Positions 1 through 64,000 of a stretch of DNA of 64,000 nt are shown in pieces. Source of the stretch: Roseomonas sp. E05 (GTDB taxonomy: Bacteria > Pseudomonadota > Alphaproteobacteria > Acetobacterales > Acetobacteraceae). Position numbers and translations under genes: made by a program. The notes under the pieces are model-generated. The model was not told the origin of the DNA. It worked only from the letters and a program-made list of their open reading frames with translations, and did no database searches. The stretch's first letter is position 1; each line of letters starts with the position of its first letter. The stretch lies in the NCBI RefSeq assembly GCF_030063475.1, contig NZ_JASIRT010000007.1:62001-126000 (forward strand), read 5' to 3'.

Positions 1-1
1 G

Positions 2-1189
2 GACGACATCAAGACCTTCGAGCCCGAACTCGTCGAGATCCGGCGGGACATCCACCGCCACCCCGAGACCCGCTTCGAGGAGGTCCGGACTGCCGCGCTG
101 GTGGCTGGGAAGCTGCGCGCCTGGGGTCTGGAGGTGGAGACCGGCATCGGCAAGACCGGCGTCGTCGGCACGCTGAAGGGCAAGCGGCCGGGCCAGCGCG
201 CCATCGGCCTGCGGGCCGACATGGATGCGCTGTTCATTCAGGAGCAGACCGGCCTGCCCTACGCCTCCGAGGTGCCGGGCAAGATGCATGCCTGCGGCCA
301 TGACGGCCACACCACGATGCTGCTTGGCGCCGCGAAGTACCTGGCGAAGAACCCGGATTTCGGCGGTACGGTGCACTTCATCTTCCAGCCCGCCGAGGAG
401 GCCGGCACCGGCGCGGCGGCGATGATCACCGATGGCCTGTTCGACCGCTTCCCCGTGGACTCGGTCTACGGCATGCACAACACGCCGGGCCTGGCGGTGG
501 GCGAGTTCGCCACCCGCCCCGGCCCGATCCTGGCCGGCGCCGACTTCTGGACCGTCACCTTCAACGGCAATGGCGGGCATGGCGGCGGCGCGCCGCACCT
601 GGCCGCGGACCTGACGGTGGTGCTCGGCCACTTCCTGCTCGCCGTGCAGACCATCCTGCCGCGCAACCTGAGGCCCACCGAGAGCGCGGCGCTTTCCGTC
701 GGCCATGTCGAGGGCGGCACCTTCGGCTCGCCCAACGTGATGCCGGCCAAGGTCGTGGTGCGTGGCACCGCCCGCTACTTCCGCCCGGAGGCGCAGGCGG
801 TGATCAAGCGCCGCCTGCAGGAGCTGGCCGAGACCCTGGCCAGCGCGCATGGCGCCACCGCCGAGTTCGCCTATGACGCGCTCTGCCCGCCCACCGTCAA
901 CGCGCCCGAGAAGGTGCCGGTGGCGGTCGCCGCCGCCGGCGCGCTGGTCGGCGAGGCGAAGGTCGGCGAGTTCCCGATGAGCACGGGCGGCGAGGATTTC
1001 GCCTTCATGCTGCAGAAGAAGCCGGGCGTGTTCATGCGCATCGGCAACGGGGTGAACCCGGACGGCTCCTTCCACAACGTCCACACGCCCCTCTACGATT
1101 TCAACGACGAGGCCCTGGCCCTCGGCGCCGCCTACTGGGCGAGCCTGGTGCAGGAGGAGCTGGGCTGGTCCCAGGAGGAGCGCGCATGA
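2..1189 (+). CDS. M20-family amidohydrolase (hippurate/N-acyl-amino-acid hydrolase type), 5' truncated
   Basis: The reading frame is open from base 2, so the true start lies before the window; 395 residues are visible. The N-terminal helix reads ELVEIRRDIHRHPE, and the metal-binding segment HACGHDGHTTMLLGAA (nt 287 on) is the hallmark of M20D amidohydrolases. FQPAEEAGTGAAAM carries the catalytic glutamate pair, and GGEDFAFM near the C-terminus supplies a late metal ligand. The family hydrolyses N-acyl amino acids (hippurate, IAA-amino acid conjugates) in the cytoplasm; the exact substrate cannot be read. Its stop overlaps the next start (ATGA at 1186), so it is co-transcribed and translationally coupled with a peptide-type solute receptor, which suggests that the receptor delivers the substrate. 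Confidence 0.93.
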   Translation, partial: DDIKTFEPELVEIRRDIHRHPETRFEEVRTAALVAGKLRAWGLEVETGIGKTGVVGTLKGKRPGQRAIGLRADMDALFIQEQTGLPYASEVPGKMHACGHDGHTTMLLGAAKYLAKNPDFGGTVHFIFQPAEEAGTGAAAMITDGLFDRFPVDSVYGMHNTPGLAVGEFATRPGPILAGADFWTVTFNGNGGHGGGAPHLAADLTVVLGHFLLAVQTILPRNLRPTESAALSVGHVEGGTFGSPNVMPAKVVVRGTARYFRPEAQAVIKRRLQELAETLASAHGATAEFAYDALCPPTVNAPEKVPVAVAAAGALVGEAKVGEFPMSTGGEDFAFMLQKKPGVFMRIGNGVNPDGSFHNVHTPLYDFNDEALALGAAYWASLVQEELGWSQEERA

Positions 1190-2769
1190 AGCGCATGACC
1201 CGCATGAAGGCCATCCTGATGGGGGCCGCCCTGCTGGCCCTCGCCCCGGGTGCGCGCCCGGCCCTGGCGCAGGCGCTCTCCATGGGCGTCAGTGCGCCGC
1301 CGGCCAGCATCGACCCGCACTACTACACGCTGACGCCGAACATCATGCTCTCGGCGCACATGTTCGAGGCGCTGGTGGCCCGCGACGAGAACTCGCGCCT
1401 GCATCCCGGCCTCGCCGAATCCTGGAAGCGGCTGGACGACACCACCTGGGAGTTCAAGCTCCGCGACGGGGTCACCTTCCACAATGGCGAGAAGCTGACG
1501 GCCGAGGACGTCGCCTACACGCTGAAGCGCGTGCCGCAGGTGCAGAGCCCGAGTTCCTTCGCGGTCTATATCCGCGCGATCAGCGACGTCGAGGTGGTGG
1601 ACCCCCTCACCGTGCGCCTGAAGACGGCGAACCCCTACCCGCTGCTGCCCAACGACCTCGCGCAGATCTTCATCCTGCCGCATTCGCTGGGCGAGAACCC
1701 CGCCTCGGCCGAGTTCAACAGCGGCAAGGCCACCATCGGCACCGGCCCGTACCGCTTCGTCTCCTACAACCCGAACGACCGGGTGGAGATGGCGCGCAAC
1801 GACGCCTACTGGGGCGGCAAGCCGCAGTGGGAGAAGGTGGACTACCGCATCATCACCAATGCCCCCTCGCGCGTGGCCGCGCTGCTCTCGGGCGACGTGG
1901 CGATGATCGACAGCGTGCCGACCGCCGATCTCGCCAAGCTGCGGCGCGACGACAAGCTCAACATCGTCGAGGGCACCAGCCTGCGGCTGGTCTTCCTCGG
2001 CCTCGACGTGTTCCGCGAGGACGGCTCGCCCGATATCAGCGGCCCGAACGGCGAGAAGCTGGACAAGAACCCGCTGCAGGACCGCCGGGTGCGCGAGGCG
2101 CTCTCGGTCGCCATCAACCGCCCCGCCATCGTCAGCCGGGTGATGGAGGGTGCCGCCGTCGCCGCCGGGCAGTTCATGCCGCCGGGCGCCTATGGCTACG
2201 ATCCCTCCATCCCGGTGCCGCCCTATGATCCGGCGCGGGCCAGGAAGCTGCTGGCCGAGGCAGGCTACCCGAACGGCTTCACCATCACCCTGCGCGGCCC
2301 GAACGACCGCTACGTGAACGACGAGCAGATCCAGCAGGTGGTGGCGCAGATGTGGTCGCGCATCGGCGTCAAGACGAGCGTGGACGCCCAGCCGCTGGCC
2401 ACCGTCATCGGCCGGCTGAACCGCTTCGACGCCTCGGCCTACCTGCTCGGCTGGAGCAACAGCACCGGCGAGCCCTCCACCTCGCTGCGCGCCGTGCTGG
2501 GCTCGCGCGGCGCTCCGGGGCGTGGCCTTGCCAATTACGGCCGCTACTCGAACCCGAAGATGGACGAGATCACCACCCGCGGCCTCGCCACCTTCGACGA
2601 CGAGGCGCGCGAGAAGCTGCTGCAGGAGGCGATGCGCGTCGCCATGGAGGACGTGGCGGTGATCCCGCTGCACACCCAGAAGAGCGTCTGGGGCCTGCGC
2701 CGCGGCCTGACCTACACGCCGCGCGTGGACGAGCAGACCACCGCCATGGGTGTGCATCCCGTCCAGTGA
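1186..2769 (+). CDS. ABC transporter substrate-binding protein, family 5 (peptide/opine/nickel type)
   Basis: This is a 527-residue periplasmic receptor of the SBP_bac_5 family. Residues 1-29 form a signal peptide (basic KRMTRMK, hydrophobic core, ALAQA cleavage site). Family hallmarks are GLAESWKRLDDTTWEFKLRDG, the LTAEDVAYTLKR segment, GTGPYRFVSY and RVREALSVAINR. Start ATG 1186 overlaps the upstream M20 stop. No permease or ATPase gene follows, so it is an orphan receptor that must use a transporter encoded elsewhere. It is clearly paralogous to the receptor at 17852-19468. Pairing with an amidohydrolase suggests an N-acylated amino acid or short peptide ligand, which is inference only. 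A strong hairpin follows 7 bases after the stop. Confidence 0.94.
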   Translation: MKRMTRMKAILMGAALLALAPGARPALAQALSMGVSAPPASIDPHYYTLTPNIMLSAHMFEALVARDENSRLHPGLAESWKRLDDTTWEFKLRDGVTFHNGEKLTAEDVAYTLKRVPQVQSPSSFAVYIRAISDVEVVDPLTVRLKTANPYPLLPNDLAQIFILPHSLGENPASAEFNSGKATIGTGPYRFVSYNPNDRVEMARNDAYWGGKPQWEKVDYRIITNAPSRVAALLSGDVAMIDSVPTADLAKLRRDDKLNIVEGTSLRLVFLGLDVFREDGSPDISGPNGEKLDKNPLQDRRVREALSVAINRPAIVSRVMEGAAVAAGQFMPPGAYGYDPSIPVPPYDPARARKLLAEAGYPNGFTITLRGPNDRYVNDEQIQQVVAQMWSRIGVKTSVDAQPLATVIGRLNRFDASAYLLGWSNSTGEPSTSLRAVLGSRGAPGRGLANYGRYSNPKMDEITTRGLATFDDEAREKLLQEAMRVAMEDVAVIPLHTQKSVWGLRRGLTYTPRVDEQTTAMGVHPVQ

Positions 2770-2770
2770 G

Positions 2771-2906
2771 CGAAGGCTGGGGGAATGAATTCCCCCAGAC
2801 CCCCTGCTTTCTTCTTCCGGTTCCCGCGCTGGCGGAGAGCGCGCCGCCAAAACTGACAAAAAGAAGATGGGGGCCCGGGGGAATTCCTTCCCCCGGACTT
2901 CTTCAG
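2771..2906. repeat. Inverted pair of a stop-proximal hairpin repeat
   Basis: Two copies of one roughly 55-base element face each other. The left copy (2771-2826) has arms CTGGGGGAA (2777) and TTCCCCCAG (to 2798), followed by AGACCCCC and a CTTTCTTCTTCC tract. The right copy (about 2850-2906), read on the minus strand, has arms CCGGGGGAA / TTCCCCCGG (2875-2896), followed by GGGCCCCCATCTTCTTTTTG. The middle (about 2827-2850) is itself partly self-complementary (GCGCTGGCGG and CGCCGCC). A third copy lies at about 37141-37214. Because the left copy begins right after the receptor's stop codon, a terminator or 3'-end stabilising role is likely. Confidence 0.7.
2777..2798 (+). terminator. Hairpin terminator candidate after the receptor gene
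   Basis: This is a near-perfect palindrome of about 10 bp per arm with a two-base loop, starting 7 bases after the stop at 2769. It is followed by a C-rich then T-rich tract rather than a clean U-run, so its strength as an intrinsic terminator is uncertain. Confidence 0.6.
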
Positions 2907-3115
2907 GCCGCCGGCCCCTCGCCTGCGGCGGAAACCGCCCGCCGGGGCGCCTTGACAGGCGCTGCCAATCAGGCTGGGCTCCTCGTCCGGCCCGGGTCAG
3001 GGCCACCCGTCCGCGGAAAGGGCTGCGCCCATGACCCTTGGCCTCCCGCCAGATTCCTCGTGACGTCCCTTTTCGGTCTGCATGCGGGCACGGACCTGAG
3101 AAAAGGGCCCTCCCT

Positions 3116-4438
3116 GTGACCGAAGCGCCCCTCCCGCGCGCCGCGCGCCCCTTCCGCCTCGACCTCGATCAACAGCGCAAGCGCGCCAAGGACCTGGCCC
3201 GTGCCGCGCGGCGCGGCGACAGGGCCGCTCTCCGTCGCTTCCGCGCGCATCACCCCGATGCCGCCATGCTCGATGGGCCGCCTTTGCCGCCTTCCCTCGC
3301 CCGCCTCGCGGCCGCGCAACTGGTGGTCGCGCGCGAGCTTGGCCTACCTAGCTGGCCGCGCCTGGTGGCGCATTTCCGCGCCATGGCGGCGGCACGCCTC
3401 GCCCTTGGCGCCGGCGCGCCGCCCGATGCCGGAGAGGATACGCTGCACCTGCGGTGCGGCTCCGACATCGCGCCCATGCTGCGGCGCGCAGGCTTCGCCG
3501 GCGCCTTCCTGGAATATGCCGATCCACTCTGCCAGGGTCCCGTTCTCCCGCGTGAGGACTGGCTGCAGCACCGCGTCGCCTTCCTGATGGAGGCCTGCGG
3601 CGAGATCCTGGGCCTGGAACCGGCGGCGCTCGCGGCACGGCGCCTGTCGGAGGAGGCGGCGCTGGCCGCGGCCGCGCGCCGCCGCCGCGTGGTGCTCTGG
3701 TTCGAGCACGACAGCCATGATCAGCTCATCCTGGCGCGCTGCCTGGCGCAGTTCGCAGCCAATCCGCCGGCACGGCTGGAACTGGTGGTGCTGGATCGCT
3801 TTCCCGGCGCGGCACGTTTCATCGGTCTGGGACAGATGCCGCCCGAGGCGCTGCGCCTGCTCTGGCGCCAGCGTCGCCCGCTTGGCCCCGCCGCGCTGAA
3901 GCTGGGCGCGGCAGTCTGGGATGCACTGCGTGCCCCCGAGCCTGCGGGGCTGCTGAGGCTGGCGCGCAGCGGCGCGCCGGCGCTGCCGCATCTGGCGCCC
4001 GCCCTGCGCCGCCACTGCCAGGAACTTCCCGACAGCCGCACCGGCCTGGGGCTCACCGAGCGGCTGATCCTGGAGAGCCTCGCCGAGCGGAGCCGAAGCC
4101 TCGGCGCGGTGTTCCAGGATCTCACGCTGCGGCGCGAGCCGATGCCCTGGCTGGGCGACGTGCTGTTCCGCCACCTGCTGAACCGGCTGCGGCAGGGGCA
4201 CCTGCCGCTGCTGCGGGGTTCCGGCGGGGCCGCTGCCTGGGCGCAGGAGGAACTGGAGCTGACGGAGGCGGGCCGTGCCGTCCTGGCCGGGGCGCTCGAC
4301 TGGCTGGCGCTGCGCCCGCCCGCGCGCTGGCTGGGCGGCATCCGCCTCACCGCCGATGCACCTTGCTGGCGCTGGGATGCGGCCGCGGAGCAGGTGATGC
4401 TGCAGCCGCCGGCGCCCGAGCGGCGGGGCCTTGCCTAA
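3116..4438 (+). CDS. DUF1835/DUF3658-type protein with N-terminal RKRAKxL helical module
   Basis: The protein has about 440 residues and unknown function. The GTG at 3116 is chosen because GAGAAAAGGG lies at a suitable distance and the conserved sequence starts right after it. Residues about 10-95 match the helical module seen before ankyrin-like or ClpP-like domains (LDLDQQRKRAKDLARAA ... GDRAALRRFRAHHP ... VVARELGLPSWPRLVAHF). From about residue 110 the DUF1835 region begins (LHLRCGSDIAPMLRRAGF, EYADPLCQGPV, WFEHDSHDQLILARCL). The C-terminal part (LTERLILESLAER ... LTEAGRAVLAG) resembles the companion DUF3658 and looks like a winged-helix module. A longer frame back to a TTG at 3038 is open, but lacks conserved sequence. 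It is monocistronic as far as the context shows. Confidence 0.8.
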   Translation: MTEAPLPRAARPFRLDLDQQRKRAKDLARAARRGDRAALRRFRAHHPDAAMLDGPPLPPSLARLAAAQLVVARELGLPSWPRLVAHFRAMAAARLALGAGAPPDAGEDTLHLRCGSDIAPMLRRAGFAGAFLEYADPLCQGPVLPREDWLQHRVAFLMEACGEILGLEPAALAARRLSEEAALAAAARRRRVVLWFEHDSHDQLILARCLAQFAANPPARLELVVLDRFPGAARFIGLGQMPPEALRLLWRQRRPLGPAALKLGAAVWDALRAPEPAGLLRLARSGAPALPHLAPALRRHCQELPDSRTGLGLTERLILESLAERSRSLGAVFQDLTLRREPMPWLGDVLFRHLLNRLRQGHLPLLRGSGGAAAWAQEELELTEAGRAVLAGALDWLALRPPARWLGGIRLTADAPCWRWDAAAEQVMLQPPAPERRGLA

Positions 4439-4520
4439 CCTCGGCCGGATACGGCAGGAACAGGTCATCCGGCAAAGGCGCGGGCATTCGCGATCCGCGC
4501 CGCCCGGAAGGAGACGATCC

Positions 4521-5543
4521 ATGACCCTGCTGCATCGTCGTGCGCTGCTCGGCGCCGCTGCCCTTCTGCCTTTTGCCCCGGCGCTGCGCCCTGGCGCGGC
4601 CCTGGCCCAGTCCGGTGCCGCCGCGGACTGGCCCAGCCGCCCCGTGCGCTTCGTCGTGCCTTTCGCCCCCGCCGGCACCACCGACATCGCCGCCCGCATC
4701 CTGGCCACCCGGCTGCAGCAGCGCCTCGGCCAGCCTTTCCCCATCGAGAACCGCGGGGGCGCCGGCGGCAATATCGGCTCCGATGTCGTCGCGAAGGCCG
4801 ACCCGGACGGCTACACCATCCTGATGCAGACGGTCTCCTCCGGTGCCATCAACTACGAGCTGTACGGCAAGGAGATACCCTACAAGCCGCAGGACCTCAC
4901 CGCCGTCGGCCTGCTCATCAAGGTGCCGAACGTCATCTTCGTCACGCCCTCCCTGCCGGTGAAGACGCTGGCCGAGCTGGTGGCGCTGGCGAAGCAGAAG
5001 CCGGGCGAGCTGAACCACGGCTCCTCCGGCGCCGGCACCTCGCTGCACATGACCGGCGAGCTGCTGAAGCTGGAAGCCGGCATCCAGATGACGCACATCC
5101 CCTTCCGCGGCGCCGGCCCGATGCTGGCGGAGATCATGGCCGGCCGCGTCGAGGTGGGCGTGGACAACCTGCCCTCCGCCATCGGCCATATCCGCGACGG
5201 GCGGCTGCGCCCGCTGGCCGTCACCACCGCCACCCGCAGCCCCGCCTTGCCGGACGTGCCGACCACCGCCGAGGCCGGCTTCCCCGGCGTGGAGGCAACC
5301 GGCTGGTTCGGCGTGCAGGCCCCGGCCAAGACGCCGCGGCCGATCGTCGAGAAGCTGGGCGCCGAGATCGACGCCATCGTGAAGGAGCCGGACACCTGGG
5401 CGAAGCTCGCTGATCTCGGCGGCATGAAGCCCGGCCTGACGCCCGATGGCGGCACCAGCCCGGCGGCCTTCGAGGCCTTCGTCCAGTCCGAGGTGAAGAA
5501 GTGGGCGGAGGTGGTGCGCCGCTCCGGCGCCAAGGTGGACTGA
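4521..5543 (+). CDS. Bug/TctC-family tripartite tricarboxylate receptor (orphan SBP), copy 1
   Basis: This is a 340-residue periplasmic binding protein. ATG 4521 is preceded by GGAAGGAGA with ideal spacing. Residues 1-33 are a signal peptide with twin arginines (LLHRRALLGAAALLPFAPAL), ending in ALAQ. Family signatures are WPSRPVRFVVPFAPAGTTDIAAR at the mature start, RGGAGGNIGSDVVAKADPDGYT, and GWFGVQAPAKTPRPIVEKL. Bug proteins bind carboxylates or aromatic acids, usually for TctAB-type secondary transporters. No membrane partner is encoded nearby, as is usual for this expanded family. It is followed by a perfect 12-bp hairpin and a second Bug gene. Confidence 0.95.
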   Translation: MTLLHRRALLGAAALLPFAPALRPGAALAQSGAAADWPSRPVRFVVPFAPAGTTDIAARILATRLQQRLGQPFPIENRGGAGGNIGSDVVAKADPDGYTILMQTVSSGAINYELYGKEIPYKPQDLTAVGLLIKVPNVIFVTPSLPVKTLAELVALAKQKPGELNHGSSGAGTSLHMTGELLKLEAGIQMTHIPFRGAGPMLAEIMAGRVEVGVDNLPSAIGHIRDGRLRPLAVTTATRSPALPDVPTTAEAGFPGVEATGWFGVQAPAKTPRPIVEKLGAEIDAIVKEPDTWAKLADLGGMKPGLTPDGGTSPAAFEAFVQSEVKKWAEVVRRSGAKVD

Positions 5544-5550
5544 GGTTCCC

Positions 5551-5579
5551 GCGCTGCCGCCCGGGCGGGGCGGCAGCGC
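5551..5579 (+). terminator. Perfect 12-bp hairpin between the two Bug genes
   Basis: Arms GCGCTGCCGCCC and GGGCGGCAGCGC are separated by a five-base loop, 8 bases after the stop at 5543. No U-tract follows. It could terminate, or protect the upstream mRNA so that the two receptors are expressed at different levels. Confidence 0.6.
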
Positions 5580-5642
5580 CAGAGAACGGTCTCGATCCGG
5601 GCACCGCACCGGGTTGCACCACAGCACGGCAGCGTCTACGCA

Positions 5643-5667
5643 CCTCTATAAGACACATCTTTAGAGG
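5643..5667 (+). promoter_or_regulatory. Hairpin covering the Shine-Dalgarno of the second Bug gene
   Basis: CCTCTA (5643-5648) can pair with TAGAGG (5662-5667), which is part of the AGAGGA ribosome binding site for the TTG start at 5676. TATAAG (5647-5652) in the left arm also resembles a -10 box, but no -35 at proper spacing was seen. Either role is inference. Confidence 0.35.
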
Positions 5668-5675
5668 ATTTGGTC

Positions 5676-6653
5676 TTGCTTCCTTCCCGCCGTCTCGTGC
5701 TGGCCGCCGGCGCTGGCCTGCTCGCCGCCCCGGCTCTGCTGCGGGCGCAGCCTGCCTTCCCCAACCGGCCCATCCGCTTCATCGTGCCCTTCCCCGGCGG
5801 CGGCGCCACCGACGTGACCGCCCGCGTCATCGCCGAGCAGCTCTCGCCGCTGCTGGGCCAGCCGGTGGTGGTGGACAACCGCCCCGGCGCCGGCGGCATC
5901 CTGGGCTGCGACGCCGCCGCGAAGTCCGATCCCGACGGCCACACGCTGCTGATGTGCACGATCGGCACAGCCAGCATCAACCAGTATCTCTACTCCAAGC
6001 TGCCCTACGACCCGGCGAAGGACCTCACCAACCTGGCGCTGGCCAACTCGCTGGCCAATGTCATCACCGTGCCGGCGGACAGCAAGGCGAAGACGCTGAA
6101 GGACCTGCTCGACATGGCGCGGGCCGAGCCGGGCATGCTGAACTACGGCACCCCCGGCAACGGCACCTCCGGCCATATGTGCGCCGAGTTGCTCAAGACC
6201 CGCGCCAAGGTCAACATCTCCCACGTGCCCTATCGCGGCAGCGCCACGGTGATCCCGGACCTGCTCGCCGGCCGGCTGGACCTGGCCGTGGACAACATCC
6301 CGCCCTACCTGCCGCACATCCAGGAAGGCCGCCTGCGGGCGCTGGCGGTGACCAGCAAGGAGCGCTGGTTCGCCCTGCCGGACGTGCCCAGCGTGGCCGA
6401 GAGCGGCATCGAGGGCTTCGAGGCCGAGGCCTGGTTCGGCGTGCAGGCGCCGGGCCGCACCCCGCGCCCGATCGTCGAACGGGTTTCGAACCACATCCTC
6501 GACATCCTCAAGAAGCCGGACGTCATTGCCCGGCTGCGCGAGGTCGGCAGCGAGCCGCGCCCGCTGGGCCCGGCCGAGTTCGACCGCTTCGTGCAGGTCG
6601 AGAACGGCAAGTGGCAGGAGGTCGTTCGCATCTCCGGCGCCAAGCTGGACTGA
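5676..6653 (+). CDS. Bug/TctC-family tripartite tricarboxylate receptor (orphan SBP), copy 2
   Basis: This is a 325-residue paralogue of the preceding gene. TTG 5676 is preferred to TTG 5670 because AGAGGA (5663-5668) sits 7 bases before it; with the 5670 start the spacing would be one base. The signal peptide reads LPSRRLVLAAGAGLLAAPALLRAQP. The mature start is FPNRPIRFIVPFPGGGATDVTAR, followed by NRPGAGGILGCDAAAKSDPDGHT and AWFGVQAPGRTPRPIVERV. Both Bug proteins end in the similar motif SGAKLD/SGAKVD, consistent with tandem duplication and divergence. The ligand is unknown. A strong hairpin begins 9 bases after the stop. Confidence 0.94.
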   Translation: MLPSRRLVLAAGAGLLAAPALLRAQPAFPNRPIRFIVPFPGGGATDVTARVIAEQLSPLLGQPVVVDNRPGAGGILGCDAAAKSDPDGHTLLMCTIGTASINQYLYSKLPYDPAKDLTNLALANSLANVITVPADSKAKTLKDLLDMARAEPGMLNYGTPGNGTSGHMCAELLKTRAKVNISHVPYRGSATVIPDLLAGRLDLAVDNIPPYLPHIQEGRLRALAVTSKERWFALPDVPSVAESGIEGFEAEAWFGVQAPGRTPRPIVERVSNHILDILKKPDVIARLREVGSEPRPLGPAEFDRFVQVENGKWQEVVRISGAKLD

Positions 6654-6661
6654 CCGGGCCG

Positions 6662-6684
6662 GGAGGGGGAGCGATTCCCCCTCC
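6662..6684 (+). terminator. Hairpin terminator candidate after the second Bug gene
   Basis: Arms GGAGGGGGA and TCCCCCTCC form a 9-bp stem with a short loop, 9 bases after the stop. It belongs to the same style of stop-proximal GC hairpin seen at 2777, 37189, 45390 and 46441. Confidence 0.6.
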
Positions 6685-6831
6685 ATGCGCCGCGACGGAG
6701 AGCGCCCGGGCCGTCGGTCGCGCTCCATCCTGCGCTGGGATGCGCGCCGGTAAGCCTGCAAGGCCAAGCCGGAGGGAGAGCAGGACAGGACCGCAGCCGG
6801 CCGGCTGGCCGGCGAGCGCATTCCAGGACAT

Positions 6832-7560
6832 TCAGTCCCCCCGCAGCCGGCGCGCCAGGGCCGGCGACAACCCCGTGCTCGCCCGCCCCTGCGCCGGAGC
6901 CAGGGTACCGGCCGCCGGCCGCGCCAGCCCCAGCCCGACCAGCGCCTCGGCCAGCTTCACCGCGCAGGCGATGCCGTCGAGCAGCGGCACCGGCGCCGCC
7001 AGCCGCGCCGCCATGCCGGCCAGGGCGGCACCGCCCAGGACCACCGCATCGGCGCCGCCCGCCACCAGCCGGCCGATGCTCTCCAGCACCAGCGCCTGGA
7101 CGGCCTCCGGATCGCGCACCGCGTCCTGCGGCGTCGCCGCCACCCCCTCCAGCCCGGCCAGCCGCGCGGTCAGGCCGTGACGGCCGATCAGCTCGCGATA
7201 GGTTTCCACCCCGCCCAGCGTCACCAGGCCGAAGCGGGCACCGACCATGCAGGCGGTCAGGCAGGCGGCCTCGGTCATGCCGACCACCGGGCAGGGCATG
7301 AGCTGCCGCGCTGCTTCCAGGGCCGTGTCATGGCTGACCGCCAGCACCACCGCCTCCACCTGCCCGGCATGTTCGGCCAGCAGTTCCAGCAGCGCATGGC
7401 CGGCGATGGCGTTCTCCAGCCGCGTCGCGATCACCGCCGGGCCGAAGCGCGGCGTGGCGGGGATGATGGTGGTGCCGGGCGCGGCCGCGGCGCGGGCCGC
7501 CTCGGCGCAGAGTGCGGTGATCGCTTCCGTGGTGTTGGCATTCGCGACCAGGATATGCAT
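6832..7560 (-). CDS. Asp/Glu/hydantoin racemase-family protein
   Basis: The protein has 242 residues. It opens with MHILVANANTTEAIT, the N-terminal signature of the Asp/Glu/hydantoin racemase superfamily, in which an N-x-NT element and two cysteines do cofactor-free racemisation. Candidate catalytic Cys residues lie in LMPCPVVGMTEAACLTA; the second expected site (GADAVVLGGAALAGMA) shows Ala where many members have GCAG, so racemase activity may be altered and an amidase or maleate-isomerase-like role is possible. The start follows the upstream TauD-like gene by 5 bases, so they form a two-gene operon. The frame continues open upstream into that gene, but family similarity begins at this Met. 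Confidence 0.85.
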   Translation of the reverse strand: MHILVANANTTEAITALCAEAARAAAAPGTTIIPATPRFGPAVIATRLENAIAGHALLELLAEHAGQVEAVVLAVSHDTALEAARQLMPCPVVGMTEAACLTACMVGARFGLVTLGGVETYRELIGRHGLTARLAGLEGVAATPQDAVRDPEAVQALVLESIGRLVAGGADAVVLGGAALAGMAARLAAPVPLLDGIACAVKLAEALVGLGLARPAAGTLAPAQGRASTGLSPALARRLRGD

Positions 7561-7565
7561 GGCGC

Positions 7566-8315
7566 TCAGCGCTCCGCCGGGCGCAGGGCGGCGAAGGGTC
7601 CCTCCGAAAGGCGGGACGGCTCGGTCAGCAGCGCCAGCGTGGCGAGACCGCGGGCGCAGGAGGCCCAGACCAGGAAGGGGTTCACGCAGAGCAGGTCGCC
7701 GGGGTGCAGGACCATGCGCAGAGCGAGCCCGGGCGCGGCGGCCACCTCGTCGAGCGCCTCCAGCGCGGCCAGCGCGCCAGGATCGAGCGCGGTGCGGTCG
7801 CAGCGGGCGGCGAAGACGCCCTGCGTCACCGCGAAGACCGGCAGGGCCTCCCCCGCCCCGGTCGGCAGGGCGCGGTAAAGGACCTCCAGCGCCGCACGGT
7901 CGGACCGCAGGAGCTGATTGTGCAGGGCGGCGGCGGAATGCAGCATCAGCTCCCCCGCCTCGCGGCAGAGCAACAGCAGTGCATCGCAGGGCTCGGTATA
8001 GACCGGGCCCACCGAGGGCGGGGTGTGCACCGGGCGGCCGATGCGGCTGCCCAGCCGGCCCAGCACCGCCGCCGGCTCTTCCGGCAGCGGCAGGCCGCGC
8101 AGCAGGCAGAAGCCCGGGCCATGCGCCAGCCGCTCCGCCATCTGCCCCAGCAGCGGGTCGAGGCGCGGGAGCGGCAGGCCGGGGGCGGCCTCGATCTCGG
8201 CCCGGATCTCGCTGCCAAGCGGCAGCATCCAGTCGGCCGGCGAAAGGGCGGCGCCGCTCCAGAGATGCGGGCCGGTCTGCGGCGCGATGCGCCGCGGGGG
8301 GGTCGCTTCGGTCAT
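7566..8315 (-). CDS. TauD/TfdA-like protein lacking the iron-binding triad
   Basis: The 249-residue protein aligns along its length with TauD/TfdA-type Fe(II)/2-oxoglutarate proteins: GFCLLRGLPLPE, LGSRIGRPVHTPPSVGPVY, the segment LLLLCREAGELMLHSAAALHNQLL, and LRMVLHPGDLLCVNPF. Where active members have His-Thr-Asp before a downstream Asp, this one reads YTEPCD. At the distal site, where members read NNH...LHAR, it has NPFLVWASCARG. The His/Asp/His metal triad therefore seems lost, which predicts a non-catalytic or repurposed protein. It lies just upstream of the racemase-like gene in one operon. Start ATG 8315 has no strong ribosome binding site. The family call comes from eye alignment and is moderately secure. 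Confidence 0.7.
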   Translation of the reverse strand: MTEATPPRRIAPQTGPHLWSGAALSPADWMLPLGSEIRAEIEAAPGLPLPRLDPLLGQMAERLAHGPGFCLLRGLPLPEEPAAVLGRLGSRIGRPVHTPPSVGPVYTEPCDALLLLCREAGELMLHSAAALHNQLLRSDRAALEVLYRALPTGAGEALPVFAVTQGVFAARCDRTALDPGALAALEALDEVAAAPGLALRMVLHPGDLLCVNPFLVWASCARGLATLALLTEPSRLSEGPFAALRPAER

Positions 8316-8460
8316 CGGTCCAAAGGTCTAGCAGAGGTTGCGGGCTTGTCGTCATCCCGCTTGCGCGCGTGGCCCCTTGCCGATCCCGCGCCGTGGCAGC
8401 AGGCTAGCCGCAACATCATGCAGCGGGCCGGCGCGCCCGGCAGCCCAGGGGAGCGTCACC

Positions 8461-9630
8461 ATGAAGAACGAGATCCTTCCACCGGATCAGCGCGAGGCGC
8501 AGCGCGCCCTGGATCTGCCCTTCGACGCCCGGGTGCTGCTGGAGGGGCTGCGCCCCTGGGTGGAGTGCGAGAGCCCCACCTTCGACGCCGCGGCGGTCAA
8601 CCGCATGATGTCGCTGGCCAGCCGGGACCTAGCGCTGCTGGGTGCGCGGATCGAGCGCATTCCTGGCCGCATGGGCTTCGGCGACTGCGTGCGCGCCCGC
8701 TTCCCGCACCTGGACGGCGAGGCCGAGGGCGGCATCCTGGTCCTGGCGCATCTGGACACTGTGCATCCGGTGGGCACGCTCGGCGCCCTGCCCTTCCGGC
8801 CTGAGGGCGAGCGCTGCTTCGGCCCCGGCATCTGCGACATGAAGGGCGGCACCTACATCGCCATGCAGGCGATGGCGGCCATCATCCAGGCGGGCATCGC
8901 GCTGCGCCGCCCCGTCACCTTCCTGCTGACCAGCGACGAGGAGATGGGCAGCCCCTCGACGCGCGATCTGATCGAGGCCGAGGCCGGCCGGCACGAGATC
9001 GTGCTGGTGCCCGAGCCGGCCCGGCCGGACGGCGGCGTGGTGACCGGCCGCTACGCCATCGCGCGCTTCAAGCTGCGCACCACCGGCCGCCCCAGCCATG
9101 CCGGCGCCGCCCTCGCCGAGGGGCGCAGCGCCATTCGCGAGATGTGCCGGCAGGTGATGGCGATCGAAGCGATGACGACCGAATCCGCCACCTTTTCGGT
9201 GGGCGTCGTGCGGGGCGGGCAGTGGGTGAACTGCGTCGCCACCCATTGCGACGCCGAGGCGCTGACCATGGCCAAGCGGCAGGCCGACCTGGACCATGCG
9301 GTGGAGCGGATGCTTGCCCTCGCCGACGGCAATGGCGAGGTGGCGCTGGAAGTGACGCGCGGCGTCACCCGTCCGGTCTGGGAGCCGGATGCCAACACCA
9401 TGGCGCTCTACCGGACGGCGCAGGGGCTGGCGGCAAAGCTCGGGCTGCCGCTCCCGCATGCCAGCGCGGGCGGCGGCTCGGACGGCAACTTCACCGGCGC
9501 GATGGGCATCCCCACGCTGGACGGGCTGGGCGTGCAGGGAGCGGGGATCCACACCCTGCAGGAGCATCTGCTGGTGTCGAGTCTGGTGCCGCGCGCGCGG
9601 CTCTTCGCCGGCCTGCTCGCCAGCGTCTGA
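8461..9630 (+). CDS. M20 metallopeptidase, glutamate carboxypeptidase (CPG2/ArgE) type
   Basis: The protein has 389 residues. ATG 8461 follows AGGGGAGCG at normal spacing; an open frame further upstream lacks conserved sequence. The metal-site motifs are clear: LVLAHLDTVHPVG (His ligand and nearby Asp), GPGICDMKGG (bridging Asp), LTSDEEMGSPSTR (catalytic Glu pair), and the dimerisation-domain signature TGRPSHAGAALAEGRSAI. HTLQEHLLVSS supplies the final His. The family removes C-terminal glutamate or deacylates amino acids; no signal peptide is seen, so it is cytoplasmic. It is divergent from the TauD-like/racemase pair with a 145-bp gap that may hold both promoters. Confidence 0.92.
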   Translation: MKNEILPPDQREAQRALDLPFDARVLLEGLRPWVECESPTFDAAAVNRMMSLASRDLALLGARIERIPGRMGFGDCVRARFPHLDGEAEGGILVLAHLDTVHPVGTLGALPFRPEGERCFGPGICDMKGGTYIAMQAMAAIIQAGIALRRPVTFLLTSDEEMGSPSTRDLIEAEAGRHEIVLVPEPARPDGGVVTGRYAIARFKLRTTGRPSHAGAALAEGRSAIREMCRQVMAIEAMTTESATFSVGVVRGGQWVNCVATHCDAEALTMAKRQADLDHAVERMLALADGNGEVALEVTRGVTRPVWEPDANTMALYRTAQGLAAKLGLPLPHASAGGGSDGNFTGAMGIPTLDGLGVQGAGIHTLQEHLLVSSLVPRARLFAGLLASV

Positions 9631-9853
9631 GGCGAGGCGGCAGCGCTCCTGCCCGCCCCTCCGCGCAAAACAAAACTTTGGCGGCCCTGTTGCTTGTCCT
9701 GTCGGCAGAAAATGCACATACCAGCGCCAAATCCGGAGAATTTTGCAACCAGAAGACAAAAATTTCCCGATTTTTTCGCGCATCGCTTGTATATACGTGG
9801 CTGCTGGATGCCATTTGGCGTTACTGACCGCTCCACCACAATACACTGCGGAA
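9631..9853 (+). promoter_or_regulatory. AT-rich leader upstream of the HWE sensor kinase
   Basis: These 223 bp between two plus-strand genes have clearly lower GC than the surroundings, with runs such as AATTTTGCAA, ACAAAAATTTCCCGATTTTTTCG and TGTATATACG (about 9788). This is the best promoter candidate in the first 15 kb, but no spaced consensus pair can be fixed by eye. Confidence 0.45.
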
Positions 9854-11548
9854 ATGCCTGGCAAGGACATGCCCCCTCCCCTGCCCGCCCCGGAACGAAC
9901 CGAAGCCGCCACGCGGCAGTCCCGGAACGGCTCCGTCGCGCGCGCCTCAGGGCTGGCAACGGAGCCTGACCCCCTCGAAGCCGCACTGATCACCCACGAG
10001 CTGGGGCGCCGGACCGCCCGCGCGCCCGATCACCAGGCGGAGAACCGCGCACTCGGCATCCTGGCGCAGGAGATAGCCTCCAGCCCGGGAACCGTGCTCA
10101 GGACGCTCAGCGAGCTGGTCATGGAGCTGTGCGGGGCGGATTCGGCCGGGGTCAGTATCCTCAGCGCCGACGGCTCCGCCTTCGGATGGCCTGCCATGGC
10201 CGGGCCCTTCGCGCGCAATGCCGGCGGCTCCATGCCGCGTGAGGCAAGCCCCTGCGGCCTCGTCATCCGCCGTGAGGCCATCCTGCTGTTCGACCAGCCG
10301 CACCGCTGCTTCCCCGCGCTGGCGCGCTGCGAGCCGCCCATCTTCGAGAACCTGCTGGCTCCCTTCCCGGTGCAGGGTGTCCTGCGCGGCACGGTCTGGG
10401 CGATAGCGCATCGCCCGGAGCGGCACTTCGACGGCGAGGATGCGCGACTGCTCAGCGCGCTCTCCCGTTTCGCCGCCGCGGGTTACCAGATGGGCTGCGC
10501 CCTGCGGGAGGCGGAAGCCGCACGCACCGAGCTGGAGCGGCGGGTGGAGGAGGAGGTGCGGGCCAAATCCGCCCTGCGGACTGCGCACGACCACACCACG
10601 GAAGTCCTGGAGAGCCTGCCGGAGGCCTTCTACGCCGTGGACCGGGACTGGCGCTTCACCTACGTCAACCGTCAGGCCGAGGAACGCTGGGGCAAGCACC
10701 GTGGCGAGCTGCTCGGCCGGACGCTCTGGGAGGTCTTCCCGCAGATGATCGGCGGGCGCGCGGAGCCTAGCCTCCGCCGCGTGATGCACGAGCGCAGGCC
10801 GGCGCGCGTCGAGACGCTCTCCATCGCCTACAACCACTGGGCCGAGATGAGCATCCACCCGACGGCGGCGGGCGGTCTCTCCGTCTATCTGTGCAACATC
10901 GAGGAGCGGAAGCGGGCGGAGGAGCAGCAGGCGCTGATGGCGCGGGAGATGGATCACCGCGCCAAGAACACGCTCACCGTCGTGCAGGCGACGCTGCGCA
11001 TGACGCGTGCCGACTCGGTGGAGAGCTACGTGGCTGCGGTGGAGGGCCGCGTGGCGGCGCTGGCGCGGGTGCAAAGCCTGCTGGCGGCGGAACGCTGGTC
11101 GGGCACCGATCTCCGCGCGCTGCTGCAGGCCGAGCTGGAGCCTTTCCTCCCCGGCGACGGGGCCCGTCCCCCCTGCGGCGAGCCCCGTGTGCGCCTGGAT
11201 GGCCCTCCGGTGGCGCTGACGGCGCGCCTAGCGCAGCCGCTGAGCATGGCGGTGCACGAGCTGGCAACCAATGCGATGAAGCACGGCGCGCTTTGTGCCG
11301 TCACTGGGCGGGTCTGCGTCTCCTGGGGGCTGGAAGGCCCGGAGAACCGCACGCTGCGGCTGCGCTGGGAGGAGGCGGGCGGCCCTGCCCTGGCCGGGCC
11401 GCCGGGCCGGCGCGGCTTCGGCTCGCGCGTGCTCGAAACCACGATCCGCCGCCAGATCGGCGGCTCCGTCGCGCTCGCCTGGGAGGCTGGGGGCCTCGCC
11501 TGCGACTTCGCCCTGCCGCTGGATGGTCCTGCAGGCAGCGCGGCCTGA
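9854..11548 (+). CDS. HWE-family sensor histidine kinase (GAF-PAS-HWE)
   Basis: The protein has 564 residues and no membrane segment, so it is a cytoplasmic sensor. A GAF domain covers about residues 60-215 (ELVMELCGADSAGVSILSADG, LLAPFPVQGVLRGTVWAIAH). A coiled linker (EAARTELERRVEEEVRAK) follows, then a PAS domain at about 250-360 (VLESLPEAFYAVDRDWRFTYVN). The kinase core begins at MDHRAKNTL with the phospho-acceptor His368. The ATPase part has HELATNAMKHGAL, and the W-x-E motif (LRWEEAGGP) that defines the HWE class. ATG 9854 is chosen as the first Met after the AT-rich leader; ATG 9869 is an alternative. No cognate regulator is adjacent. Confidence 0.92.
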   Translation: MPGKDMPPPLPAPERTEAATRQSRNGSVARASGLATEPDPLEAALITHELGRRTARAPDHQAENRALGILAQEIASSPGTVLRTLSELVMELCGADSAGVSILSADGSAFGWPAMAGPFARNAGGSMPREASPCGLVIRREAILLFDQPHRCFPALARCEPPIFENLLAPFPVQGVLRGTVWAIAHRPERHFDGEDARLLSALSRFAAAGYQMGCALREAEAARTELERRVEEEVRAKSALRTAHDHTTEVLESLPEAFYAVDRDWRFTYVNRQAEERWGKHRGELLGRTLWEVFPQMIGGRAEPSLRRVMHERRPARVETLSIAYNHWAEMSIHPTAAGGLSVYLCNIEERKRAEEQQALMAREMDHRAKNTLTVVQATLRMTRADSVESYVAAVEGRVAALARVQSLLAAERWSGTDLRALLQAELEPFLPGDGARPPCGEPRVRLDGPPVALTARLAQPLSMAVHELATNAMKHGALCAVTGRVCVSWGLEGPENRTLRLRWEEAGGPALAGPPGRRGFGSRVLETTIRRQIGGSVALAWEAGGLACDFALPLDGPAGSAA

Positions 11549-11644
11549 CGGGCGCTGCGCGCCCTCGGGATTACTTCTTCTGAGCCGGCAACCACTGCGC
11601 CAGATCAGTCCGCTTTGCTTCCGGCTTCCTCTAACATCGCCGGC

Positions 11645-13153
11645 ATGGATCTGGACGCGCTTCCCGAAATCGCGGGCCTTGCCCCGATGCCCGCCGCCTT
11701 GCATGGCGAGGTCGAGGCGCTGATCGCCGCGCTGCGTGACGAAGGCGCAGACATCGCCAAAGCCTGGAGCGGCTGCATCGAGCGGCCCGAGTTTCTCGCC
11801 AGCGCCATCAATCTGAGCCACTACCTGGCACTGCGGCACCGTGACCTGCGGCCGCTGCAGCGGCCGCTGATGGCGCTTGGCCTGTCCTCCCTCGGACGGC
11901 TGGAAAGCCGCGTGCTGCCGGCGCTGGAGGCGGTGCGCGCCACACTGGCGACCCTTGCCGGCCTGCCCGCCCCCGGCCGCCCGACCATGCAGGCCTTTTT
12001 CGCCGGCGAGCGGCGGCTGGCCCGGAACACCGCAGCGGTGCTGGGGCCGGCGACGCCGAACCGGCCCATCGGCTTGCTCGTCACCTGCCCCTCCGAGGCG
12101 GCGAACGACCCGGCCTTCATGCGCCGCCTCGCCGAATGCGGGGTGGAGGCGGTGCGCATCAACTGCGCGCATGACGACGCGACGGTCTGGGCCCGCATGA
12201 TCGGGCATGCCCGCGCAGCCCAGGAGGCGACGGGCCGGCGCCTGCGCATCCTGATGGACCTGGCGGGCCCGAAGATCCGCACCGGCGCCGTGCAGCTTCC
12301 GGAGGGGCAGAAGCGGATCGGCATGGGCGCCTTGCTGGCCATCGTCCCGCCCGGCGGCCTCGGCCTTGCGGAACTGCCCGAGCCAGGCTTCGTGGCCGAA
12401 TGCACGCTGACCGAGTTGTTCGGCATGGTCCAGGAAGGCCAGCGCCTGTTCGTGGATGACGGCAAGATTGGCGCGCGGATCGAGCGCGTCCTGCCCTGGG
12501 GGCTGCTGGCGCGGGTCACCGCCGTGCCGGAGGAAGGCGCGAAGCTGAAGCCCGAGCGGGGCCTCAATTTCCCCGATACCGACCTGCACTGCGCCGCGCT
12601 CACCGCGAAGGACCGCGCCGACCTCGACTTCGTCGCGCAGCATGCCGATGGCATCGGCTATTCCTTCGTGCAGTCGGCGGCGGATGTGGAGCTGCTGCAG
12701 GAGGAGCTGGCGGCGCGCCGGCCGCAGGACTGGCGCGCGCTGTCGCTGATCCTGAAGATCGAGACGGTGCGGGCGGTGCACGCCCTGCCTGGCATCGTCG
12801 TGCAGGCGGCCGGGCGCCAGCCCACCGCCATCATGATCGCGCGCGGCGACCTGGCGGTGGAGATCGGCTTCGCGCGGATGGCCGAGATGCAGGAGGAAAT
12901 CCTGTGGATCGGCGAGGCCGCGCATGTGCCGGTGATCTGGGCCACCCAGGTGCTGGAGCACCTGATCCGCAAAGGCACCCCGCTGCGCGGCGAGATGACC
13001 GACGCCGCCATGGCCGCCCGCGCCGAATGCGTGATGCTGAACAAGGGCCCGCATCTGTTCGAGGCCATTGGCGAGCTGGACCGCCTGCTGCGGCGCATGG
13101 GCGAGCATCAGCGCAAGAAGACCCCACAACTCCGACGCCTGGCGAGCTGGTAG
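11645..13153 (+). CDS. Pyruvate kinase-like protein with extra N-terminal domain and no C-terminal domain
   Basis: The protein has 502 residues. The first 115 or so are a helical extension (SHYLALRHRDLRPLQRPL, GLSSLGRLESRVL) not found in classical pyruvate kinases. The barrel then follows: GVEAVRINCAHDD (canonical NxSHG), LMDLAGPKIRTG, LTAKDRADLDFVAQHADGIGYSFV, the catalytic-lysine segment LILKIETVRAV, ARGDLAVEIG, and WATQVLEHLIRKGTPLRGEMTDAA. The chain stops soon after MLNKGPHLFEAI, so the regulatory C-terminal domain is absent. Substitutions (Cys-Ala for Asn/Ser-type positions, LNKG for LSGE) make true pyruvate kinase activity uncertain. ATG 11645 is preferred to the earlier TTG 11615. The methyltransferase gene follows in the same direction. 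Confidence 0.85.
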   Translation: MDLDALPEIAGLAPMPAALHGEVEALIAALRDEGADIAKAWSGCIERPEFLASAINLSHYLALRHRDLRPLQRPLMALGLSSLGRLESRVLPALEAVRATLATLAGLPAPGRPTMQAFFAGERRLARNTAAVLGPATPNRPIGLLVTCPSEAANDPAFMRRLAECGVEAVRINCAHDDATVWARMIGHARAAQEATGRRLRILMDLAGPKIRTGAVQLPEGQKRIGMGALLAIVPPGGLGLAELPEPGFVAECTLTELFGMVQEGQRLFVDDGKIGARIERVLPWGLLARVTAVPEEGAKLKPERGLNFPDTDLHCAALTAKDRADLDFVAQHADGIGYSFVQSAADVELLQEELAARRPQDWRALSLILKIETVRAVHALPGIVVQAAGRQPTAIMIARGDLAVEIGFARMAEMQEEILWIGEAAHVPVIWATQVLEHLIRKGTPLRGEMTDAAMAARAECVMLNKGPHLFEAIGELDRLLRRMGEHQRKKTPQLRRLASW

Positions 13154-13180
13154 CGCAGGGGCCGGAACAGGAGGATGAGC

Positions 13181-14074
13181 ATGAGCAACACCGACCTGAC
13201 CCTGGCCCCACACCCGGATGCGTCCCCGCCCGCCCTCCCGGCCCCGATGCAGCCCGCCCTCAGCGGCCGGAGCGCCGCGGGGACGCTCGTGCATGCCCTG
13301 CTGGACCTCAACCGCCGCTCCTCGCGCCGCCTGACGCCGGGCCATGTCCATGAGGCCAATGTCTTCGGCATGTACCGCAAGATCGGGGGCCTGCTGCTCT
13401 CGCACCCCGACGTCACGCGCGTCATCGATTGCGGCGCCGGGAAGTCCTGGCAGTTCCCGAGCTACTACAAGCGCTGGTACGGCATCCACCTCATCGGGCT
13501 GGACATCGACCCCGAGGAGATGACGGAGAATCCCGACCTCGACGAGAAGATCACCTGTGACGTGACGGAAAGCATTCCCGTGCCGTCCGGCTCGGTGGAT
13601 CTCGTCATGGTCTCCTCCGGCATCGAGCATTTCCGGGACAACGAGGCCTTCCTGCGCCACGCTTATGACACGCTGCGTCCCGGCGGCTTCCTGGTGGCGC
13701 AGTTCCCCGGCCGCTACGCGCCCTTCGCCATCGCCAATCGCCTGCTGCCCCGCAAGGCCGCCAAGTCCCTGATCGGCCTGGCGATGCGCGACGATGCCGA
13801 TGTGCTCGGCTTCACCGCGCATTACGACCGGACGCACTATTCGGCCTATTCCGCCATGGCGAAGCGGACCGGCTTCGATGTCGTCTATCACGCGCCCGGC
13901 TACTACAGCAGCTCCTACGCGGATTTCTTCCTGCCGCTGTGGCTCTGCTCCTATGCCTATGACGTCCTGCGCTTCGGCCTCGGCATCCGCGATCTGGCCT
14001 CCTACAACCTCTTCGTGCTGCAGAAGCCCGGTGCGGCACCGGACCAGGAGCCGCTGCGGCTCTACGCCTGGTAG
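13181..14074 (+). CDS. Class I SAM-dependent methyltransferase
   Basis: The protein has 297 residues. ATG 13181 is preferred because AGGAGG (13169-13174) lies 6 bases before it; an in-frame ATG at 13175 abuts that site. The Rossmann core begins at VIDCGAGKSWQFPSYYKRWYG (motif I region), followed by LIGLDIDPEEM (acidic motif II), CDVTESIPVPSGSVDLVMVSSGIEHF (motif IV) and TLRPGGFLVAQFPG. This layout fits the Methyltransf_11 group. A C-terminal hydrophobic stretch (FFLPLWLCSYAYDVL) may contact a lipid or the membrane. The acceptor is unknown. It lies 27 bases after the pyruvate kinase-like gene and could be its operon partner. Confidence 0.88.
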   Translation: MSNTDLTLAPHPDASPPALPAPMQPALSGRSAAGTLVHALLDLNRRSSRRLTPGHVHEANVFGMYRKIGGLLLSHPDVTRVIDCGAGKSWQFPSYYKRWYGIHLIGLDIDPEEMTENPDLDEKITCDVTESIPVPSGSVDLVMVSSGIEHFRDNEAFLRHAYDTLRPGGFLVAQFPGRYAPFAIANRLLPRKAAKSLIGLAMRDDADVLGFTAHYDRTHYSAYSAMAKRTGFDVVYHAPGYYSSSYADFFLPLWLCSYAYDVLRFGLGIRDLASYNLFVLQKPGAAPDQEPLRLYAW

Positions 14075-14087
14075 CGCGGCGGGCACC

Positions 14088-14104
14088 GGCGGCCTCAGGC
14101 CGCC
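14088..14104. terminator. Bidirectional hairpin between the methyltransferase and RF3 genes
   Basis: Arms GGCGGCCT and AGGCCGCC flank a single base in the short gap between two convergent genes. No T-run is present on either side. Confidence 0.5.
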
Positions 14105-14131
14105 AGGACTGTCGTCCGGTGGCGCGGCGCC

Positions 14132-15745
14132 TCAGGTCGCCGCGACGGCGTGCTGCTCCCGCAGCGCCAGGAAACGGAGCTGCGGCCACTCCTCCTCAGA
14201 CCGGCGCCGCCCCCAGTCGGAGGTGAAGAAGGCCACCGGCTGGTTGTCGTGGTCCTCCGCCATCTGGCTCGGCGCCGTGCGCAGGAAGCGGTCCAGCGCC
14301 GCCCGGTCCTCGGCGGCGACCCAGCGCATGGTGGACCAGGAGGTCGGCTCGAAGCTGATCTGCACGCCGTATTCCGCCTGGATGCGGCTGCTCAGCACGT
14401 CGAGCTGGAGCTGGCCGACCACGCCCACCACGGGCTGCGAGCCGTCCAGGGGACGGAACACCTGCACCACGCCCTCATCGGCCAGCTGGTCCAGCGCCTT
14501 GCGCAGCTTTTTGGCCAGCATCGGATCGTCGAGCCGGATGCGGCGCAGGATCTCGGGCGCGAAGCTCGGCACGCCCTGGAAGTTCAGCTCCTCGCCATCG
14601 GTCAGCGTGTCGCCGATGCGCAGCACGCCGTGGTTGGCGATGCCCACCACGTCGCCCGGCCAGGCCTCCTCCGCCACCTGCCGCTCCTTGGCGAAAAAGA
14701 ACAGCGGCGCATTGACCGGGATGCTCTTGCCCGTGCGCACCTGCTTCAGCCGGGCACCCTTGCGCAGCCGCCCGGAGCAGACACGCAGGAAGGCCACGCG
14801 GTCGCGGTGCTGCAGGTCGGTGTTGGCCTGGATCTTGAAGACGAAGCCGGTCAGCTTCTCCTCATCCGGCTCCACCAGGCGGGCATCCGCGCTGCGCGCC
14901 GAGGGCGGGGGCGCGAATCGCGCCAGCCCGTCCAGCAGGTGCTTCACACCGAAGCCGCGCAGCGCCGAGCCGAAATAGACCGGCGTCAGGTGGCCTTCGC
15001 GGAAAGAGGCGAGGTCGAAATCGGGATAGACCGAGGCCAGCTCGATCCCCTCCCGCAGCACGTCGCCCTGGCCGTGCGGCAGCAGCGTTCCGATCCGCCC
15101 GTCCTCCGGGCCGGAAAGCGCCACGTCCTGCTCGCCGCCCTCGCGCAACAGGCGAAGGGTGGTGTGCTCCCGGTCATAGACGCCGGCGAACTGCTGCCCG
15201 GAGCCGATCGGCCAGGTGGCCGGCGTCACGTCCAGCGCCAGGGTCTTCTCGATCTCGTCGAGCAGCTCCAGCGGCTCGCGCGCCTCGCGGTCCATCTTGT
15301 TGATGAAGGTGACGATGGGGATGTCCCGCAGGCGGCAGACCTCGAAGAGCTTGCGCGTCTGCGCCTCGATGCCCTTGGCGGCGTCGATCACCATGACGGC
15401 CGCGTCCACCGCCGAGAGGGTGCGGTAGGTGTCCTCCGAGAAGTCCTCGTGGCCCGGCGTATCCAGCAGGTTGAAGATCTGCCCGGCATACTCAAAGGTC
15501 ATCACCGAGGTGGCGACGGAAATGCCGCGGTCCTGCTCGATCTTCATCCAGTCCGAGCGGGTGCGCCGCCGCTCGCCCTTGGCGCGCACCGCGCCGGCGA
15601 TCTGGATGGCGCCGCCAAGCAGCAGCAGCTGCTCCGTCAGCGTCGTCTTGCCGGCGTCCGGGTGGGCGATGATGGCGAAGGTGCGCCGCCGGCCGGCCTC
15701 AGCGGCCGTCTGGCTGGCCGCGGTCTCCACAAGCTGCTCCGACAT
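14132..15745 (-). CDS. prfC: Peptide chain release factor 3 (RF3)
   Basis: The protein has 537 residues. This translational GTPase recycles RF1/RF2 from the ribosome after peptide release. G1 is AHPDAGKTTLTEQLL, the switch I region is EQDRGISVATSVM, G3 is LLDTPGHEDFSEDTYR and G4 is FINKMDREAREP. The 4-aa step DAAKGIE and the C-terminal PTSWSTMRWV are typical of RF3 rather than EF-G. ATG 15745 gives the conventional MSEQ start with GGAG five bases upstream; ATG 15748 and 15763 are in frame too. The gene stands alone on the minus strand, convergent with the methyltransferase and divergent from the PRC-barrel gene. Confidence 0.96.
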   Translation of the reverse strand: MSEQLVETAASQTAAEAGRRRTFAIIAHPDAGKTTLTEQLLLLGGAIQIAGAVRAKGERRRTRSDWMKIEQDRGISVATSVMTFEYAGQIFNLLDTPGHEDFSEDTYRTLSAVDAAVMVIDAAKGIEAQTRKLFEVCRLRDIPIVTFINKMDREAREPLELLDEIEKTLALDVTPATWPIGSGQQFAGVYDREHTTLRLLREGGEQDVALSGPEDGRIGTLLPHGQGDVLREGIELASVYPDFDLASFREGHLTPVYFGSALRGFGVKHLLDGLARFAPPPSARSADARLVEPDEEKLTGFVFKIQANTDLQHRDRVAFLRVCSGRLRKGARLKQVRTGKSIPVNAPLFFFAKERQVAEEAWPGDVVGIANHGVLRIGDTLTDGEELNFQGVPSFAPEILRRIRLDDPMLAKKLRKALDQLADEGVVQVFRPLDGSQPVVGVVGQLQLDVLSSRIQAEYGVQISFEPTSWSTMRWVAAEDRAALDRFLRTAPSQMAEDHDNQPVAFFTSDWGRRRSEEEWPQLRFLALREQHAVAAT

Positions 15746-15943
15746 CATCACTCCAAACGCCATTTTTCTCGGGGGGTGGCGGGGATATAGCGCGCCGGCG
15801 CCGCAAAACCCACCCCGCGGCACATGCGGCCCCGGAAACCTCCCGCCCCTCTCAGCTGTTCTTGCGACGCTCGCGCCATCGCGCCGAGCCCCCCAAGAGA
15901 TGCCCGCGCCCCCGGCCGGGCCCTCCAAGAAAGGTCGCCAGCC

Positions 15944-16462
15944 ATGACCACACGTCGCATCGCCCCGACCCTCGCCGCCCTGGCCCTGCTCGCCGCCGCG
16001 CCCGCCTGGGCGCAGAGCGGGCAGCCCACCACCGGGGCGAACAGCACGCCGCCGAGCACCACCACGCCGATGACCGGCGGCACCTCCTCCAGCGGCAATT
16101 CCACCACCGGCGGCGCGGGCACCATGGGCCAGCCCGGCCGCATGGGCACCGGCGCGGGCAGCATCGACAGCACCAGCACCAGCACCTCCTCGAAGCCCTG
16201 GCGCGCCAGCAAGCTGATCGGCGCCGAGGTCTATGGCAACGACAACAAGAAGATCGGCGAGATCGACGACCTGCTGGTCGGCAACAGCGGCGGCATGCAG
16301 GCGGTGATCTCGGTCGGCGGCTTCCTCGGCATCGGCGACAAGCTGGTCTCGGTGCCCTACAGCGAGTTGCAGCATGGCGAGCACTGGATGCTGCCGGGCG
16401 CCGACCAGGACAGCCTGAAGAACCGGCCCGAGTTCAAGTACGCCGACAACAGCAACGGCTGA
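15944..16462 (+). CDS. Secreted PRC-barrel domain protein, copy 1
   Basis: The protein has 172 residues. A signal peptide (RRIAPTLAALALLAAAPAWAQ) is followed by about 60 residues of low-complexity Ser/Thr/Gly sequence, then a PRC-barrel domain from about residue 90 (WRASKLIGAEVYGNDNKKIG, EIDDLLVGNSGGMQAVISVG, GFLGIGDKLVSVPYSEL). PRC-barrels are small beta-barrel binding modules; the periplasmic versions have no defined role. ATG 15944 follows AAGAAAGG. The gene immediately downstream is a second copy with the same architecture. A GC hairpin (16486-16507) lies between them. Confidence 0.9.
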   Translation: MTTRRIAPTLAALALLAAAPAWAQSGQPTTGANSTPPSTTTPMTGGTSSSGNSTTGGAGTMGQPGRMGTGAGSIDSTSTSTSSKPWRASKLIGAEVYGNDNKKIGEIDDLLVGNSGGMQAVISVGGFLGIGDKLVSVPYSELQHGEHWMLPGADQDSLKNRPEFKYADNSNG

Positions 16463-16485
16463 GACGGCACCAGACCCTGGCAGGG

Positions 16486-16507
16486 GCCCGCGGCACCGGC
16501 CGCGGGC
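16486..16507 (+). terminator. Hairpin between the two PRC-barrel genes
   Basis: Arms GCCCGCGG and CCGCGGGC enclose a six-base loop, 24 bases after the stop of copy 1, followed by TTCG. It may attenuate read-through into copy 2. Confidence 0.5.
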
Positions 16508-16563
16508 TTCGCCGTTCCGACCCGGCCGCTCCGCGGCCATCGTTCGCAGAGAGGCCCCGCGCC

Positions 16564-16992
16564 ATGACCCCGCGCCGCACACTTCCCTGCCTCGCCGCCC
16601 TGGCCCTGCTGGCCGGCCCCGCTCTGGCGCAGCAGCGCGACCGCCCGGAGGCCAGCGTGACGCCCGAGGCCCTGCGCCAGCCCGGCCCGCCCCTGCCGGC
16701 CGCCCCCACCGCCTCGGCCGACCGCCTGCGCTGGCGCGCCAGCAGCCTGGTGGGCGCCGATATCTACAGTTCGGAGAACAACAGCCTCGGCACGGTGAAG
16801 GACCTGCTCTTCACCCGCGAGGGCGGACTGACCGTCATCCTCGCGACCGGGGGCCTGCTCGGTTTCGGGGAGCGGCTGGTGGCCATCCCCTTCCAGGAAT
16901 TGCAGCACAGCGAGCGCTGGGTGCTGCCCGGCAGCAATGCCGAGACGCTGAAGCAGCGCCCGGACTTCCACTTCGACCAGAGCCAGGGCTGA
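16564..16992 (+). CDS. Secreted PRC-barrel domain protein, copy 2
   Basis: The protein has 142 residues. The signal peptide is RRTLPCLAALALLAGPALAQQ. After a shorter linker the PRC-barrel reads WRASSLVGADIYSSENNSLG, TVKDLLFTREGGLTVILATGGLLGFGERLVAIPFQEL, and ends LKQRPDFHFDQSQG, parallel to LKNRPEFKYADNSNG of copy 1. The matching layout indicates tandem duplication. AGAGAGGCC precedes ATG 16564. The dCMP deaminase-type gene is convergent, 10 bases away. Confidence 0.9.
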   Translation: MTPRRTLPCLAALALLAGPALAQQRDRPEASVTPEALRQPGPPLPAAPTASADRLRWRASSLVGADIYSSENNSLGTVKDLLFTREGGLTVILATGGLLGFGERLVAIPFQELQHSERWVLPGSNAETLKQRPDFHFDQSQG

Positions 16993-17002
16993 GGCCGCCG
17001 GC

Positions 17003-17596
17003 TCAGCGCCGCCCCTCGCCCGGCGGGGCGCCGAAGTCGAACTCCGCCTGGTGCTCGGCGAAGGGGTCGAGCGAGCGCCGCGCCTCCACCGCATCCAGCC
17101 CCAGCACCTGCATCTGTGCCTCGGTGATCGGCGTGAACTCCACATTCGCCTCGCGCAGCATCTCGATGGCGAGCAGCCCCACGCCATCCCAGTAGGAGGC
17201 GGTTCCCTCCCGCGGGGCGGCCGCCACCACCCGCCGCACGCCGGACTGGATCAGCAGCGTGGCGCAGACGTTGCAGACCGGCTTGCCGACCACATAGGCG
17301 TCGCAGCCCCGCGCGTCATGCCCGGCATGGAGCAGCGCGTTCTGCTCGGCGTGCAGGATCATCTGCAGCTTGCGCGCCTTGTTCTCCAGCCGCTCGGCGC
17401 TGTCCTCCACATTGGAGGGGAAGCCGTTGAAGCCGGTGGCGACGATGCGCGCCTGGCCCTGGTTCACCAGCACCGCGCCCACCTTGGCGCGCGGGTCCTT
17501 CGACCACTGGCCGATGTGGTGCGCCAGGCCGATATAGCGCGCATCCCACCGGGCCAGCTTCTCGGGGCGGCCTTCGAAGGTGTTGGGATTGGTCAT
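17003..17596 (-). CDS. dCMP deaminase-family (cytidine/deoxycytidylate deaminase) zinc enzyme
   Basis: The protein has 197 residues. The zinc site is complete: HAEQNALLHAG gives the His ligand and catalytic Glu, and PVCNVCATLLIQSGV gives the two Cys ligands of the PCxxC motif. The N-terminal part (YIGLAHHIGQWSKDPRAKVGAVLV, GFNGFPSNVEDSAERLENKARK) matches bacterial deoxycytidylate deaminase-like proteins. Such enzymes convert dCMP to dUMP for thymidylate synthesis; other members act on different cytosine nucleotides. The C-terminal 40 residues are extra and acidic or aromatic (HQAEFDFGAPPGEG). It is divergent from the receptor gene at 17852. Confidence 0.9.
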   Translation of the reverse strand: MTNPNTFEGRPEKLARWDARYIGLAHHIGQWSKDPRAKVGAVLVNQGQARIVATGFNGFPSNVEDSAERLENKARKLQMILHAEQNALLHAGHDARGCDAYVVGKPVCNVCATLLIQSGVRRVVAAAPREGTASYWDGVGLLAIEMLREANVEFTPITEAQMQVLGLDAVEARRSLDPFAEHQAEFDFGAPPGEGRR

Positions 17597-17851
17597 GCTC
17601 GGGTCACCATGCGGCAGGGCCGGCCGGGCGCCCCGCCATGCGCGGCGGGCGCGCCCGGCGCCAGCGCCTTGATGCCACGGCCAGAGCCGCGCCGCACGCC
17701 CGGATGCGCCGCCACCCGCCTCGTCACCGCAACCGCGTGCGGCCTGTTGACCTCCGGCCACGCCGTATGCAGCAATCCAGCCGTGAGCCGCCGAGGACAG
17801 GCGGCCACATGGGATGCCTTCACACCTTCTTCTCTTTCCGGAGACGTCGTC

Positions 17852-19468
17852 TTGACGCGTACCGTCACCCAAGCCCCGCTGAGCCGCCGCTCCTGCCTGG
17901 CGCTGCCGTTCCTGGCCGCCATGCCGCTCACCCTGGCGGGCTCCCGCCAGGCCGCCGCCCAGACCGGCCAGACCCTGAACCTGGCCGTCGCCGCGCCGCC
18001 GACCTCGCTCGACCCGCACTACCACACGCTCTCCCCCAACAACATGGTGGCGGAGCACTTCTTCGATAAGCTGGTGGGACGCGACGCGAAGGCGCAGCTG
18101 ATCCCCGGCCTGGCGGAATCCTGGAAGCTGCTCGACGACACCACCTGGGAGTTCAAGCTCCGCAAGGGCGTGAAGTTCAGCAACGGCGACGAGTTCACGG
18201 CCGAGGACGTGATCTTCACCCTGAAGCGGGTGCCGAACGTCCTCAACAGCCCGGGCTCCTTCGCCATCTACACCAAGGGGATCGAATCCTCCGAGGTGGT
18301 GGACCCCTACACGATCCGCTTCAAGACGCGCGGCGTCTATCCGCTGCTGCCGCAGGACCTGAGCCAGGTCTTCATCATCTCCCATTCCGTGGGCGACAAC
18401 GTCTCCACCGGCGACTTCAACAACGGCAAGGCCGTCATCGGCACGGGCCCCTACCAGCTCGTCTCCTTCACGCCGGACGACCGCGTCATCATGAAGCGGA
18501 ACGACCAGTACTGGGGCGAGAAGCCGGCCTGGGCGCAGGTGAACTACCGCTTCATCGCCAATGACGGCGTGCGGGTGGCCGCGCTGCTCTCGGGCGACGT
18601 GCAGATGATCGACGTCGTGCCGCCGAACGACATGCCGCGCCTGCGAACGACCCAGGGCATCGGCTTCTCCGAGATCCCGAGCCTGCGCTGCATCTATCTC
18701 AAGATCGACACCGCGCACGACGTCTCGCCCTACATCACCGATGCCAGCGGCAAGCTGCTGGACAAGAACCCGCTGCGCGACCTGCGGGTGCGCAAGGCGC
18801 TCTCCCATGCCATCAACCGCCAGGGCATCGTGGACCGGGTGATGCAGGGCGCGGCGCTGCCGGCAGGCCAGATGATGCCGCCCGGCGCCAACGGCTATGC
18901 CGAGGACATCAAGCCCCCGGCCTATGACCCTGACCTGGCCAAGAAGCTGCTGACCGAGGCGGGCTACCCGAACGGCTTCAACATCACGCTGATCGGGCCG
19001 AACAACCGCTACGTGAACGACGCGCAGATCATCCAGGCCATCGGCCAGATGTGGCAGCGCGTGGGCATCAAGACGACGGTGGACGCCATCCCCTTCGCCG
19101 TGCTGGCGCAGCGGCAGGCGAAGAACGACATGTCGGCCATGCTGATCGGCTGGGCGACGGCGGGCGAGCCCTCCACCGCCCTGCGCGGCAACCTGACGAC
19201 GCGTATTCCCGAGAAGGGCTTCGGCACCGTCAACTTCAGCGGCTACTCCAACAAGGAAGTGGACGCGCTGGTGGAGAAGGGCCTCAGCACGCCGGACGAC
19301 GAGAAGCGCGAGGACATCTTCAAGCAGGCCATGCGCGTGGGCATGGAGGACGTGGCGCTGGTGCCGCTGCACATGCAGAAGAACATCTGGGCGATGCGCG
19401 GCGGCCTGACCTATGTGGCGCGGGCGGATGAATACACCGTGGCGATGGGGGTCAGGCCGGGGCAGTAA
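17852..19468 (+). CDS. ABC transporter substrate-binding protein, family 5, paralogue of 1186-2769
   Basis: The protein has 538 residues. The TTG at 17852 is the only sensible start, with CCGGAGA eight bases upstream; the longer open frame overlaps the divergent deaminase gene and is not conserved. Signal peptide: LSRRSCLALPFLAAMPLTLAG...AAAQ. The mature protein parallels the receptor at 1186 almost residue by residue in many stretches (LDPHYHTLSPN, GLAESWKLLDDTTWEFKLR, NPLRDLRVRKALSHAINR, EAGYPNGFNITL, MEDVALVPLHMQKNIWAMRGGLTY). It also lacks adjacent permease or ATPase genes. The two probably share one transporter and differ in ligand. Confidence 0.93.
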   Translation: MTRTVTQAPLSRRSCLALPFLAAMPLTLAGSRQAAAQTGQTLNLAVAAPPTSLDPHYHTLSPNNMVAEHFFDKLVGRDAKAQLIPGLAESWKLLDDTTWEFKLRKGVKFSNGDEFTAEDVIFTLKRVPNVLNSPGSFAIYTKGIESSEVVDPYTIRFKTRGVYPLLPQDLSQVFIISHSVGDNVSTGDFNNGKAVIGTGPYQLVSFTPDDRVIMKRNDQYWGEKPAWAQVNYRFIANDGVRVAALLSGDVQMIDVVPPNDMPRLRTTQGIGFSEIPSLRCIYLKIDTAHDVSPYITDASGKLLDKNPLRDLRVRKALSHAINRQGIVDRVMQGAALPAGQMMPPGANGYAEDIKPPAYDPDLAKKLLTEAGYPNGFNITLIGPNNRYVNDAQIIQAIGQMWQRVGIKTTVDAIPFAVLAQRQAKNDMSAMLIGWATAGEPSTALRGNLTTRIPEKGFGTVNFSGYSNKEVDALVEKGLSTPDDEKREDIFKQAMRVGMEDVALVPLHMQKNIWAMRGGLTYVARADEYTVAMGVRPGQ

Positions 19469-19491
19469 GGCCCGACGAGGGGGGGAGAAAG

Positions 19492-19598
19492 GGGCCTGGG
19501 GGATACCTCAGGCCCTCGAACGCACCACTGCAAACACGTGACGCAATTATTCCATTTGAATGTGTTCCCTTCAGCAACAGAAGAAGCGCTTAGCGCTT
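19492..19598 (+). terminator. Two hairpins after the receptor gene, the second with a T-tract
   Basis: GGGCCTG (19492) pairs with CAGGCCC (to 19515). A second hairpin, AAGCGC/GCGCTT at 19584-19598, is followed by TTTATTTTCT and looks like a real intrinsic terminator for the plus strand. It sits just before the convergent ATPase gene's stop (19607). The intervening sequence is unusually AT-rich for this window. Confidence 0.65.
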
Positions 19599-19606
19599 TT
19601 TATTTT

Positions 19607-20392
19607 CTACTGCTGTCTGAAAATCCCATGGAACCGCCCCAGAAAGCTCCGTAGCCGCTCGCTTTCCGGGTTCTCGAACACCTCGGCCGGTGTCCCCTCC
19701 TGCGCCACCCGCCCCTGGTCCATGAAGACCACGTGGTGGGAAACCTCACGGACGAAGAGCATCTCGTGGCTCACCACCAGCATGGTCTGGCCGGAGGCCG
19801 CGAGGTCCTGCATCACCCCCAGCACCTCCGCCACCAGTTCCGGGTCCAGCGCCGAGGTCACCTCGTCGAACAGCAGCAGGCGCGGCTCCATCGCCACCGC
19901 GCGAGCCATCGCCACGCGCTGCTGCTGCCCGCCCGAGAGCTGGTAGGGGTAGTGCCCGCGCCGCTCGGCCAGCCCCACGCGCGCCAGCCAGCCGGAGGCG
20001 ATCTCCCGCGCCTCCGCCTTGCTTTTGCCCAGCACCTTGGTCAGGCCGAGCATCACGTTCTCCTCCGCCGTCAGGTGCGGGAAGAGGTTGAACTGCTGGA
20101 ACACCATGCCGATCCGCGCCCGCTGGGCGGAGACGCGCGCCTCCGAGAGGCGGCGGCGCCGGCCGCCCTCCATGCGGTAGCCGATCGGGTCGCCGTCGAG
20201 CAGGATCTCGCCGCCGTTGTGCTCCTCCAGCAGGTTCACGCAGCGCAGGAAAGTCGTCTTGCCGGAACCGGAGGCGCCGATCAGCGAGACCACTTGCCCC
20301 TGCCGCACCTCCAGGTCGATGCCCTTCAGCACCTCGGTGTTGCCGAAGCTCTTGCGGACGCCGCGCGCCTGCAGCAGCGGGGGTTTGCTCAT
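19607..20392 (-). CDS. Polar amino acid ABC transporter ATP-binding protein
   Basis: The protein has 261 residues. Walker A is GASGSGKTT, the Q-loop reads [18 protein letters not shown], the signature is [19 protein letters not shown], and Walker B is [14 protein letters not shown], followed by the switch His in LVVSHEML. The [12 protein letters not shown] form is typical of the GlnQ/HisP/AapP group, which energises polar amino acid uptake. It is the last gene of a six-gene minus-strand cassette (25318 to 19607), 14 bases after the second permease gene. Confidence 0.96.
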
Positions 20393-20406
20393 GGGTGCGG
20401 CTCCGT

Positions 20407-21087
20407 TCAGTAGCGCAGGTAGGAGAAGCGGCGCTCCAGCAGCGCGCCGAGCTGGGCGATGACGAGGTTGATCGCCAGGTACATCACCGTCGCCAGCAGG
20501 TAGAAGTCGACGATCAGGTAGTTCCGCGCCACCACCTGCTGGGTGGAGAGCAGCAGCTCCACCACGCCGATGACGGAGAGCAGCGTCGTCCCCTTCACCA
20601 CTTCCAGGCCGGTGTTGACCCAGGGCGGCAGCATGCGGCGGAAGGCCTGGGGGATGATGACGTAGCGCAGCCGCTGGCCGAAGCGCAGGCCGATGGCCTT
20701 GGCGGCCTCCATCTGCCCGGCGGGGACGGACTGCACGGCGCCGCGCAGGTTCTCCGCCACATGCGCCGTGGCGAAGGCCGAGAGCGCGATGACCCCGGCC
20801 CAGAAGGCCGGCACGTTGATGCCGAACAGCGCCAGCCCGTAATAGGTGAAGAGGATCAGCACCAGCACGGGGATGCCGCGCAGCATGTCCACGTAGAGGC
20901 GGACCAGCGCGCGCAGCCACCACCAGCCATAGGCCAGCGCCACGCCGAAGAGCGTGCCCAGGATCGTCGCGATGATGATGGTGAGCACCGAGCTGCCCAT
21001 GGTCACGCCGAGGCCGCTCAGCAGCGAGAAGCGCGCCTGCCAAGCCTCGAAGAGGAAGGTGCCCGGCTGCATCGAGGTGTCGAACAT
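20407..21087 (-). CDS. Polar amino acid ABC transporter permease, subunit 2
   Basis: The protein has 226 residues and several membrane segments (VLTIIIATILGTLFGVALAY, LVLILFTYYGLALFGI and others). The coupling-helix (EAA) motif reads MEAAKAIGLRFGQRLRYVIIPQAF, which docks on the ATPase. LRGIPVLVLILFTYYGLALF is the usual His/Glu/Gln-family element. It pairs with the permease at 21101-21769 to form the heterodimeric channel and is separated from it by 13 bases. Confidence 0.95.
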   Translation of the reverse strand: MFDTSMQPGTFLFEAWQARFSLLSGLGVTMGSSVLTIIIATILGTLFGVALAYGWWWLRALVRLYVDMLRGIPVLVLILFTYYGLALFGINVPAFWAGVIALSAFATAHVAENLRGAVQSVPAGQMEAAKAIGLRFGQRLRYVIIPQAFRRMLPPWVNTGLEVVKGTTLLSVIGVVELLLSTQQVVARNYLIVDFYLLATVMYLAINLVIAQLGALLERRFSYLRY

Positions 21088-21100
21088 GCCTCCCCTCCCC

Positions 21101-21769
21101 TCAGCGGATGCTGGCGTAGCGGCGCTCGATCAGGCGCAGCAGGGTGGCGATGATGTAGCAGGTGACGAGATACATCGCGCTCGCCGTCAGCCAGACCTCC
21201 ATGACGCGGAAGGTGTTGGCGTTGATCTGCCGCGCGGTGAAGGTCAGCTCCGGGATGGCGATGGCCGCCGCGAGGGAGGTGTCCTTGAACAGCGAGATCA
21301 GGTTGTTGCTGACCGAGGGCAGCGTGATGCGGAACATCACGGGCAGCACGACATAGCGTTGCCGCTGCCAGGGCCTGAGGCCGATCGCCTTGGCCGCCTC
21401 GACATACTGCTTGGGAATGGAGGCCAGCCCGGCGCGGAACACCTCGCTCATATAGGCGCCGGCATAGAGCGAGAGCGTCAGGATGAAGCTCTCGGTCTTG
21501 TCCAGATAGGTGATGTCGAATTCCGGCAGGCCGAAATAGACGAAGAAGATCAGCAGCAGCAGCGGCGTGCAGCGGATGAACTCGACATAGGCGCGCACCG
21601 GCGCCGAGAGCCAGAGGCGCCCGGAGACGCGCGCATAGGCGGCCACCAACCCGATGACGCAGCCAATGACGAGCGACACCACTGCCAGCCCGAGGCCGAG
21701 CAGCAGGGCGTTGACGAGGTTGTCCGCATTGCGGCTGATCACGCCCCAGTCGAAATGATAGTCGATCAT
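21101..21769 (-). CDS. Polar amino acid ABC transporter permease, subunit 1
   Basis: The protein has 222 residues and is an integral membrane protein of the HisM/GlnP family. Membrane segments include ALLLGLGLAVVSLVIGCVIGL and LLLLIFFVYFGLP. The FIRCTPLLLLIFFVYFGLPEF element and the EAA motif (VEAAKAIGLRPWQRQRYVVLPV) are characteristic. It follows the receptor gene by 100 bp that contain a strong hairpin (21836-21858), a common arrangement for making more receptor than channel. Confidence 0.95.
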   Translation of the reverse strand: MIDYHFDWGVISRNADNLVNALLLGLGLAVVSLVIGCVIGLVAAYARVSGRLWLSAPVRAYVEFIRCTPLLLLIFFVYFGLPEFDITYLDKTESFILTLSLYAGAYMSEVFRAGLASIPKQYVEAAKAIGLRPWQRQRYVVLPVMFRITLPSVSNNLISLFKDTSLAAAIAIPELTFTARQINANTFRVMEVWLTASAMYLVTCYIIATLLRLIERRYASIR

Positions 21770-21835
21770 GGTTCTTCCGGCGCACCCACGAATGGCGGGG
21801 TCCGGGATGGCGCGGCCACCCCGGCGGGTGGGTTC

Positions 21836-21858
21836 CAGGGAGGGCGGCGCCCTCCCTG
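21836..21858 (-). terminator. Intra-operon hairpin between the receptor and permease genes
   Basis: Arms CAGGGAGGGC and GCCCTCCCTG form a perfect 10-bp stem with a three-base loop, 11 bases beyond the receptor stop (minus strand). It probably attenuates transcription or stabilises the receptor mRNA. Confidence 0.6.
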
Positions 21859-21869
21859 TCCCCGGCCGG

Positions 21870-22769
21870 TCAGCGGAACTCGGTGGGGAAGCCCACCTGC
21901 GGCATCGGCAGGTCGATGCCGAACCACTTCTTGTAGGAGGCGGCGAAATAGTCGAAGTCCACGCCCACCATCGCCTCCTTGTAGACGGTGTTGACCCAGT
22001 TCAGCCAGACCGGGTCACCCGGCTTCACCGCGGAGGCGTAGGAGTTGGGCATCCAGCCGTAGCCGGCATCGACGAAGCGGTTCGGCGCCTGCTGCATCAG
22101 CCAGCGCATCGCCGACTGGTCGGCCATGTAGGCGTCGATGCGGCGGGCATTCAGCGCCTGCAGGGTGGCGTCCGGGCTTTCGAAGGCGTCCACCTTGGCA
22201 TCCGGCAGCGCCTTGTGCACCCACTCCTCCAGAAAGACGTTCTGCATGCCGCCGACGGTGACGTCCTTGCCGGCCTTCTTCAGCTCGTCGAAGTTCTTGT
22301 ACTTGCCGCCGCGCGCCAGCACCATCAGCCCGACGCCCTCGCGGTAGTAGGGGATGGTGAATTCCACCTGCTGCGCGCGCCCGGGGGTGATCGTCATCCA
22401 CTGCACGACGATGTCCACCTTGTCCGTGATCAGGGAGGGGATGCGCGCATCCGAGCCCTGCAGCACGAACTCGACCTTGTTCTCATCGTCGAACAGCGAC
22501 TTGGCGAGCAGGCGCGCCAGGTCGATGTCCATGCCCTGCAGCTTGCCGTCGGCGCCCTCGAAGTGCCAGGGCGGGTTGGTGCTGCCGGTGCCGACGATCA
22601 GATGGCCGCGTTCCTTCACCACCTGCAGCTTGCTCTTGGTGGCGGCCTGGGCCTGCGCCGGGCGTGACCCCAGCAGGCCGGCCACGCCGCCCAGCGCCGC
22701 GCCGGCGGCGCCGATGCCGAACAGGCCACGCCGCTCCATGCTGGCGGTCTTGTCGTCCTTTGTATCCAT
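21870..22769 (-). CDS. Polar amino acid ABC transporter substrate-binding protein (family 3)
   Basis: The protein has 299 residues. ATG 22769 follows AGAAGGGGA. A signal peptide with twin arginines (MERRGLFGIGAAGAALGGVAGLL ... AQA) leads to a family-3 receptor: LQVVKERGHLIVGTGSTNPPWHF, GKLQGMDIDLARLLAKSL, LITDKVDIVVQWMTITPGRAQQVEFTIPYY, and the hinge KKAGKDVTVGGMQNV. In amino acid receptors an Arg contacts the ligand carboxylate; TPGRAQQV matches the TxxR position. The twin-arginine start might permit Tat export, although the motif is not complete. The ligand is unknown; the neighbouring DadA-like enzyme suggests a D-amino acid or an imino acid. Confidence 0.94.
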   Translation of the reverse strand: MDTKDDKTASMERRGLFGIGAAGAALGGVAGLLGSRPAQAQAATKSKLQVVKERGHLIVGTGSTNPPWHFEGADGKLQGMDIDLARLLAKSLFDDENKVEFVLQGSDARIPSLITDKVDIVVQWMTITPGRAQQVEFTIPYYREGVGLMVLARGGKYKNFDELKKAGKDVTVGGMQNVFLEEWVHKALPDAKVDAFESPDATLQALNARRIDAYMADQSAMRWLMQQAPNRFVDAGYGWMPNSYASAVKPGDPVWLNWVNTVYKEAMVGVDFDYFAASYKKWFGIDLPMPQVGFPTEFR

Positions 22770-22846
22770 CGTGAATCCCCTTCTGCCCCTCGGCATGCCT
22801 TGGTGGCATGTCCTTGGGTGAAGGGGAGCAAGAAATCGGCCGCTTG

Positions 22847-24088
22847 TCACGCCGCCGCGACGGTCGTGTTGGCCCTTCCGTCGATGATCTCCGCCAGCCG
22901 GCGCCCGGAACCCGCCGCCATGGTCCAGCCGGTGTGGCCGTGGCCGGTGTTGAGATAGAGGCCCGGGACGCGCGTCGCGCCGATGCGCGGGATGCCGTTC
23001 GGCACCATGGGCCGCAGCCCGGCCCAGCGCACCGCGCCCGGCGCCGAATCGGCGCCCTCGAACTGCGGGAAGAGCGAGGCGACATTGCGCATCAGCGCGC
23101 CGATCCGCAGCGGAGAGGGCGTCGTGTCGAAATCCGCCACCTCGGCCGAGCCGACGATGCGGTAGCGGTCGCCGAGCGGCGTCAGCGCGAATTTGCGGCC
23201 GTCGTCCAGGATCGCGTTGCGCGGCCCCTCCGGCCAGACGCTGCGCGGCGCCGTGACGGAGAGGCCCTTCACCGGATAGATCGGCACGGTGATGCCATGC
23301 TTGCGCAGCATCTGCGGCGAGTGGCTGCCCAGCGCCACCACCACGGCGTCCGCTTCGATCTCGCCGGCGCTGCTGTCCACCGCCGCCACGCGGCCGTTCT
23401 TCAGGACGATGTCGCGCACGGTGGTGTTGTAATGGAAGGTGGCGCCCTGGGCGGCACACCAGGCGGCGAGACCCTGGCTGAACTTGTTGCAGTCGCCCAC
23501 CTCGTCCTGCGGGAAGAACAGGCCGCCGGCGACCTTCTCCTGCACCGGGCCGAGTGCCGGCTCACGCGCCACGCAGGCGGCGCGGTCCAGCCGCTCGGTG
23601 ACGAGGCCGTAGGGCGCCAGCGCCTCATGCGCCTTCGTCGCCGCCTCCCATTCCGCGGTGGTGGCGAAGGTCTTGATCACGCAGTTCCGGGCGTCGTCGT
23701 AGCGGACCCCCGTCGCCTCGCGAATCTCGGCCATCGAGCGCGCCGAGAGCAGCGCCAGCTCCAGGTTGGCCAGCGCCCCGGCGTCGTGCACCGCAGCGCG
23801 CGAGGCGGCGAGGAAGCCCAAGCCCCAGCGCCACATGCGCGGGACGGCCGAAAGGCGCAGCAGCATCGGCGCGTCCTCCTGCCCCAGCCACTTCAGCACC
23901 TTCAGCGGCACGCCCGGCGCCGCCCAGGGCTGCACGGAGGAGACATGGATGATGGCGCCATTGCCCCAGCTGGTCTCCAGCCCGGCGCCCTCGCGCCGCT
24001 CCAGCACCGTGACCTGGTGCCCGGCCCGCTGCAGCCAATAGGCGCTGGCGACGCCGATCACGCCGGCCCCCAGAACGGTGATCCGCAT
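22847..24088 (-). CDS. dadA: D-amino acid dehydrogenase-type FAD oxidoreductase
   Basis: The protein has 413 residues. The FAD-binding Rossmann motif starts at residue 3 (ITVLGAGVIGVASAYWLQRAGHQVTVLER), followed by ETSWGNGAIIHVSSVQPWAAPG, typical of DadA. The C-terminus ends with LRPMVPNGIPRIGATRVPGLYLNTGHGHTGWTMA, where the GHGHTGWT segment contacts FAD. DadA oxidatively deaminates D-amino acids to 2-oxo acids at the inner face of the membrane, passing electrons to quinone. It sits between the threonine synthase-like gene (6 bases) and the amino acid receptor (77 bases), so uptake and catabolism are linked. The DadA subfamily is secure; the substrate is inferred. Confidence 0.9.
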   Translation of the reverse strand: MRITVLGAGVIGVASAYWLQRAGHQVTVLERREGAGLETSWGNGAIIHVSSVQPWAAPGVPLKVLKWLGQEDAPMLLRLSAVPRMWRWGLGFLAASRAAVHDAGALANLELALLSARSMAEIREATGVRYDDARNCVIKTFATTAEWEAATKAHEALAPYGLVTERLDRAACVAREPALGPVQEKVAGGLFFPQDEVGDCNKFSQGLAAWCAAQGATFHYNTTVRDIVLKNGRVAAVDSSAGEIEADAVVVALGSHSPQMLRKHGITVPIYPVKGLSVTAPRSVWPEGPRNAILDDGRKFALTPLGDRYRIVGSAEVADFDTTPSPLRIGALMRNVASLFPQFEGADSAPGAVRWAGLRPMVPNGIPRIGATRVPGLYLNTGHGHTGWTMAAGSGRRLAEIIDGRANTTVAAA

Positions 24089-24094
24089 CTCGCT

Positions 24095-25318
24095 TCAATC
24101 CCTCTCCCGCATGGCGCGCTCACAGAGCCGCGCCACCGCCGTGACATCCTCCGGCGCCGGCACCGGATAGGTGCGCGCCGGCATCTCCTGATAGGCCTTG
24201 GCATCCTTGAAGCCGTGCCCGGTGACCATGCAGACCACCCGTGCCCCCGGCTCGACGCGGCCTTCCGCCACCAGCTTGCGCAGCGCCGCGATCGGGCTGG
24301 CGCCGGTCGGCTCGGCATAGACGCCCTCGCCGCGCGCCAGCAGCCGCATGGCCTCGCGCAGCTCGTCATCGCTCACCGCGACCGCCAGCCCCTCCGTCTC
24401 GCGCACCAGCCGCAGCGTGTAGCTGCCGTCCCGCTCATAGCCGATCAGCGGGTCGCTGATGCCGGAGGCGATGGTCGTCGGCATGCCCCAGGCCGTGACC
24501 TTCGTCTCCCCGGCCTCAAAGGCGCGCACGATCGGCGCGCAGCCCTCCGCCTGAACCGCCACCGCCCTGGGCCGGGCGCCCGCCTCGGCGAAGCCCTGCA
24601 CCACGCCCTTCACCAGCGGGCCGCTGCCGGTCGGCACCAGGACATGGGTGGGCGCCACGTCGCCAAGCTGCTGCATCAGCTCCAGTCCGACCAGCTTCAG
24701 CGCATCCACCGCATAGGGGTTGATGAAGGTGGTGGTCAGGTTGGCGAAGCCGTGCCGCTCCGCCAGGGCGGCGGCGAGATCGTAGGAGCGGCTGTAATGC
24801 CCCTCGACCAGCAGCAGGATGGCGCCATAGGCCGCGATCTGCGTCACCTTCCCCGCCGGCGTGTGGGCCGGCACCACGATGATCGCCCCCATCCCCGCCC
24901 GCGCCGCATAGGCCGCGACCGAGGCCCCCGCATTGCCGGAGGAGGCGCAGACCACCCCTTTCGCGCCCAGCTCGATGGCCTTGCTGATGGCGGCGCTGAC
25001 CAGCCGGTCCTTGAAGGAGCCGGAGGGGTTGCGCGTCTCGTCCTTCAGCCAGATCTCGCCGGTGAAGCCGGGGATGGCCCGCTCGATGCGCGGCGCCCGC
25101 AGCAGCGGCGTGCCGCCCTCGCCGAGGGAGACAATGGCCGCCGGGTCGCTGACGCTCAGCCGGTCGGCATGGCGCCACATGCTGGTGGCCAGCCCCGGCC
25201 CGGCCGGCGGCGCGAGGCCGCCGCTGCCCACCACCTCCAGGATGCCCGCGCAGGCGGCGCAGGCATAGCGCAAGGTGGCAGGATGGGCCTTGCCGCACTC
25301 GACGCATTGCAGGTGCAT
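24095..25318 (-). CDS. Threonine synthase-like PLP enzyme with N-terminal zinc ribbon
   Basis: The protein has 407 residues. Four cysteines (C5, C8, C20, C23) form a rubredoxin-like zinc knuckle. The PLP lysine is Lys103 in NPSGSFKDR. SSGNAGASVAAYAARAG binds the PLP phosphate region, and PTGSGPLVKGVVQGF is the glycine-rich loop. This fold-II layout matches class-2 threonine synthases and their relatives. Its place at the head of an amino acid uptake/DadA operon is unusual for biosynthetic ThrC, so a lyase or dehydratase acting on an imported amino acid is a real alternative. ATG 25318 is chosen because the zinc ribbon starts at once; the frame is open further upstream. Confidence 0.85.
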   Translation of the reverse strand: MHLQCVECGKAHPATLRYACAACAGILEVVGSGGLAPPAGPGLATSMWRHADRLSVSDPAAIVSLGEGGTPLLRAPRIERAIPGFTGEIWLKDETRNPSGSFKDRLVSAAISKAIELGAKGVVCASSGNAGASVAAYAARAGMGAIIVVPAHTPAGKVTQIAAYGAILLLVEGHYSRSYDLAAALAERHGFANLTTTFINPYAVDALKLVGLELMQQLGDVAPTHVLVPTGSGPLVKGVVQGFAEAGARPRAVAVQAEGCAPIVRAFEAGETKVTAWGMPTTIASGISDPLIGYERDGSYTLRLVRETEGLAVAVSDDELREAMRLLARGEGVYAEPTGASPIAALRKLVAEGRVEPGARVVCMVTGHGFKDAKAYQEMPARTYPVPAPEDVTAVARLCERAMRERD

Positions 25319-25452
25319 GGGCCTGGTTCCCCCTCGCCGACTCTCCGGGCCCGGCGATCTTAGGCGCAAAGGGGAGGCTTGTTGACCCCGCCCCCTCGGG
25401 CCGCTCCGCTCCGGGCTTTGCATGAACGGGCCGGTCGGCATAACCTCGCGGG
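25319..25452. promoter_or_regulatory. Divergent intergenic region, PLP enzyme operon / GNAT gene
   Basis: These 134 bp separate two divergent starts and must hold the promoter of the six-gene minus-strand cassette. No consensus boxes or operator repeat were recognised. Confidence 0.4.
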
Positions 25453-25920
25453 ATGCAACAGGTTATCTTCCGGCCGGCGCGGCGCTCCGATCTCCCGGCC
25501 ATCGTCGCCCTGCTGGCGGAAGATGCTCTAGGCAGCCAGCGGGAAGTCGTGAGCACACCGCCGGACCCGCGCTACCTGTCGGCGTTCGAGGCCATCGCCG
25601 CCGACCCGAACCAGATGCTGGCGGTCGCGGATGAGGGGGAGGAGGTGACAGGCACCCTGCAGATCTCCTTCCTCCCGGGGCTCGCCCGCAAGGGAGCTTG
25701 GCGCGGACAGATCGAAGCGGTCCGGGTTGCCGCATCGCGGCGCGGCAGCGGCCTCGGCCAGCGCATGCTCGCCTGGGCGGTCGCGGAATGCCGGGCGCGC
25801 GGCTGCGGCCTGGTCCAGCTCACCTCCGACAAGAGCCGCACCGACGCACATCGTTTCTATGAGAGGCTGGGTTTCCTCGCCAGCCACGAGGGCTACAAAC
25901 TAGCCCTGCCGCCCGCCTGA
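25453..25920 (+). CDS. GNAT-family N-acetyltransferase
   Basis: The protein has 155 residues. It starts with IFRPARRSDLPAIVALLAED, the usual GNAT first strand and helix. The acetyl-CoA pyrophosphate loop is VRVAASRRGSGLGQRMLAWAV (R-x2-G-x-G/A form), and the last motif is TSDKSRTDAHRFYERLGF. The acceptor is unknown. ATG 25453 is divergent from the PLP-enzyme operon. Confidence 0.93.
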   Translation: MQQVIFRPARRSDLPAIVALLAEDALGSQREVVSTPPDPRYLSAFEAIAADPNQMLAVADEGEEVTGTLQISFLPGLARKGAWRGQIEAVRVAASRRGSGLGQRMLAWAVAECRARGCGLVQLTSDKSRTDAHRFYERLGFLASHEGYKLALPPA

Positions 25921-26059
25921 ACCTGCCATCCCGGGCGGAAGGCATGGCACAGGACCGGGCTGGAAGGAATGAACCGCATGATGGCACAACCGCCTGCCGC
26001 CGGTCCCGACCGGTGCTGATATCCCCGGAACGGACCCGTACCGCGAAGTTCGCACCCCA

Positions 26060-28009
26060 ATGACACCAGGCACGCCACTTTCCGCGGCCAACACCTACGA
26101 ACTGCTCGTCCAGGCGGTGGTGGACTACGCCATCTTCATGCTCGACCCGGAAGGGTATGTCATGAGCTGGAATCCGGGCGCCCGGCGGCTCAAGGGCTAC
26201 ACGACCGAGGAGATCATCGGCGCGCATTTCTCGCGCTTCTACACGGCGGAGGACAAGGCCGCCGGGCTTCCCCGGCGGGCGCTGGAAACCGCCGCACGGG
26301 AAGGCCGCTTCGCCGCCGAGGGCTGGCGCTGCCGCAAGGACGGGAGCCACTTCTGGGCGATGGTGGTCATCGACCCCATCCTGCAGGATGGCCGGCTGAT
26401 CGGATTCGCCAAGATCACGCGTGACATGACCGCGCAGCACCAGGCGCAACTGGCGGCCCTGGAGAGCGAGCGGAGCTTCCGCCTGCTGGTGCAGGGCGTG
26501 ACTGACTACGCCATCTACATGCTCAGCCCCGAGGGCTGCGTCACCAGCTGGAATGCCGGCGCCGAACGCATCAAGGGCTATTCCGCCGCCGAGATCATCG
26601 GCCGGCACTTCTCCCGTTTCTACATGCCAGAGGACGTCAGCGCCGGCATGCCCTGGCGGGCGCTCGACATCGCCCGGCGCGAGGGGCGCTACGAGGCCGA
26701 GGCCTGGCGGCGGCGAAAGGACGGCACCCGCTTCTGGGCCAGCGTGGTGATCGACGCCATCCGCGAGAACGGCAAGCTGATCGGCTTCGCCAAGATCACC
26801 CGCGACCTCACCGAGCGGCGCGAGACGCAGCTGCAACTGGAGCAGTCCCGCGAACAGCTCTTCCAGGCGCAGAAGATGGAATCGCTCGGCCAGCTCACCG
26901 GCGGGCTGGCGCATGACTTCAACAACCTGCTGACCGGCATCATGGGCAGCCTGGAACTGCTGCAGACGCAGGTGGCGCGCGGCCAGACCCAGAATCTCGA
27001 GCGCTTCATCTCCTCCGCGCAGGGCGCCGCCTCGCGCGCGGCGGCGCTCACGCACCGGCTGCTCGCCTTCGCGCGGCGGCAGACGCTCGACCCGAAGCCG
27101 ATCGATCCGAACCGCCTGGTTGCCGGCATGGAAGACCTGGTGCGGCACACAGTCGGGCCGGCGATCGAGCTGCGCTTCGAGCTGGCGCCCGACCTCTGGC
27201 CGACGCGGTGCGACCCGAACCAGCTCGAGAACGCCCTCCTCAACCTCTGCATCAACGCCCGCGATGCCATGCCCGACGGCGGAAGGCTGACTCTCAGGAC
27301 CGCCACCACCATCCTCGACGCGCAGCCTGCGCGGGAGTGCGACATGCAGCCCGGCGAGTATGTCGCGATCCGCGTCGCCGATACCGGCACCGGCATGAGT
27401 CCGGAGACCCTCCAGCGTGCCTTCGACCCGTTCTTCACCACCAAGCCGCTGGGGCAGGGCACAGGGCTCGGGCTTTCCATGATCTATGGATTCGCCCGGC
27501 AGTCGGGCGGCCAGGTGCGGATTGCCTCGGAGCGGGGCGTCGGCACGGAGGTCTGCATCTATCTGCCCCGGCATCGGGGACAGGTGGAGGAGGGAGAAAC
27601 GGAGCCCCGCCGGCCCAAGGCGCCGTCCTGGACGGAGGGGGGCAAGCGGGTCCTGGTGGTGGACGACGAGCCAACCGTCCGTATGCTGGCCAGTGAGGTG
27701 CTGAAGGAGCTGGGCCATGCGGCCGTGGAGGCGACCAACGCGGCTTCCGGCCTGCAGATGCTGCAATCCGACCCTGGCATCGATCTGCTGGTCACCGATG
27801 TCGGCCTGCCCGGTGGCATGAACGGACGCCAGCTGGCCGATGCGGCCCGCCAGATCCACCCGGAGCTGCGCGTACTGTTCATCACCGGCTATGCGGAGAA
27901 CGCAACGCTCAGCAAGGGCACCCTGGAACCCGGCATGCACGTCCTGGTCAAGCCCTTCACGATGGAGGCGCTGGCCGAGCGCATCGTGGACATCCTCTCG
28001 GAGCACTGA
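26060..28009 (+). CDS. Hybrid sensor histidine kinase (PAS-PAS-HisKA-HATPase-REC)
   Basis: The protein has 649 residues and no membrane segment. PAS1 is at about residues 11-125 and PAS2 at 140-255. The two are close duplicates: each contains a DYAI-x-ML start, SWNxGAxRxKGY, EIIGxHFSRFY and LIGFAKITRD. The HisKA helix has His285 in GGLAHDFNNLLTGIMG. The ATPase domain shows the N-box NALLNLCINARDAM, the G1 box VADTGTGMS and GTGLGLSMIYGF. A receiver domain (about 530-649) carries the phospho-acceptor Asp580 (LVTDVGLPGG) and the conserved Lys of LVKPFT. The architecture fits cytoplasmic oxygen- or light-type sensing that ends in an internal phosphorelay; no downstream regulator is adjacent. Confidence 0.94.
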   Translation: MTPGTPLSAANTYELLVQAVVDYAIFMLDPEGYVMSWNPGARRLKGYTTEEIIGAHFSRFYTAEDKAAGLPRRALETAAREGRFAAEGWRCRKDGSHFWAMVVIDPILQDGRLIGFAKITRDMTAQHQAQLAALESERSFRLLVQGVTDYAIYMLSPEGCVTSWNAGAERIKGYSAAEIIGRHFSRFYMPEDVSAGMPWRALDIARREGRYEAEAWRRRKDGTRFWASVVIDAIRENGKLIGFAKITRDLTERRETQLQLEQSREQLFQAQKMESLGQLTGGLAHDFNNLLTGIMGSLELLQTQVARGQTQNLERFISSAQGAASRAAALTHRLLAFARRQTLDPKPIDPNRLVAGMEDLVRHTVGPAIELRFELAPDLWPTRCDPNQLENALLNLCINARDAMPDGGRLTLRTATTILDAQPARECDMQPGEYVAIRVADTGTGMSPETLQRAFDPFFTTKPLGQGTGLGLSMIYGFARQSGGQVRIASERGVGTEVCIYLPRHRGQVEEGETEPRRPKAPSWTEGGKRVLVVDDEPTVRMLASEVLKELGHAAVEATNAASGLQMLQSDPGIDLLVTDVGLPGGMNGRQLADAARQIHPELRVLFITGYAENATLSKGTLEPGMHVLVKPFTMEALAERIVDILSEH

Positions 28010-28030
28010 CGGAGCGCGGCCGCGCATCCC

Positions 28031-28996
28031 TCAGCGGGCGGCGCTCCGGCCGTCGCGCTGCGCCCGGCCGGCCGCGGCGGCACGCCGGCCGCCGGCCGGC
28101 CGAACGCCATAGGGCGCCAGCCCCGCGGTGAGGCGGGCCAGAAAGTGCCTGGCCAGCAGCGCCAGTGGCCGCCCAGGCGGCGCCAGCACATGAATGTGGA
28201 AGACCGTCGTCGGCGTCAGGCGCAGCATCGCCGCCCGCCCGGCCTGCCCGGCGGCGGAGACCGGGTCGCTCACCGCGAAGCCGAGCCCCGCCGCGGCCAT
28301 GGCGCAGGCGGCCTGGGCGTTCTGCGTCTCCGCCACCATCCGGCGCGTCACGCCATGGCGCTCGAACAGCTCGTCCACCAGGTGGCGCAGCCGGTACTGG
28401 CGGCCGAGCGAGATGCAGGGCTCGCCCTCCAGCTCGCGCGGCGTGGCCTCGCGCCGGCCGGCGAGGCGGTGGCCGGGCGGCAGCACCAGCACCGCCGGCA
28501 TGCGGAAGGGTGCCGCCACCTCCAGCGGCGCCAGGCCGGGCAGCGGCAGCGTGAAGCCCAGCTCCACCTGGCCGCCCCGCACAAGTTCCACCACCTCATG
28601 CGAGCTGGCGACCGTCAGCGACAGGCGCGGCTGCCCATGGGCCGCGGCGAATTCCGCCAGCAGGCGCGGCAGCAGCTCCGTTCCGAGCAGCGGCAGGCTG
28701 GCGATGCGCAACTCGCCGACGCCGGTGCTGCGCATGTCATTCGCCACCTGATCCACCCGGCGTGCCGCGGCAAAGAGCCCCTCCACCTCGGTCGCGAAGC
28801 GCTGCGCCTCGGGTGTCGGGCGCAGACGGCGGCGGGTGCGGTCGAACAGCACGAGATCCGTCTCGTCCTCCAGAGCGCGCAGCAGCTTGGTGACGGCGGG
28901 CTGGGAGAGCGACAGCATTTCCGCCGCCGCGCCCACCGAGCCGGCGTGCAGGACGGCCAGGAAGGCCTCAAGCTGGCGGAGACGGGCAGGCGTCAT
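28031..28996 (-). CDS. LysR-family transcriptional regulator
   Basis: The protein has 321 residues. The N-terminal winged helix-turn-helix is LRQLEAFLAVLHAGSVGAAAEMLSLSQPAVTKLLRALEDE. The co-inducer domain follows from about residue 90 (GELRIASLPLLGTELLPRLLAEF). Start ATG 28996 gives the canonical first helix; a longer frame upstream is not conserved. It is divergent from the receptor gene at 29193 across 196 bp and so probably controls that operon, and itself. The C-terminal 30 residues are Arg/Ala-rich and unusually long. Confidence 0.93.
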   Translation of the reverse strand: MTPARLRQLEAFLAVLHAGSVGAAAEMLSLSQPAVTKLLRALEDETDLVLFDRTRRRLRPTPEAQRFATEVEGLFAAARRVDQVANDMRSTGVGELRIASLPLLGTELLPRLLAEFAAAHGQPRLSLTVASSHEVVELVRGGQVELGFTLPLPGLAPLEVAAPFRMPAVLVLPPGHRLAGRREATPRELEGEPCISLGRQYRLRHLVDELFERHGVTRRMVAETQNAQAACAMAAAGLGFAVSDPVSAAGQAGRAAMLRLTPTTVFHIHVLAPPGRPLALLARHFLARLTAGLAPYGVRPAGGRRAAAAGRAQRDGRSAAR

Positions 28997-29192
28997 GCGA
29001 CGGAACTTCGCTACCAAAAGGAATGAAACCGGGAGAATTATGCATTTGCCCCACCGCGGCAACGGATGCCAGCCTGTGAGGGACCGGGCGGGACGGGAGC
29101 CTGAATGGCACGCCACACGGACGGCCGCGCCTTGCGCGGACGGCACAGATGCCACGCCCTTCCCGCCGGCACAGGGTGAGCAAGGATCTGGG
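28997..29192. promoter_or_regulatory. LysR/importer divergent control region
   Basis: The region between the LysR gene and the operon start holds TTC-N11-GAA at 29007-29023, which fits the T-N11-A interrupted dyad of LysR-type sites, and a small AT-rich patch (GAGAATTATGCATTTG, about 29033-29048) suitable for a promoter. AAGGA (29182-29186) is the ribosome binding site of the receptor gene. Confidence 0.45.
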
Positions 29193-30242
29193 ATGATGAG
29201 AAAAGCGCTCCTGGCAGCGGCCTCGCTGCTTGGCCTGATGGCCGCTCCGCAACTGGCCGGCTCCGCGCTGGCGCAGCAGCGCCTGGTGGTCGCCGCCTAT
29301 GGCGGCAGCTACGAGAAGGTGATGCGGGAGCAGGTGATCCCGCCCTTCGAGAAGGCCAACAACGTCCAGGTCGACTACCTGGCCGGCAACTCGACCGACA
29401 GCCTGGCGAAGCTGCAGGCGCAGAAGGGCAACCAGCAGATCGGCGTCGTCGTGCTCGATGACGGGCCGATGTACCAGGCGATCAGCCTGGGCTTCTGTCA
29501 GCAGGTGACGGACAAGGCGGCGCAGGACGCGCTCTACCCGATCGCCGTGCTCGGCGGCGGCAAGGCGCTGGGCACCGGCTTCGGCTATACCGGCCTCGCC
29601 TGGAACGAGAAGCTGTTCAAGGAGCGCAACCTGCCGGCGCCGACGAGCTGGAAGGACCTGGAGCGCGCCGACCTGGAGCAGCGCGTCTCGATTCCCGGCA
29701 TCGACAACACCTATGGCGTGCACACGCTCGTCATGATGGCGCGCATCAATGGCGGCTCGGAGAAGGCCATCGACCCCGGCTTCCGTGCGATGCGGGAGAA
29801 GGTGAACCCGAACGTGCTCGCCTATGAGAGCAGCCCGGGCAAGATGAGCGAGATGTTCCAGTCCGGCGAGATCTGGATGGCCGTCTGGGGCTCCTCCCGC
29901 GCGCGCGCCATGCAACTCGCCGGCTTCCCGATGGGCTTCATCGCCCCCAAGGAAGGCGGCGTGGCGCTGATGACGGCGACCTGCGCCGTGGAGGGCAGCC
30001 CGAACCCCGAGCTGGCGCAGAAATTCGTCTCCCACCTCGTTTCGCCGGAGGTGGAGGCGATCTTCTCCAAGGAGTACGGTTCCGGCCCGACCAACCGCAA
30101 CGCCAAGCTGCCGCCGGAGGTGGCCAGCCAGGTCATCTACGGCGAGGAGCAGGTGAAGAAGCTGGTCGCCATGGACTGGGAGACCATCAACGCCAACCGG
30201 ATGGACTGGACGCGCCGCTGGCAGCGCGAGGTGGAACGCTGA
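29193..30242 (+). CDS. Polyamine-type ABC transporter substrate-binding protein (PotD/F-like)
   Basis: The protein has 349 residues. ATG 29193 lies 6 bases after AAGGA. Signal peptide: MRKALLAAASLLGLMAAPQLAGSALAQQ. The mature start LVVAAYGGSYEKVMREQVIPPFEKANNVQVDYL is typical of family-1/8 receptors for spermidine/putrescine and related amines. FGYTGLAWNEKLFKERNLPAPTSW is another hallmark. It heads a seven-gene operon with ATPase, two permeases and a three-part flavoenzyme, and probably binds the amine or imino acid that the flavoenzyme oxidises. Confidence 0.94.
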   Translation: MMRKALLAAASLLGLMAAPQLAGSALAQQRLVVAAYGGSYEKVMREQVIPPFEKANNVQVDYLAGNSTDSLAKLQAQKGNQQIGVVVLDDGPMYQAISLGFCQQVTDKAAQDALYPIAVLGGGKALGTGFGYTGLAWNEKLFKERNLPAPTSWKDLERADLEQRVSIPGIDNTYGVHTLVMMARINGGSEKAIDPGFRAMREKVNPNVLAYESSPGKMSEMFQSGEIWMAVWGSSRARAMQLAGFPMGFIAPKEGGVALMTATCAVEGSPNPELAQKFVSHLVSPEVEAIFSKEYGSGPTNRNAKLPPEVASQVIYGEEQVKKLVAMDWETINANRMDWTRRWQREVER

Positions 30243-30244
30243 GC

Positions 30245-31306
30245 GTGACGACCGCTTCCACCAGCGACTTCCTGGTGCTGGACGGGGTGGCCAAGAGCTA
30301 CGGCCCCGTCCAGGCGGTGCATGACGTCTCGGTGCGGGTGGCCCAGGGCGAGTTCCTGGGCCTGCTCGGCCCCTCCGGCTGCGGCAAGACCACCACACTG
30401 CAGATGATCGCCGGCTTCGAGACGCCGACCGCCGGGCGCATCCTGCTGGAAGGGCGAGAGCTCGCCGGCATCCCGGCCAGCAGGCGCAATATCGGACTGG
30501 TCTTCCAGTCCTATGCGCTGTTCCCGCACATGACGGTGGCGGAGAACGTCGCCTTCGGGCTGGAGATGCGCCGCGTGCCGAAGCCCGAGCGGCGGGCGCG
30601 CGTCGCCCGCGCGCTGGACCTCGTGCACCTCACGCATCTCGCCGACCGCTTTCCCCGGCAGATGTCGGGTGGCCAGCAGCAGCGCGTGGCGCTGGCCCGC
30701 GCCCTGGTGATCGAGCCGCGCCTGCTGCTGCTCGACGAGCCGCTCTCCAACCTCGACGCCAAGCTGCGCGAGGAGATGCAGGTGGAGCTGCGCGAGGTGC
30801 AGCGGCGCGTCGGCGTCACCACCATCCTCGTCACGCATGACCAGCAGGAGGCCATGGCGCTCTGCGACCGCGTCGCCGTCATGCAGGGCGGGCGCATCGT
30901 GCAGATCGACGCGCCCTGGCGCGCCTATGACGCGCCGGCCGATCCCTTCGTGGCCGACTTCCTCGGCCGCTCGAACCGGCTCCTGGCACGGATCGACGGC
31001 ACGACCGCCGAGATTGCCGGCCATCGCTTCCCCCTCCCCGAGCCGCTGGCCGCGCTGCGCGGCGAGGTGGCGCTGGCGATCCGCCCGGAGCGGCTGCGCA
31101 TCCTCCCCGCCGGCCAGCCCGGCCTGCCCGGCACCGTGCATTCGCGCGTGTTTCTCGGCGGCTTCTGGCTGGTGCGGGTGGAGACCCCCTGCGGCGACAT
31201 GCTGGTGACGGTGCAGAACACCGGCACGCCCCCCGCCGAGGAAGGTGCCGCCGTGGCGCTGGACTGGGACGCGCACAGCCTGCGGCGGCTGGAGGCGGCG
31301 GCATGA
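30245..31306 (+). CDS. Polyamine-type ABC transporter ATP-binding protein (PotA-like)
   Basis: The protein has 353 residues, starting with GTG two bases after the receptor stop. Walker A is GPSGCGKTT, the signature is [17 protein letters not shown], Walker B is LLLLDEPLSNLDAKLRE and the switch is LVTHDQQEA. A C-terminal TOBE-type domain (about 275-350; EVALAIRPERLRIL, VHSRVFLGGFWLVRVET) marks the PotA/MalK-like subclass. Its stop overlaps the next start (ATGA at 31303). Confidence 0.95.
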   Translation: MTTASTSDFLVLDGVAKSYGPVQAVHDVSVRVAQGEFLGLLGPSGCGKTTTLQMIAGFETPTAGRILLEGRELAGIPASRRNIGLVFQSYALFPHMTVAENVAFGLEMRRVPKPERRARVARALDLVHLTHLADRFPRQMSGGQQQRVALARALVIEPRLLLLDEPLSNLDAKLREEMQVELREVQRRVGVTTILVTHDQQEAMALCDRVAVMQGGRIVQIDAPWRAYDAPADPFVADFLGRSNRLLARIDGTTAEIAGHRFPLPEPLAALRGEVALAIRPERLRILPAGQPGLPGTVHSRVFLGGFWLVRVETPCGDMLVTVQNTGTPPAEEGAAVALDWDAHSLRRLEAAA

Positions 31307-32166
31307 GCGCCTCCCGCTTCGCTCCCGCCGCGCTCGCGGCGCCGGCGGTGCTGGCGCTGGGCGTGGCGCTGCTGCTGCCGCTGGCCGGCATCGTGCTGCT
31401 CAGCTTCCAGGGCTTCGATTTCGAGAAGGGCATCATCCCGCGCTGGGATCTCGCCAACTACGCCTCCCTCGCCACCGACTCCCTGTTCCTGGAGGCGCTG
31501 GCGCGGACCTTCCGCATCGCGGTGGTCGTCACCGTCATCTGCCTTGCCATCGGCGTGCCGGAGGCCTGGATCATCCACCGCATGCCGCCGCGCTGGCGCG
31601 GGCTGATGCTGCTGGTGGTGGTCGGTCCGCTGCTGGTCTCGGTGGTGGTGCGCACCTTCGGCTGGATGGTGCTGCTCGGCGGCAACGGGCTGATCAACCA
31701 GGCGCTGCGGGCGCTCGACGTGCCCGGCGCGCCCTTCCGCATGATGTTCACCGAGTTCGCCATCATCCTCGGCCTGGTGCATGTCATGGTGCCGCTGGTG
31801 GTGCTGGCGGTCTGGGCCAGCCTGGGGCGGCTCGACCCCGCCCTCGCCCGTGCCGCCGAAAGCCTCGGCGCCGGGCGCCTCACCGCCTTCCGCCGGGTGG
31901 TGCTGCCCAACATCATGCCGGGCATCCTGGCCGGCGCGCTGATGGTCTTTTGCCTGTCCGCCTCCGCCTTCGCCACGCCGGCCATGCTCGGGGGGCGCCG
32001 CCTGAAGGTGGTCTCCAGCATGACCTATACGGAGTTCCTGAACACGCTGAACTGGCCGCTCGGCGCCGCCATCGCCGTGCTGCTGCTGCTCGCCATCCTC
32101 GCCGTGACGCTGCTCTGGACGCGCTTCGTCGAGCGCCGCGCGCTGCGCCGCCTGGGAGTGGGCTGA
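31303..32166 (+). CDS. Polyamine-type ABC transporter permease (PotB-like)
   Basis: The protein has 287 residues and about six membrane segments (first: LAAPAVLALGVALLLPLAGI). The EAA loop is ARAAESLGAGRLTAFRRVVLPNIMPG. TFGWMVLLGGNGLINQALRAL is typical of PotB-like subunits. It overlaps both neighbours by 1-4 bases, which indicates translational coupling in a tightly packed operon. Confidence 0.94.
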   Translation: MSASRFAPAALAAPAVLALGVALLLPLAGIVLLSFQGFDFEKGIIPRWDLANYASLATDSLFLEALARTFRIAVVVTVICLAIGVPEAWIIHRMPPRWRGLMLLVVVGPLLVSVVVRTFGWMVLLGGNGLINQALRALDVPGAPFRMMFTEFAIILGLVHVMVPLVVLAVWASLGRLDPALARAAESLGAGRLTAFRRVVLPNIMPGILAGALMVFCLSASAFATPAMLGGRRLKVVSSMTYTEFLNTLNWPLGAAIAVLLLLAILAVTLLWTRFVERRALRRLGVG

Positions 32167-32975
32167 TGCCGCGCAACGACCGCAACGGCGCGCTCGCCAT
32201 CGGTTTCCACCTGCTCTTCATCGCCTTCATCCTGGCGCCGCTGGTGGTGGTGGTGCTCGTCTCCTTCACCGACAAGGGCTTCCTGGCGATGCCCTTCAGC
32301 GGCGCCTCGCTGCGCTGGTGGTGGGCGATCGGCGACAACCCGCGCTTCCTGGAGAGCTTCTGGTTCAGCCTGCAACTGGCCTTCGTCACCGCCACGCTGG
32401 CCGCGTTGGTGGCGGTGCCGGCGGCGCTGGCCATCGTGCGCTTCCGTTTCCCGGGGCGGGAGGCGCTGATGGCCCTGCTCGCCTCGCCGCTGATGATCCC
32501 GCATGTGGTGCTCGGCGTCGCCTTGCTGCGCTTCTTCGCCGGGCTCGGGCTGGTCGGCTCCTTCGTCGCGCTGGCGGCAGCGCATCTCGTCGTGGTGGTG
32601 CCCTACATGGCGCGGCTGGTGACGGCCTCGCTCGCCGGGCTCGACCCGCGCATCGAGCGCGCCGCGGAAAGCCTGGGCGCCGGCAGGTTCGCCGTGTTCC
32701 GCCGCATCACCCTGCCGCTGATCCTGCCCGGCGTCGCCGGGGGCTGGACGCTGGCCTTCATCACCAGCTTCGACGAGCTGACGGTGAGCCTCTTCCTTGC
32801 CTCGCCCAGCGCCACGCCGCTGCCGGTGCGGCTGTTCACCTATATCGACCAGATGACCGACCCGCTGGTCGCCTCCGTCTCCGCCGCGCTCATCGCGGTG
32901 ACGGCGGTGGTGCTGGTGGTATTGGACCGCTTCTACCCCATCGACCGGTTGCTGACCGGGGAGCGCCGCGCATGA
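32166..32975 (+). CDS. Polyamine-type ABC transporter permease (PotC-like)
   Basis: The protein has 269 residues. The N-terminal membrane helix is GFHLLFIAFILAPLVVVVLVSF. The EAA loop ERAAESLGAGRFAVFRRITLPLILPG is nearly identical to that of the preceding permease, as expected for the PotB/PotC heterodimer. FITSFDELTVSLFLASPSATPLPVRLFTYI is a PotC signature. The ATG shares a base with the previous stop, and the stop overlaps the flavoenzyme start (ATGA at 32972). Confidence 0.94.
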   Translation: MPRNDRNGALAIGFHLLFIAFILAPLVVVVLVSFTDKGFLAMPFSGASLRWWWAIGDNPRFLESFWFSLQLAFVTATLAALVAVPAALAIVRFRFPGREALMALLASPLMIPHVVLGVALLRFFAGLGLVGSFVALAAAHLVVVVPYMARLVTASLAGLDPRIERAAESLGAGRFAVFRRITLPLILPGVAGGWTLAFITSFDELTVSLFLASPSATPLPVRLFTYIDQMTDPLVASVSAALIAVTAVVLVVLDRFYPIDRLLTGERRA

Positions 32976-34093
32976 CACGCCAGAGTTTCGACGCCATCGT
33001 CATAGGAGGAGGGCTGGTCGGCGCCGCCATCGCCTATGGCCTGCAGCGGCAGGGCCTCGCCACCCTGCTGCTGGACGAGGGCGACATCGCCTTCCGCGCC
33101 AGCCGCGGCAATTTCGGGCTGGTCTGGGTGCAGTCGAAGGGCCTCGGCGCGCCGCATTACCAGCGCTGGACGCGCGGCTCGGCGCAGGAATGGCCGAAGC
33201 TGGCCGCGGAGCTGAAGGAGCGCACGGGCATCGGCACCGGGCTGCAGCAGCCCGGCGGCGTGCATCTCTGCCTCTCCGAGGAGGAGTTCGAGAAGCGCAC
33301 CGAGTACATGGCACGGCTGCAGCGCGAGGCCGGCAATTTCGGGCTGGAATATCGCATGATCCGCGGCGCCGAGGCGCGCGACATGCTGCCCGGCCTCGGC
33401 CCGCAGGTGGTGGGCCTGAGCTGGACGCCCTATGACGGCCACGCCAGCCCGCTCTACCTGCTGCGGGCGCTGCACAGCGGCTTCACCGAGGCCGGCGGCA
33501 CCTACCAGCCCAATGCCCGCGTCGAGAACAGCAGCGCCGCGCCGAACGACTTCAGCGTGGAGGCCGCCGGGCAGCGCTTCCGCGCGCCGCGCGTGGTGCT
33601 GGCCGCCGGGCTGGGCAACGCCGATCTCGCCCCGCGCTTCGGGCTCGAAGCCCCGGTGCGGCCCGAGCGCGGGCAGATCCTGGTCACCGAACGCACCCGG
33701 ACCGTGCTGCCCATGCCCACCACCACCATCCGGCAGACCGAGGAAGGCTCCCTGATGCTGGGCGACAGCAAGGAGGATGCCGGCTTCGACCTCGGCCAGT
33801 CGCCCGAGGTGATGCGCAAGATCGCCCGCCGGGCCGTGCTCTCCTTCCCCTGGATCGCCGAGCTCAACCTGGTTCGCGCCTGGTCGGCGCTGCGTGTCAT
33901 GGCCCCCGATGGCCTGCCGATCTACGACCAGTCCGAGCGCTTCCCCGGCGCCTTCACCGCCAATTGCCACAGCGGCGTGACGCTGGCCGGCACCCATGCC
34001 AACCGCCTGGCGCCGATGATCGCCGCCGGCGCCCTGGAGCCCGAAATGGCCCCCTTCAGCGCGAGACGCTTCGATGTTCGTTCAGCGGCCTGA
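32972..34093 (+). CDS. FAD-dependent oxidoreductase, catalytic beta subunit (OoxB/HcnC/DadA-like)
   Basis: The protein has 373 residues. The FAD Rossmann motif is FDAIVIGGGLVGAAIAYGLQRQGLATLLLDEG, followed by RASRGNFGLVWVQSKGLG. The C-terminal FAD contact is HSGVTLAGTHANRLAPMI. Proteins of this group form the catalytic subunit of heteromeric amino acid dehydrogenases such as opine oxidase, D-hydroxyproline dehydrogenase and hydrogen cyanide synthase. That assignment is strengthened by the next two genes, which encode the expected [2Fe-2S] and electron-transfer subunits. It overlaps the gene after it by 20 bases. Confidence 0.9.
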   Translation: MTRQSFDAIVIGGGLVGAAIAYGLQRQGLATLLLDEGDIAFRASRGNFGLVWVQSKGLGAPHYQRWTRGSAQEWPKLAAELKERTGIGTGLQQPGGVHLCLSEEEFEKRTEYMARLQREAGNFGLEYRMIRGAEARDMLPGLGPQVVGLSWTPYDGHASPLYLLRALHSGFTEAGGTYQPNARVENSSAAPNDFSVEAAGQRFRAPRVVLAAGLGNADLAPRFGLEAPVRPERGQILVTERTRTVLPMPTTTIRQTEEGSLMLGDSKEDAGFDLGQSPEVMRKIARRAVLSFPWIAELNLVRAWSALRVMAPDGLPIYDQSERFPGAFTANCHSGVTLAGTHANRLAPMIAAGALEPEMAPFSARRFDVRSAA

Positions 34094-34385
34094 CATCCGC
34101 CCTGCCACCGTGGAGGTGCTGGTGGACGGCGCCCCGGTCCTCGTCCCCGAGGGGGCTTCCGCCGCTGCCGCCGTGCTGCTGGCCGGCCTGTCCGCCATCC
34201 GCGAGACGCCCGTCACCGGCGCGCCGCGCCTGCCCTACTGCATGATGGGTGTCTGCTTCGACTGCCTCGCCGAGATCGACGGCGTGGCCAACCGGCAGTC
34301 CTGCATGGTGACGGTGCGGCCGGGCATGCGCATCCGCCCGCAGCACGGCGCGCGCGAGGCCTACCGCCCGGAGGACGCGGCATGA
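34074..34385 (+). CDS. [2Fe-2S] ferredoxin-like small subunit (HcnA-type)
   Basis: The protein has 103 residues. C56, C61 and C64 (YCMMGVCFDCLAEIDG) plus C77 (NRQSCMV) form the plant-type ferredoxin cluster site seen in small subunits of heteromeric amino acid oxidases. It starts inside the end of the catalytic subunit gene and its stop overlaps the next ATG (34382), so all three subunits are translationally coupled. It should transfer electrons between the two flavoproteins. Confidence 0.9.
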   Translation: MFVQRPDIRPATVEVLVDGAPVLVPEGASAAAAVLLAGLSAIRETPVTGAPRLPYCMMGVCFDCLAEIDGVANRQSCMVTVRPGMRIRPQHGAREAYRPEDAA

Positions 34386-35764
34386 GCCTCGCCTACGACC
34401 TCGCCATCATCGGCGCCGGCCCGGCCGGGATGAGCGGCGCGCTGGAGGCGGCCGGACTCGGCCTTTCCGTCGCCGTCATCGACGAGCAGGCGGCGCCCGG
34501 CGGGCAGATCTTCCGCGCCGTGGAAGCCGCCGCCGCCGACCCGGCGCTGACCGGCGAATACGCGCGCGAGGGCGCCGCCCTGGCCCGTCGCTTCCGCGCC
34601 ATGCCGAATATCGACTACCGGCCGGAGACCACGCTCTGGCACATCGACATCGAGAGCGGCCTGCTCTCGCTGCGCGGGGCGCGCGGCAGCGGGACGATCA
34701 CGGCAGAGCGCGTGCTGCTGGCCACCGGTGCGCAGGAGCGCCCGGTGCCGATCCCCGGCTGGACGCTGCCCGGCGTGATGACGGCGGGCGCGGCGCAGAT
34801 CCTGCTCAAGCAGGCGGGCGCCGTGCCGAAGGGCCGCACCGTGCTGGCCGGTCAGGGACCGCTGCTCTGGCTGCTGGCGGTGCAGCTCGCCCGCGCCGGC
34901 GCGGCCCCGGCCCTGCTGCTGGAGACCACGCCCGGTGGCGCGCTGCGCCAGGCGATAGGGGCGGGCGGGTTGTGGCGCGGCCGCGCGATGCTGGCCAAGG
35001 GTGCCACGCTGATGCTGGAGGCCCGCCGCGCCGGCATGAAGGTGGTGCGCGGCGTGCGCAGCCTGCGCGCCGAGGGCGAAGGCGCGGTGCGCCGGCTGGC
35101 CTGGGACGGCGGCAGCACGAGTTGCGACACGCTGCTGCTGCATGAGGGCGTCATTCCCTCGACCCACATCACCCGCGCGCTCGGGCTGGCGCATGACTGG
35201 GACGCCGCGCAACTCTGCTGGCGCCCTTCTCTGGATGAATGGGGTGCCAGCAGCCATCCGCGCATCGCCGTGGCGGGCGATGGGGGCGGCATCGGCGGCT
35301 GGCAGGCCGCGGTGGAGGGCGGCGCCCTCGCCGCGCTGGACGCTGCGCACCGCGCCGGCAAGCTTTCCGCCGCGGAGCGCGACCGCCGCGCCGCGCCGCA
35401 TCGCCAGGCCCGCGACAACGCCCTGGCGCTGCGCCCCTTCCTCGACCGGCTCTATGCGCCGGCGCCCACGGTGCTCGCCCCGGCGGATGACGCCACCATC
35501 GTCTGCCGCTGCGAGGAGATCACCGCCGGGCAGGTGCGGCAGGCGGCGCGGCTCGGCGCCACCGGCCCGAACCAGGCCAAGGCCTATCTGCGCACCGGCA
35601 TGGGGCCGTGCCAGGGCCGGATGTGCGGCACCACCGTCGCCGCGCTGATCGCGGAGACCCGCGGCATCAGCATGGAAGAGGCAGGCGCCCTGCGCCCGCG
35701 CGCGCCCTACAAGCCGATCACCGTCGGCGAGCTGGCGGACCTGCCGGCGGCAGAGGCGGTGTGA
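34382..35764 (+). CDS. FAD/NAD(P)-binding oxidoreductase with C-terminal BFD-like [2Fe-2S] domain (OoxA/HcnB-like alpha subunit)
   Basis: The protein has 460 residues. FAD site: YDLAIIGAGPAGMSGALEAAGLGLSVAVIDEQ. A central ATGAQERPVPIPGWTLPGVMTAGA segment is typical of this family. The C-terminal part (about residues 370-425) has CRCEEITAGQVRQAARLG and GPCQGRMCG, the four-Cys BFD-like cluster. This is the alpha subunit partner of opine oxidase, D-hydroxyproline dehydrogenase and hydrogen cyanide synthase complexes, thought to pass electrons to the respiratory chain. It ends the operon, and a strong hairpin follows. Confidence 0.92.
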   Translation: MSLAYDLAIIGAGPAGMSGALEAAGLGLSVAVIDEQAAPGGQIFRAVEAAAADPALTGEYAREGAALARRFRAMPNIDYRPETTLWHIDIESGLLSLRGARGSGTITAERVLLATGAQERPVPIPGWTLPGVMTAGAAQILLKQAGAVPKGRTVLAGQGPLLWLLAVQLARAGAAPALLLETTPGGALRQAIGAGGLWRGRAMLAKGATLMLEARRAGMKVVRGVRSLRAEGEGAVRRLAWDGGSTSCDTLLLHEGVIPSTHITRALGLAHDWDAAQLCWRPSLDEWGASSHPRIAVAGDGGGIGGWQAAVEGGALAALDAAHRAGKLSAAERDRRAAPHRQARDNALALRPFLDRLYAPAPTVLAPADDATIVCRCEEITAGQVRQAARLGATGPNQAKAYLRTGMGPCQGRMCGTTVAALIAETRGISMEEAGALRPRAPYKPITVGELADLPAAEAV

Positions 35765-35771
35765 GGGGAAG

Positions 35772-35802
35772 GCCGGGGCGCCTGCCGGAAGGGCGCCCCG
35801 GC
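35772..35802. terminator. Bidirectional hairpin between the oxidoreductase operon and MFS gene
   Basis: Perfect 11-bp arms GCCGGGGCGCC and GGCGCCCCGGC with a nine-base loop lie between two convergent genes, 8 bases after the 35764 stop. It probably ends transcription from both sides. Confidence 0.7.
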
Positions 35803-35811
35803 GGCGACACG

Positions 35812-37020
35812 TCAGCAGGCTTCGGAGGAGGCGACGGCCGTCCCGGAGCGTTCCAGGGCCAGGGAGGCGGCGAAAACCGCCGATCCGGCCAGGGTCAGCA
35901 CCGCGCCGATCGCGCCGGTCGAGGTCCAGCCGAAGCCGGCGGCGATCACCATGCCGCCGAGCCAGGCGCCGAGCGCGTTGGCGATGTTGAAGGCCGAGTG
36001 GTTCAGCGAGGCGGCGAGCATCTGCGCATCCGGCGCGACGTCCAGCAGGCGCGTCTGCAGCGCGGGGCCGAGGCCCATGCTGGTGGCACCGATCAGGAAG
36101 ATGTTGACCGTCGCCAGGGGCAGGCTGAAGGGCGTGAAGAGAAAGCAGAACTGCGCCACGATGCTCAGGGACAGCATCACGCCGATGGCGCGCATGACGC
36201 CGCGGTCCGAGAGCCAGCCGCCGGCCATGTTGCCGGCGATCATGCCGAGGCCGAAGACGGCGAGCAGCACGGGCACGGTTGCCCGGGCGATGCCGGTCAC
36301 CTCCGTCAGCGTGGGCACGATGTAGCTGTAGATCGCGAACATGCCGCCGAAGCCGATGGCCGCCGTGCCGAGGGCGAGCAGCACCTGCGGGCGCAGCACG
36401 GCCTTCATCTCGCGCCGGACGCCGATATTCGGCCCTGCCCCGATGATGGGAAGGCAGAGGCGAATCAGCGCCGCGGTGGCCAGCGCCATCAGCGCGACGA
36501 TGCCGAAGACGGCGCGCCAGCTCGCGAACTGGCCGATCCAGGTGGCGAGCGGCACCCCGATCAGGTTGGCGATGCTGAGGCCGAGGATGACCCGCGCCAC
36601 GGCGCTGGCCCGCCGGTCCGGCGGCGCCAGGGAGGCGGCCACCATGGCGGCGGTGCCGAGATAGGCGCCATGCGGCAGGCCGGCGACCAGGCGGGCGGCG
36701 AAGGTGCCCAGGAAGTTGGGCGCCAGGGCGCTGGCCAGGTTGCCGAAGGCGATCAACAGGGCGAGGCCGACCAGCAGCAGCCGGCGCGGGCAGCGGGCGA
36801 AGGCCAGGGCCAGGAGCGGCGCCCCCAGGACCACGCCCAGGGCATAGGCGCTGATGGTAAGTCCGGCCTTCGGCACGCTCACGCCGGTGGCCGCGGCGAT
36901 CTGCGGCAGCAGCCCCATGGCGGCGAACTCGCTGACGCCGAGGGAGAGCGCACCGAGGCACAGGGCCAGCTCGGCGAATCGGGAAGCGCGGGGTGTCGCC
37001 AAGGCCATCAGCGTCTCCAT
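35812..37020 (-). CDS. MFS transporter, AraJ/sugar-efflux (DHA1) type
   Basis: The protein has 402 residues and 12 predicted membrane helices. The first helix LALCLGALSLGVSEFAAMGLLPQIA and the motif A region YALGVVLGAPLLALAFARCPRR are typical of the DHA1 family that includes AraJ and SotB. LVAGLPHGAYLGTAAMVAASLAPPDRRASAVA is a further hallmark. The substrate is unknown; efflux is likely. The start is either Met 37020 or Met 37008 (MALATPR). It is convergent with the flavoenzyme operon. Confidence 0.9.
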   Translation of the reverse strand: METLMALATPRASRFAELALCLGALSLGVSEFAAMGLLPQIAAATGVSVPKAGLTISAYALGVVLGAPLLALAFARCPRRLLLVGLALLIAFGNLASALAPNFLGTFAARLVAGLPHGAYLGTAAMVAASLAPPDRRASAVARVILGLSIANLIGVPLATWIGQFASWRAVFGIVALMALATAALIRLCLPIIGAGPNIGVRREMKAVLRPQVLLALGTAAIGFGGMFAIYSYIVPTLTEVTGIARATVPVLLAVFGLGMIAGNMAGGWLSDRGVMRAIGVMLSLSIVAQFCFLFTPFSLPLATVNIFLIGATSMGLGPALQTRLLDVAPDAQMLAASLNHSAFNIANALGAWLGGMVIAAGFGWTSTGAIGAVLTLAGSAVFAASLALERSGTAVASSEAC

Positions 37021-37140
37021 TCCGGGGGAATGGACGCCTCCTCACCTGGCGCGCCGGCACCAGCGTTCTTGTTGAACCCTTCTTAGCCGCTTCCCGGGCC
37101 GCCGCGAAGGTTTGCCAGCCAAACGGTTGATGTCCAGCGA

Positions 37141-37214
37141 TGCGCTTTCCGGGGCGCTGCGCCAAACCGGCAGAAAAAAGATGGGGGTCCGGGGGAATTC
37201 CTTCCCCGGCCTTC
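37141..37214 (-). repeat. Third copy of the 2.8-kb stop-proximal repeat
   Basis: Read on the minus strand immediately after the ABC-F stop: GAAGGCCGGGG, AAGGAATTCCCCC, GGACCCCCATC, TTTTTTCTGCC, then a GGTTTGGCGC segment. The same order occurs in the right-hand copy at about 2850-2906. The hairpin CCGGGG/CCCCGG spans 37189-37209 and is followed on the minus strand by a six-T run (about 37179-37174), so it could terminate abcF. Confidence 0.7.
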
Positions 37215-39086
37215 TTACGCCGCTTCGAGCTTTTCCTGCAGTTCCAGCCACTCCTCTTCCAGGGCGGCAACCTGCTTGGCGATGGCACCCTGCCGCTGGG
37301 TGGCCCAGGCGATGTCCTCGGCCTTGAAGCGGGCATAGGTACCTGGATCGCCCAGCTTCCGCTCCAGCAGGGCGGCCTCCTTCTGCAGCTTCGCCATCTC
37401 GGCTTCCACCTTGCCCACCCGCTGGCGCAGCGGCGCCAGAGCCTGGCGGTTCTCGGCCCGCTCGCGGCGCTCGTCGCGGCGGGTGGCGGCGGGCTCGGCG
37501 GCCGGGCGGGCGGCGCGGGCGCGCTCGGCCAGCAGGGCGCGATAGTCGTCGAGGTCACCGTCGAAGCTGGTCACGCGACCGTCCGCCACCAGCCAGAGCC
37601 GGTCGGCGGCGAGGGTGACGAGGTGCGGGTCGTGGGTGATCAGCACCACGGCGCCGCCGAACTCGGCCAGCGCCTTCACCAGCGCCTCGCGCGCGTCGAG
37701 GTCGAGATGGTTGGTCGGCTCGTCCAGGATCAGCAGGTGCGGCGCCTCGCGGGTGCAGAGGGCAAGCAGCAGCCGCGCCTTCTCGCCGCCGGAAAGCGCG
37801 CCGATTCCGGTGGTGGCGCGTTCCTCGTCCAGGCCGAAGCGGGCGAGCTGGGCGCGGCACTGCGTCTCGGTGGCCTTGGCGCCGAGCGCCGCCTGCATAT
37901 GGGTCAGCGGCGTGCCGGTGAGGTCCAGCTCCTCCGCCTGGTGCTGCGCGAAGTAGCCGACCTTCAGGCGGCGGTCGCGGTGCATCTCGCCGGCCATCGG
38001 CTCCAGCCGCCCGGCGAGCAGCTTCGCCAGCGTGGACTTGCCGTTGCCATTGGCGCCGAGCAGGGCGATGCGGTCCTCCTGGTCCAGCCGCAGGTCCAGC
38101 CCACGCAGGATGGGGCGCCCGTCATAGCCGACATCCACGCGCGAGAGGCCGACGATGGGGGGCGCCAGCTCGGAGGGCTCGGGGAAGGCGAAGCGGGTGG
38201 GCGTGTCCTCCACCACCGCCTCGATGGGCGGTAGCTTCTCCAGCGCCTTCAGGCGGGACTGCGCCTGGCGCGCCTTGGTGGCCTTGGCGCGAAAGCGGTC
38301 CACGAAAGACTGCATATGGGCGCGCTGGGCGGCGATCTTCTCGTTCTGCGCCACCTGCTGCGCCGCCCGCTCCGTGCGGATGCGGACGAAGTTGTCATAG
38401 CCGCCGGGATAGAGCGTGATCCGGCGCTTATCGAGATGCGCGATGGCATCCACGCAGCGCTCCAGCAGCCCGCGGTCATGGCTGACCACCAGGGCGGCGC
38501 CGGCGAAGCGCGCCAGCCAGCCTTCCAGCCAGAGGGTGGCTTCCAGGTCAAGATGGTTGGTCGGCTCGTCCAGCAGCAGGATATCGGGCTCCAGGAAGAG
38601 CGCCTGGGCCAGCGCCACGCGCATCCGCCAGCCGCCGGAGAACTCGCCCACCGCCCGCTCCTGGGCGGCGGCGTCGAAGCCCAGTCCGGCCAGCACGATG
38701 GCGGCGCGGGCCGGGGCGCTGTCGGCGCGGATGGCGATCAGCCGCTCGTGGATCTCGGCGAGCTGGGCGCCGTCGGCCTCCGTCTCCAGCCGGGCGAGCA
38801 GGCCGGCCCGCTCGGTATCGGCGGACAGCACGGTCTCCAGCAGGCTCTGGCTGCCGCCCGGCGCCTCCTGCGCCACATGCGCCATGCGGGCGCGCGCGGC
38901 GAGGCGGATCTCGCCGCCATCCGGCTGCAGTTGCCCGGTGATGGCGCGCAGCAGGGTGGACTTGCCGGCGCCGTTGCGCCCGACCAGCCCGATCTTGCGG
39001 CCAGGGTCCACCATCAGCTCGGCCCCTTCCAGCAGGGGGCGGCCGGCGATGCGGATGGTGAGGTCACGAATGGCGAGAACGGTCAT
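37215..39086 (-). CDS. ABC-F family ATPase (Uup/EttA-like)
   Basis: The protein has 623 residues with two tandem ATPase domains and no membrane part, which defines the ABC-F translation factors. Domain 1: VGRNGAGKSTLL, GEFSGGWRMRVALAQALF, LLLDEPTNHLDLEATLWLE. The linker at about 240-310 (VAQNEKIAAQRAHMQSFVDRFRAKATKARQAQSR) is the P-site tRNA interaction motif. Domain 2: LGANGNGKSTL, GALSGGEKARLLLAL, LILDEPTNHLDLDARE. The C-terminus (from about 545) is a coiled coil (QRVGKVEAEMAKLQKEAALLERKL). ATG 39086 is the first Met of domain 1. The likely role is ribosome-associated translation control; the exact subclass is not fixed. Confidence 0.93.
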   Translation of the reverse strand: MTVLAIRDLTIRIAGRPLLEGAELMVDPGRKIGLVGRNGAGKSTLLRAITGQLQPDGGEIRLAARARMAHVAQEAPGGSQSLLETVLSADTERAGLLARLETEADGAQLAEIHERLIAIRADSAPARAAIVLAGLGFDAAAQERAVGEFSGGWRMRVALAQALFLEPDILLLDEPTNHLDLEATLWLEGWLARFAGAALVVSHDRGLLERCVDAIAHLDKRRITLYPGGYDNFVRIRTERAAQQVAQNEKIAAQRAHMQSFVDRFRAKATKARQAQSRLKALEKLPPIEAVVEDTPTRFAFPEPSELAPPIVGLSRVDVGYDGRPILRGLDLRLDQEDRIALLGANGNGKSTLAKLLAGRLEPMAGEMHRDRRLKVGYFAQHQAEELDLTGTPLTHMQAALGAKATETQCRAQLARFGLDEERATTGIGALSGGEKARLLLALCTREAPHLLILDEPTNHLDLDAREALVKALAEFGGAVVLITHDPHLVTLAADRLWLVADGRVTSFDGDLDDYRALLAERARAARPAAEPAATRRDERRERAENRQALAPLRQRVGKVEAEMAKLQKEAALLERKLGDPGTYARFKAEDIAWATQRQGAIAKQVAALEEEWLELQEKLEAA

Positions 39087-39254
39087 GGCCCCCCGGATGT
39101 AGTGCAGATGCGCCCCTCGCGGAAAGCGCCACGTGCAGTGAAGCCCGCGGTGGCCACCCTGGTCCTGCCCCATTGGAGCGCCTAGGTTGGGGCAGCCGCA
39201 GGCCGCGGCCCCGCCGACCGAAAGCCCCGCCTCCTTGCCCTTTTGCTGCCGCGC

Positions 39255-40295
39255 ATGAGCCTGACCGCCTCTGTCCCGCCCCTTTTCCCGGACGGACCGC
39301 GCCGGCCGCGCCGCTCCTGGCGCCGCCCGGCGGTGTGGATTTCGGCGGCCCTTCATGCGGCGCTGCTCATGGCGCTCGTGCTGTGGGGCCGGCCGCGCAC
39401 GCTGCCCTCGCCCGGTTCGCAGGAGGCCGTCGAGGTGGTGTTCGAGAGCCAGGCGGCGCCGCAGGAGGCGCCGAGCGCGGCGGCCGATGCCCCCGCTCCG
39501 ACCGAGCCACCGGACGAGCAGGCGCCCGCGGCCCCGCCCGCTCCGCCGCCGCCTCCTGCACCCGCTGAGCCTGCGCCCCCGCAGCCCGCCCCGCCACCGA
39601 CCGAGGCGCCGCCGCAGCCGGCGCCCGCGCAGCCGGTTCAGCCGCCGGTTGAGACAGCGCCCCAGCCGGCGCCCGACGCCGAGTTGCCGCCGCCCGCACC
39701 CGTGCCGGAGCTGGACATTCGCCCCGATCTCGCCCCGGCGACGCCGCTGCGGCTCAACCCGCCACGCCCACCGCCAGCGCGGCAGGAACCGGCTCCGCCC
39801 CGCCCCGCCTCCCCTTTCGCAGGGACCATCGATCTCGGCCGCAGCATTCCCCTGACCATGGCGCCACAACCGGCTCCCCGGTCGCGCCCGGCGCCGGGCG
39901 GTCAGATGGACATGGCCATCGGGCCAGTGCCGGAGCGTTCGCTGATGCCGCGCCGGGACAGCCCGGCCATCGGCTCGCCGCTCTCCTATGTCTCCGGTGC
40001 CCGCCCCTCGATGGACTGGGGCAGCGCCTTCCAGCAATGGGTTCAGCGGCGGATGTTCTATCCGCGGGCGGCGGTGCAGGCCGGCGAGGACGGCGCGGTG
40101 GTGCTGCGGGTCACCGTGGAGAAGGACGGGCGCGTCTCCGCTGTGCGTGTCATCACCTCCTCCGGCTCGCGCTGGCTGGACTCGGCCAGCCTTTCGCTGT
40201 TCCGCGACCAGATCGGGCCGGCCTTCCCGCCGGAGATGCTGGGCGGGCAGGACAGCACGACCGTGACCTTCACCACCGACTACATCCTGCGGTGA
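39255..40295 (+). CDS. TonB-like energy transducer with long proline-rich spacer
   Basis: The protein has 346 residues. One N-terminal membrane helix (AVWISAALHAALLMALVLW, about 26-44) anchors it in the inner membrane. Residues about 65-190 are very rich in Pro, Ala, Glu and Gln and should span the periplasm. The C-terminal 100 residues form the TonB domain (WVQRRMFYPRAAVQAGEDGAVVLRVTVEKDGRVSAVRVITSSGSRWLDSA, given in part). It should pass proton-motive energy from ExbB/ExbD to outer membrane receptors, but no exbBD or receptor gene is near. ATG 39255 is preferred over TTG 39243. Confidence 0.88.
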   Translation: MSLTASVPPLFPDGPRRPRRSWRRPAVWISAALHAALLMALVLWGRPRTLPSPGSQEAVEVVFESQAAPQEAPSAAADAPAPTEPPDEQAPAAPPAPPPPPAPAEPAPPQPAPPPTEAPPQPAPAQPVQPPVETAPQPAPDAELPPPAPVPELDIRPDLAPATPLRLNPPRPPPARQEPAPPRPASPFAGTIDLGRSIPLTMAPQPAPRSRPAPGGQMDMAIGPVPERSLMPRRDSPAIGSPLSYVSGARPSMDWGSAFQQWVQRRMFYPRAAVQAGEDGAVVLRVTVEKDGRVSAVRVITSSGSRWLDSASLSLFRDQIGPAFPPEMLGGQDSTTVTFTTDYILR

Positions 40296-40351
40296 GGTGC
40301 GCTGCCCGCCCGCCCGCCCCCTTCCCCTGACCGCGCCCTGGAGAATCCGGC

Positions 40352-41458
40352 ATGACCGAACCGGCCGCCGCGCCGCTGGAGACCGCCAGCCCCCGGCCCA
40401 ACCCGACCGATGTGGATTGGGCCTGGCAGCACCATCTCGGACGGCGCCCCAGCCCCGAGGAAGCGGCGGCGCTGGCAGCGGCGGGAGGCGACGCGGCGGC
40501 GCTGCACGAGGCCGCCTTCAGCCACCCCGAGGCGGTGGCCCGCGCCACGCTGCCGCACATGCAGCCGGCCTGGAAGTTTCATCTCTGGCGCCCCGGCGCG
40601 CCCCGGTTGCTGGTGCTGGGCAACTGCCAGGCGCCCAACCTCGCCCGTGCCGTCGCCTGGCTCAGCCAGCGCGAGATCTCCATCGCCGGGCTGGACATCA
40701 CCGCCTTCCGCCGCAACCGCGAGGAGTTCCTGCGCGCCGCCGAAGGCGCCGACGTCATCCTCGCCCCCGCGACCAGCGCCGCCGAGTTCGCGGAGATCTC
40801 GGTGGAGGCGCTGCAGGCCGCCGGGCGGGCCGAGGTGGTGCCCTATGTCCCCGTGCATTTCGCCGGGCTGTTTCCGGACATCACCTATCTCGGTGCGCGC
40901 GGCCAGCGCGTGCTCTCGCCGATCGGCGACTACAATTCCCGCATCGTGGTCCGCAGTTTCCTGCGCGGGCTCGACCCCGCCGCCTGCCGCGCCGCCTTCA
41001 ACGCCGGAACCTATGCCGAGCAGGGCCATTTCGCCGCCTTCGTCGCCGCCGAGCGGGAATGGGAGCGGCGCGAGAGCCGGCTCGGCCCCGAGGGCCTGAG
41101 CCTGCGCGCGTGGTTCTTCGCCGAGGTCCGGGAACGGCCGCTGCTCTACAGCACCAACCACCCGAACGAGATCTTCTTCGCCGAGTTCGCCCGCCGCTTC
41201 GGCCGGCGGATCGGTCTGCCCTGCGCGCCGCTGTCCAGCCATGCCTGCCCGAACACCCTCTCCTACGGCGCCACCTGGCCGATCCCGGCCGAACTCGCGG
41301 CGCATCATGGGCTGCGCTACAGCACCCCGCTGGTGTGGTCGAACAATGCCTATCTGCTCGGCGCCGAGGAGTTCGTCTGGCGCAGCTACCGGCTCTACGC
41401 CCGGCACGACCGCGGCCTGCTGGAAGAGGCGGCGAGCAACCGCGGCATCGCGTTCTGA
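40352..41458 (+). CDS. WcbI-like protein (polysaccharide biosynthesis acyltransferase fold)
   Basis: The protein has 368 residues. The segment LLVLGNCQAPNLARAVAWL carries the LGNCQ motif near the start of WcbI-type domains (the capsule enzyme WcbI of Burkholderia binds CoA). Further family-like features are VILAPATSAAEFAEIS, YVPVHFAGLFPDITYLG, and STNHPNEIFFAEFARRF with a conserved Asn-His. The first 80 residues look like a small helical domain (WAWQHHLGRRPSPEEAAAL) of the kind seen in DUF4214 or glycan-linked proteins. No other polysaccharide genes are adjacent. It is convergent with the PhyH-type gene. Confidence 0.8.
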   Translation: MTEPAAAPLETASPRPNPTDVDWAWQHHLGRRPSPEEAAALAAAGGDAAALHEAAFSHPEAVARATLPHMQPAWKFHLWRPGAPRLLVLGNCQAPNLARAVAWLSQREISIAGLDITAFRRNREEFLRAAEGADVILAPATSAAEFAEISVEALQAAGRAEVVPYVPVHFAGLFPDITYLGARGQRVLSPIGDYNSRIVVRSFLRGLDPAACRAAFNAGTYAEQGHFAAFVAAEREWERRESRLGPEGLSLRAWFFAEVRERPLLYSTNHPNEIFFAEFARRFGRRIGLPCAPLSSHACPNTLSYGATWPIPAELAAHHGLRYSTPLVWSNNAYLLGAEEFVWRSYRLYARHDRGLLEEAASNRGIAF

Positions 41459-41516
41459 GGCATGCTCCGCCCCCCCATGCCGGGGTGGCGGCGCATGCCG
41501 CGGAACAATGCGCGGA

Positions 41517-42566
41517 TCAGGCCACCGCGTCGGGTGGCAGCACGGGCACCGGGGCCGGCGCCCGCCGCATTTTCCCGGCCAGGAAGAGTGCCCGCATGGC
41601 AGTCTTGCGCACCACCGCATAGGTGCCGGGCGCGCTGGCCGCGACCCGCCGCACCGCGCGGTTCCGCCACTCGTCCTGGTCGTGCAGGCGCGCCACCGCC
41701 ATGCCGTTATGGGGCAGCAACTTCTGCGGCCGGATGCGGGTGTGGAACTGCAGCATCCCGTCCGTCTCCGGCAGGTAGTGCGCGGTGAGCGATGTGCGGG
41801 AGACGCCCCGCCGCTCGGCTCCCAGGCTTCCATGCACCGTCAGCGAGGACCAGAAGATGGCGTCCCCCTTGCGCAGGCAGGGCGCATGCCAGGGGAGGTC
41901 GTAGCGCTTGATCGCCTCGAGGACGGCGTGCTGGTAGCGGTGGTGCCCGGTGGCGAAATCCAGTTCCCCCGCATTGCGCAGCAGGGGCATCAGCTTGTGG
42001 CTGCGCGGGCAGACATAGAACCGCCCTGCCCCCGCATCGATGTCCTCCAGCGCGAACCATCCCGCGGTGCAGCGGCCGATCCCGGCGCCGCTGTCCTGAT
42101 AGTAGCTGTCCTGATGCGCCCATGTCCCGGCCGGCGCCTCGAAGAACATGCTCTGGATGACCTTGGTGCGGGGCGTTCCCAACACGGCGGCGGTCAGCGC
42201 CGCCACGCCGGGATGGGTGAGGACGTCCAGCGTGGCGTTCTTGAAGCGGCCGAAGCGGCGGGATTCGAGATCCTGCACATTGAAGATCGGATTGACCAGA
42301 AAACCGTCCTTGTCGAAGCGGTTCCGTTCGTAGCGCATGTTTTTCTGACGGAGAATCGGCGTTTTGGACGGCAGGACCTCGGCCCGATAGCCGTTGCGGA
42401 CCGCGTCGCAAAGCTCGGGAGAAAGCAGCCCGCGAATCACGACATAGCCTTCGCGTCTGTAGAACTGCACCGCCTCCTGGAGATCCTCCGGGCGGAAGCT
42501 GCTGGTATCGCTTTCAGCGCACTCTGGAACATCGATGAACGTTCCCAAAGGCGTAAGGGCTTTCAT
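41517..42566 (-). CDS. Phytanoyl-CoA dioxygenase (PhyH)-family Fe(II)/2-oxoglutarate oxygenase
   Basis: The protein has 349 residues. The iron triad is complete: His151 and Asp153 in TWAHQDSYYQD, and His245 in LTVHGSLG; Arg257 (GVSRTSLTAHY) should bind 2-oxoglutarate. YRREGYVVIRGLLSPELCDAV is the usual N-terminal PhyH element. Bacterial members hydroxylate small molecules and secondary metabolites; the substrate cannot be read here. The start ATG 42566 follows an AT-rich 600-bp region that probably holds its promoter. It faces the WcbI-like gene, with 58 bp between the stops. Confidence 0.9.
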   Translation of the reverse strand: MKALTPLGTFIDVPECAESDTSSFRPEDLQEAVQFYRREGYVVIRGLLSPELCDAVRNGYRAEVLPSKTPILRQKNMRYERNRFDKDGFLVNPIFNVQDLESRRFGRFKNATLDVLTHPGVAALTAAVLGTPRTKVIQSMFFEAPAGTWAHQDSYYQDSGAGIGRCTAGWFALEDIDAGAGRFYVCPRSHKLMPLLRNAGELDFATGHHRYQHAVLEAIKRYDLPWHAPCLRKGDAIFWSSLTVHGSLGAERRGVSRTSLTAHYLPETDGMLQFHTRIRPQKLLPHNGMAVARLHDQDEWRNRAVRRVAASAPGTYAVVRKTAMRALFLAGKMRRAPAPVPVLPPDAVA

Positions 42567-43168
42567 TGTTCGGTCCTTCGCTTCGCAAGCACATTCAGCG
42601 ACGCTTCGGCGGCCCCCATGCGCGCGATGCAAGGCCGAGGACGCCTTCCCCGCAGCCCCTCCGCCCAAGCGTTGTCTTCACGTTTCTAGAATCGTTTTTA
42701 TCGGAAATCGATTTCAATTTGAGAATTTCGCGATTGAATACAAAAAATTGTACTGCAATCCGCAGTTGAAGCTTATGGCGTGCCTTATCTTCGGTCCTCC
42801 AGTAATTCCCCTATTTGGTTCAGGATTCAGGTGCCGAAACGGCCCTGCCTGGATCTGCTTAGGCATTCGGCACCAGTTCAGGGGGCCACCAGCGGGAGAA
42901 AGGAGCAGGAAAGCCGCCGTTCGAAGGGGGTCCCAGGAGCGAACAGGCCGGACGACCCACCCGGCCATTGCCCGAGGAAGGGGCAGGCGGCAGCGCGGCT
43001 GCACCGCGCGAGGTACTCCTTCGCCAGGAGGAGGAAGGCAAGCGCCAGGAACCCGGCCGGCTTCCCATGGTTCGCTCCAAGGGGACCCTGGCCATCTCAG
43101 GCATGCCGCCGCCGGCTGAGACGGGGTTCACTCAGGCAGCCGACGCAAGAAACACGGGGGCAGAAGAC
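42567..43168. other. 602-bp intergenic region with AT-rich island
   Basis: The gap lies between the divergent PhyH-type and SPW genes. The segment from about 42680 to 42800 is strikingly AT-rich for this window, with a perfect 12-bp palindrome GAAATCGATTTC at 42704-42715 and runs such as GAATACAAAAAATTGTAC. The rest (about 42890-43168) is GC-rich with no conserved reading frame. An operator plus promoters for both genes is the most likely content; a small RNA is possible. Confidence 0.5.
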
Positions 43169-43606
43169 ATGAACAGGACCAGCTCTACCGGAGCGCTCCG
43201 CTGGGCCAGCGGCATCAATGTCGTGGCCGGTCTCTGGCTGATCGCCGCGCCGTTCCTGCTGGGCTATTCCGCCATTCCTGCGGCACTCTGGAACGACATC
43301 GTCTGCGGCGTGCTCATCGCGGCCCTTGCCGCCCTGCACCTGCGTTCCCCCACGAGAGGACAGGGGCTGAGCTGGACTGTCGCCGGCATCGGCGCCTGGC
43401 TCGTTCTTGCGCCCTTCATCCTGCCTTATGACACCCTGATGGAGCAGGTCGGCGCCGCTCCGAATGTCGCAGCGCCGGAGCCCATGGGGCCGGGCCAAGC
43501 GGATAATGCCGCTTTCTGGAACGACATCATCGTCGGCGTGGTCGCGATGCTGCTTGGCGCCTGGAGCGCGACGCAGGGCCGCACCACGCCCTCGACAGCG
43601 CTCTGA
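43169..43606 (+). CDS. SPW-repeat membrane protein
   Basis: The protein has 145 residues. It contains two SPW-type repeats: WASGINVVAGLWLIAAPFLLGYS ... ALWNDIVCGVLIAALAAL (given in parts) and GIGAWLVLAPFIL ... NAAFWNDIIVGVVAMLLGAW. Each repeat is a pair of membrane helices, so four helices in all. The function of the family is unknown. ATG 43169 is chosen because the repeats start just after it; the open frame upstream (from 42968) is hydrophilic and unlike the family. A GC hairpin (43685-43700) lies beyond the stop. Confidence 0.85.
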   Translation: MNRTSSTGALRWASGINVVAGLWLIAAPFLLGYSAIPAALWNDIVCGVLIAALAALHLRSPTRGQGLSWTVAGIGAWLVLAPFILPYDTLMEQVGAAPNVAAPEPMGPGQADNAAFWNDIIVGVVAMLLGAWSATQGRTTPSTAL

Positions 43607-43684
43607 GGCACTGGCCCGTCCCTCGCGCGAGCGTCACGCGGGGCGCCCGGGCCTCCCGCAGGAGGCTGGGCACGGTGCCGCCTC

Positions 43685-43700
43685 CGGCCCGAGCGGGCCG
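43685..43700. terminator. Hairpin between the SPW and AI-2E-family genes
   Basis: Arms CGGCCC and GGGCCG with a four-base loop lie in the 166-bp gap between two convergent genes. It is weak evidence, since short GC palindromes are common here. Confidence 0.35.
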
Positions 43701-43772
43701 GGGCCTTCGCGGCCCAGCCCCGGTGCCGGGCCGCCCCTGGCGGGCAGATCGCCCTCCGGATGCGGCAGGCCT

Positions 43773-44807
43773 TCAGGACTTGGCGACGGGCAGGCGCCAT
43801 TCCTCGGCGGTTTCGCGCTCAAGATAGTCGGTCACGTAGAGGCGGTTGACGAGCATCAGCAGCACCGCCGCCATGGGCGTCGCCAGCATCATGCCCAGGA
43901 AGCCGTAGAGCAGCCCGAAACCGACGAGCGCGACGATGGTCGCCGCCTGCGGCAGATCCACGCTGCGCCGCTGGACGTAAGGCGTGACGAGGTAGCTTTC
44001 CACCGTCTGCACCGCAAGATAGACCCCGGCCACGGTCAGCAGGCCGGACAGGCCGTCCGACAGCCCCAGCAGCAGGCCGGGCACGGCCGACATCACCGGG
44101 CCGATGGTGGGAATGAAGGCCAGCAACCCGGCGATGACGCCGAGTACCGGGGCCAGCGGGATGCCGACGATCCAGAGGCCCAGCGCCGTCAACAGGCCCA
44201 CCACCGTCATCGAGACGAGCTGCGCGCCGAGCCAGCCCCGCAGCGTATGCGCCGCCTCAAGGGCGATCTCATGCGCCTTCGGCCGCAGGGAGGGCGCCAC
44301 CATCAGCTCGATGCCGCGCCGGTAGAGCGCGGGATCGACTGCGAAATAGACCCCCAGGAACACCACCAGCACGGCATTGCCAAGCGCCCCGAAGGTGCTG
44401 TTGATGGCGGAAAAGGCCGTCGAGGTACCGCTGCCGCTCGGCAGGGAGAGGTTCTGCGGCTGGAGGCGCTGAAGGATCTCCTGGCCCCAGGAGTAGCGCG
44501 AGAGGCGATCCGTCACACTGTTGAAAGCCTGGGGCACCTGCTGCCAGAGCTGGTTCAGCTGCTCGGCCAGGGGGCTCGCCGCCAGCAGGCCCAGCCCGGC
44601 GCCGGCCAGCAGCAGCAGCAGGGTGAACACCAGCACGCCCACGGCATGGGGCACCGGCACCACGCGCCGCAGCAGGCTGCTGCCGGAGTAGAGGAAGACG
44701 CCGATCAGCGCCGCCGCGAAGATCAGCAGCGGCACCTCCGGCAGTTGCCAGAACAGCAGCACCAGCAGCACCGCCAGGACCACCACCGAAACCGTTCTGC
44801 GCGACAT
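43773..44807 (-). CDS. AI-2E family transporter (PerM/TqsA-like permease)
   Basis: The protein has 344 residues and about eight membrane helices, beginning VVVLAVLLVLLFWQLPEVPLLIFAAALIGVFLY (given in part). The central region after about residue 80 is extracytoplasmic and helical (AEQLNQLWQQVPQAFNSV). The C-terminal signature GVIAGLLAFIPTIGPVMSAVPG and VTPYVQRRSVDLPQA identify the family. Members export AI-2 in E. coli or act as Na+/H+ antiporters elsewhere; the role here is open. GGGAG precedes ATG 44807. It is divergent from ndk. Confidence 0.92.
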   Translation of the reverse strand: MSRRTVSVVVLAVLLVLLFWQLPEVPLLIFAAALIGVFLYSGSSLLRRVVPVPHAVGVLVFTLLLLLAGAGLGLLAASPLAEQLNQLWQQVPQAFNSVTDRLSRYSWGQEILQRLQPQNLSLPSGSGTSTAFSAINSTFGALGNAVLVVFLGVYFAVDPALYRRGIELMVAPSLRPKAHEIALEAAHTLRGWLGAQLVSMTVVGLLTALGLWIVGIPLAPVLGVIAGLLAFIPTIGPVMSAVPGLLLGLSDGLSGLLTVAGVYLAVQTVESYLVTPYVQRRSVDLPQAATIVALVGFGLLYGFLGMMLATPMAAVLLMLVNRLYVTDYLERETAEEWRLPVAKS

Positions 44808-44959
44808 CTGGCGCTCCCTTCCTCACCCCGCCAGGCTGGCGGGAGGTGGGCGGTTAAAGCCCGGGCCGAAGAGGGGTTGCGGGGTCGCGCCCCCTTGCGC
44901 TGCGGCGCATCCCCGCCTATCCGGCGCGCGTCTGCCCGCCATCGCGAAGGAAAGCTCCC

Positions 44960-45382
44960 ATGGCCGTCGAGCGCACCCTGTCCATCCTGAAGCCGGATGC
45001 CACCCGCCGGAACCTGACCGGCAAGATCAACGCCAAGTTCGAGGAGGCGGGCCTGCGCATCGTCGCCCAGAAGCGCCTGCAGCTCTCCGAGGCGCAGGCC
45101 GGCGCCTTCTACGCCGTGCACAAGGAGCGCCCGTTCTACAAGGACCTGGTGAGCTTCATGACCTCCGGCCCGGTGGTCGCGCAGGTGCTGGAGGGCGAGA
45201 GCGCGGTGGCCCGCAACCGCGAGATCATGGGCGCCACCAATCCGGCCAATGCCGCCGAGGGCACCATCCGCAAGGAGTTCGCGGAGAGCATCGAGGCCAA
45301 CAGCGTGCATGGTTCGGACAGCGCCGAGAACGCGGCCACCGAGATCGCCTTCTTCTTCTCCGGCATCGAGATCGTCGGCTGA
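44960..45382 (+). CDS. ndk: Nucleoside diphosphate kinase
   Basis: The protein has 140 residues, the standard length. It transfers phosphate from NTPs to NDPs through a phosphohistidine. [16 protein letters not shown] binds the nucleotide, and [18 protein letters not shown] is the Kpn-loop region that follows. The catalytic His117 lies in [20 protein letters not shown], the family signature. ATG 44960 has AAGGAAAG upstream. Two hairpins follow the stop, the second being a textbook intrinsic terminator. Confidence 0.98.
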
Positions 45383-45389
45383 GGATCGC

Positions 45390-45412
45390 GGAGGGGGCCA
45401 GGCGCCCCCTCC
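45390..45412 (+). terminator. Stop-proximal hairpin after ndk
   Basis: Arms GGAGGGGGC and GCCCCCTCC with a five-base loop lie 7 bases after the ndk stop. It is the same style as the hairpins at 2777, 6662 and 46441. Confidence 0.6.
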
Positions 45413-45420
45413 GGGACACG

Positions 45421-45456
45421 AAAGGCGGCCCCCCATCCCGGGGAGCCGCCTTTTTT
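45421..45456 (+). terminator. Intrinsic terminator of ndk
   Basis: AAAGGCGGC pairs with GCCGCCTTT, with an inner CCCC/GGGG stem, and is followed by a T-run. This is the clearest rho-independent terminator in the window. Confidence 0.9.
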
Positions 45457-45490
45457 CATGCGCGCGGCCGCGGGCGCGGCGGGAGGCCGC

Positions 45491-45649
45491 TCAGCCCCAG
45501 AAGAGATAGATCGCGAGCAGCAGCACGATGATGGCGCCGATGCCCCACTTGGCGGTCGCGGTAAACTGGTCCCACCCCCGCGTGCGCTCGGCCAGAATGT
45601 CCTCGGCCTTCACTTCCACAAAATCGATCTCATGCGTCGCCTCGGCCAT
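45491..45649 (-). CDS. aa3-type cytochrome c oxidase subunit IV (alphaproteobacterial, PF07835 type)
   Basis: The protein has 52 residues. A hydrophilic N-terminus (EATHEIDFVEVKAEDILAER) is followed by the family signature TRGWDQFTATAKWG and one membrane helix (IGAIIVLLLAIYLFWG). This tiny subunit is found with aa3-type oxidases of alphaproteobacteria, where it is structural and not catalytic. The stop is at 45491. The start ATG 45649 is chosen because similarity begins there; the frame stays open to 45835. No other oxidase gene is nearby, so it is a stand-alone copy. Confidence 0.85.
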   Translation of the reverse strand: MAEATHEIDFVEVKAEDILAERTRGWDQFTATAKWGIGAIIVLLLAIYLFWG

Positions 45650-45855
45650 CGGGGGTCCCCTGCTGCGGCATATCGTTCCGGGAAAAGGAATACGGAGGGG
45701 CCGATCCCGGGGCAAGAGGCTTGCGTGGCCCGCGGGGGCCTGCCGCACAATCCATCCTGCCCTTTTGCCGCTCCGGCCGCCGGCATGACGGGAACCCTGC
45801 CGCGCATCCCGCGTTGCACCGCCAGGCCACGCCACGCGACCGAGGGAACCCGCGC

Positions 45856-46344
45856 ATGCCCCTGCTCCTGGAAGGCTCCTGCCACTGCGGCGCCGTCCGC
45901 TTCGCCGTGCAGAGTCACACCCCCTACCCCTACCAGCGCTGCTATTGCAGCATCTGCCGCAAGACGGCCGGTGGGGGCGGCTACGCGATCAACATCATGG
46001 GCGATGCCGCCACCCTGGAGGTGAAGGGAAAGACCGCCATCTACCATGCCCGCATCTGCGACGAGGGCGGCCACTGCGAGACCAGCAGCGGCGAGCGGCA
46101 TTTCTGCCCGAAATGCGCCAGCGCGCTCTGGATGTATGACGCGCAGTGGCCGGACCTGGTGCATCCCTTCGCCTCGGCGATCGACACGGCGCTGCCGAAG
46201 CCGCCCAGCTCGGTCCATCTGATGCTGGGCTCCAAGGCCCCCTGGGTGGAGCCGCAGCTCGGGCCGGAGGATGCCTGCTTCGACGAGTATCCCGAGGAAT
46301 CAATCGAGCACTGGCACCGGAGCCGCGGCCTCTGGGTGGAATAA
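45856..46344 (+). CDS. GFA-family zinc protein (CENP-V/GFA domain)
   Basis: The protein has 162 residues. The zinc-binding cysteines are all present: GSCHCGAVRF, CYCSICRKTAGG and RHFCPKCASALW. The family name comes from glutathione-dependent formaldehyde-activating enzyme, although most members have unproven activity. The C-terminus (DEYPEESIEHWHRSRGLW) is typical of the subgroup. ATG 45856 is preceded by GAGGGAACC. It is divergent from the CoxIV gene. Confidence 0.92.
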   Translation: MPLLLEGSCHCGAVRFAVQSHTPYPYQRCYCSICRKTAGGGGYAINIMGDAATLEVKGKTAIYHARICDEGGHCETSSGERHFCPKCASALWMYDAQWPDLVHPFASAIDTALPKPPSSVHLMLGSKAPWVEPQLGPEDACFDEYPEESIEHWHRSRGLWVE

Positions 46345-46420
46345 GGCTGCGTTCTCCGGAACCCGCGGCCTTCCGGACCCTTCCACCTGCCTAGACGGAT
46401 CGCGGGGTCCGGGAAGGCCG

Positions 46421-46461
46421 TTGCCTCCCCGGCGGAGGGTCTGGGAGGCAGCGCCTCCCAG
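46421..46461 (-). terminator. Stop-proximal hairpin after PEP synthase
   Basis: On the minus strand, beyond the ppsA stop: CTGGGAGGC / GCCTCCCAG with a three-base loop, followed by AGACCCTCCGCC. The order hairpin then AGACCC matches the element after the receptor gene at 2777. Confidence 0.6.
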
Positions 46462-46506
46462 GGCACCACGGCATGACGAGCGAGCGGCGGCCGCTTGCAG
46501 CCCCCT

Positions 46507-48927
46507 TCAGTCTCCAGCGGTGCGCACCGGCGCTGGCCTCGCCTGGCCTTCCGCCTCGGCGACGCGCCGGACGGTGGCCACGAAGCTGTCGGGGTTGAGC
46601 GAGATCGAATCGATTCCCTGCTCCACCAGGAAGGCGGCGAAGTCCGGGTGGTTGCTGGGCGCCTCGCCGCAGATGCCGACGGTTGCGCCGCAGGCATGGG
46701 CGCGGGCGATGACGTCGGCGATCATGCGCTTCACCGCTTCGTCCCGTTCGTCGAACAGGCCGCGCAGTTCCGCCGAGTCGCGGTCCACGCCCAGGATGAG
46801 CTGGGTCAGGTCGTTCGAGCCGATCGAGAAGCCGTCGAAGCGCTCGGCGAACTGCTCGGCCAGGATGACGTTCGAGGGGATCTCGCACATGACATAGACG
46901 CGCAGCCCTTCCTGCCCGCGCACCAGCCCGTGGCGCGCCATTTCGGCCAGCACGCGATCGGCCTCGGCGGGGGTGCGGCAGAAGGGCACCATCACCACGA
47001 CGTTGGAGAGGCCGATCTCCTCCCGCACCCGCCGCAGCGCGCGGCATTCGAGCGCGAAGCCCTCGCGGTAGCGCTCGCTGTAGTAGCGGGAGGCGCCGCG
47101 CAGGCCGAGCATCGGGTTCTCCTCCACCGGCTCGAAGGCGGCGCCGCCGAGCAGGTGGGCGTATTCGTTGCTCTTGAAGTCGCTGAGCCGGACGATGACG
47201 GGGTGCGGGTGGAAGGGCGCGGCCAGCTTGGCGATGCCGCGCGCCAGGCGCTCCACGAAGAACTCCGCCTTGTCCGGGTAGCCCTGCGTCATCGCCTCGA
47301 TCTGCCGCCGCGCCTCGGCGTCCTGCAGGCGGTCGAAATGCACCAGCGCCATCGGATGGATGCGGATGTGCGAATTGACGATGAACTCCATCCGCGCCAG
47401 CCCCACCCCCGCCGCCGGCAGGCGCCACCAGCGCAGCGCGGCGGCGGGGTTGGCCAGGTTCAGCATCATGGCGGTGCGGGTGCGCGGCAGGTCCTTCAGG
47501 TCGAGATCCGCCACGGCGAAGTCCAGCCGGCCGTCATAGACATGGCCCTGGTCGCCCTCGGCGCAGGAGAGCGTGACCGCCTGCCCGTCCCGCAGCAGCG
47601 CGGTGGCGCGCTGGGTGCCGACCACCGCTGGCACGCCCAGCTCGCGGCTGACGATGGCGGCATGGCTGGTCGGGCCGCCATGATCCGTGACGATGCCGGC
47701 GGCGCGCTTCATGATCGGCACCCAGTCCGGGTCGGTCGCCTCGGTGACGAGAATGGCGCCGTCGCGGAAGCGCCCGATCTCGGCGGCGCTGCGGATGACG
47801 CAGGCCTCACCGGCGGCGATGGCGTCGCCGACCGCGGCGCCGGTCAGCAGCGGCCGTGCCTTGCGGTCCTTCAGCGCGTAGGTGCGCAGGCTGGCCGCCT
47901 GGGCACGGCCCGCCTGCACCGTCTCCGGCCGCGCCTGGACGATGTGCAGCGCGCCGGTCTCGCCGTCCTTGGCCCATTCCATGTCCATCGGGCGGCCGTA
48001 ATGGCGCTCGATCGTCACCGCCCAGCGGGCCAGCTGCAGGATCTCGGCGTCGTTCAGCACCAGCGCCTCGCGCTCGCGCCGGGTGGTCTCGGCCAGCACC
48101 GTGCGGGCGCTGCCGCCGGTGGCATAGACCAGCTTCTGCGCCTTGCCGCCGCAGCTCTTCTCCAGGATCGGGGCGAAGCGGGGCTCGTCCAGCAGCGGCT
48201 TGAAGACGAGGTACTTGTCCGGATCCACCGTGCCCTGCACCACCGTCTCGCCCAGGCCCCAGGCGGCGCTGATGACCACGGTGCCGGGGAAGCCGGTCTC
48301 GGTGTCCAGCGAGAACATCACGCCGGAGCCGGCGAGGTCGGAGCGCACCATGGCCTGCACGCCGATGGAGAGCGCCACCTGCATGTGGTCGAAGCCCTGT
48401 GCCTGGCGGTAGCTGATCGCCCGGTCGGTGAAGAGGGAGGCGTAGCAGCGGCGGCAGGCGTCCAGCAGCTCGGCCTCGCCACGCACGTTGAGGAAGGTCT
48501 CCTGCTGGCCGGCGAAGCTGGCGTTCGGCAGGTCCTCCGCGGTGGCACTGCTGCGAACGGCGACCGCAGGGGCCTCGGCACCGCCGCGGCGGCGGGCCAG
48601 CTCGCGATAGGCCGCGCGGATCTCCGCCGCGACACCTTCCGGGAAACTGCCACCAAGAAACAGGCGGCGGATCGCCTCGCCCGTCTCCTGCAGCGTCGCG
48701 CGGCCGGCCTCCAGCGCGGCGAGGCGCGCCCGCATGGGGGCCTCAAGCTGGTTCGCCGCGATGTATTCGCGATAGGCGGCGGCCGTGGTGGCGAAGCCAT
48801 CCGGCACGCTGACGCCCTCGCCCGCCAGGCTGCGCGCCATTTCACCGAGAGAGGCGTTCTTGCCGCCGACCTGCGGGACGTCGCCGATGCCGAGCGTCTC
48901 GAACCAAGCGATGCAGGGCTGTGCCAT
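46507..48927 (-). CDS. ppsA: Phosphoenolpyruvate synthase
   Basis: The protein has 806 residues, the normal length. It converts pyruvate and ATP to PEP, AMP and phosphate for gluconeogenesis. The N-terminal ATP-binding domain has VGGKNASLGEM and AVRSSATAEDLPNASFAGQQETFLNV (given in part). The swivelling phosphohistidine domain has the catalytic His in GGPTSHAAIVSRELGVP. The C-terminal PEP-binding barrel shows GLARMEFIVNSHI, FSIGSNDLTQLILGVDRDS and the catalytic Cys in TVGICGEAPSNHPDFA. GGAG precedes ATG 48927. A small conserved-looking gene lies 105 bp upstream on the same strand. Confidence 0.97.
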   Translation of the reverse strand: MAQPCIAWFETLGIGDVPQVGGKNASLGEMARSLAGEGVSVPDGFATTAAAYREYIAANQLEAPMRARLAALEAGRATLQETGEAIRRLFLGGSFPEGVAAEIRAAYRELARRRGGAEAPAVAVRSSATAEDLPNASFAGQQETFLNVRGEAELLDACRRCYASLFTDRAISYRQAQGFDHMQVALSIGVQAMVRSDLAGSGVMFSLDTETGFPGTVVISAAWGLGETVVQGTVDPDKYLVFKPLLDEPRFAPILEKSCGGKAQKLVYATGGSARTVLAETTRREREALVLNDAEILQLARWAVTIERHYGRPMDMEWAKDGETGALHIVQARPETVQAGRAQAASLRTYALKDRKARPLLTGAAVGDAIAAGEACVIRSAAEIGRFRDGAILVTEATDPDWVPIMKRAAGIVTDHGGPTSHAAIVSRELGVPAVVGTQRATALLRDGQAVTLSCAEGDQGHVYDGRLDFAVADLDLKDLPRTRTAMMLNLANPAAALRWWRLPAAGVGLARMEFIVNSHIRIHPMALVHFDRLQDAEARRQIEAMTQGYPDKAEFFVERLARGIAKLAAPFHPHPVIVRLSDFKSNEYAHLLGGAAFEPVEENPMLGLRGASRYYSERYREGFALECRALRRVREEIGLSNVVVMVPFCRTPAEADRVLAEMARHGLVRGQEGLRVYVMCEIPSNVILAEQFAERFDGFSIGSNDLTQLILGVDRDSAELRGLFDERDEAVKRMIADVIARAHACGATVGICGEAPSNHPDFAAFLVEQGIDSISLNPDSFVATVRRVAEAEGQARPAPVRTAGD

Positions 48928-49032
48928 CGGCCTTCTCCTTTTCCTGGCGCGGAGGGCGCCCCGGTCCGCATCCGGCGGGGCGATGCACCTCTGGCCCTAT
49001 CACGGGCCGGCGGCAGCCCTCCCTGCGCCAGA

Positions 49033-49386
49033 TCAGGCCGGGGCGAGCCGCGAGGCCGAGCGGCCCGTGCCCTGCCGCGGCGGGCGATCCGGCTTCGCCA
49101 CCGGAGGGGAGGCGGAGCATTGGGACGGGAGGAAGGCGGACGGCGCCGGCATGACTTCCGCCACCGGCCGGACCGGCAGCGGGATGATCCGGAAGCCTCC
49201 GCACGGGCGGCGCACGAGGATGCGGACGCGATGGCCCAGCAGCCGGACACGCCCGGCCTCATAGGCGGCCATGCCGAGGGCCGCGCGGCGCGACGGGAAG
49301 TTCCCGCAACACTGCCCCTGCCACCACAACCGCCAGCGGCCGCCCTGGCCGGTGATCACATATTCGAGGTCAGCGACACATCCCAT
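49033..49386 (-). CDS. Small conserved-looking protein of unknown function upstream of ppsA
   Basis: The protein has 117 residues. It is supported by a strong GGAGGGAGGA ribosome binding site before ATG 49386 and a structured, non-shadow sequence: EYVITGQGGRWRLWWQGQCC, NFPSRRAALGMAAYEAGRVR and HRVRILVRRPCGGFRIIPLP. The pattern of a short beta hairpin, then an [FY]xSRxAA helix, then a strand resembles DUF2188-type proteins, but that is a weak eye match. The C-terminal 40 residues are low-complexity. It may be co-transcribed with ppsA. Confidence 0.6.
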   Translation of the reverse strand: MGCVADLEYVITGQGGRWRLWWQGQCCGNFPSRRAALGMAAYEAGRVRLLGHRVRILVRRPCGGFRIIPLPVRPVAEVMPAPSAFLPSQCSASPPVAKPDRPPRQGTGRSASRLAPA

Positions 49387-49675
49387 GGGCTTCCTCCCTC
49401 CGCACCTCGCGGGAGGCACGGTCGTGGCGCTCCTCGCCCGGTGTCGCACGGGGTCCAAGCCGCAGAACAAGCCCCTCCCGCAACTCATGCTGGAGCTGTG
49501 CGGCCGTGCCCCTCGTCACCGGGAGCGAATGGCAGGGAGGGGCGCTCCGGACGTGCAGCATCGCGCGTTCTTTCCCGCGTTCGTTCATGGCGGCGGCAAG
49601 AGAGCACGACTGCAAAGGCGAAGAGATGATCTGCATCAGGGGCGGCCGCTCCCTGCCTTCACCTCTCCGGGAACG

Positions 49676-50485
49676 TCACACCGGCGGGGGCGAATCCCGC
49701 CCTGGCGGTTCCTGGCCCGCTCCCCGGACCAGATTGCCCAGGCCGCGCAGCAGTTCCAGCGGGATCGGGAAGACCACCGTCGAGTTCCGCTCGCCCGCGA
49801 TACCCTGCAGCGTCGAGAGATAGCGCAGCTGCATCGCCTCCGGCACGGCGGAGAGGGTGCGCGCCGCCTGCACCAGCTTCTCCGCCGCCTGCAACTCGCC
49901 TTCGGCGTCGATGATGCGACCGCGCCGGTTGCGCTCGGCCTCGGCCTGCCGGGCGATGGCGCGCACCATGCTCTCGTCGATGTCCACATGCTTGATCTCG
50001 ACATTCCCGACCTTGATGCCCCAGGCGTCGGTCTGGGTGTCGAGGATCTCCTGGATGTCGCGGTTCAGCTTGTCGCGCTCGGCCAGCATCTCGTCGAGGT
50101 CGTGCTTGCCGAGCACGGAGCGCAGGGTGGTCTGCGCGAGCTGGCTGGTCGCCCCCATGTAGTCGTCCACCTCGATGATGGAGCGATCGGCGTCCACCAC
50201 GCGGAAATAGACCACCGCATTGACCTTCACCGAGACGTTGTCGCGCGAGATCACGTCCTGGCTGGGCACGTCCATCACCACCGTGCGCAGGTCCACCCGC
50301 TGCATCTGCTGCACCAGCGGGATCAGCAGGATCAGCCCTGGGCCGCGCACGCCGGAGAAGCGGCCGAGGGTGAAGACCACGCCGCGCTCGTACTCCCGCA
50401 GCACGCGGATACCGGCCCAGAGCAGGGCCAGGACGAGGAGGAACAGCACGAGATAAGGCACGAAATTCGCGACGTCGCCGATCAT
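49676..50485 (-). CDS. SPFH/Band 7 membrane protein (slipin/stomatin, NfeD partner)
   Basis: The protein has 269 residues. One N-terminal membrane helix (FVPYLVLFLLVLALLWAGI) is followed by the Band 7 domain: REYERGVVFTLGRFSGVRGPG, VDLRTVVMDVPSQDVISRDNVSV, KVNAVVYFRV. A helical tail (RQAEAERNRRGRIIDAEGELQAAEKL) drives oligomerisation. It is coupled to the NfeD gene by a TCAT overlap, the classic NfeD-stomatin operon thought to guard membrane protein quality. The C-terminus is Pro/Arg-rich. Confidence 0.94.
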   Translation of the reverse strand: MIGDVANFVPYLVLFLLVLALLWAGIRVLREYERGVVFTLGRFSGVRGPGLILLIPLVQQMQRVDLRTVVMDVPSQDVISRDNVSVKVNAVVYFRVVDADRSIIEVDDYMGATSQLAQTTLRSVLGKHDLDEMLAERDKLNRDIQEILDTQTDAWGIKVGNVEIKHVDIDESMVRAIARQAEAERNRRGRIIDAEGELQAAEKLVQAARTLSAVPEAMQLRYLSTLQGIAGERNSTVVFPIPLELLRGLGNLVRGAGQEPPGRDSPPPV

Positions 50486-51819
50486 GGAGCCTTCCCTTCC
50501 TGTCCGGCGGCGTCGGGCGCCACCGTGAGCCGCAGGCCATGGCGGGCCAGCACCCGCACCGCCTGGCCCGGCGCCAGCGCCACCGGCGCCGTCGCCGACC
50601 AGCGCTCGCCATGCACCAGCACGGCGCCACCCCGGCCGGACCATTCCAGCACGCGGCCGGGCGCGCCGACCATCCCCTGCCCGCCCGTCATCACCGCTAG
50701 CCGGCGCGAGCGCCACACCGACCACATCGTCGCGCCCAGCAGCAGCGCAAGCAGCACGGTGGAGGAAACCACCAGCAGCGGAGAGAGCGCGAAGCCGGGC
50801 GCGCCGAAGTCGAAGGCGATGACGGCGCCGAGCACCAGCGCCGCAAGCCCGCCGAAGCCGAGCAGCCCGAAGGCGGGAATGAAGGCCTCGGCCACCAGCA
50901 TCGCCGCGCCCAGCGCCATCAGCGCCAGCCCGGTGAGGTCCACCGGCAGCAGGTTCAGGGCGAAGAGGCCGAGCAGCAGCGCGATCCCCCCCACCACCCC
51001 GCCGAGGCCGAAGCCGGGCGCGGCGAATTCCAGGATCAGTCCGCCGAGGCCGAGCATCAGCAGGAGATAGGCGATGTTGGGATCGGAGATCGCCGTCAGC
51101 AGCCGGTCACGCCAGCCAGGGTCGAAGCGCTGCACCGCAAGGCCCGCCGTTTGCAGCACGCGCGGCCCCGCGGGCATCCGCACGCTGCGCCCGTCCATGG
51201 CCGCGAGCAGCGCCGGCAGATCGGCGGCGACGAGGTCGATGACGCCGAGCCGCAACGCCTCCGCGGCCGGCAGGCTGGCCGCCTCGCGCACCGCCTTCTC
51301 CAGCCAGTCCGGGTTGCGGCCATGGTACTCGGCGAGGCCGCGGGCATAGGCGGCGGCATCGTTGATGCGCTTGGCCCGCAGCGGGTCGTCTTCCTCCTCC
51401 CTGCCGCCGCCGAGCAGCACCGGGGTGGCCGCGCCCGTGGCGGTGCCCGGCGCCATGGCCGCGACCTGGGCCGCCGAGAGGATGAGGACGCCGGCGCTGG
51501 CCGCCCGCGCACCGCTCGGCGCCACCCAGACGGCGACCGGCACCGGCGAGGCGAGCATGGCCTGCACGATCCGGCGGGTGGCCGCGTCCAGCCCGCCGGG
51601 CGTGTCGAGCCGCAGCACGGCCAGCGCATTCCCCTGCTCTGCCGCCTGCGCCAGCCCCGCCTCGATATAGCCGGCGATGCCGGGGCCGATGCCGCCCTCC
51701 GCCGTCAGCAGCAGCGCCGTGCCCGCCGGCTGCGCGGCGGCCAGCGGTGCGGCAGGCAGGGGCGCGGCGGTCAGGCCCAGCACCAGCAGCAGCGCCGCGA
51801 GGAAGGCCCGGCCGCGCAT
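50482..51819 (-). CDS. NfeD-family membrane serine protease (NfeD1b, ClpP-class)
   Basis: The protein has 445 residues. Signal peptide: RGRAFLAALLLVLGLTAAPLPA. The ClpP-like protease domain has LAVLRLDTPGGLDAATRRIV and the nucleophile Ser in SGARAASAGVLILSAA; Lys in AKRINDAAAYARG is the likely base. Four or more membrane helices follow (for example YLLLMLGLGGLILEFAAPG), and then the C-terminal soluble OB-fold NfeD domain (GRVLEWSGRGGAVLVHGERW). It cleaves stomatin-like partners in archaeal homologues. Its last bases overlap the SPFH gene start. Confidence 0.94.
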   Translation of the reverse strand: MRGRAFLAALLLVLGLTAAPLPAAPLAAAQPAGTALLLTAEGGIGPGIAGYIEAGLAQAAEQGNALAVLRLDTPGGLDAATRRIVQAMLASPVPVAVWVAPSGARAASAGVLILSAAQVAAMAPGTATGAATPVLLGGGREEEDDPLRAKRINDAAAYARGLAEYHGRNPDWLEKAVREAASLPAAEALRLGVIDLVAADLPALLAAMDGRSVRMPAGPRVLQTAGLAVQRFDPGWRDRLLTAISDPNIAYLLLMLGLGGLILEFAAPGFGLGGVVGGIALLLGLFALNLLPVDLTGLALMALGAAMLVAEAFIPAFGLLGFGGLAALVLGAVIAFDFGAPGFALSPLLVVSSTVLLALLLGATMWSVWRSRRLAVMTGGQGMVGAPGRVLEWSGRGGAVLVHGERWSATAPVALAPGQAVRVLARHGLRLTVAPDAAGQEGKAP

Positions 51820-51821
51820 GA

Positions 51822-52832
51822 TCAGGCCAGCTTCTCGGTCGAGACCTCGTGCACCGCACGCCCCGTCGCCTCGAAGGCGGTGATGTTGGCCAGCGTGGTC
51901 TCGGCGATGGCCGTCAGCGCCTCGGTGGTGAAGAAGGCCTGGTGGGCGGTGACGAGCACGTTGGGAAAGGTGAGCAGGCGGGCGAAGACGTCGTCCTGGA
52001 TCACCTTGCCGGAGAGGTCCTGGAAGAACAGATCCCCCTCCTCCTCATACACGTCGAGGCCGAGATGGCCGATGAGGCCGAGCTTGAGCCCGGCGATCAC
52101 CGCGCGCGTGTCCACGATGGCGCCGCGGCTGGTGTTGATCAGCATGGCGCCGCGCCGCATCCGCCGCACCGCATCGGCGTCGATCAGGTGGTGCGTCTCC
52201 GGCGTCAGCGGGCAGTGCAGCGTGACGATGTCGGAACCGGCCAGCAACTCGGGGATGGTGACGTAGGCGACGCCCATCGCTTCGACCGCGGGATCGGGAA
52301 AGGGGTCGTGGGCGATCACGCGGCAGCCGAAGCCCCGCATGATGCGCGCCACCGCCACGCCGATGCGCCCGGTGCCCACGACGCCGACGGTGCGCCCCTT
52401 CAGCCCGAAGCCGAGCAGCCCGTCGAGCGCGAAATTGCCCTCGCGCACACGGTTGTAGGCGCGGTGGATGTTGCGGTTGAGCGCGAGGATCATCGCCACC
52501 GTGTGCTCGGCCACCGCCTCGGGTGAATAGGCCGGCACGCGCGCCACCGTCACCCCCAGGCGCCGGGCCGCCGCGAGGTCCACGTTGTTGAAGCCCGCCG
52601 AGCGTAGCGCCAGCAGCCGAACGCCCATCCGCGCGAAGGTTTCCAGCGCCGCGGCATCCGCCCGGTCGTTGACGAAGGCGCAGACGGCACCGGCATCGCG
52701 CGCCAGCACCGCCGTGTCGGGCGAGAGCCGGGCCTCCAGATAGGTCAGGCGGTGCCGCCCGCCGGCGGCGGCATTCGCCGCGTCGAGGAAATGGCGGTCA
52801 TAGGGCTTGGTGCTGAAGACAGCGACGTCCAT
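51822..52832 (-). CDS. 2-hydroxyacid dehydrogenase, D-lactate dehydrogenase (LdhA) type
   Basis: The protein has 336 residues. The NAD-binding motif is [25 protein letters not shown]. The catalytic residues sit in [14 protein letters not shown] (Arg), GLDVYEEE (Glu) and [12 protein letters not shown] (His). [17 protein letters not shown] at the start and [11 protein letters not shown] are diagnostic for the LdhA subgroup, which reduces pyruvate to D-lactate. It lies 2 bases upstream of the NfeD gene on the same strand and is probably in the same transcript. Confidence 0.93.
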
Positions 52833-52862
52833 GCGGGTCTCTCCCTCGGCCCGGGTGGCGTT

Positions 52863-55622
<2,760 letters not shown>

Positions 55623-55672
55623 TCCTCCCTCTTCCTCCGATATGGCGCCGGGACCGCCTGGCTTGCACCCCG

Positions 55673-56785
55673 TCAGCCGACGCGGGCGAGCGAGCGGCGC
55701 AGCCGGAACAGGGCCACGCCCAGGAAAAGCCCTCCCAGCAGCAGCAACGCCAGCAGCTGCGGTGCCACGATCCGCAACCCGGCGCCACGGTAGAGCACCG
55801 CCTGGGCGAAGCCGACGAACTGCACCGCCGGCGACACCTGCAAGGCCTGTTGCAGCCAGGGCGGCATGCTCTCCAGCGGTGTCATGCTGCCGGAGAGCAG
55901 CATCAGCAGGATCAGCAGCGGCAGGGCCAGCAGGCCGAACTGCCCGGTGGAGGCGGTGGTGGTGGCGAGCAGGATGCCGAGCGCGGCGATGGAGACCTGG
56001 AACAGCAGCGTGCCCAGCACGAAGAGCGGCAGCGAGCCGGCCAGCGGCACGCCGAGCAACCCCTGCACCACAAGGAGCAGCGACAGCAGCGCGGCGCCGA
56101 CGATGACCAGCGCATTGGCCGCCACCTTGGCGAGCAGGATTTCCAGCGGCGTCACCGGCATGGCCAGCAGGTGCTCCAGCGTGCCATGCTCGCGCTCGCG
56201 CAGCAGGGCGGCGCCGGGCAGGATGATGGAGAGGATCATGATGCTGTTCACCACCTGCATGACGGCGGCGAACCACTCGGGCGTGCTGTTCGGGTTGAAC
56301 CGGGTGCGCGTCACCAGGTCCACCGGCAGCGCCGCGCCGCCGATGCGCGCCTCCACTTCCTGCTGCACGATCTGCTGGATGTAGGCGCTGCCATTGCCGG
56401 CCATGGACATGGCGGTGGCGTCGATGTCGAGCGCCAGCTCGGTGGGGCGGCGCGCCAGCAGGTCGGCCTCGAAGCGCGGCGGCACCTGCAGGACGAAAAC
56501 GAAGCGGCCGCTGTCCAGCGCCGGCGCCACCGCGCCGGCCTCGATCGCGACCGGCGGGCGGAACTGCGGCGGCAGCAGCGCCGCGCGCAGGGCGCGGGAC
56601 AGCTCGGAATGGTCCTCGTCCACCACGGCGATGGCGGCGTTGCGCACCTCCATCTTCACGCCGGTGCTGACGGAATAAACGGCCAGGGTGAAGGTGTAGA
56701 GCAGCAGCAGCACCATCACCGGATCGGCGCGCAGCACGCGCAGCTCCTTCAATCCGAGCGCGAGGATGTTGCCGAGGCTGGGCAT
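55673..56785 (-). CDS. ABC-2 type exporter permease (YhhJ/YbhR-like)
   Basis: The protein has 370 residues. The N-terminal membrane helix (VMVLLLLYTFTLAVYSV) is followed by a long periplasmic loop (residues about 45-175) and five more membrane helices. The signature LREREHGTLEHLLAMPVTPLEILLAKV is the ABC-2 export motif. It is one base downstream of the RbbA-like gene and completes a HlyD/RbbA/permease exporter like E. coli YhiI-RbbA-YhhJ. No TolC-type gene is adjacent. Confidence 0.93.
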   Translation of the reverse strand: MPSLGNILALGLKELRVLRADPVMVLLLLYTFTLAVYSVSTGVKMEVRNAAIAVVDEDHSELSRALRAALLPPQFRPPVAIEAGAVAPALDSGRFVFVLQVPPRFEADLLARRPTELALDIDATAMSMAGNGSAYIQQIVQQEVEARIGGAALPVDLVTRTRFNPNSTPEWFAAVMQVVNSIMILSIILPGAALLREREHGTLEHLLAMPVTPLEILLAKVAANALVIVGAALLSLLLVVQGLLGVPLAGSLPLFVLGTLLFQVSIAALGILLATTTASTGQFGLLALPLLILLMLLSGSMTPLESMPPWLQQALQVSPAVQFVGFAQAVLYRGAGLRIVAPQLLALLLLGGLFLGVALFRLRRSLARVG

Positions 56786-56786
56786 T

Positions 56787-59510
56787 TCACGCCTCCTGCT
56801 TCGGCATCGCCAGGGCCGCGCCGCCGACGAAAAGGATGGCGAAGCCGGCCAGCATCAGGTGGTTCGGCCAGAGCTCGGCGAAGCCCAGGGCCTTGCTCAT
56901 GGTGCCGATCGAGATCTTCTGGAACCAGCTCGCCGGGAAGGCGAGGCCGAAGGCGCGGGCGGCGCCGGCGATGGCCGAGGTCGGCACCAGCAGGCCGGAG
57001 AAGTTCACGCCGGGCACCACGGAGAGGATGGCGGCGGCGAAGATCGCCGCCACCTGGCTGCGGACGAAGGCCGAGATCAGCAGGCCAAAGCCGGTCGAGG
57101 CCAGCACGTAGAGCACTCCGCCCACCGCCAGCGCCAGGCCGGAGCCGCGCACCGGCACGTCGAAGACCAGCCGTGCCGCCAGCAGCAGCAGCACGAAGCT
57201 GGCCAGCGCCACCGCAGCATAGGGAATCTGCTTGCCGACCAGGAATTCCAGCGGCGTGACGGGCGTGGCGCGGAAATTGGCGATGGCGCCGCTCTCCTTC
57301 TCCCGCACCACGCCGACCGCCGCGACCATGGCGGGGATCAGCATCAGCATCAGCATGATGATGCCGGGCACGATCGCCACCGCGCTGCGGAAGGCCTGGT
57401 TGTAGCGGAAGCGCGGCTCGATGCTGAGCAGCGTCTCGCTGCGCGGCAGCGGCGAATGCGCCTGCCGGTCGCGCAGCCAGGTCTGCGCCAGGCCGGTGAC
57501 ATAGGCGCGCGCCGTCTCGGCGCGGAAGGGCATGGCGCCGTCCAGCGTCACCGCCACCTCGGGCCGGGTGCCGCGGCGCAGGTCGGCGCCGAAGCCGGGC
57601 GGGATTTCCACCGCCAGCGCGATGCGCCCCGCGCGCAGCTGTGCCTCCGCCTCGGCAAGGTCGCGCAACGGCGGGCGCTCGCTGAAGTAGCGGGAGCCGG
57701 CGAAGCTCTCCAGCAGGCTCCGGCTCTCCGGCGTCTGGTCCTGGTCGAGCACCGCATAGGGCAGGTTCTCGACGTCGAAGGAAATGCCGAAGCCGAAGGC
57801 CAGCATCAGCAGCAGCGGCCCGAGCAGGGCGAAGGCGATGCGGATGCGGTCGCGCAGCAGCTCCAGCGTCTCGCGCCAGGCGCAGGCCAGCAGGCGGCGC
57901 GGGTCGAAGCCGGGCCGCGCGGGCGCGGGCGGGCGCAGGGCCGGCGGCGGCGCCTCGGCCTCCCCCAGGGCGGGGCCGGCAGCGGCCTCCAGATGGGCGA
58001 TGAAGGCTTCTTCCAGCGTCGCGGCGCCGCGCTCGGCCGTGATCGCCTGCGGCGTGCCGACCGCCAGCACGCGCCCGGCATGCATCAGCGAGATGCGGTC
58101 GCAGCGCTCGGCCTCGTTCATGAAGTGGGTGGAGATGAAGATGGTCACCCCTTCCTGCCGGGAGAGCCGCAGCAGGTGGTTCCAGAAGCGGTCGCGCGCC
58201 ACCGGATCCACGCCGGAGGTCGGCTCGTCCAGGATCAGCAGGGATGGCCCGTGCACCAGCGCGGCGGCGAGCTGCAGCCGCTGGCGGACGCCGAGCGGCA
58301 GGGCTTCCGGTGCGCTGTCCGCCACGCCCTCCAGCTCGAAATCACCCAGCAGTTCGGCGATGCGCGCGGCGGCCTGCCGGGGCGGCAGGTGGAAGAGGCG
58401 CGCATGCAGTTCCAGGTTCTGCCGCACCGTCAGCTCGCCATAGAGCGAGAAGGCCTGCGACATGTAGCCCACCTGCTGCCGCGCATCGCCGCCGCCGCCG
58501 GGCCGCTGGCCCAGCACGCGGGCCTCCCCGGCATCGGCCGGCAGCAGGCCGGTGAGCATCTTCATCGTGGTGGTCTTGCCGCAGCCATTGGAGCCGAGAA
58601 AGCCGAAGATCTCGCCACGCGGGATCAACAGGTCCACACCGTCCACCGCGGTGAAGTCGCCGAAGCGCTTGGTCAGGCCATGCGCCTCGATGGCGGGGGC
58701 TTCACCGGGCGGACGTGGCGCGGGCGGTGGCGCCTGTACCGGCGCATGGCCGTCGCGTCGCGCCGGCGGCAGCAGCGCCACGAAGGCGGCTTCCAGCGTG
58801 GCGCAGCCGGTGCGCTGCTTCAGCGCCTCCGGGCTGCCCTCGGCGATGACGCGGCCGGCATCCAGCGCGGCGAGCCAGTCGAAGCGCTCGGCCTCCTCCA
58901 TGTAGGCCGTCGCCACCAGCACGCTCATGCCGGGGCGGCGGGCGCGCAGGCGGCCGATCAACGCCCAGAACTGGCGGCGGGAAAGCGGGTCCACGCCGGT
59001 GGTCGGCTCATCGAGGATCAGCAGCTCCGGCTCGCGCACCAGGGCGCAGCAGAGCGAGAGCTTCTGTTTCATGCCGCCGGAGAGCTTGCCGGCCGGACGG
59101 TCGGCGAAGGGGGCGAGACCGGTGGCCCGCATCAGCTCGGCGCCGCGTGCGCTCCGCTCTGCCGCGCCCTGGCCGAACAGGCGGCTGAAATAGGCGATGT
59201 TCTCGGCCACCGAGAGGGTCGGGTAGAGGTTCCGCCCCAGGCCCTGCGGCATATAGGCAATGCGCTGCCGGCAGCGTTCCAGCGCCGCGGCATCGCGGAG
59301 ATCCTCGCCGAGGGCGGAGAGCCCCCCCTGTTGCGGGCGCCGCACCCCGGCCAGCAGCGCCAGCAGGGTGGACTTGCCGACGCCGTCCGGCCCGACCAGC
59401 CCCGCCATGACGCCGGCGGGGATCTGCAGGCTCACCGCGTCCAGCGCCACCACCCGGCCATAGCGCTGCGTCACCCTGTCCAGCGTGGCGGCGTGCGGCG
59501 GCACGCTCAC
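56787..59510 (-). CDS. Fused ABC exporter: two ATPase domains plus ABC-2 permease (RbbA/YhiH-like)
   Basis: The protein has 907 residues. ATPase domain 1 (about 1-240) has GPDGVGKSTLL, GKLSGGMKQKLSLCCAL and LILDEPTTGVDPLSR. ATPase domain 2 (about 275-510) has GSNGCGKTTTMKML, LPLGVRQRLQLAAAL and LILDEPTSGVDPVAR; its signature loop is degenerate (LPLGVRQ in place of LSGGQ). The C-terminal part (from about 540) is an ABC-2 permease with a long periplasmic loop (YAVLDQDQTPESRSLLESF, given in part) and several membrane helices. E. coli RbbA was described as ribosome-associated; the domain plan and neighbours argue for a drug or small-molecule exporter. It overlaps the HlyD gene by 4 bases. Confidence 0.93.
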   Translation of the reverse strand: MSVPPHAATLDRVTQRYGRVVALDAVSLQIPAGVMAGLVGPDGVGKSTLLALLAGVRRPQQGGLSALGEDLRDAAALERCRQRIAYMPQGLGRNLYPTLSVAENIAYFSRLFGQGAAERSARGAELMRATGLAPFADRPAGKLSGGMKQKLSLCCALVREPELLILDEPTTGVDPLSRRQFWALIGRLRARRPGMSVLVATAYMEEAERFDWLAALDAGRVIAEGSPEALKQRTGCATLEAAFVALLPPARRDGHAPVQAPPPAPRPPGEAPAIEAHGLTKRFGDFTAVDGVDLLIPRGEIFGFLGSNGCGKTTTMKMLTGLLPADAGEARVLGQRPGGGGDARQQVGYMSQAFSLYGELTVRQNLELHARLFHLPPRQAAARIAELLGDFELEGVADSAPEALPLGVRQRLQLAAALVHGPSLLILDEPTSGVDPVARDRFWNHLLRLSRQEGVTIFISTHFMNEAERCDRISLMHAGRVLAVGTPQAITAERGAATLEEAFIAHLEAAAGPALGEAEAPPPALRPPAPARPGFDPRRLLACAWRETLELLRDRIRIAFALLGPLLLMLAFGFGISFDVENLPYAVLDQDQTPESRSLLESFAGSRYFSERPPLRDLAEAEAQLRAGRIALAVEIPPGFGADLRRGTRPEVAVTLDGAMPFRAETARAYVTGLAQTWLRDRQAHSPLPRSETLLSIEPRFRYNQAFRSAVAIVPGIIMLMLMLIPAMVAAVGVVREKESGAIANFRATPVTPLEFLVGKQIPYAAVALASFVLLLLAARLVFDVPVRGSGLALAVGGVLYVLASTGFGLLISAFVRSQVAAIFAAAILSVVPGVNFSGLLVPTSAIAGAARAFGLAFPASWFQKISIGTMSKALGFAELWPNHLMLAGFAILFVGGAALAMPKQEA

Positions 59511-60499
59511 GGCAGCTTCACCTGCAGATCCTCAGGCCAGGGCTGGCTGGGGTCGATGCGCAGATAGGCGACGCCGCGCACGCCCCCCTTCACCCGGTCG
59601 GCATAGGTCTGCAGGAGCTCGGGCGGCAGGCGCAGCTTGACGCGGAACATCAGGTTCTCGCGCTCCTGCGCCGTCTCCACCTGGCGCGGCGTGAACTGCG
59701 CCTCGGGCGCGATGAAACTGACGGTGGCGGGCACGACGTATTGCGGCACCGGGTCGAGCACCAGCCGCGCCTCCGCCCCATAGGCCAGGCGGCCGACCTG
59801 GCTGGCGGGCAGGAAGACGATCATCGAGACGTCGGTCGGGTCGATCAGCGTGGCGACGCGGCCGCCCGCGGCCACCACCTCGCCGGTGCGCAGCAGGCGG
59901 TAGAGCACGCGGCCGGCGCGCGGCGCGGTCAGCACCGTGTCGTCGAGCTGGGTGCGCACCTCCGCGACGTTGGCCTCCGTCGCCTCCAGCGTCGCCTGGG
60001 CGCGGCGCTGCCCGGCCTCGGCGGTGGCCAGCGTCGCCTCCGCCACCTCCAGCGAGGAGCGGCGCTGGTCGAGCTGCTCGGTGGGAGCATAGCCGCGCCG
60101 GTGCAGCGCCTCGGTGCGCGCCAGCTCGCTCTGCGCCAGGTTGCGGGCGCTGCGGGCGCGCAGCAGCTCGGCATCGGCGGCGGCGCGGGCCTGCTCGGCC
60201 TCCCGTACCTGCGCCTCGGCGGCGCGCAGCTGCGCCCGCAGCGTCGCCGCGTCGAGCCGTGCCACCACCGCACCGGCGGGGACCATCTGGCCCTCCTCCA
60301 CCAGCACCTCGGTGACGCGCCCGGCCAGTTTGCTGGCGATGTCGATCTGCTCGGCCTCGATGCGGCCATTCACCCGCGCAATGCCGGGCGGCAGGGCCGG
60401 ATCGGCACCATAGTGGCGCCAGGCGAGGTAGCCGCCACCCGCGAGCACCGCCACAAGGACCCCCCAGAGCCAGATCCGCCTCGGCGCCGCCATGCCCAT
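59507..60499 (-). CDS. HlyD/EmrA-family membrane fusion protein (YhiI-like)
   Basis: The protein has 330 residues. One membrane helix at the N-terminus (IWLWGVLVAVLAGGGYLAW) is followed by the lipoyl-type half (NGRIEAEQIDIASKLAGRV). A long coiled-coil hairpin covers about 85-175 (LRAAEAQVREAEQARAAADAE), then the second lipoyl half (DDTVLTAPRAGRVLYRLLR). It bridges the inner-membrane exporter to an outer-membrane channel. Met 60499 or Met 60493 may be the start; AGAGG sits six bases before 60493. It is the first gene of the exporter operon, divergent from the phasin-like gene. Confidence 0.94.
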   Translation of the reverse strand: MGMAAPRRIWLWGVLVAVLAGGGYLAWRHYGADPALPPGIARVNGRIEAEQIDIASKLAGRVTEVLVEEGQMVPAGAVVARLDAATLRAQLRAAEAQVREAEQARAAADAELLRARSARNLAQSELARTEALHRRGYAPTEQLDQRRSSLEVAEATLATAEAGQRRAQATLEATEANVAEVRTQLDDTVLTAPRAGRVLYRLLRTGEVVAAGGRVATLIDPTDVSMIVFLPASQVGRLAYGAEARLVLDPVPQYVVPATVSFIAPEAQFTPRQVETAQERENLMFRVKLRLPPELLQTYADRVKGGVRGVAYLRIDPSQPWPEDLQVKLP

Positions 60500-60717
60500 C
60501 CTCTTCGTCCTGCGGTAGCGGGGGAATCATGCCGGACACCGCTGCGTGAGGAAATCTTCTATGCGGCGCCTGCGAAAAAGAACCTGACACAGATCAGTGC
60601 CGCCGGCCCTTCCCGCCCGCATGGTCCGCCCGCGGCGTCGGCCGGCCTCCCCCCAGTTCCGACCGGATGCCGGGCCAAGCCGGCCCGCATGCCGCCATGC
60701 AGCGCGAGGAAATAACC
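60500..60717. promoter_or_regulatory. Divergent region, HlyD exporter / PHA operon
   Basis: These 218 bp lie between divergent starts. A relatively AT-rich patch (GAGGAAATCTTCTATG, about 60548-60563, and GAAAAAGAACC, about 60574-60584) could carry a promoter for the phasin/phaC operon. GCGAGGA (60703-60709) is the phasin ribosome binding site. No operator repeat was recognised. Confidence 0.4.
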
Positions 60718-61164
60718 ATGAACCGTATGCCACGCACGCCGCACGAGGCGCCTCCCCCCACGCCGATGGAAATGCTGGGACCGTGGTGGCGCTTCAGCGC
60801 GGAAAGCCTGAAGGACGGAGGCGATGGGCCGATGCGCCCGCTCTGGCAGGCCGGCCTCTCCGCCCAGCGGATCTACAGCGAGACCCTGACCCAGGAGATC
60901 CGCCTGCTGATGGAGACCCAGGCACGCCTTGGCCAATGCCTGCAGGATCTGGCCGCCAGCCGGCGCCCGCAGGACTGGATGACGGCGCAGGCCGCCCTCA
61001 TGGCAACCGCCTTCGAGGCGACCTCCAGCCAGGCCAGGATGCTGCAGCGGATGGCGGACGACATGCGCAGCTGCTGCCAGCAGGTCACCTCGGCCACCGC
61101 CGACGCCGCCGCGACGGCCGAGGCCAAGCCGGTGCCCACGACCCTTGAGGCGAAGCAGGCCTGA
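60718..61164 (+). CDS. Phasin-like protein
   Basis: The protein has 148 residues. ATG 60718 follows GCGAGGA at 8 bases. It is wholly helical and amphipathic, with a phasin-type layout (LWQAGLSAQRIYSETLTQEI, QDWMTAQAALMATAFEATSS, QARMLQRMADDM) and an Ala-rich tail. Phasins coat polyhydroxyalkanoate granules. The call rests on this pattern and on the stop/start overlap (TGATG) with the PHA synthase gene. Confidence 0.78.
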   Translation: MNRMPRTPHEAPPPTPMEMLGPWWRFSAESLKDGGDGPMRPLWQAGLSAQRIYSETLTQEIRLLMETQARLGQCLQDLAASRRPQDWMTAQAALMATAFEATSSQARMLQRMADDMRSCCQQVTSATADAAATAEAKPVPTTLEAKQA

Positions 61165-62966
61165 TGTCGGCCACGCGCGCTGCCCGGGTGGCGGACCCCG
61201 CCGCGATCCCGCCATCCGTCCGCAAGCAAGGGGCGGAAAACCCGTTCAGCGCGCTGCTGCAGGTGGGCAATCTGGCCGCCGCCGCCAGCATCGCGCGGGC
61301 GACGGGAGGCATTTCCCCCGCCTCCTTGCTCCTCGCCTTCACCGACTGGGCGCTGAACCGCGCCGCCGCGCCCGGCAAACAGGCGGAACTGGCGCTGACC
61401 GCCGCCGGCTCCGTCGGCCGCCTGATGGCGCAGGCGGCCCGCTGCACGGCCAACCCGCAGGCGCCACCCTGCATCCTGCCGCAGCCAGGGGATGCCCGCT
61501 TCCGCGGCGAAGCCTGGCGCCAGCAGCCCTTCCGCCTCGGCGCCGAGGCCTTCCTGTTGCTGGAGGAATGGTGGCGCGGCGCCACGCAGGGCGTGCCGGG
61601 CGTCTCGCCGCACCACCAGGAGGTGGTCGCCTTCACGGTGCGGCAGATGCTCGACGTGTTCTCGCCCGCCAACCTGCCCTGGAGCAATCCCGAGGTGATC
61701 GACCGCACGCGGGAGACGGGCGGGCTGAACCTGCTGACCGGCGGCGCCAACCTGCTGGAGGACCTCAGCCGCCGCCTGACCCGGCAGCCGCCCGCCGGCG
61801 CCGAGGCCTTCCGCCCGGGCCACGAGGTGGCCATCACGCCGGGCGAGGTCGTCTACCGCAACCATCTCGTCGAGCTGATCCAGTACGCCCCAGCGACACC
61901 GCGCGTCCATGCCGAGCCGGTTCTGATCGTGCCCGCCTGGATCATGAAATACTATATCCTCGATCTTTCGCCGGGCAACTCGCTGATCCGCCACCTCGTC
62001 AGCCACGGGCACACCGTGTTCTGCCTCTCCTGGCGCAACCCGACGGCCGAGGACCGCGACATCGGCTTCGAGGATTATCGCCGGCTCGGCGTCATGGCGG
62101 CGCTTGAAGCCATCGGCGCCATCCTGCCGCAGCGCAAAGTGCATGCGGTGGGCTACTGCCTGGGTGGCACGCTGCTCTCCGTCGCCGCCGCCGCCATGGC
62201 CCGCGCCGGCGACGACCGCCTCGCCTCGATGACGCTGCTCGCCGCGCAGACCGACTTCACCGAGCCCGGCGAACTGCAGCTCTTCATCGACGACAGCGAG
62301 GTGGCGCTGCTGGAGGCGATGATGTGGGAGCGCGGCTACCTCGCCGCCGGCCAGATGGCGGGCGCCTTCCAGCTGCTGCGCTCGAACGACCTGATCTGGT
62401 CTCGCATGGTGCGCGAGTACCTGATGGGCGAGCGCGCGCCGATGTCCGACCTGATGGCCTGGAACGCCGACGCCACCCGCATGCCCTACCGCATGCATTC
62501 CGAATACCTGCGGCACCTGTTCCTGGAGAACAGCCTCGCCTCGGGGCGCCACATGGTGGATGGGCGGCCGGTGGCGATCCAGGACATCCGCGTACCGATC
62601 TTCGCCGTCGGCACCGAGTGGGACCACGTCGCGCCCTGGCGCTCGGTGTTCAAGATCCATGCGCTGAGCGACACCGACGTGACCTTCGTGCTGACCAATG
62701 GCGGGCACAACGCGGGCATCGTCAGCGAGCCCGGCCATCCGCACCGGCACTACCGCATCGCCCACAAGCGCCACGACGGCCCCTGCATCAGCCCTGAGGA
62801 ATGGCTGGAGGCGCATGCGCCGAAGGAGGGCTCCTGGTGGCCGGCCTGGCAGCACTGGCTGGCGCGCCGCTCCGCGCCGGAGCAGGTGGCGGCACCGCCG
62901 GCCATGGGCGCGGAAAGCTATCCGCCGCTCGCGCCGGCGCCCGGAACCTACGTGCATCAGCGTTGA
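61164..62966 (+). CDS. phaC: Class I-type poly-3-hydroxyalkanoate synthase
   Basis: The protein has 600 residues. It polymerises (R)-3-hydroxyacyl-CoA into polyester. The catalytic triad is visible: Cys332 in the lipase-like box VGYCLGGTLLS, Asp487 in GTEWDHVAPW, and His515 in NGGHNAGIV. PVLIVPAWIMKYYILDLSPGNSLIRHLVSHG (given in part) and WRNPTAEDRDIGFEDYRR are typical PhaC segments. The first 150 residues form the PhaC N-terminal domain (SPHHQEVVAFTVRQMLDVFSPANLPWSNPEV, in part). It is translationally coupled to the phasin-like gene. Confidence 0.94.
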   Translation: MSATRAARVADPAAIPPSVRKQGAENPFSALLQVGNLAAAASIARATGGISPASLLLAFTDWALNRAAAPGKQAELALTAAGSVGRLMAQAARCTANPQAPPCILPQPGDARFRGEAWRQQPFRLGAEAFLLLEEWWRGATQGVPGVSPHHQEVVAFTVRQMLDVFSPANLPWSNPEVIDRTRETGGLNLLTGGANLLEDLSRRLTRQPPAGAEAFRPGHEVAITPGEVVYRNHLVELIQYAPATPRVHAEPVLIVPAWIMKYYILDLSPGNSLIRHLVSHGHTVFCLSWRNPTAEDRDIGFEDYRRLGVMAALEAIGAILPQRKVHAVGYCLGGTLLSVAAAAMARAGDDRLASMTLLAAQTDFTEPGELQLFIDDSEVALLEAMMWERGYLAAGQMAGAFQLLRSNDLIWSRMVREYLMGERAPMSDLMAWNADATRMPYRMHSEYLRHLFLENSLASGRHMVDGRPVAIQDIRVPIFAVGTEWDHVAPWRSVFKIHALSDTDVTFVLTNGGHNAGIVSEPGHPHRHYRIAHKRHDGPCISPEEWLEAHAPKEGSWWPAWQHWLARRSAPEQVAAPPAMGAESYPPLAPAPGTYVHQR

Positions 62967-62979
62967 CGGAACCCCCACC

Positions 62980-64000
62980 ATGATGGATGCCATGGCGCAG
63001 CCCGTGCTGCGCAACCGGACCTTCGACGCCCTGCAGCTGGGCGAGCGCGCCTCCCTGGTGCGGGTCATCGGGCAGGACGATATCGCTCTCTTCGCCGCCG
63101 TCTCGGGCGACGTGAACCCGGCCCATCTCGACGCCGCCTTTGCCGCCACCGACATGTTCGGTCATGTGGTGGCGCATGGCATGTGGACGGGTGCGCTGGT
63201 CTCCGCCGTGCTCGGCACGCAGCTTCCCGGCCCCGGCACCATCTATCTCGGGCAGGAGATGCGCTTCCTGCGCCCCGTCACGCCGGGCGACACCATCACC
63301 GCAACGGTGCAGGTGCGCGAGAAGCGGCCGGAGAAGCGCATCGTGCTGCTCGACACCACCTGCACCAACCAGAAGGGCGAGCAGGTGCTGAGCGGCACGG
63401 CGACGGTGATCGCCCCCGCCGCCGAGATCGTCTGGCCGCGCACGCCGCTGCCCGAGGTGGTGCTGCAGCGGCACGACCGCTACGAGGAGGTGCTGCGCGC
63501 CGCCCTCGCCTGCCCGCCGCTGCGGATCGCGGTGGCGCATCCCTGCTCGCCAGCGGCGATCCTCGCGGCGCTGGAGGCGCGCGAGGCCGGCCTGGCCGAA
63601 CCGGTGCTGGTCGGGCCCATTGCCAAGATCCGCGCCGCCGCCGAGGCCGCAAAGGCCGATCTCAATGGCGTCACGATCGAGGATGTGCCGCACAGCCATG
63701 CCGCCGCCGCCCGTGCGGTGGCGCTGGCCGCCGAACGCAAGGTCGGCGCGCTGATGAAGGGCAGCCTGCACACGGACGAACTGCTGCAGGCCGTGCTGGC
63801 GCCGGAAGCCGGGCTGCGGACGGAGCGGCGGATCAGCCACGTCTATGTCATGGACATTCCGGCCTATCCCAGGCCGCTGGTGGTGACGGACGCCGCCATC
63901 AACATCGCCCCCACCCTCGAACAGAAACGCGACATCTGCCAGAACGCGGTGGACCTGCTGCACCTGCTGGGCGTCGAGCAGCCGAAGGTGGCCGTGCTGG
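62980..64000 (+). CDS. Bifunctional enoyl-CoA hydratase (MaoC)/phosphate acetyltransferase, 3' truncated
   Basis: 340 residues are visible before the window ends. Residues about 15-140 are a MaoC hot-dog hydratase: LFAAVSGDVNPAHLDAAFA is the hydratase 2 motif (Asp/His catalytic pair), followed by HGMWTGALVSAVLGTQLPGPG. From about residue 170 a phosphotransacetylase domain begins (PPLRIAVAHPCSPAAILAALEA, VGALMKGSLHTDELLQAVL, ISHVYVMDIPAYPRPLVVTDAAINIAPTL, in part). It starts 13 bases after phaC. The MaoC part can supply (R)-3-hydroxyacyl-CoA to PhaC, while the Pta part links acyl-CoA to acyl phosphate. ATG 62980 and 62983 are adjacent. Confidence 0.92.
   Translation, partial: MMDAMAQPVLRNRTFDALQLGERASLVRVIGQDDIALFAAVSGDVNPAHLDAAFAATDMFGHVVAHGMWTGALVSAVLGTQLPGPGTIYLGQEMRFLRPVTPGDTITATVQVREKRPEKRIVLLDTTCTNQKGEQVLSGTATVIAPAAEIVWPRTPLPEVVLQRHDRYEEVLRAALACPPLRIAVAHPCSPAAILAALEAREAGLAEPVLVGPIAKIRAAAEAAKADLNGVTIEDVPHSHAAAARAVALAAERKVGALMKGSLHTDELLQAVLAPEAGLRTERRISHVYVMDIPAYPRPLVVTDAAINIAPTLEQKRDICQNAVDLLHLLGVEQPKVAVL

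Follow-up and report, generated by a model that had tools for sequence, protein, structure and literature searches.

Which compound is taken up and oxidised by an operon that joins a PotABC-like importer to a three-subunit flavin dehydrogenase? The question arises from a window of 64,000 nucleotides, the whole stretch of Roseomonas sp. E05 DNA analysed here. The first-pass annotation described an import-and-oxidise operon under LysR control with an oxidase of the opine-oxidase type, a description that the analysis supports. Open reading frames and Pfam matches at 28031-35764 confirm a LysR gene and, divergent from it, seven genes that share one direction, in the order binding protein, ATPase, two permeases, and beta, gamma and alpha dehydrogenase subunits:

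28031..28996, minus strand: LysR-type regulator, 321 aa, divergent from the operon (Pfam HTH_1, LysR_substrate)
28997..29195, no strand: intergenic control region (alignment of the window and four relatives)
29196..30242, plus strand: solute-binding protein (SBP), SBP_bac_8 type, 348 aa (Pfam SBP_bac_8)
30245..31306, plus strand: ABC importer ATPase, PhnT2/PotA-like, GTG start, 353 aa (Pfam ABC_tran, TOBE_2)
31303..32166, plus strand: ABC permease, PotB-like, 287 aa (Pfam BPD_transp_1)
32166..32975, plus strand: ABC permease, PotC-like, 269 aa (Pfam BPD_transp_1)
32972..34093, plus strand: OdhB/NoxB/OoxB/VoxB-like beta subunit, FAD, 373 aa (Pfam DAO, E 8.7e-54)
34074..34385, plus strand: OdhC-like gamma subunit, [2Fe-2S], 103 aa (Pfam Fer2_4, 2.1e-23)
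34382..35764, plus strand: OdhA/NoxA/OoxA/VoxA-like alpha subunit, FAD and BFD [2Fe-2S], 460 aa (Pyr_redox_2, Fer2_BFD, SO_alpha_A3)
35812-37020, convergent to the operon: MFS transporter gene, the next gene after OdhA

The LysR start is taken as the ATG at 28996; the long open reading frame opens at 29155. The SBP and ATPase genes are separated by a 2-nt gap, and the later junctions overlap by 4, 1, 4, 20 and 4 nt, the last two joining the tandem beta, gamma and alpha genes. Five of the six junctions therefore overlap, in agreement with the earlier remark that nearly all do; such overlaps might serve to control stoichiometry, as that annotation supposed. RidA, OdhB2 and traR were sought directly after OdhA in the window and are not there; the MFS transporter gene follows instead.

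The window oxidase groups, by its beta subunit, with the type-1 flavin opine dehydrogenases (Nox/Oox/Odh) and is predicted to belong among them. The phylogenetic check against OoxAB and NoxAB that had been proposed favours this kinship. In a tree made by a quick method, rooted at the midpoint and holding no HcnC or D-HypDH rows, OdhB falls in an 81-row group with NoxB, OoxB, VoxB of pTiS4 and Bradyrhizobium OdhB1 that stands apart from 47 rows of OdhB2 and paralogues (SH-aLRT 100). OdhB is 49.7% identical to B. japonicum OdhB1, 46.0% to VoxB, 45.0% to OoxB, 39.2% to NoxB and 22.8% to B. japonicum OdhB2; OdhA is 46.7% identical to its B. japonicum counterpart, 43.4% to VoxA, 42.6% to OoxA and 40.5% to NoxA. 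The beta subunit contains both GGGLVG at position 12 (GxGxxG) and R302-A-W304 (the R-x-W FMN motif), with R302 and W304 invariant in all 27 rows and R308 present beside them. The best solved relative of this subunit is glycine oxidase, whose arginine that binds the substrate carboxylate is kept. The gamma subunit motif, C-X4-C-X2-C-X12-C, fits the type-1 pattern C-X4-C-X2-C-X11-12-C, and so do the gamma subunits of Nox, Oox and Vox; the Bradyrhizobium row, translated from an out-of-frame range, gave no match. The alpha motif is printed as C-X-C-X15-20-C-X4-C, but the spacing found is 32 in the window, OoxA and the Bradyrhizobium subunit, 33 in NoxA and, with a pattern that picked up a later Cys, 37 in VoxA, indicating that the printed range misfits these proteins too. 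The Fer2_BFD match of the alpha subunit scores 42.2 bits.

Opine-like compounds are amino acids joined via nitrogen to a keto acid. All eight genes occur in window order on pTiS4, the vitopine-type tumour-inducing (Ti) plasmid of a grapevine bacterium, immediately before traR, and on pTiCG78. Like the window, the Vox operon of these plasmids has a divergent LysR gene, binding protein, ATPase, two permeases and a beta-gamma-alpha oxidase; on pTiS4 the oxidase is followed by traR and lies near T-DNA genes, whereas the window copy is followed by the convergent MFS gene. A catabolic region near T-DNA3 of pTiS4, the part in which this operon lies, was proposed for vitopine breakdown, the vitopine role of the Vox operon being itself a proposal, and the rideopine region was proposed to be a different one, adjoining T-DNA4 (PMC8554961, 2021). 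Two oxidase sets are carried by pTiS4, either of which may cleave vitopine. NoxBA of pTiC58 and OoxBA of the octopine Ti plasmid pTiA8196 share the three-subunit enzyme and order of the window, but the importers of those plasmids are the nocPQMT and occQMPT sets, whereas the window importer is Pot-type. Neither the host genome nor any control genome matched the opine-synthase family PF02317.

Bradyrhizobium too keeps the importer-oxidase block. One example is B. japonicum SZCCT0148, where the oxidase order OdhB1-C-A-B2 equals that of bll7193-7190, and where regulator, importer and oxidase are ordered as in the window. This genome has a single OdhB2-type locus, the next match being 27%. Unlike the window operon, the B. 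japonicum cluster has OdhB2 and, in SZCCT0148, RidA. The likeness to bll7193-7190 rests on gene order, the sequences compared being those of Bradyrhizobium other than USDA110. Octopine dehydrogenase activity was measured on the purified bll7193-7190 product, with a Km of 19.5 mM for octopine in the Cl2Ind assay; the OdhAB1C form is described as 'poor', and OdhB2 serves as the active beta subunit in that enzyme (PMC4575208). With such a Km and a poor OdhAB1C form, octopine is unlikely to be the natural substrate. The nopaline dehydrogenase OdhBCA of P. putida KT2440 (PP_4457-4456), likened here by description, is also a three-subunit, dye-linked enzyme with overlapping genes; both it and the B. 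japonicum enzyme were shown to contain FAD and FMN, and the P. putida one iron as well (PMC4575208). Of the 80 loci, 45 carry RidA downstream of the oxidase, as expected if the oxidase makes an imine.

A conserved-neighbourhood search had been suggested, and the gene order does recur outside the host genus, on pTiS4, on pTiCG78 and in Bradyrhizobium. Identical order so far from the genus indicates that the arrangement is more than chance. The earlier view that the importer-oxidase pairing is uncharacterised did not hold, given the equal operon on pTiS4 and the correspondence by gene order of the Bradyrhizobium oxidase to the purified one. The operon is of a kind already known, and its substrate is probably opine-like. 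The literature searched, with supplements and most subscription journals outside it, yielded no tested substrate for the pairing.

The importer appears to have been inherited with the oxidase. The window binding protein is 49% identical (E 3.3e-106) to the oxidase-linked Bradyrhizobium one, compared with 34% for the next Bradyrhizobium binding protein and at most 30% for paralogues in its own genome. Distances of all four importer genes track those of OdhB across 63 operons (r 0.92-0.96) and across 15 dereplicated operons (r 0.62-0.71); none of 2000 permutations reached each r, although such permutations leave shared ancestry in. Agropine- and mannopine-binding proteins are among the solved structures related to the binding protein, although other structures match it best.

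It is rather likely that the operon imports and oxidatively cleaves an opine-like secondary-amine amino acid of the octopine/vitopine/nopaline class. What the analysis itself shows is gene content, order, family, correlated distances and motifs. The substrate would be an amino acid whose nitrogen carries a carboxyalkyl group, making it a secondary-amine dicarboxylate. LysR may sense the compound and switch on the divergent operon, and the binding protein and ABC importer, judging from their family, would take the compound in. The C-N bond would then be oxidised at the beta-subunit FAD of the beta-gamma-alpha enzyme, and electrons would move from this FAD to FMN, then to [2Fe-2S] and the second FAD, with the respiratory chain as the presumed final acceptor. 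Hydrolysis of the resulting imine would release an amino acid and a 2-oxo acid. RidA would speed this hydrolysis, and in the host would need to be supplied by a locus outside the operon.

Among the substrates listed in the first-pass annotation, opines gain from the Nox/Oox/Vox kinship and from pTiS4, whereas hydroxyproline, amines, polyamines and glycine, as the precursor of hydrogen cyanide, are disfavoured. An HcnABC-like synthase making HCN from glycine, the least probable reading, would share the three-part subunit kind, and its use of glycine would suit the solved relative of the beta subunit. The hcnABC genes run [2Fe-2S], BFD, DAO, whereas the window runs DAO, [2Fe-2S], BFD, as in nox, oox and odh. 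Gene order alone is not decisive here, since an opine-type cluster of B. thailandensis also runs C-A-B (PMC4575208). The linked importer argues against this reading, as HCN from glycine needs no co-inherited importer. OdhB groups with Nox/Oox/Vox in a tree without HcnC, for which no labelled sequence appeared among the 60 rows shown from each of three plasmid listings (721, 582 and 1105 records). A D-hydroxyproline dehydrogenase within a hydroxyproline pathway is very improbable. The enzyme kind is shared, and in Azospirillum a related Pot-type importer adjoins a gene of PF05544 (proline racemase/hydroxyproline epimerase), but that locus contains no OdhB-like gene. The single host genome has no PF05544 match in a search that did detect the family in three control genomes and in Azospirillum, and hydroxyproline is disfavoured on that ground. 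Import and oxidation of a polyamine, or of a polyamine-derived opine such as rideopine, is improbable as well. The importer proteins resemble PotABC, yet all score below the Pot cut-offs: the ATPase 343.3 against 482 for PotA and 334.5 against 355.6 for the potA subfamily, the permeases 178.7 against 348 for PotB and 161.9 against 326 for PotC, and the binding protein 37.1 against 582 for PotD. The positions of PotD E36, D168, E171 and D257, acidic polyamine-binding residues whose letters were checked against PotD, are non-acidic in all 34 oxidase-linked binding proteins in a low-identity alignment, making polyamines unlikely. The positions of T35 and S83 are acidic in the same 34, so the site still holds acidic residues. 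Together with the kept carboxylate arginine, the four non-acidic positions disfavour amine and polyamine substrates, and the rideopine region proposed for pTiS4 lies elsewhere, beside T-DNA4 (PMC8554961).

The main rival to an opine substrate is a D-amino acid role. The enzyme could be a dehydrogenase of D-amino acids or simple N-substituted glycines whose task is to recycle D-amino acids, such as those of peptidoglycan, with opine oxidation as a side activity of this family; this is unlikely, though less so than the readings above. In 11 of 36 loci from the host's taxonomic order, OdhB relatives (67-77% identity) lie on the same strand as an L,D-transpeptidase gene, joined in 9 of the 11 by a MepK-like gene, and lack the window-type importer, which is present in just 7 of the 36; this misfits a dedicated opine role. 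In six loci (L063-L065, L067-L069) the transpeptidase frame overlaps the OdhA end by 19-32 nt. In two genomes of the host genus (L056, L058), a D-amino acid dehydrogenase gene accompanied by an amino-acid importer is divergent from OdhBCA; the window has this DadA set too, at a distance of about 9 kb from odhB. The weak octopine kinetics of the B. japonicum enzyme (PMC4575208) also suit such a role. Against it, the Nox/Oox kinship and the location of the pTiS4 operon just ahead of traR indicate opines, and the sole transpeptidase match in the host genome sits on another contig, indicating that the OdhB-transpeptidase linkage is lineage-specific.

If the operon does cleave an opine-like compound, a tentative extension, somewhat doubtful at present, is that it represents a widespread import-and-cleave system outside crown gall, serving a natural opine-like compound of soil or plants, and that a vitopine-type Ti plasmid recruited the whole operon. 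Crown-gall opines would then be imitations of an existing nutrient class. The operon links the weak purified octopine dehydrogenase of Bradyrhizobium, the proposed vitopine region of pTiS4 and its own occurrence in many bacteria not known as tumour formers, subjects handled apart in the literature consulted. The natural substrate would tell what opine catabolism served outside crown gall.

The regulator gives no such guidance. Its best NCBIfam match, PRK11013, scores 182.4 bits, below the cut-off of 288, and it is 36.7% identical to the pTiS4 regulator and likewise 36.7% to OccR, over 196 aa. In the LysR tree it falls in its own 7-row group, apart from OccR, which counts against the opine reading, and the NocR branch is very long (4.75); no substrate is therefore drawn from the regulator. 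Scanning the control region for inverted repeats gave short palindromes only. The best-conserved stretch among five aligned sequences, the window and four relatives, is at about 29007-29050, adjoining the LysR start, and is a candidate operator.

The importer-oxidase pairing in the Roseomonas operon is already known, and the operon is a further example of it, with a putative opine-like substrate. Its genes and immediate flank are arranged as follows.

28031-28996, minus strand: LysR gene, divergent from the seven-gene operon
29196-35764, plus strand: seven co-directional genes for the importer and the oxidase
35812-37020, minus strand: MFS transporter, the next gene beyond the operon

Pfam domain matches confirmed the families that the first-pass annotation gave for the LysR, importer and oxidase genes. 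Its statement that nearly all junctions overlap was also borne out; five of six overlap by 1-20 nt, and the first is a 2-nt gap. The described anatomy holds up, and the operon is conserved as a unit. Convergent with the LysR gene is a gene for a PAS-PAS-histidine kinase-receiver hybrid protein (26060-28009, plus strand) that ends 21 nt before the LysR gene end. At 37416-37514 (plus strand), ARAGORN calls a tRNA whose type is undetermined and whose anticodon has four bases; the call falls inside a long frame on the minus strand that has two ATPase-like matches, and it is probably spurious.

The same annotation had regarded the pairing as uncharacterised. Instead, the Ti plasmid pTiS4 (NC_011982) carries eight genes identical in kind and order to those of the window, a run ended by traR with ipt approximately 3 kb further on, and pTiCG78 carries the matching eight-gene operon. 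The names VoxA and VoxB are in use in PMC10745273. We infer that the pTiS4 operon is part of the vitopine region proposed in PMC8554961, the cited passages of which carry no coordinates. A second pTiS4 oxidase set lies within 20 kb, together with hydantoinase genes; given passages without coordinates, either set may be the vitopine cleaver. The second set (29023-42134 of the pTiS4 locus) has another gene arrangement and adjoins the Vox operon, with RidA and a further ABC importer alongside.

All three oxidase subunits contain flavin opine dehydrogenase motifs: GGGLVG and R302-x-W304 in the beta subunit OdhB, C-X4-C-X2-C-X12-C in the gamma subunit OdhC, and GAGPAG with a BFD cluster in the alpha subunit OdhA. 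The alpha [2Fe-2S] motif spacing is 32, outside the 15-20 printed in PMC4575208; NoxA, OoxA and the Bradyrhizobium subunit likewise have 32-33. In a 128-row tree, built by a quick method with a midpoint root and several long branches flagged, and with HcnC and D-HypDH absent from its rows, OdhB shares an 81-row group with NoxB, OoxB, VoxB and OdhB1 of Bradyrhizobium, and the remaining 47 rows are OdhB2 and paralogues. A single cluster within the 81 rows (support 100) unites 26 from the bacterial family of the window. By sequence, the operon belongs with type-1 opine dehydrogenase operons, and it is predicted to work like them on a putative natural substrate. Arg308 of OdhB, unchanged in all 27 aligned rows, aligns with the glycine oxidase arginine that holds the substrate carboxylate, and so suggests that the substrate resembles an amino acid.

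The importer is Pot-like by architecture, and the Pot models shown all score under their cut-offs. In all 34 oxidase-linked binding proteins, the residues aligned with PotD E36, D168, E171 and D257 are non-acidic and the residues aligned with T35 and S83 are acidic, although the low identity means that individual positions may be wrongly aligned. Among the solved relatives of the window protein are proteins that bind agropine, mannopine or iron, as well as PotD and PotF; the top match, 4edp, is named only ABC transporter binding protein.

Importer and oxidase have travelled together. In B. japonicum, the closest match to the window binding protein is the oxidase-linked one (49%), followed by one at 34%; paralogues in the window's own genome reach 30% or less. 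Across 63 operons, a set that leans to Bradyrhizobium and contains at least one duplicate pair (L100/L105) and a repeat (L106 of L102), distances correlate with those of OdhB for LysR (r = 0.948), the binding protein (0.951), ATPase (0.957), PermB (0.920) and PermC (0.943), values reached in 0 of 2000 permutations for each gene. Among 15 operons below 70% OdhB identity, r is 0.621, 0.618, 0.666, 0.709 and 0.710, respectively (one of 2000 permutations for LysR, none for the others), and 0.871 for OdhA. These correlations show joint inheritance of the operon genes and do not identify a substrate.

A genome scan with an alignment headed by Microvirga OdhB confirmed at least 589 loci. The best 80 were kept, and the shares among them are biased because they are the best matches to a single query. 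OdhC and OdhA are present in all 80, a Pot-type importer lies upstream on the same strand in 60, and divergent LysR, OdhB2 and RidA occur in 62, 63 and 45 (58, 55 and 40 of the 60 importer-bearing loci). Several of the other 20 are on short contigs, and two (L164, L167) have a divergent importer. B. japonicum SZCCT0148 has LysR, importer, OdhB1-C-A-B2 and RidA, and its genome contains one OdhB2-type locus (next hit 27%). According to PMC4575208, the purified bll7193-7190 enzyme, of order OdhB1-C-A-B2, has octopine dehydrogenase activity with a Km of 19.5 mM, and its OdhB1 form is poor. The equation of the SZCCT0148 locus with bll7193-7190 rests on gene order and genus, SZCCT0148 being compared rather than USDA110.

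Two further surveys carry less bias. In 289 genomes of the class (Microvirga OdhB query, E 1e-80 or better), 31 have an OdhB relative, in 33 places including the window. A complete Pot-type importer adjoins OdhB in seven of the 32 other loci, some on short contigs (L222-L224, L232, L234, L238 and L240; divergent in L224), and L242 has a weaker-matching one. In 200 genomes of the order (window OdhB query, E 1e-60), 54 match, in 57 places including the window; seven of the 36 loci compared, from 56 non-window places, have a Pot-type importer.

Some of these contexts count against an opine-like substrate. An L,D-transpeptidase gene lies on the same strand as the oxidase genes in 11 of the 36 order loci, nine of which also have a MepK-like gene (NCBIfam, representatives: 239.8 of 425 and 168.8 of 185). 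The transpeptidase frame overlaps the OdhA end by 19-32 nt in six and starts 156-220 nt past OdhA in three; L066 is without an OdhA match, and in L070 OdhB and OdhC flank the pair. In two same-genus genomes, OdhBCA is divergent from DadA and an amino-acid importer set. A D-amino acid substrate would fit these contexts as well. However, the only transpeptidase match in the window's genome is on another contig. In the LysR tree, the window regulator falls apart from OccR, a further point against an opine-like substrate. The transpeptidase loci (L063-L070, L073-L075) are from the window's bacterial family and hint at a possible link of this enzyme to peptidoglycan.

The window also contains an amino-acid importer (SBP_bac_3, two permeases, ATPase) with D-amino acid dehydrogenase DadA (19610-24088, minus strand), a set of the kind that is directly divergent from OdhBCA in the two same-genus genomes. 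The genome has no match to PF05544 and nine RidA-family genes, none inside the operon. Three more Odh-like FAD/BFD sets are on contigs C31, C17 and C11. The C17 set lies with hydantoinase-like genes and beside the genome's single ornithine cyclodeaminase family gene, recalling the noc region of pTiC58.
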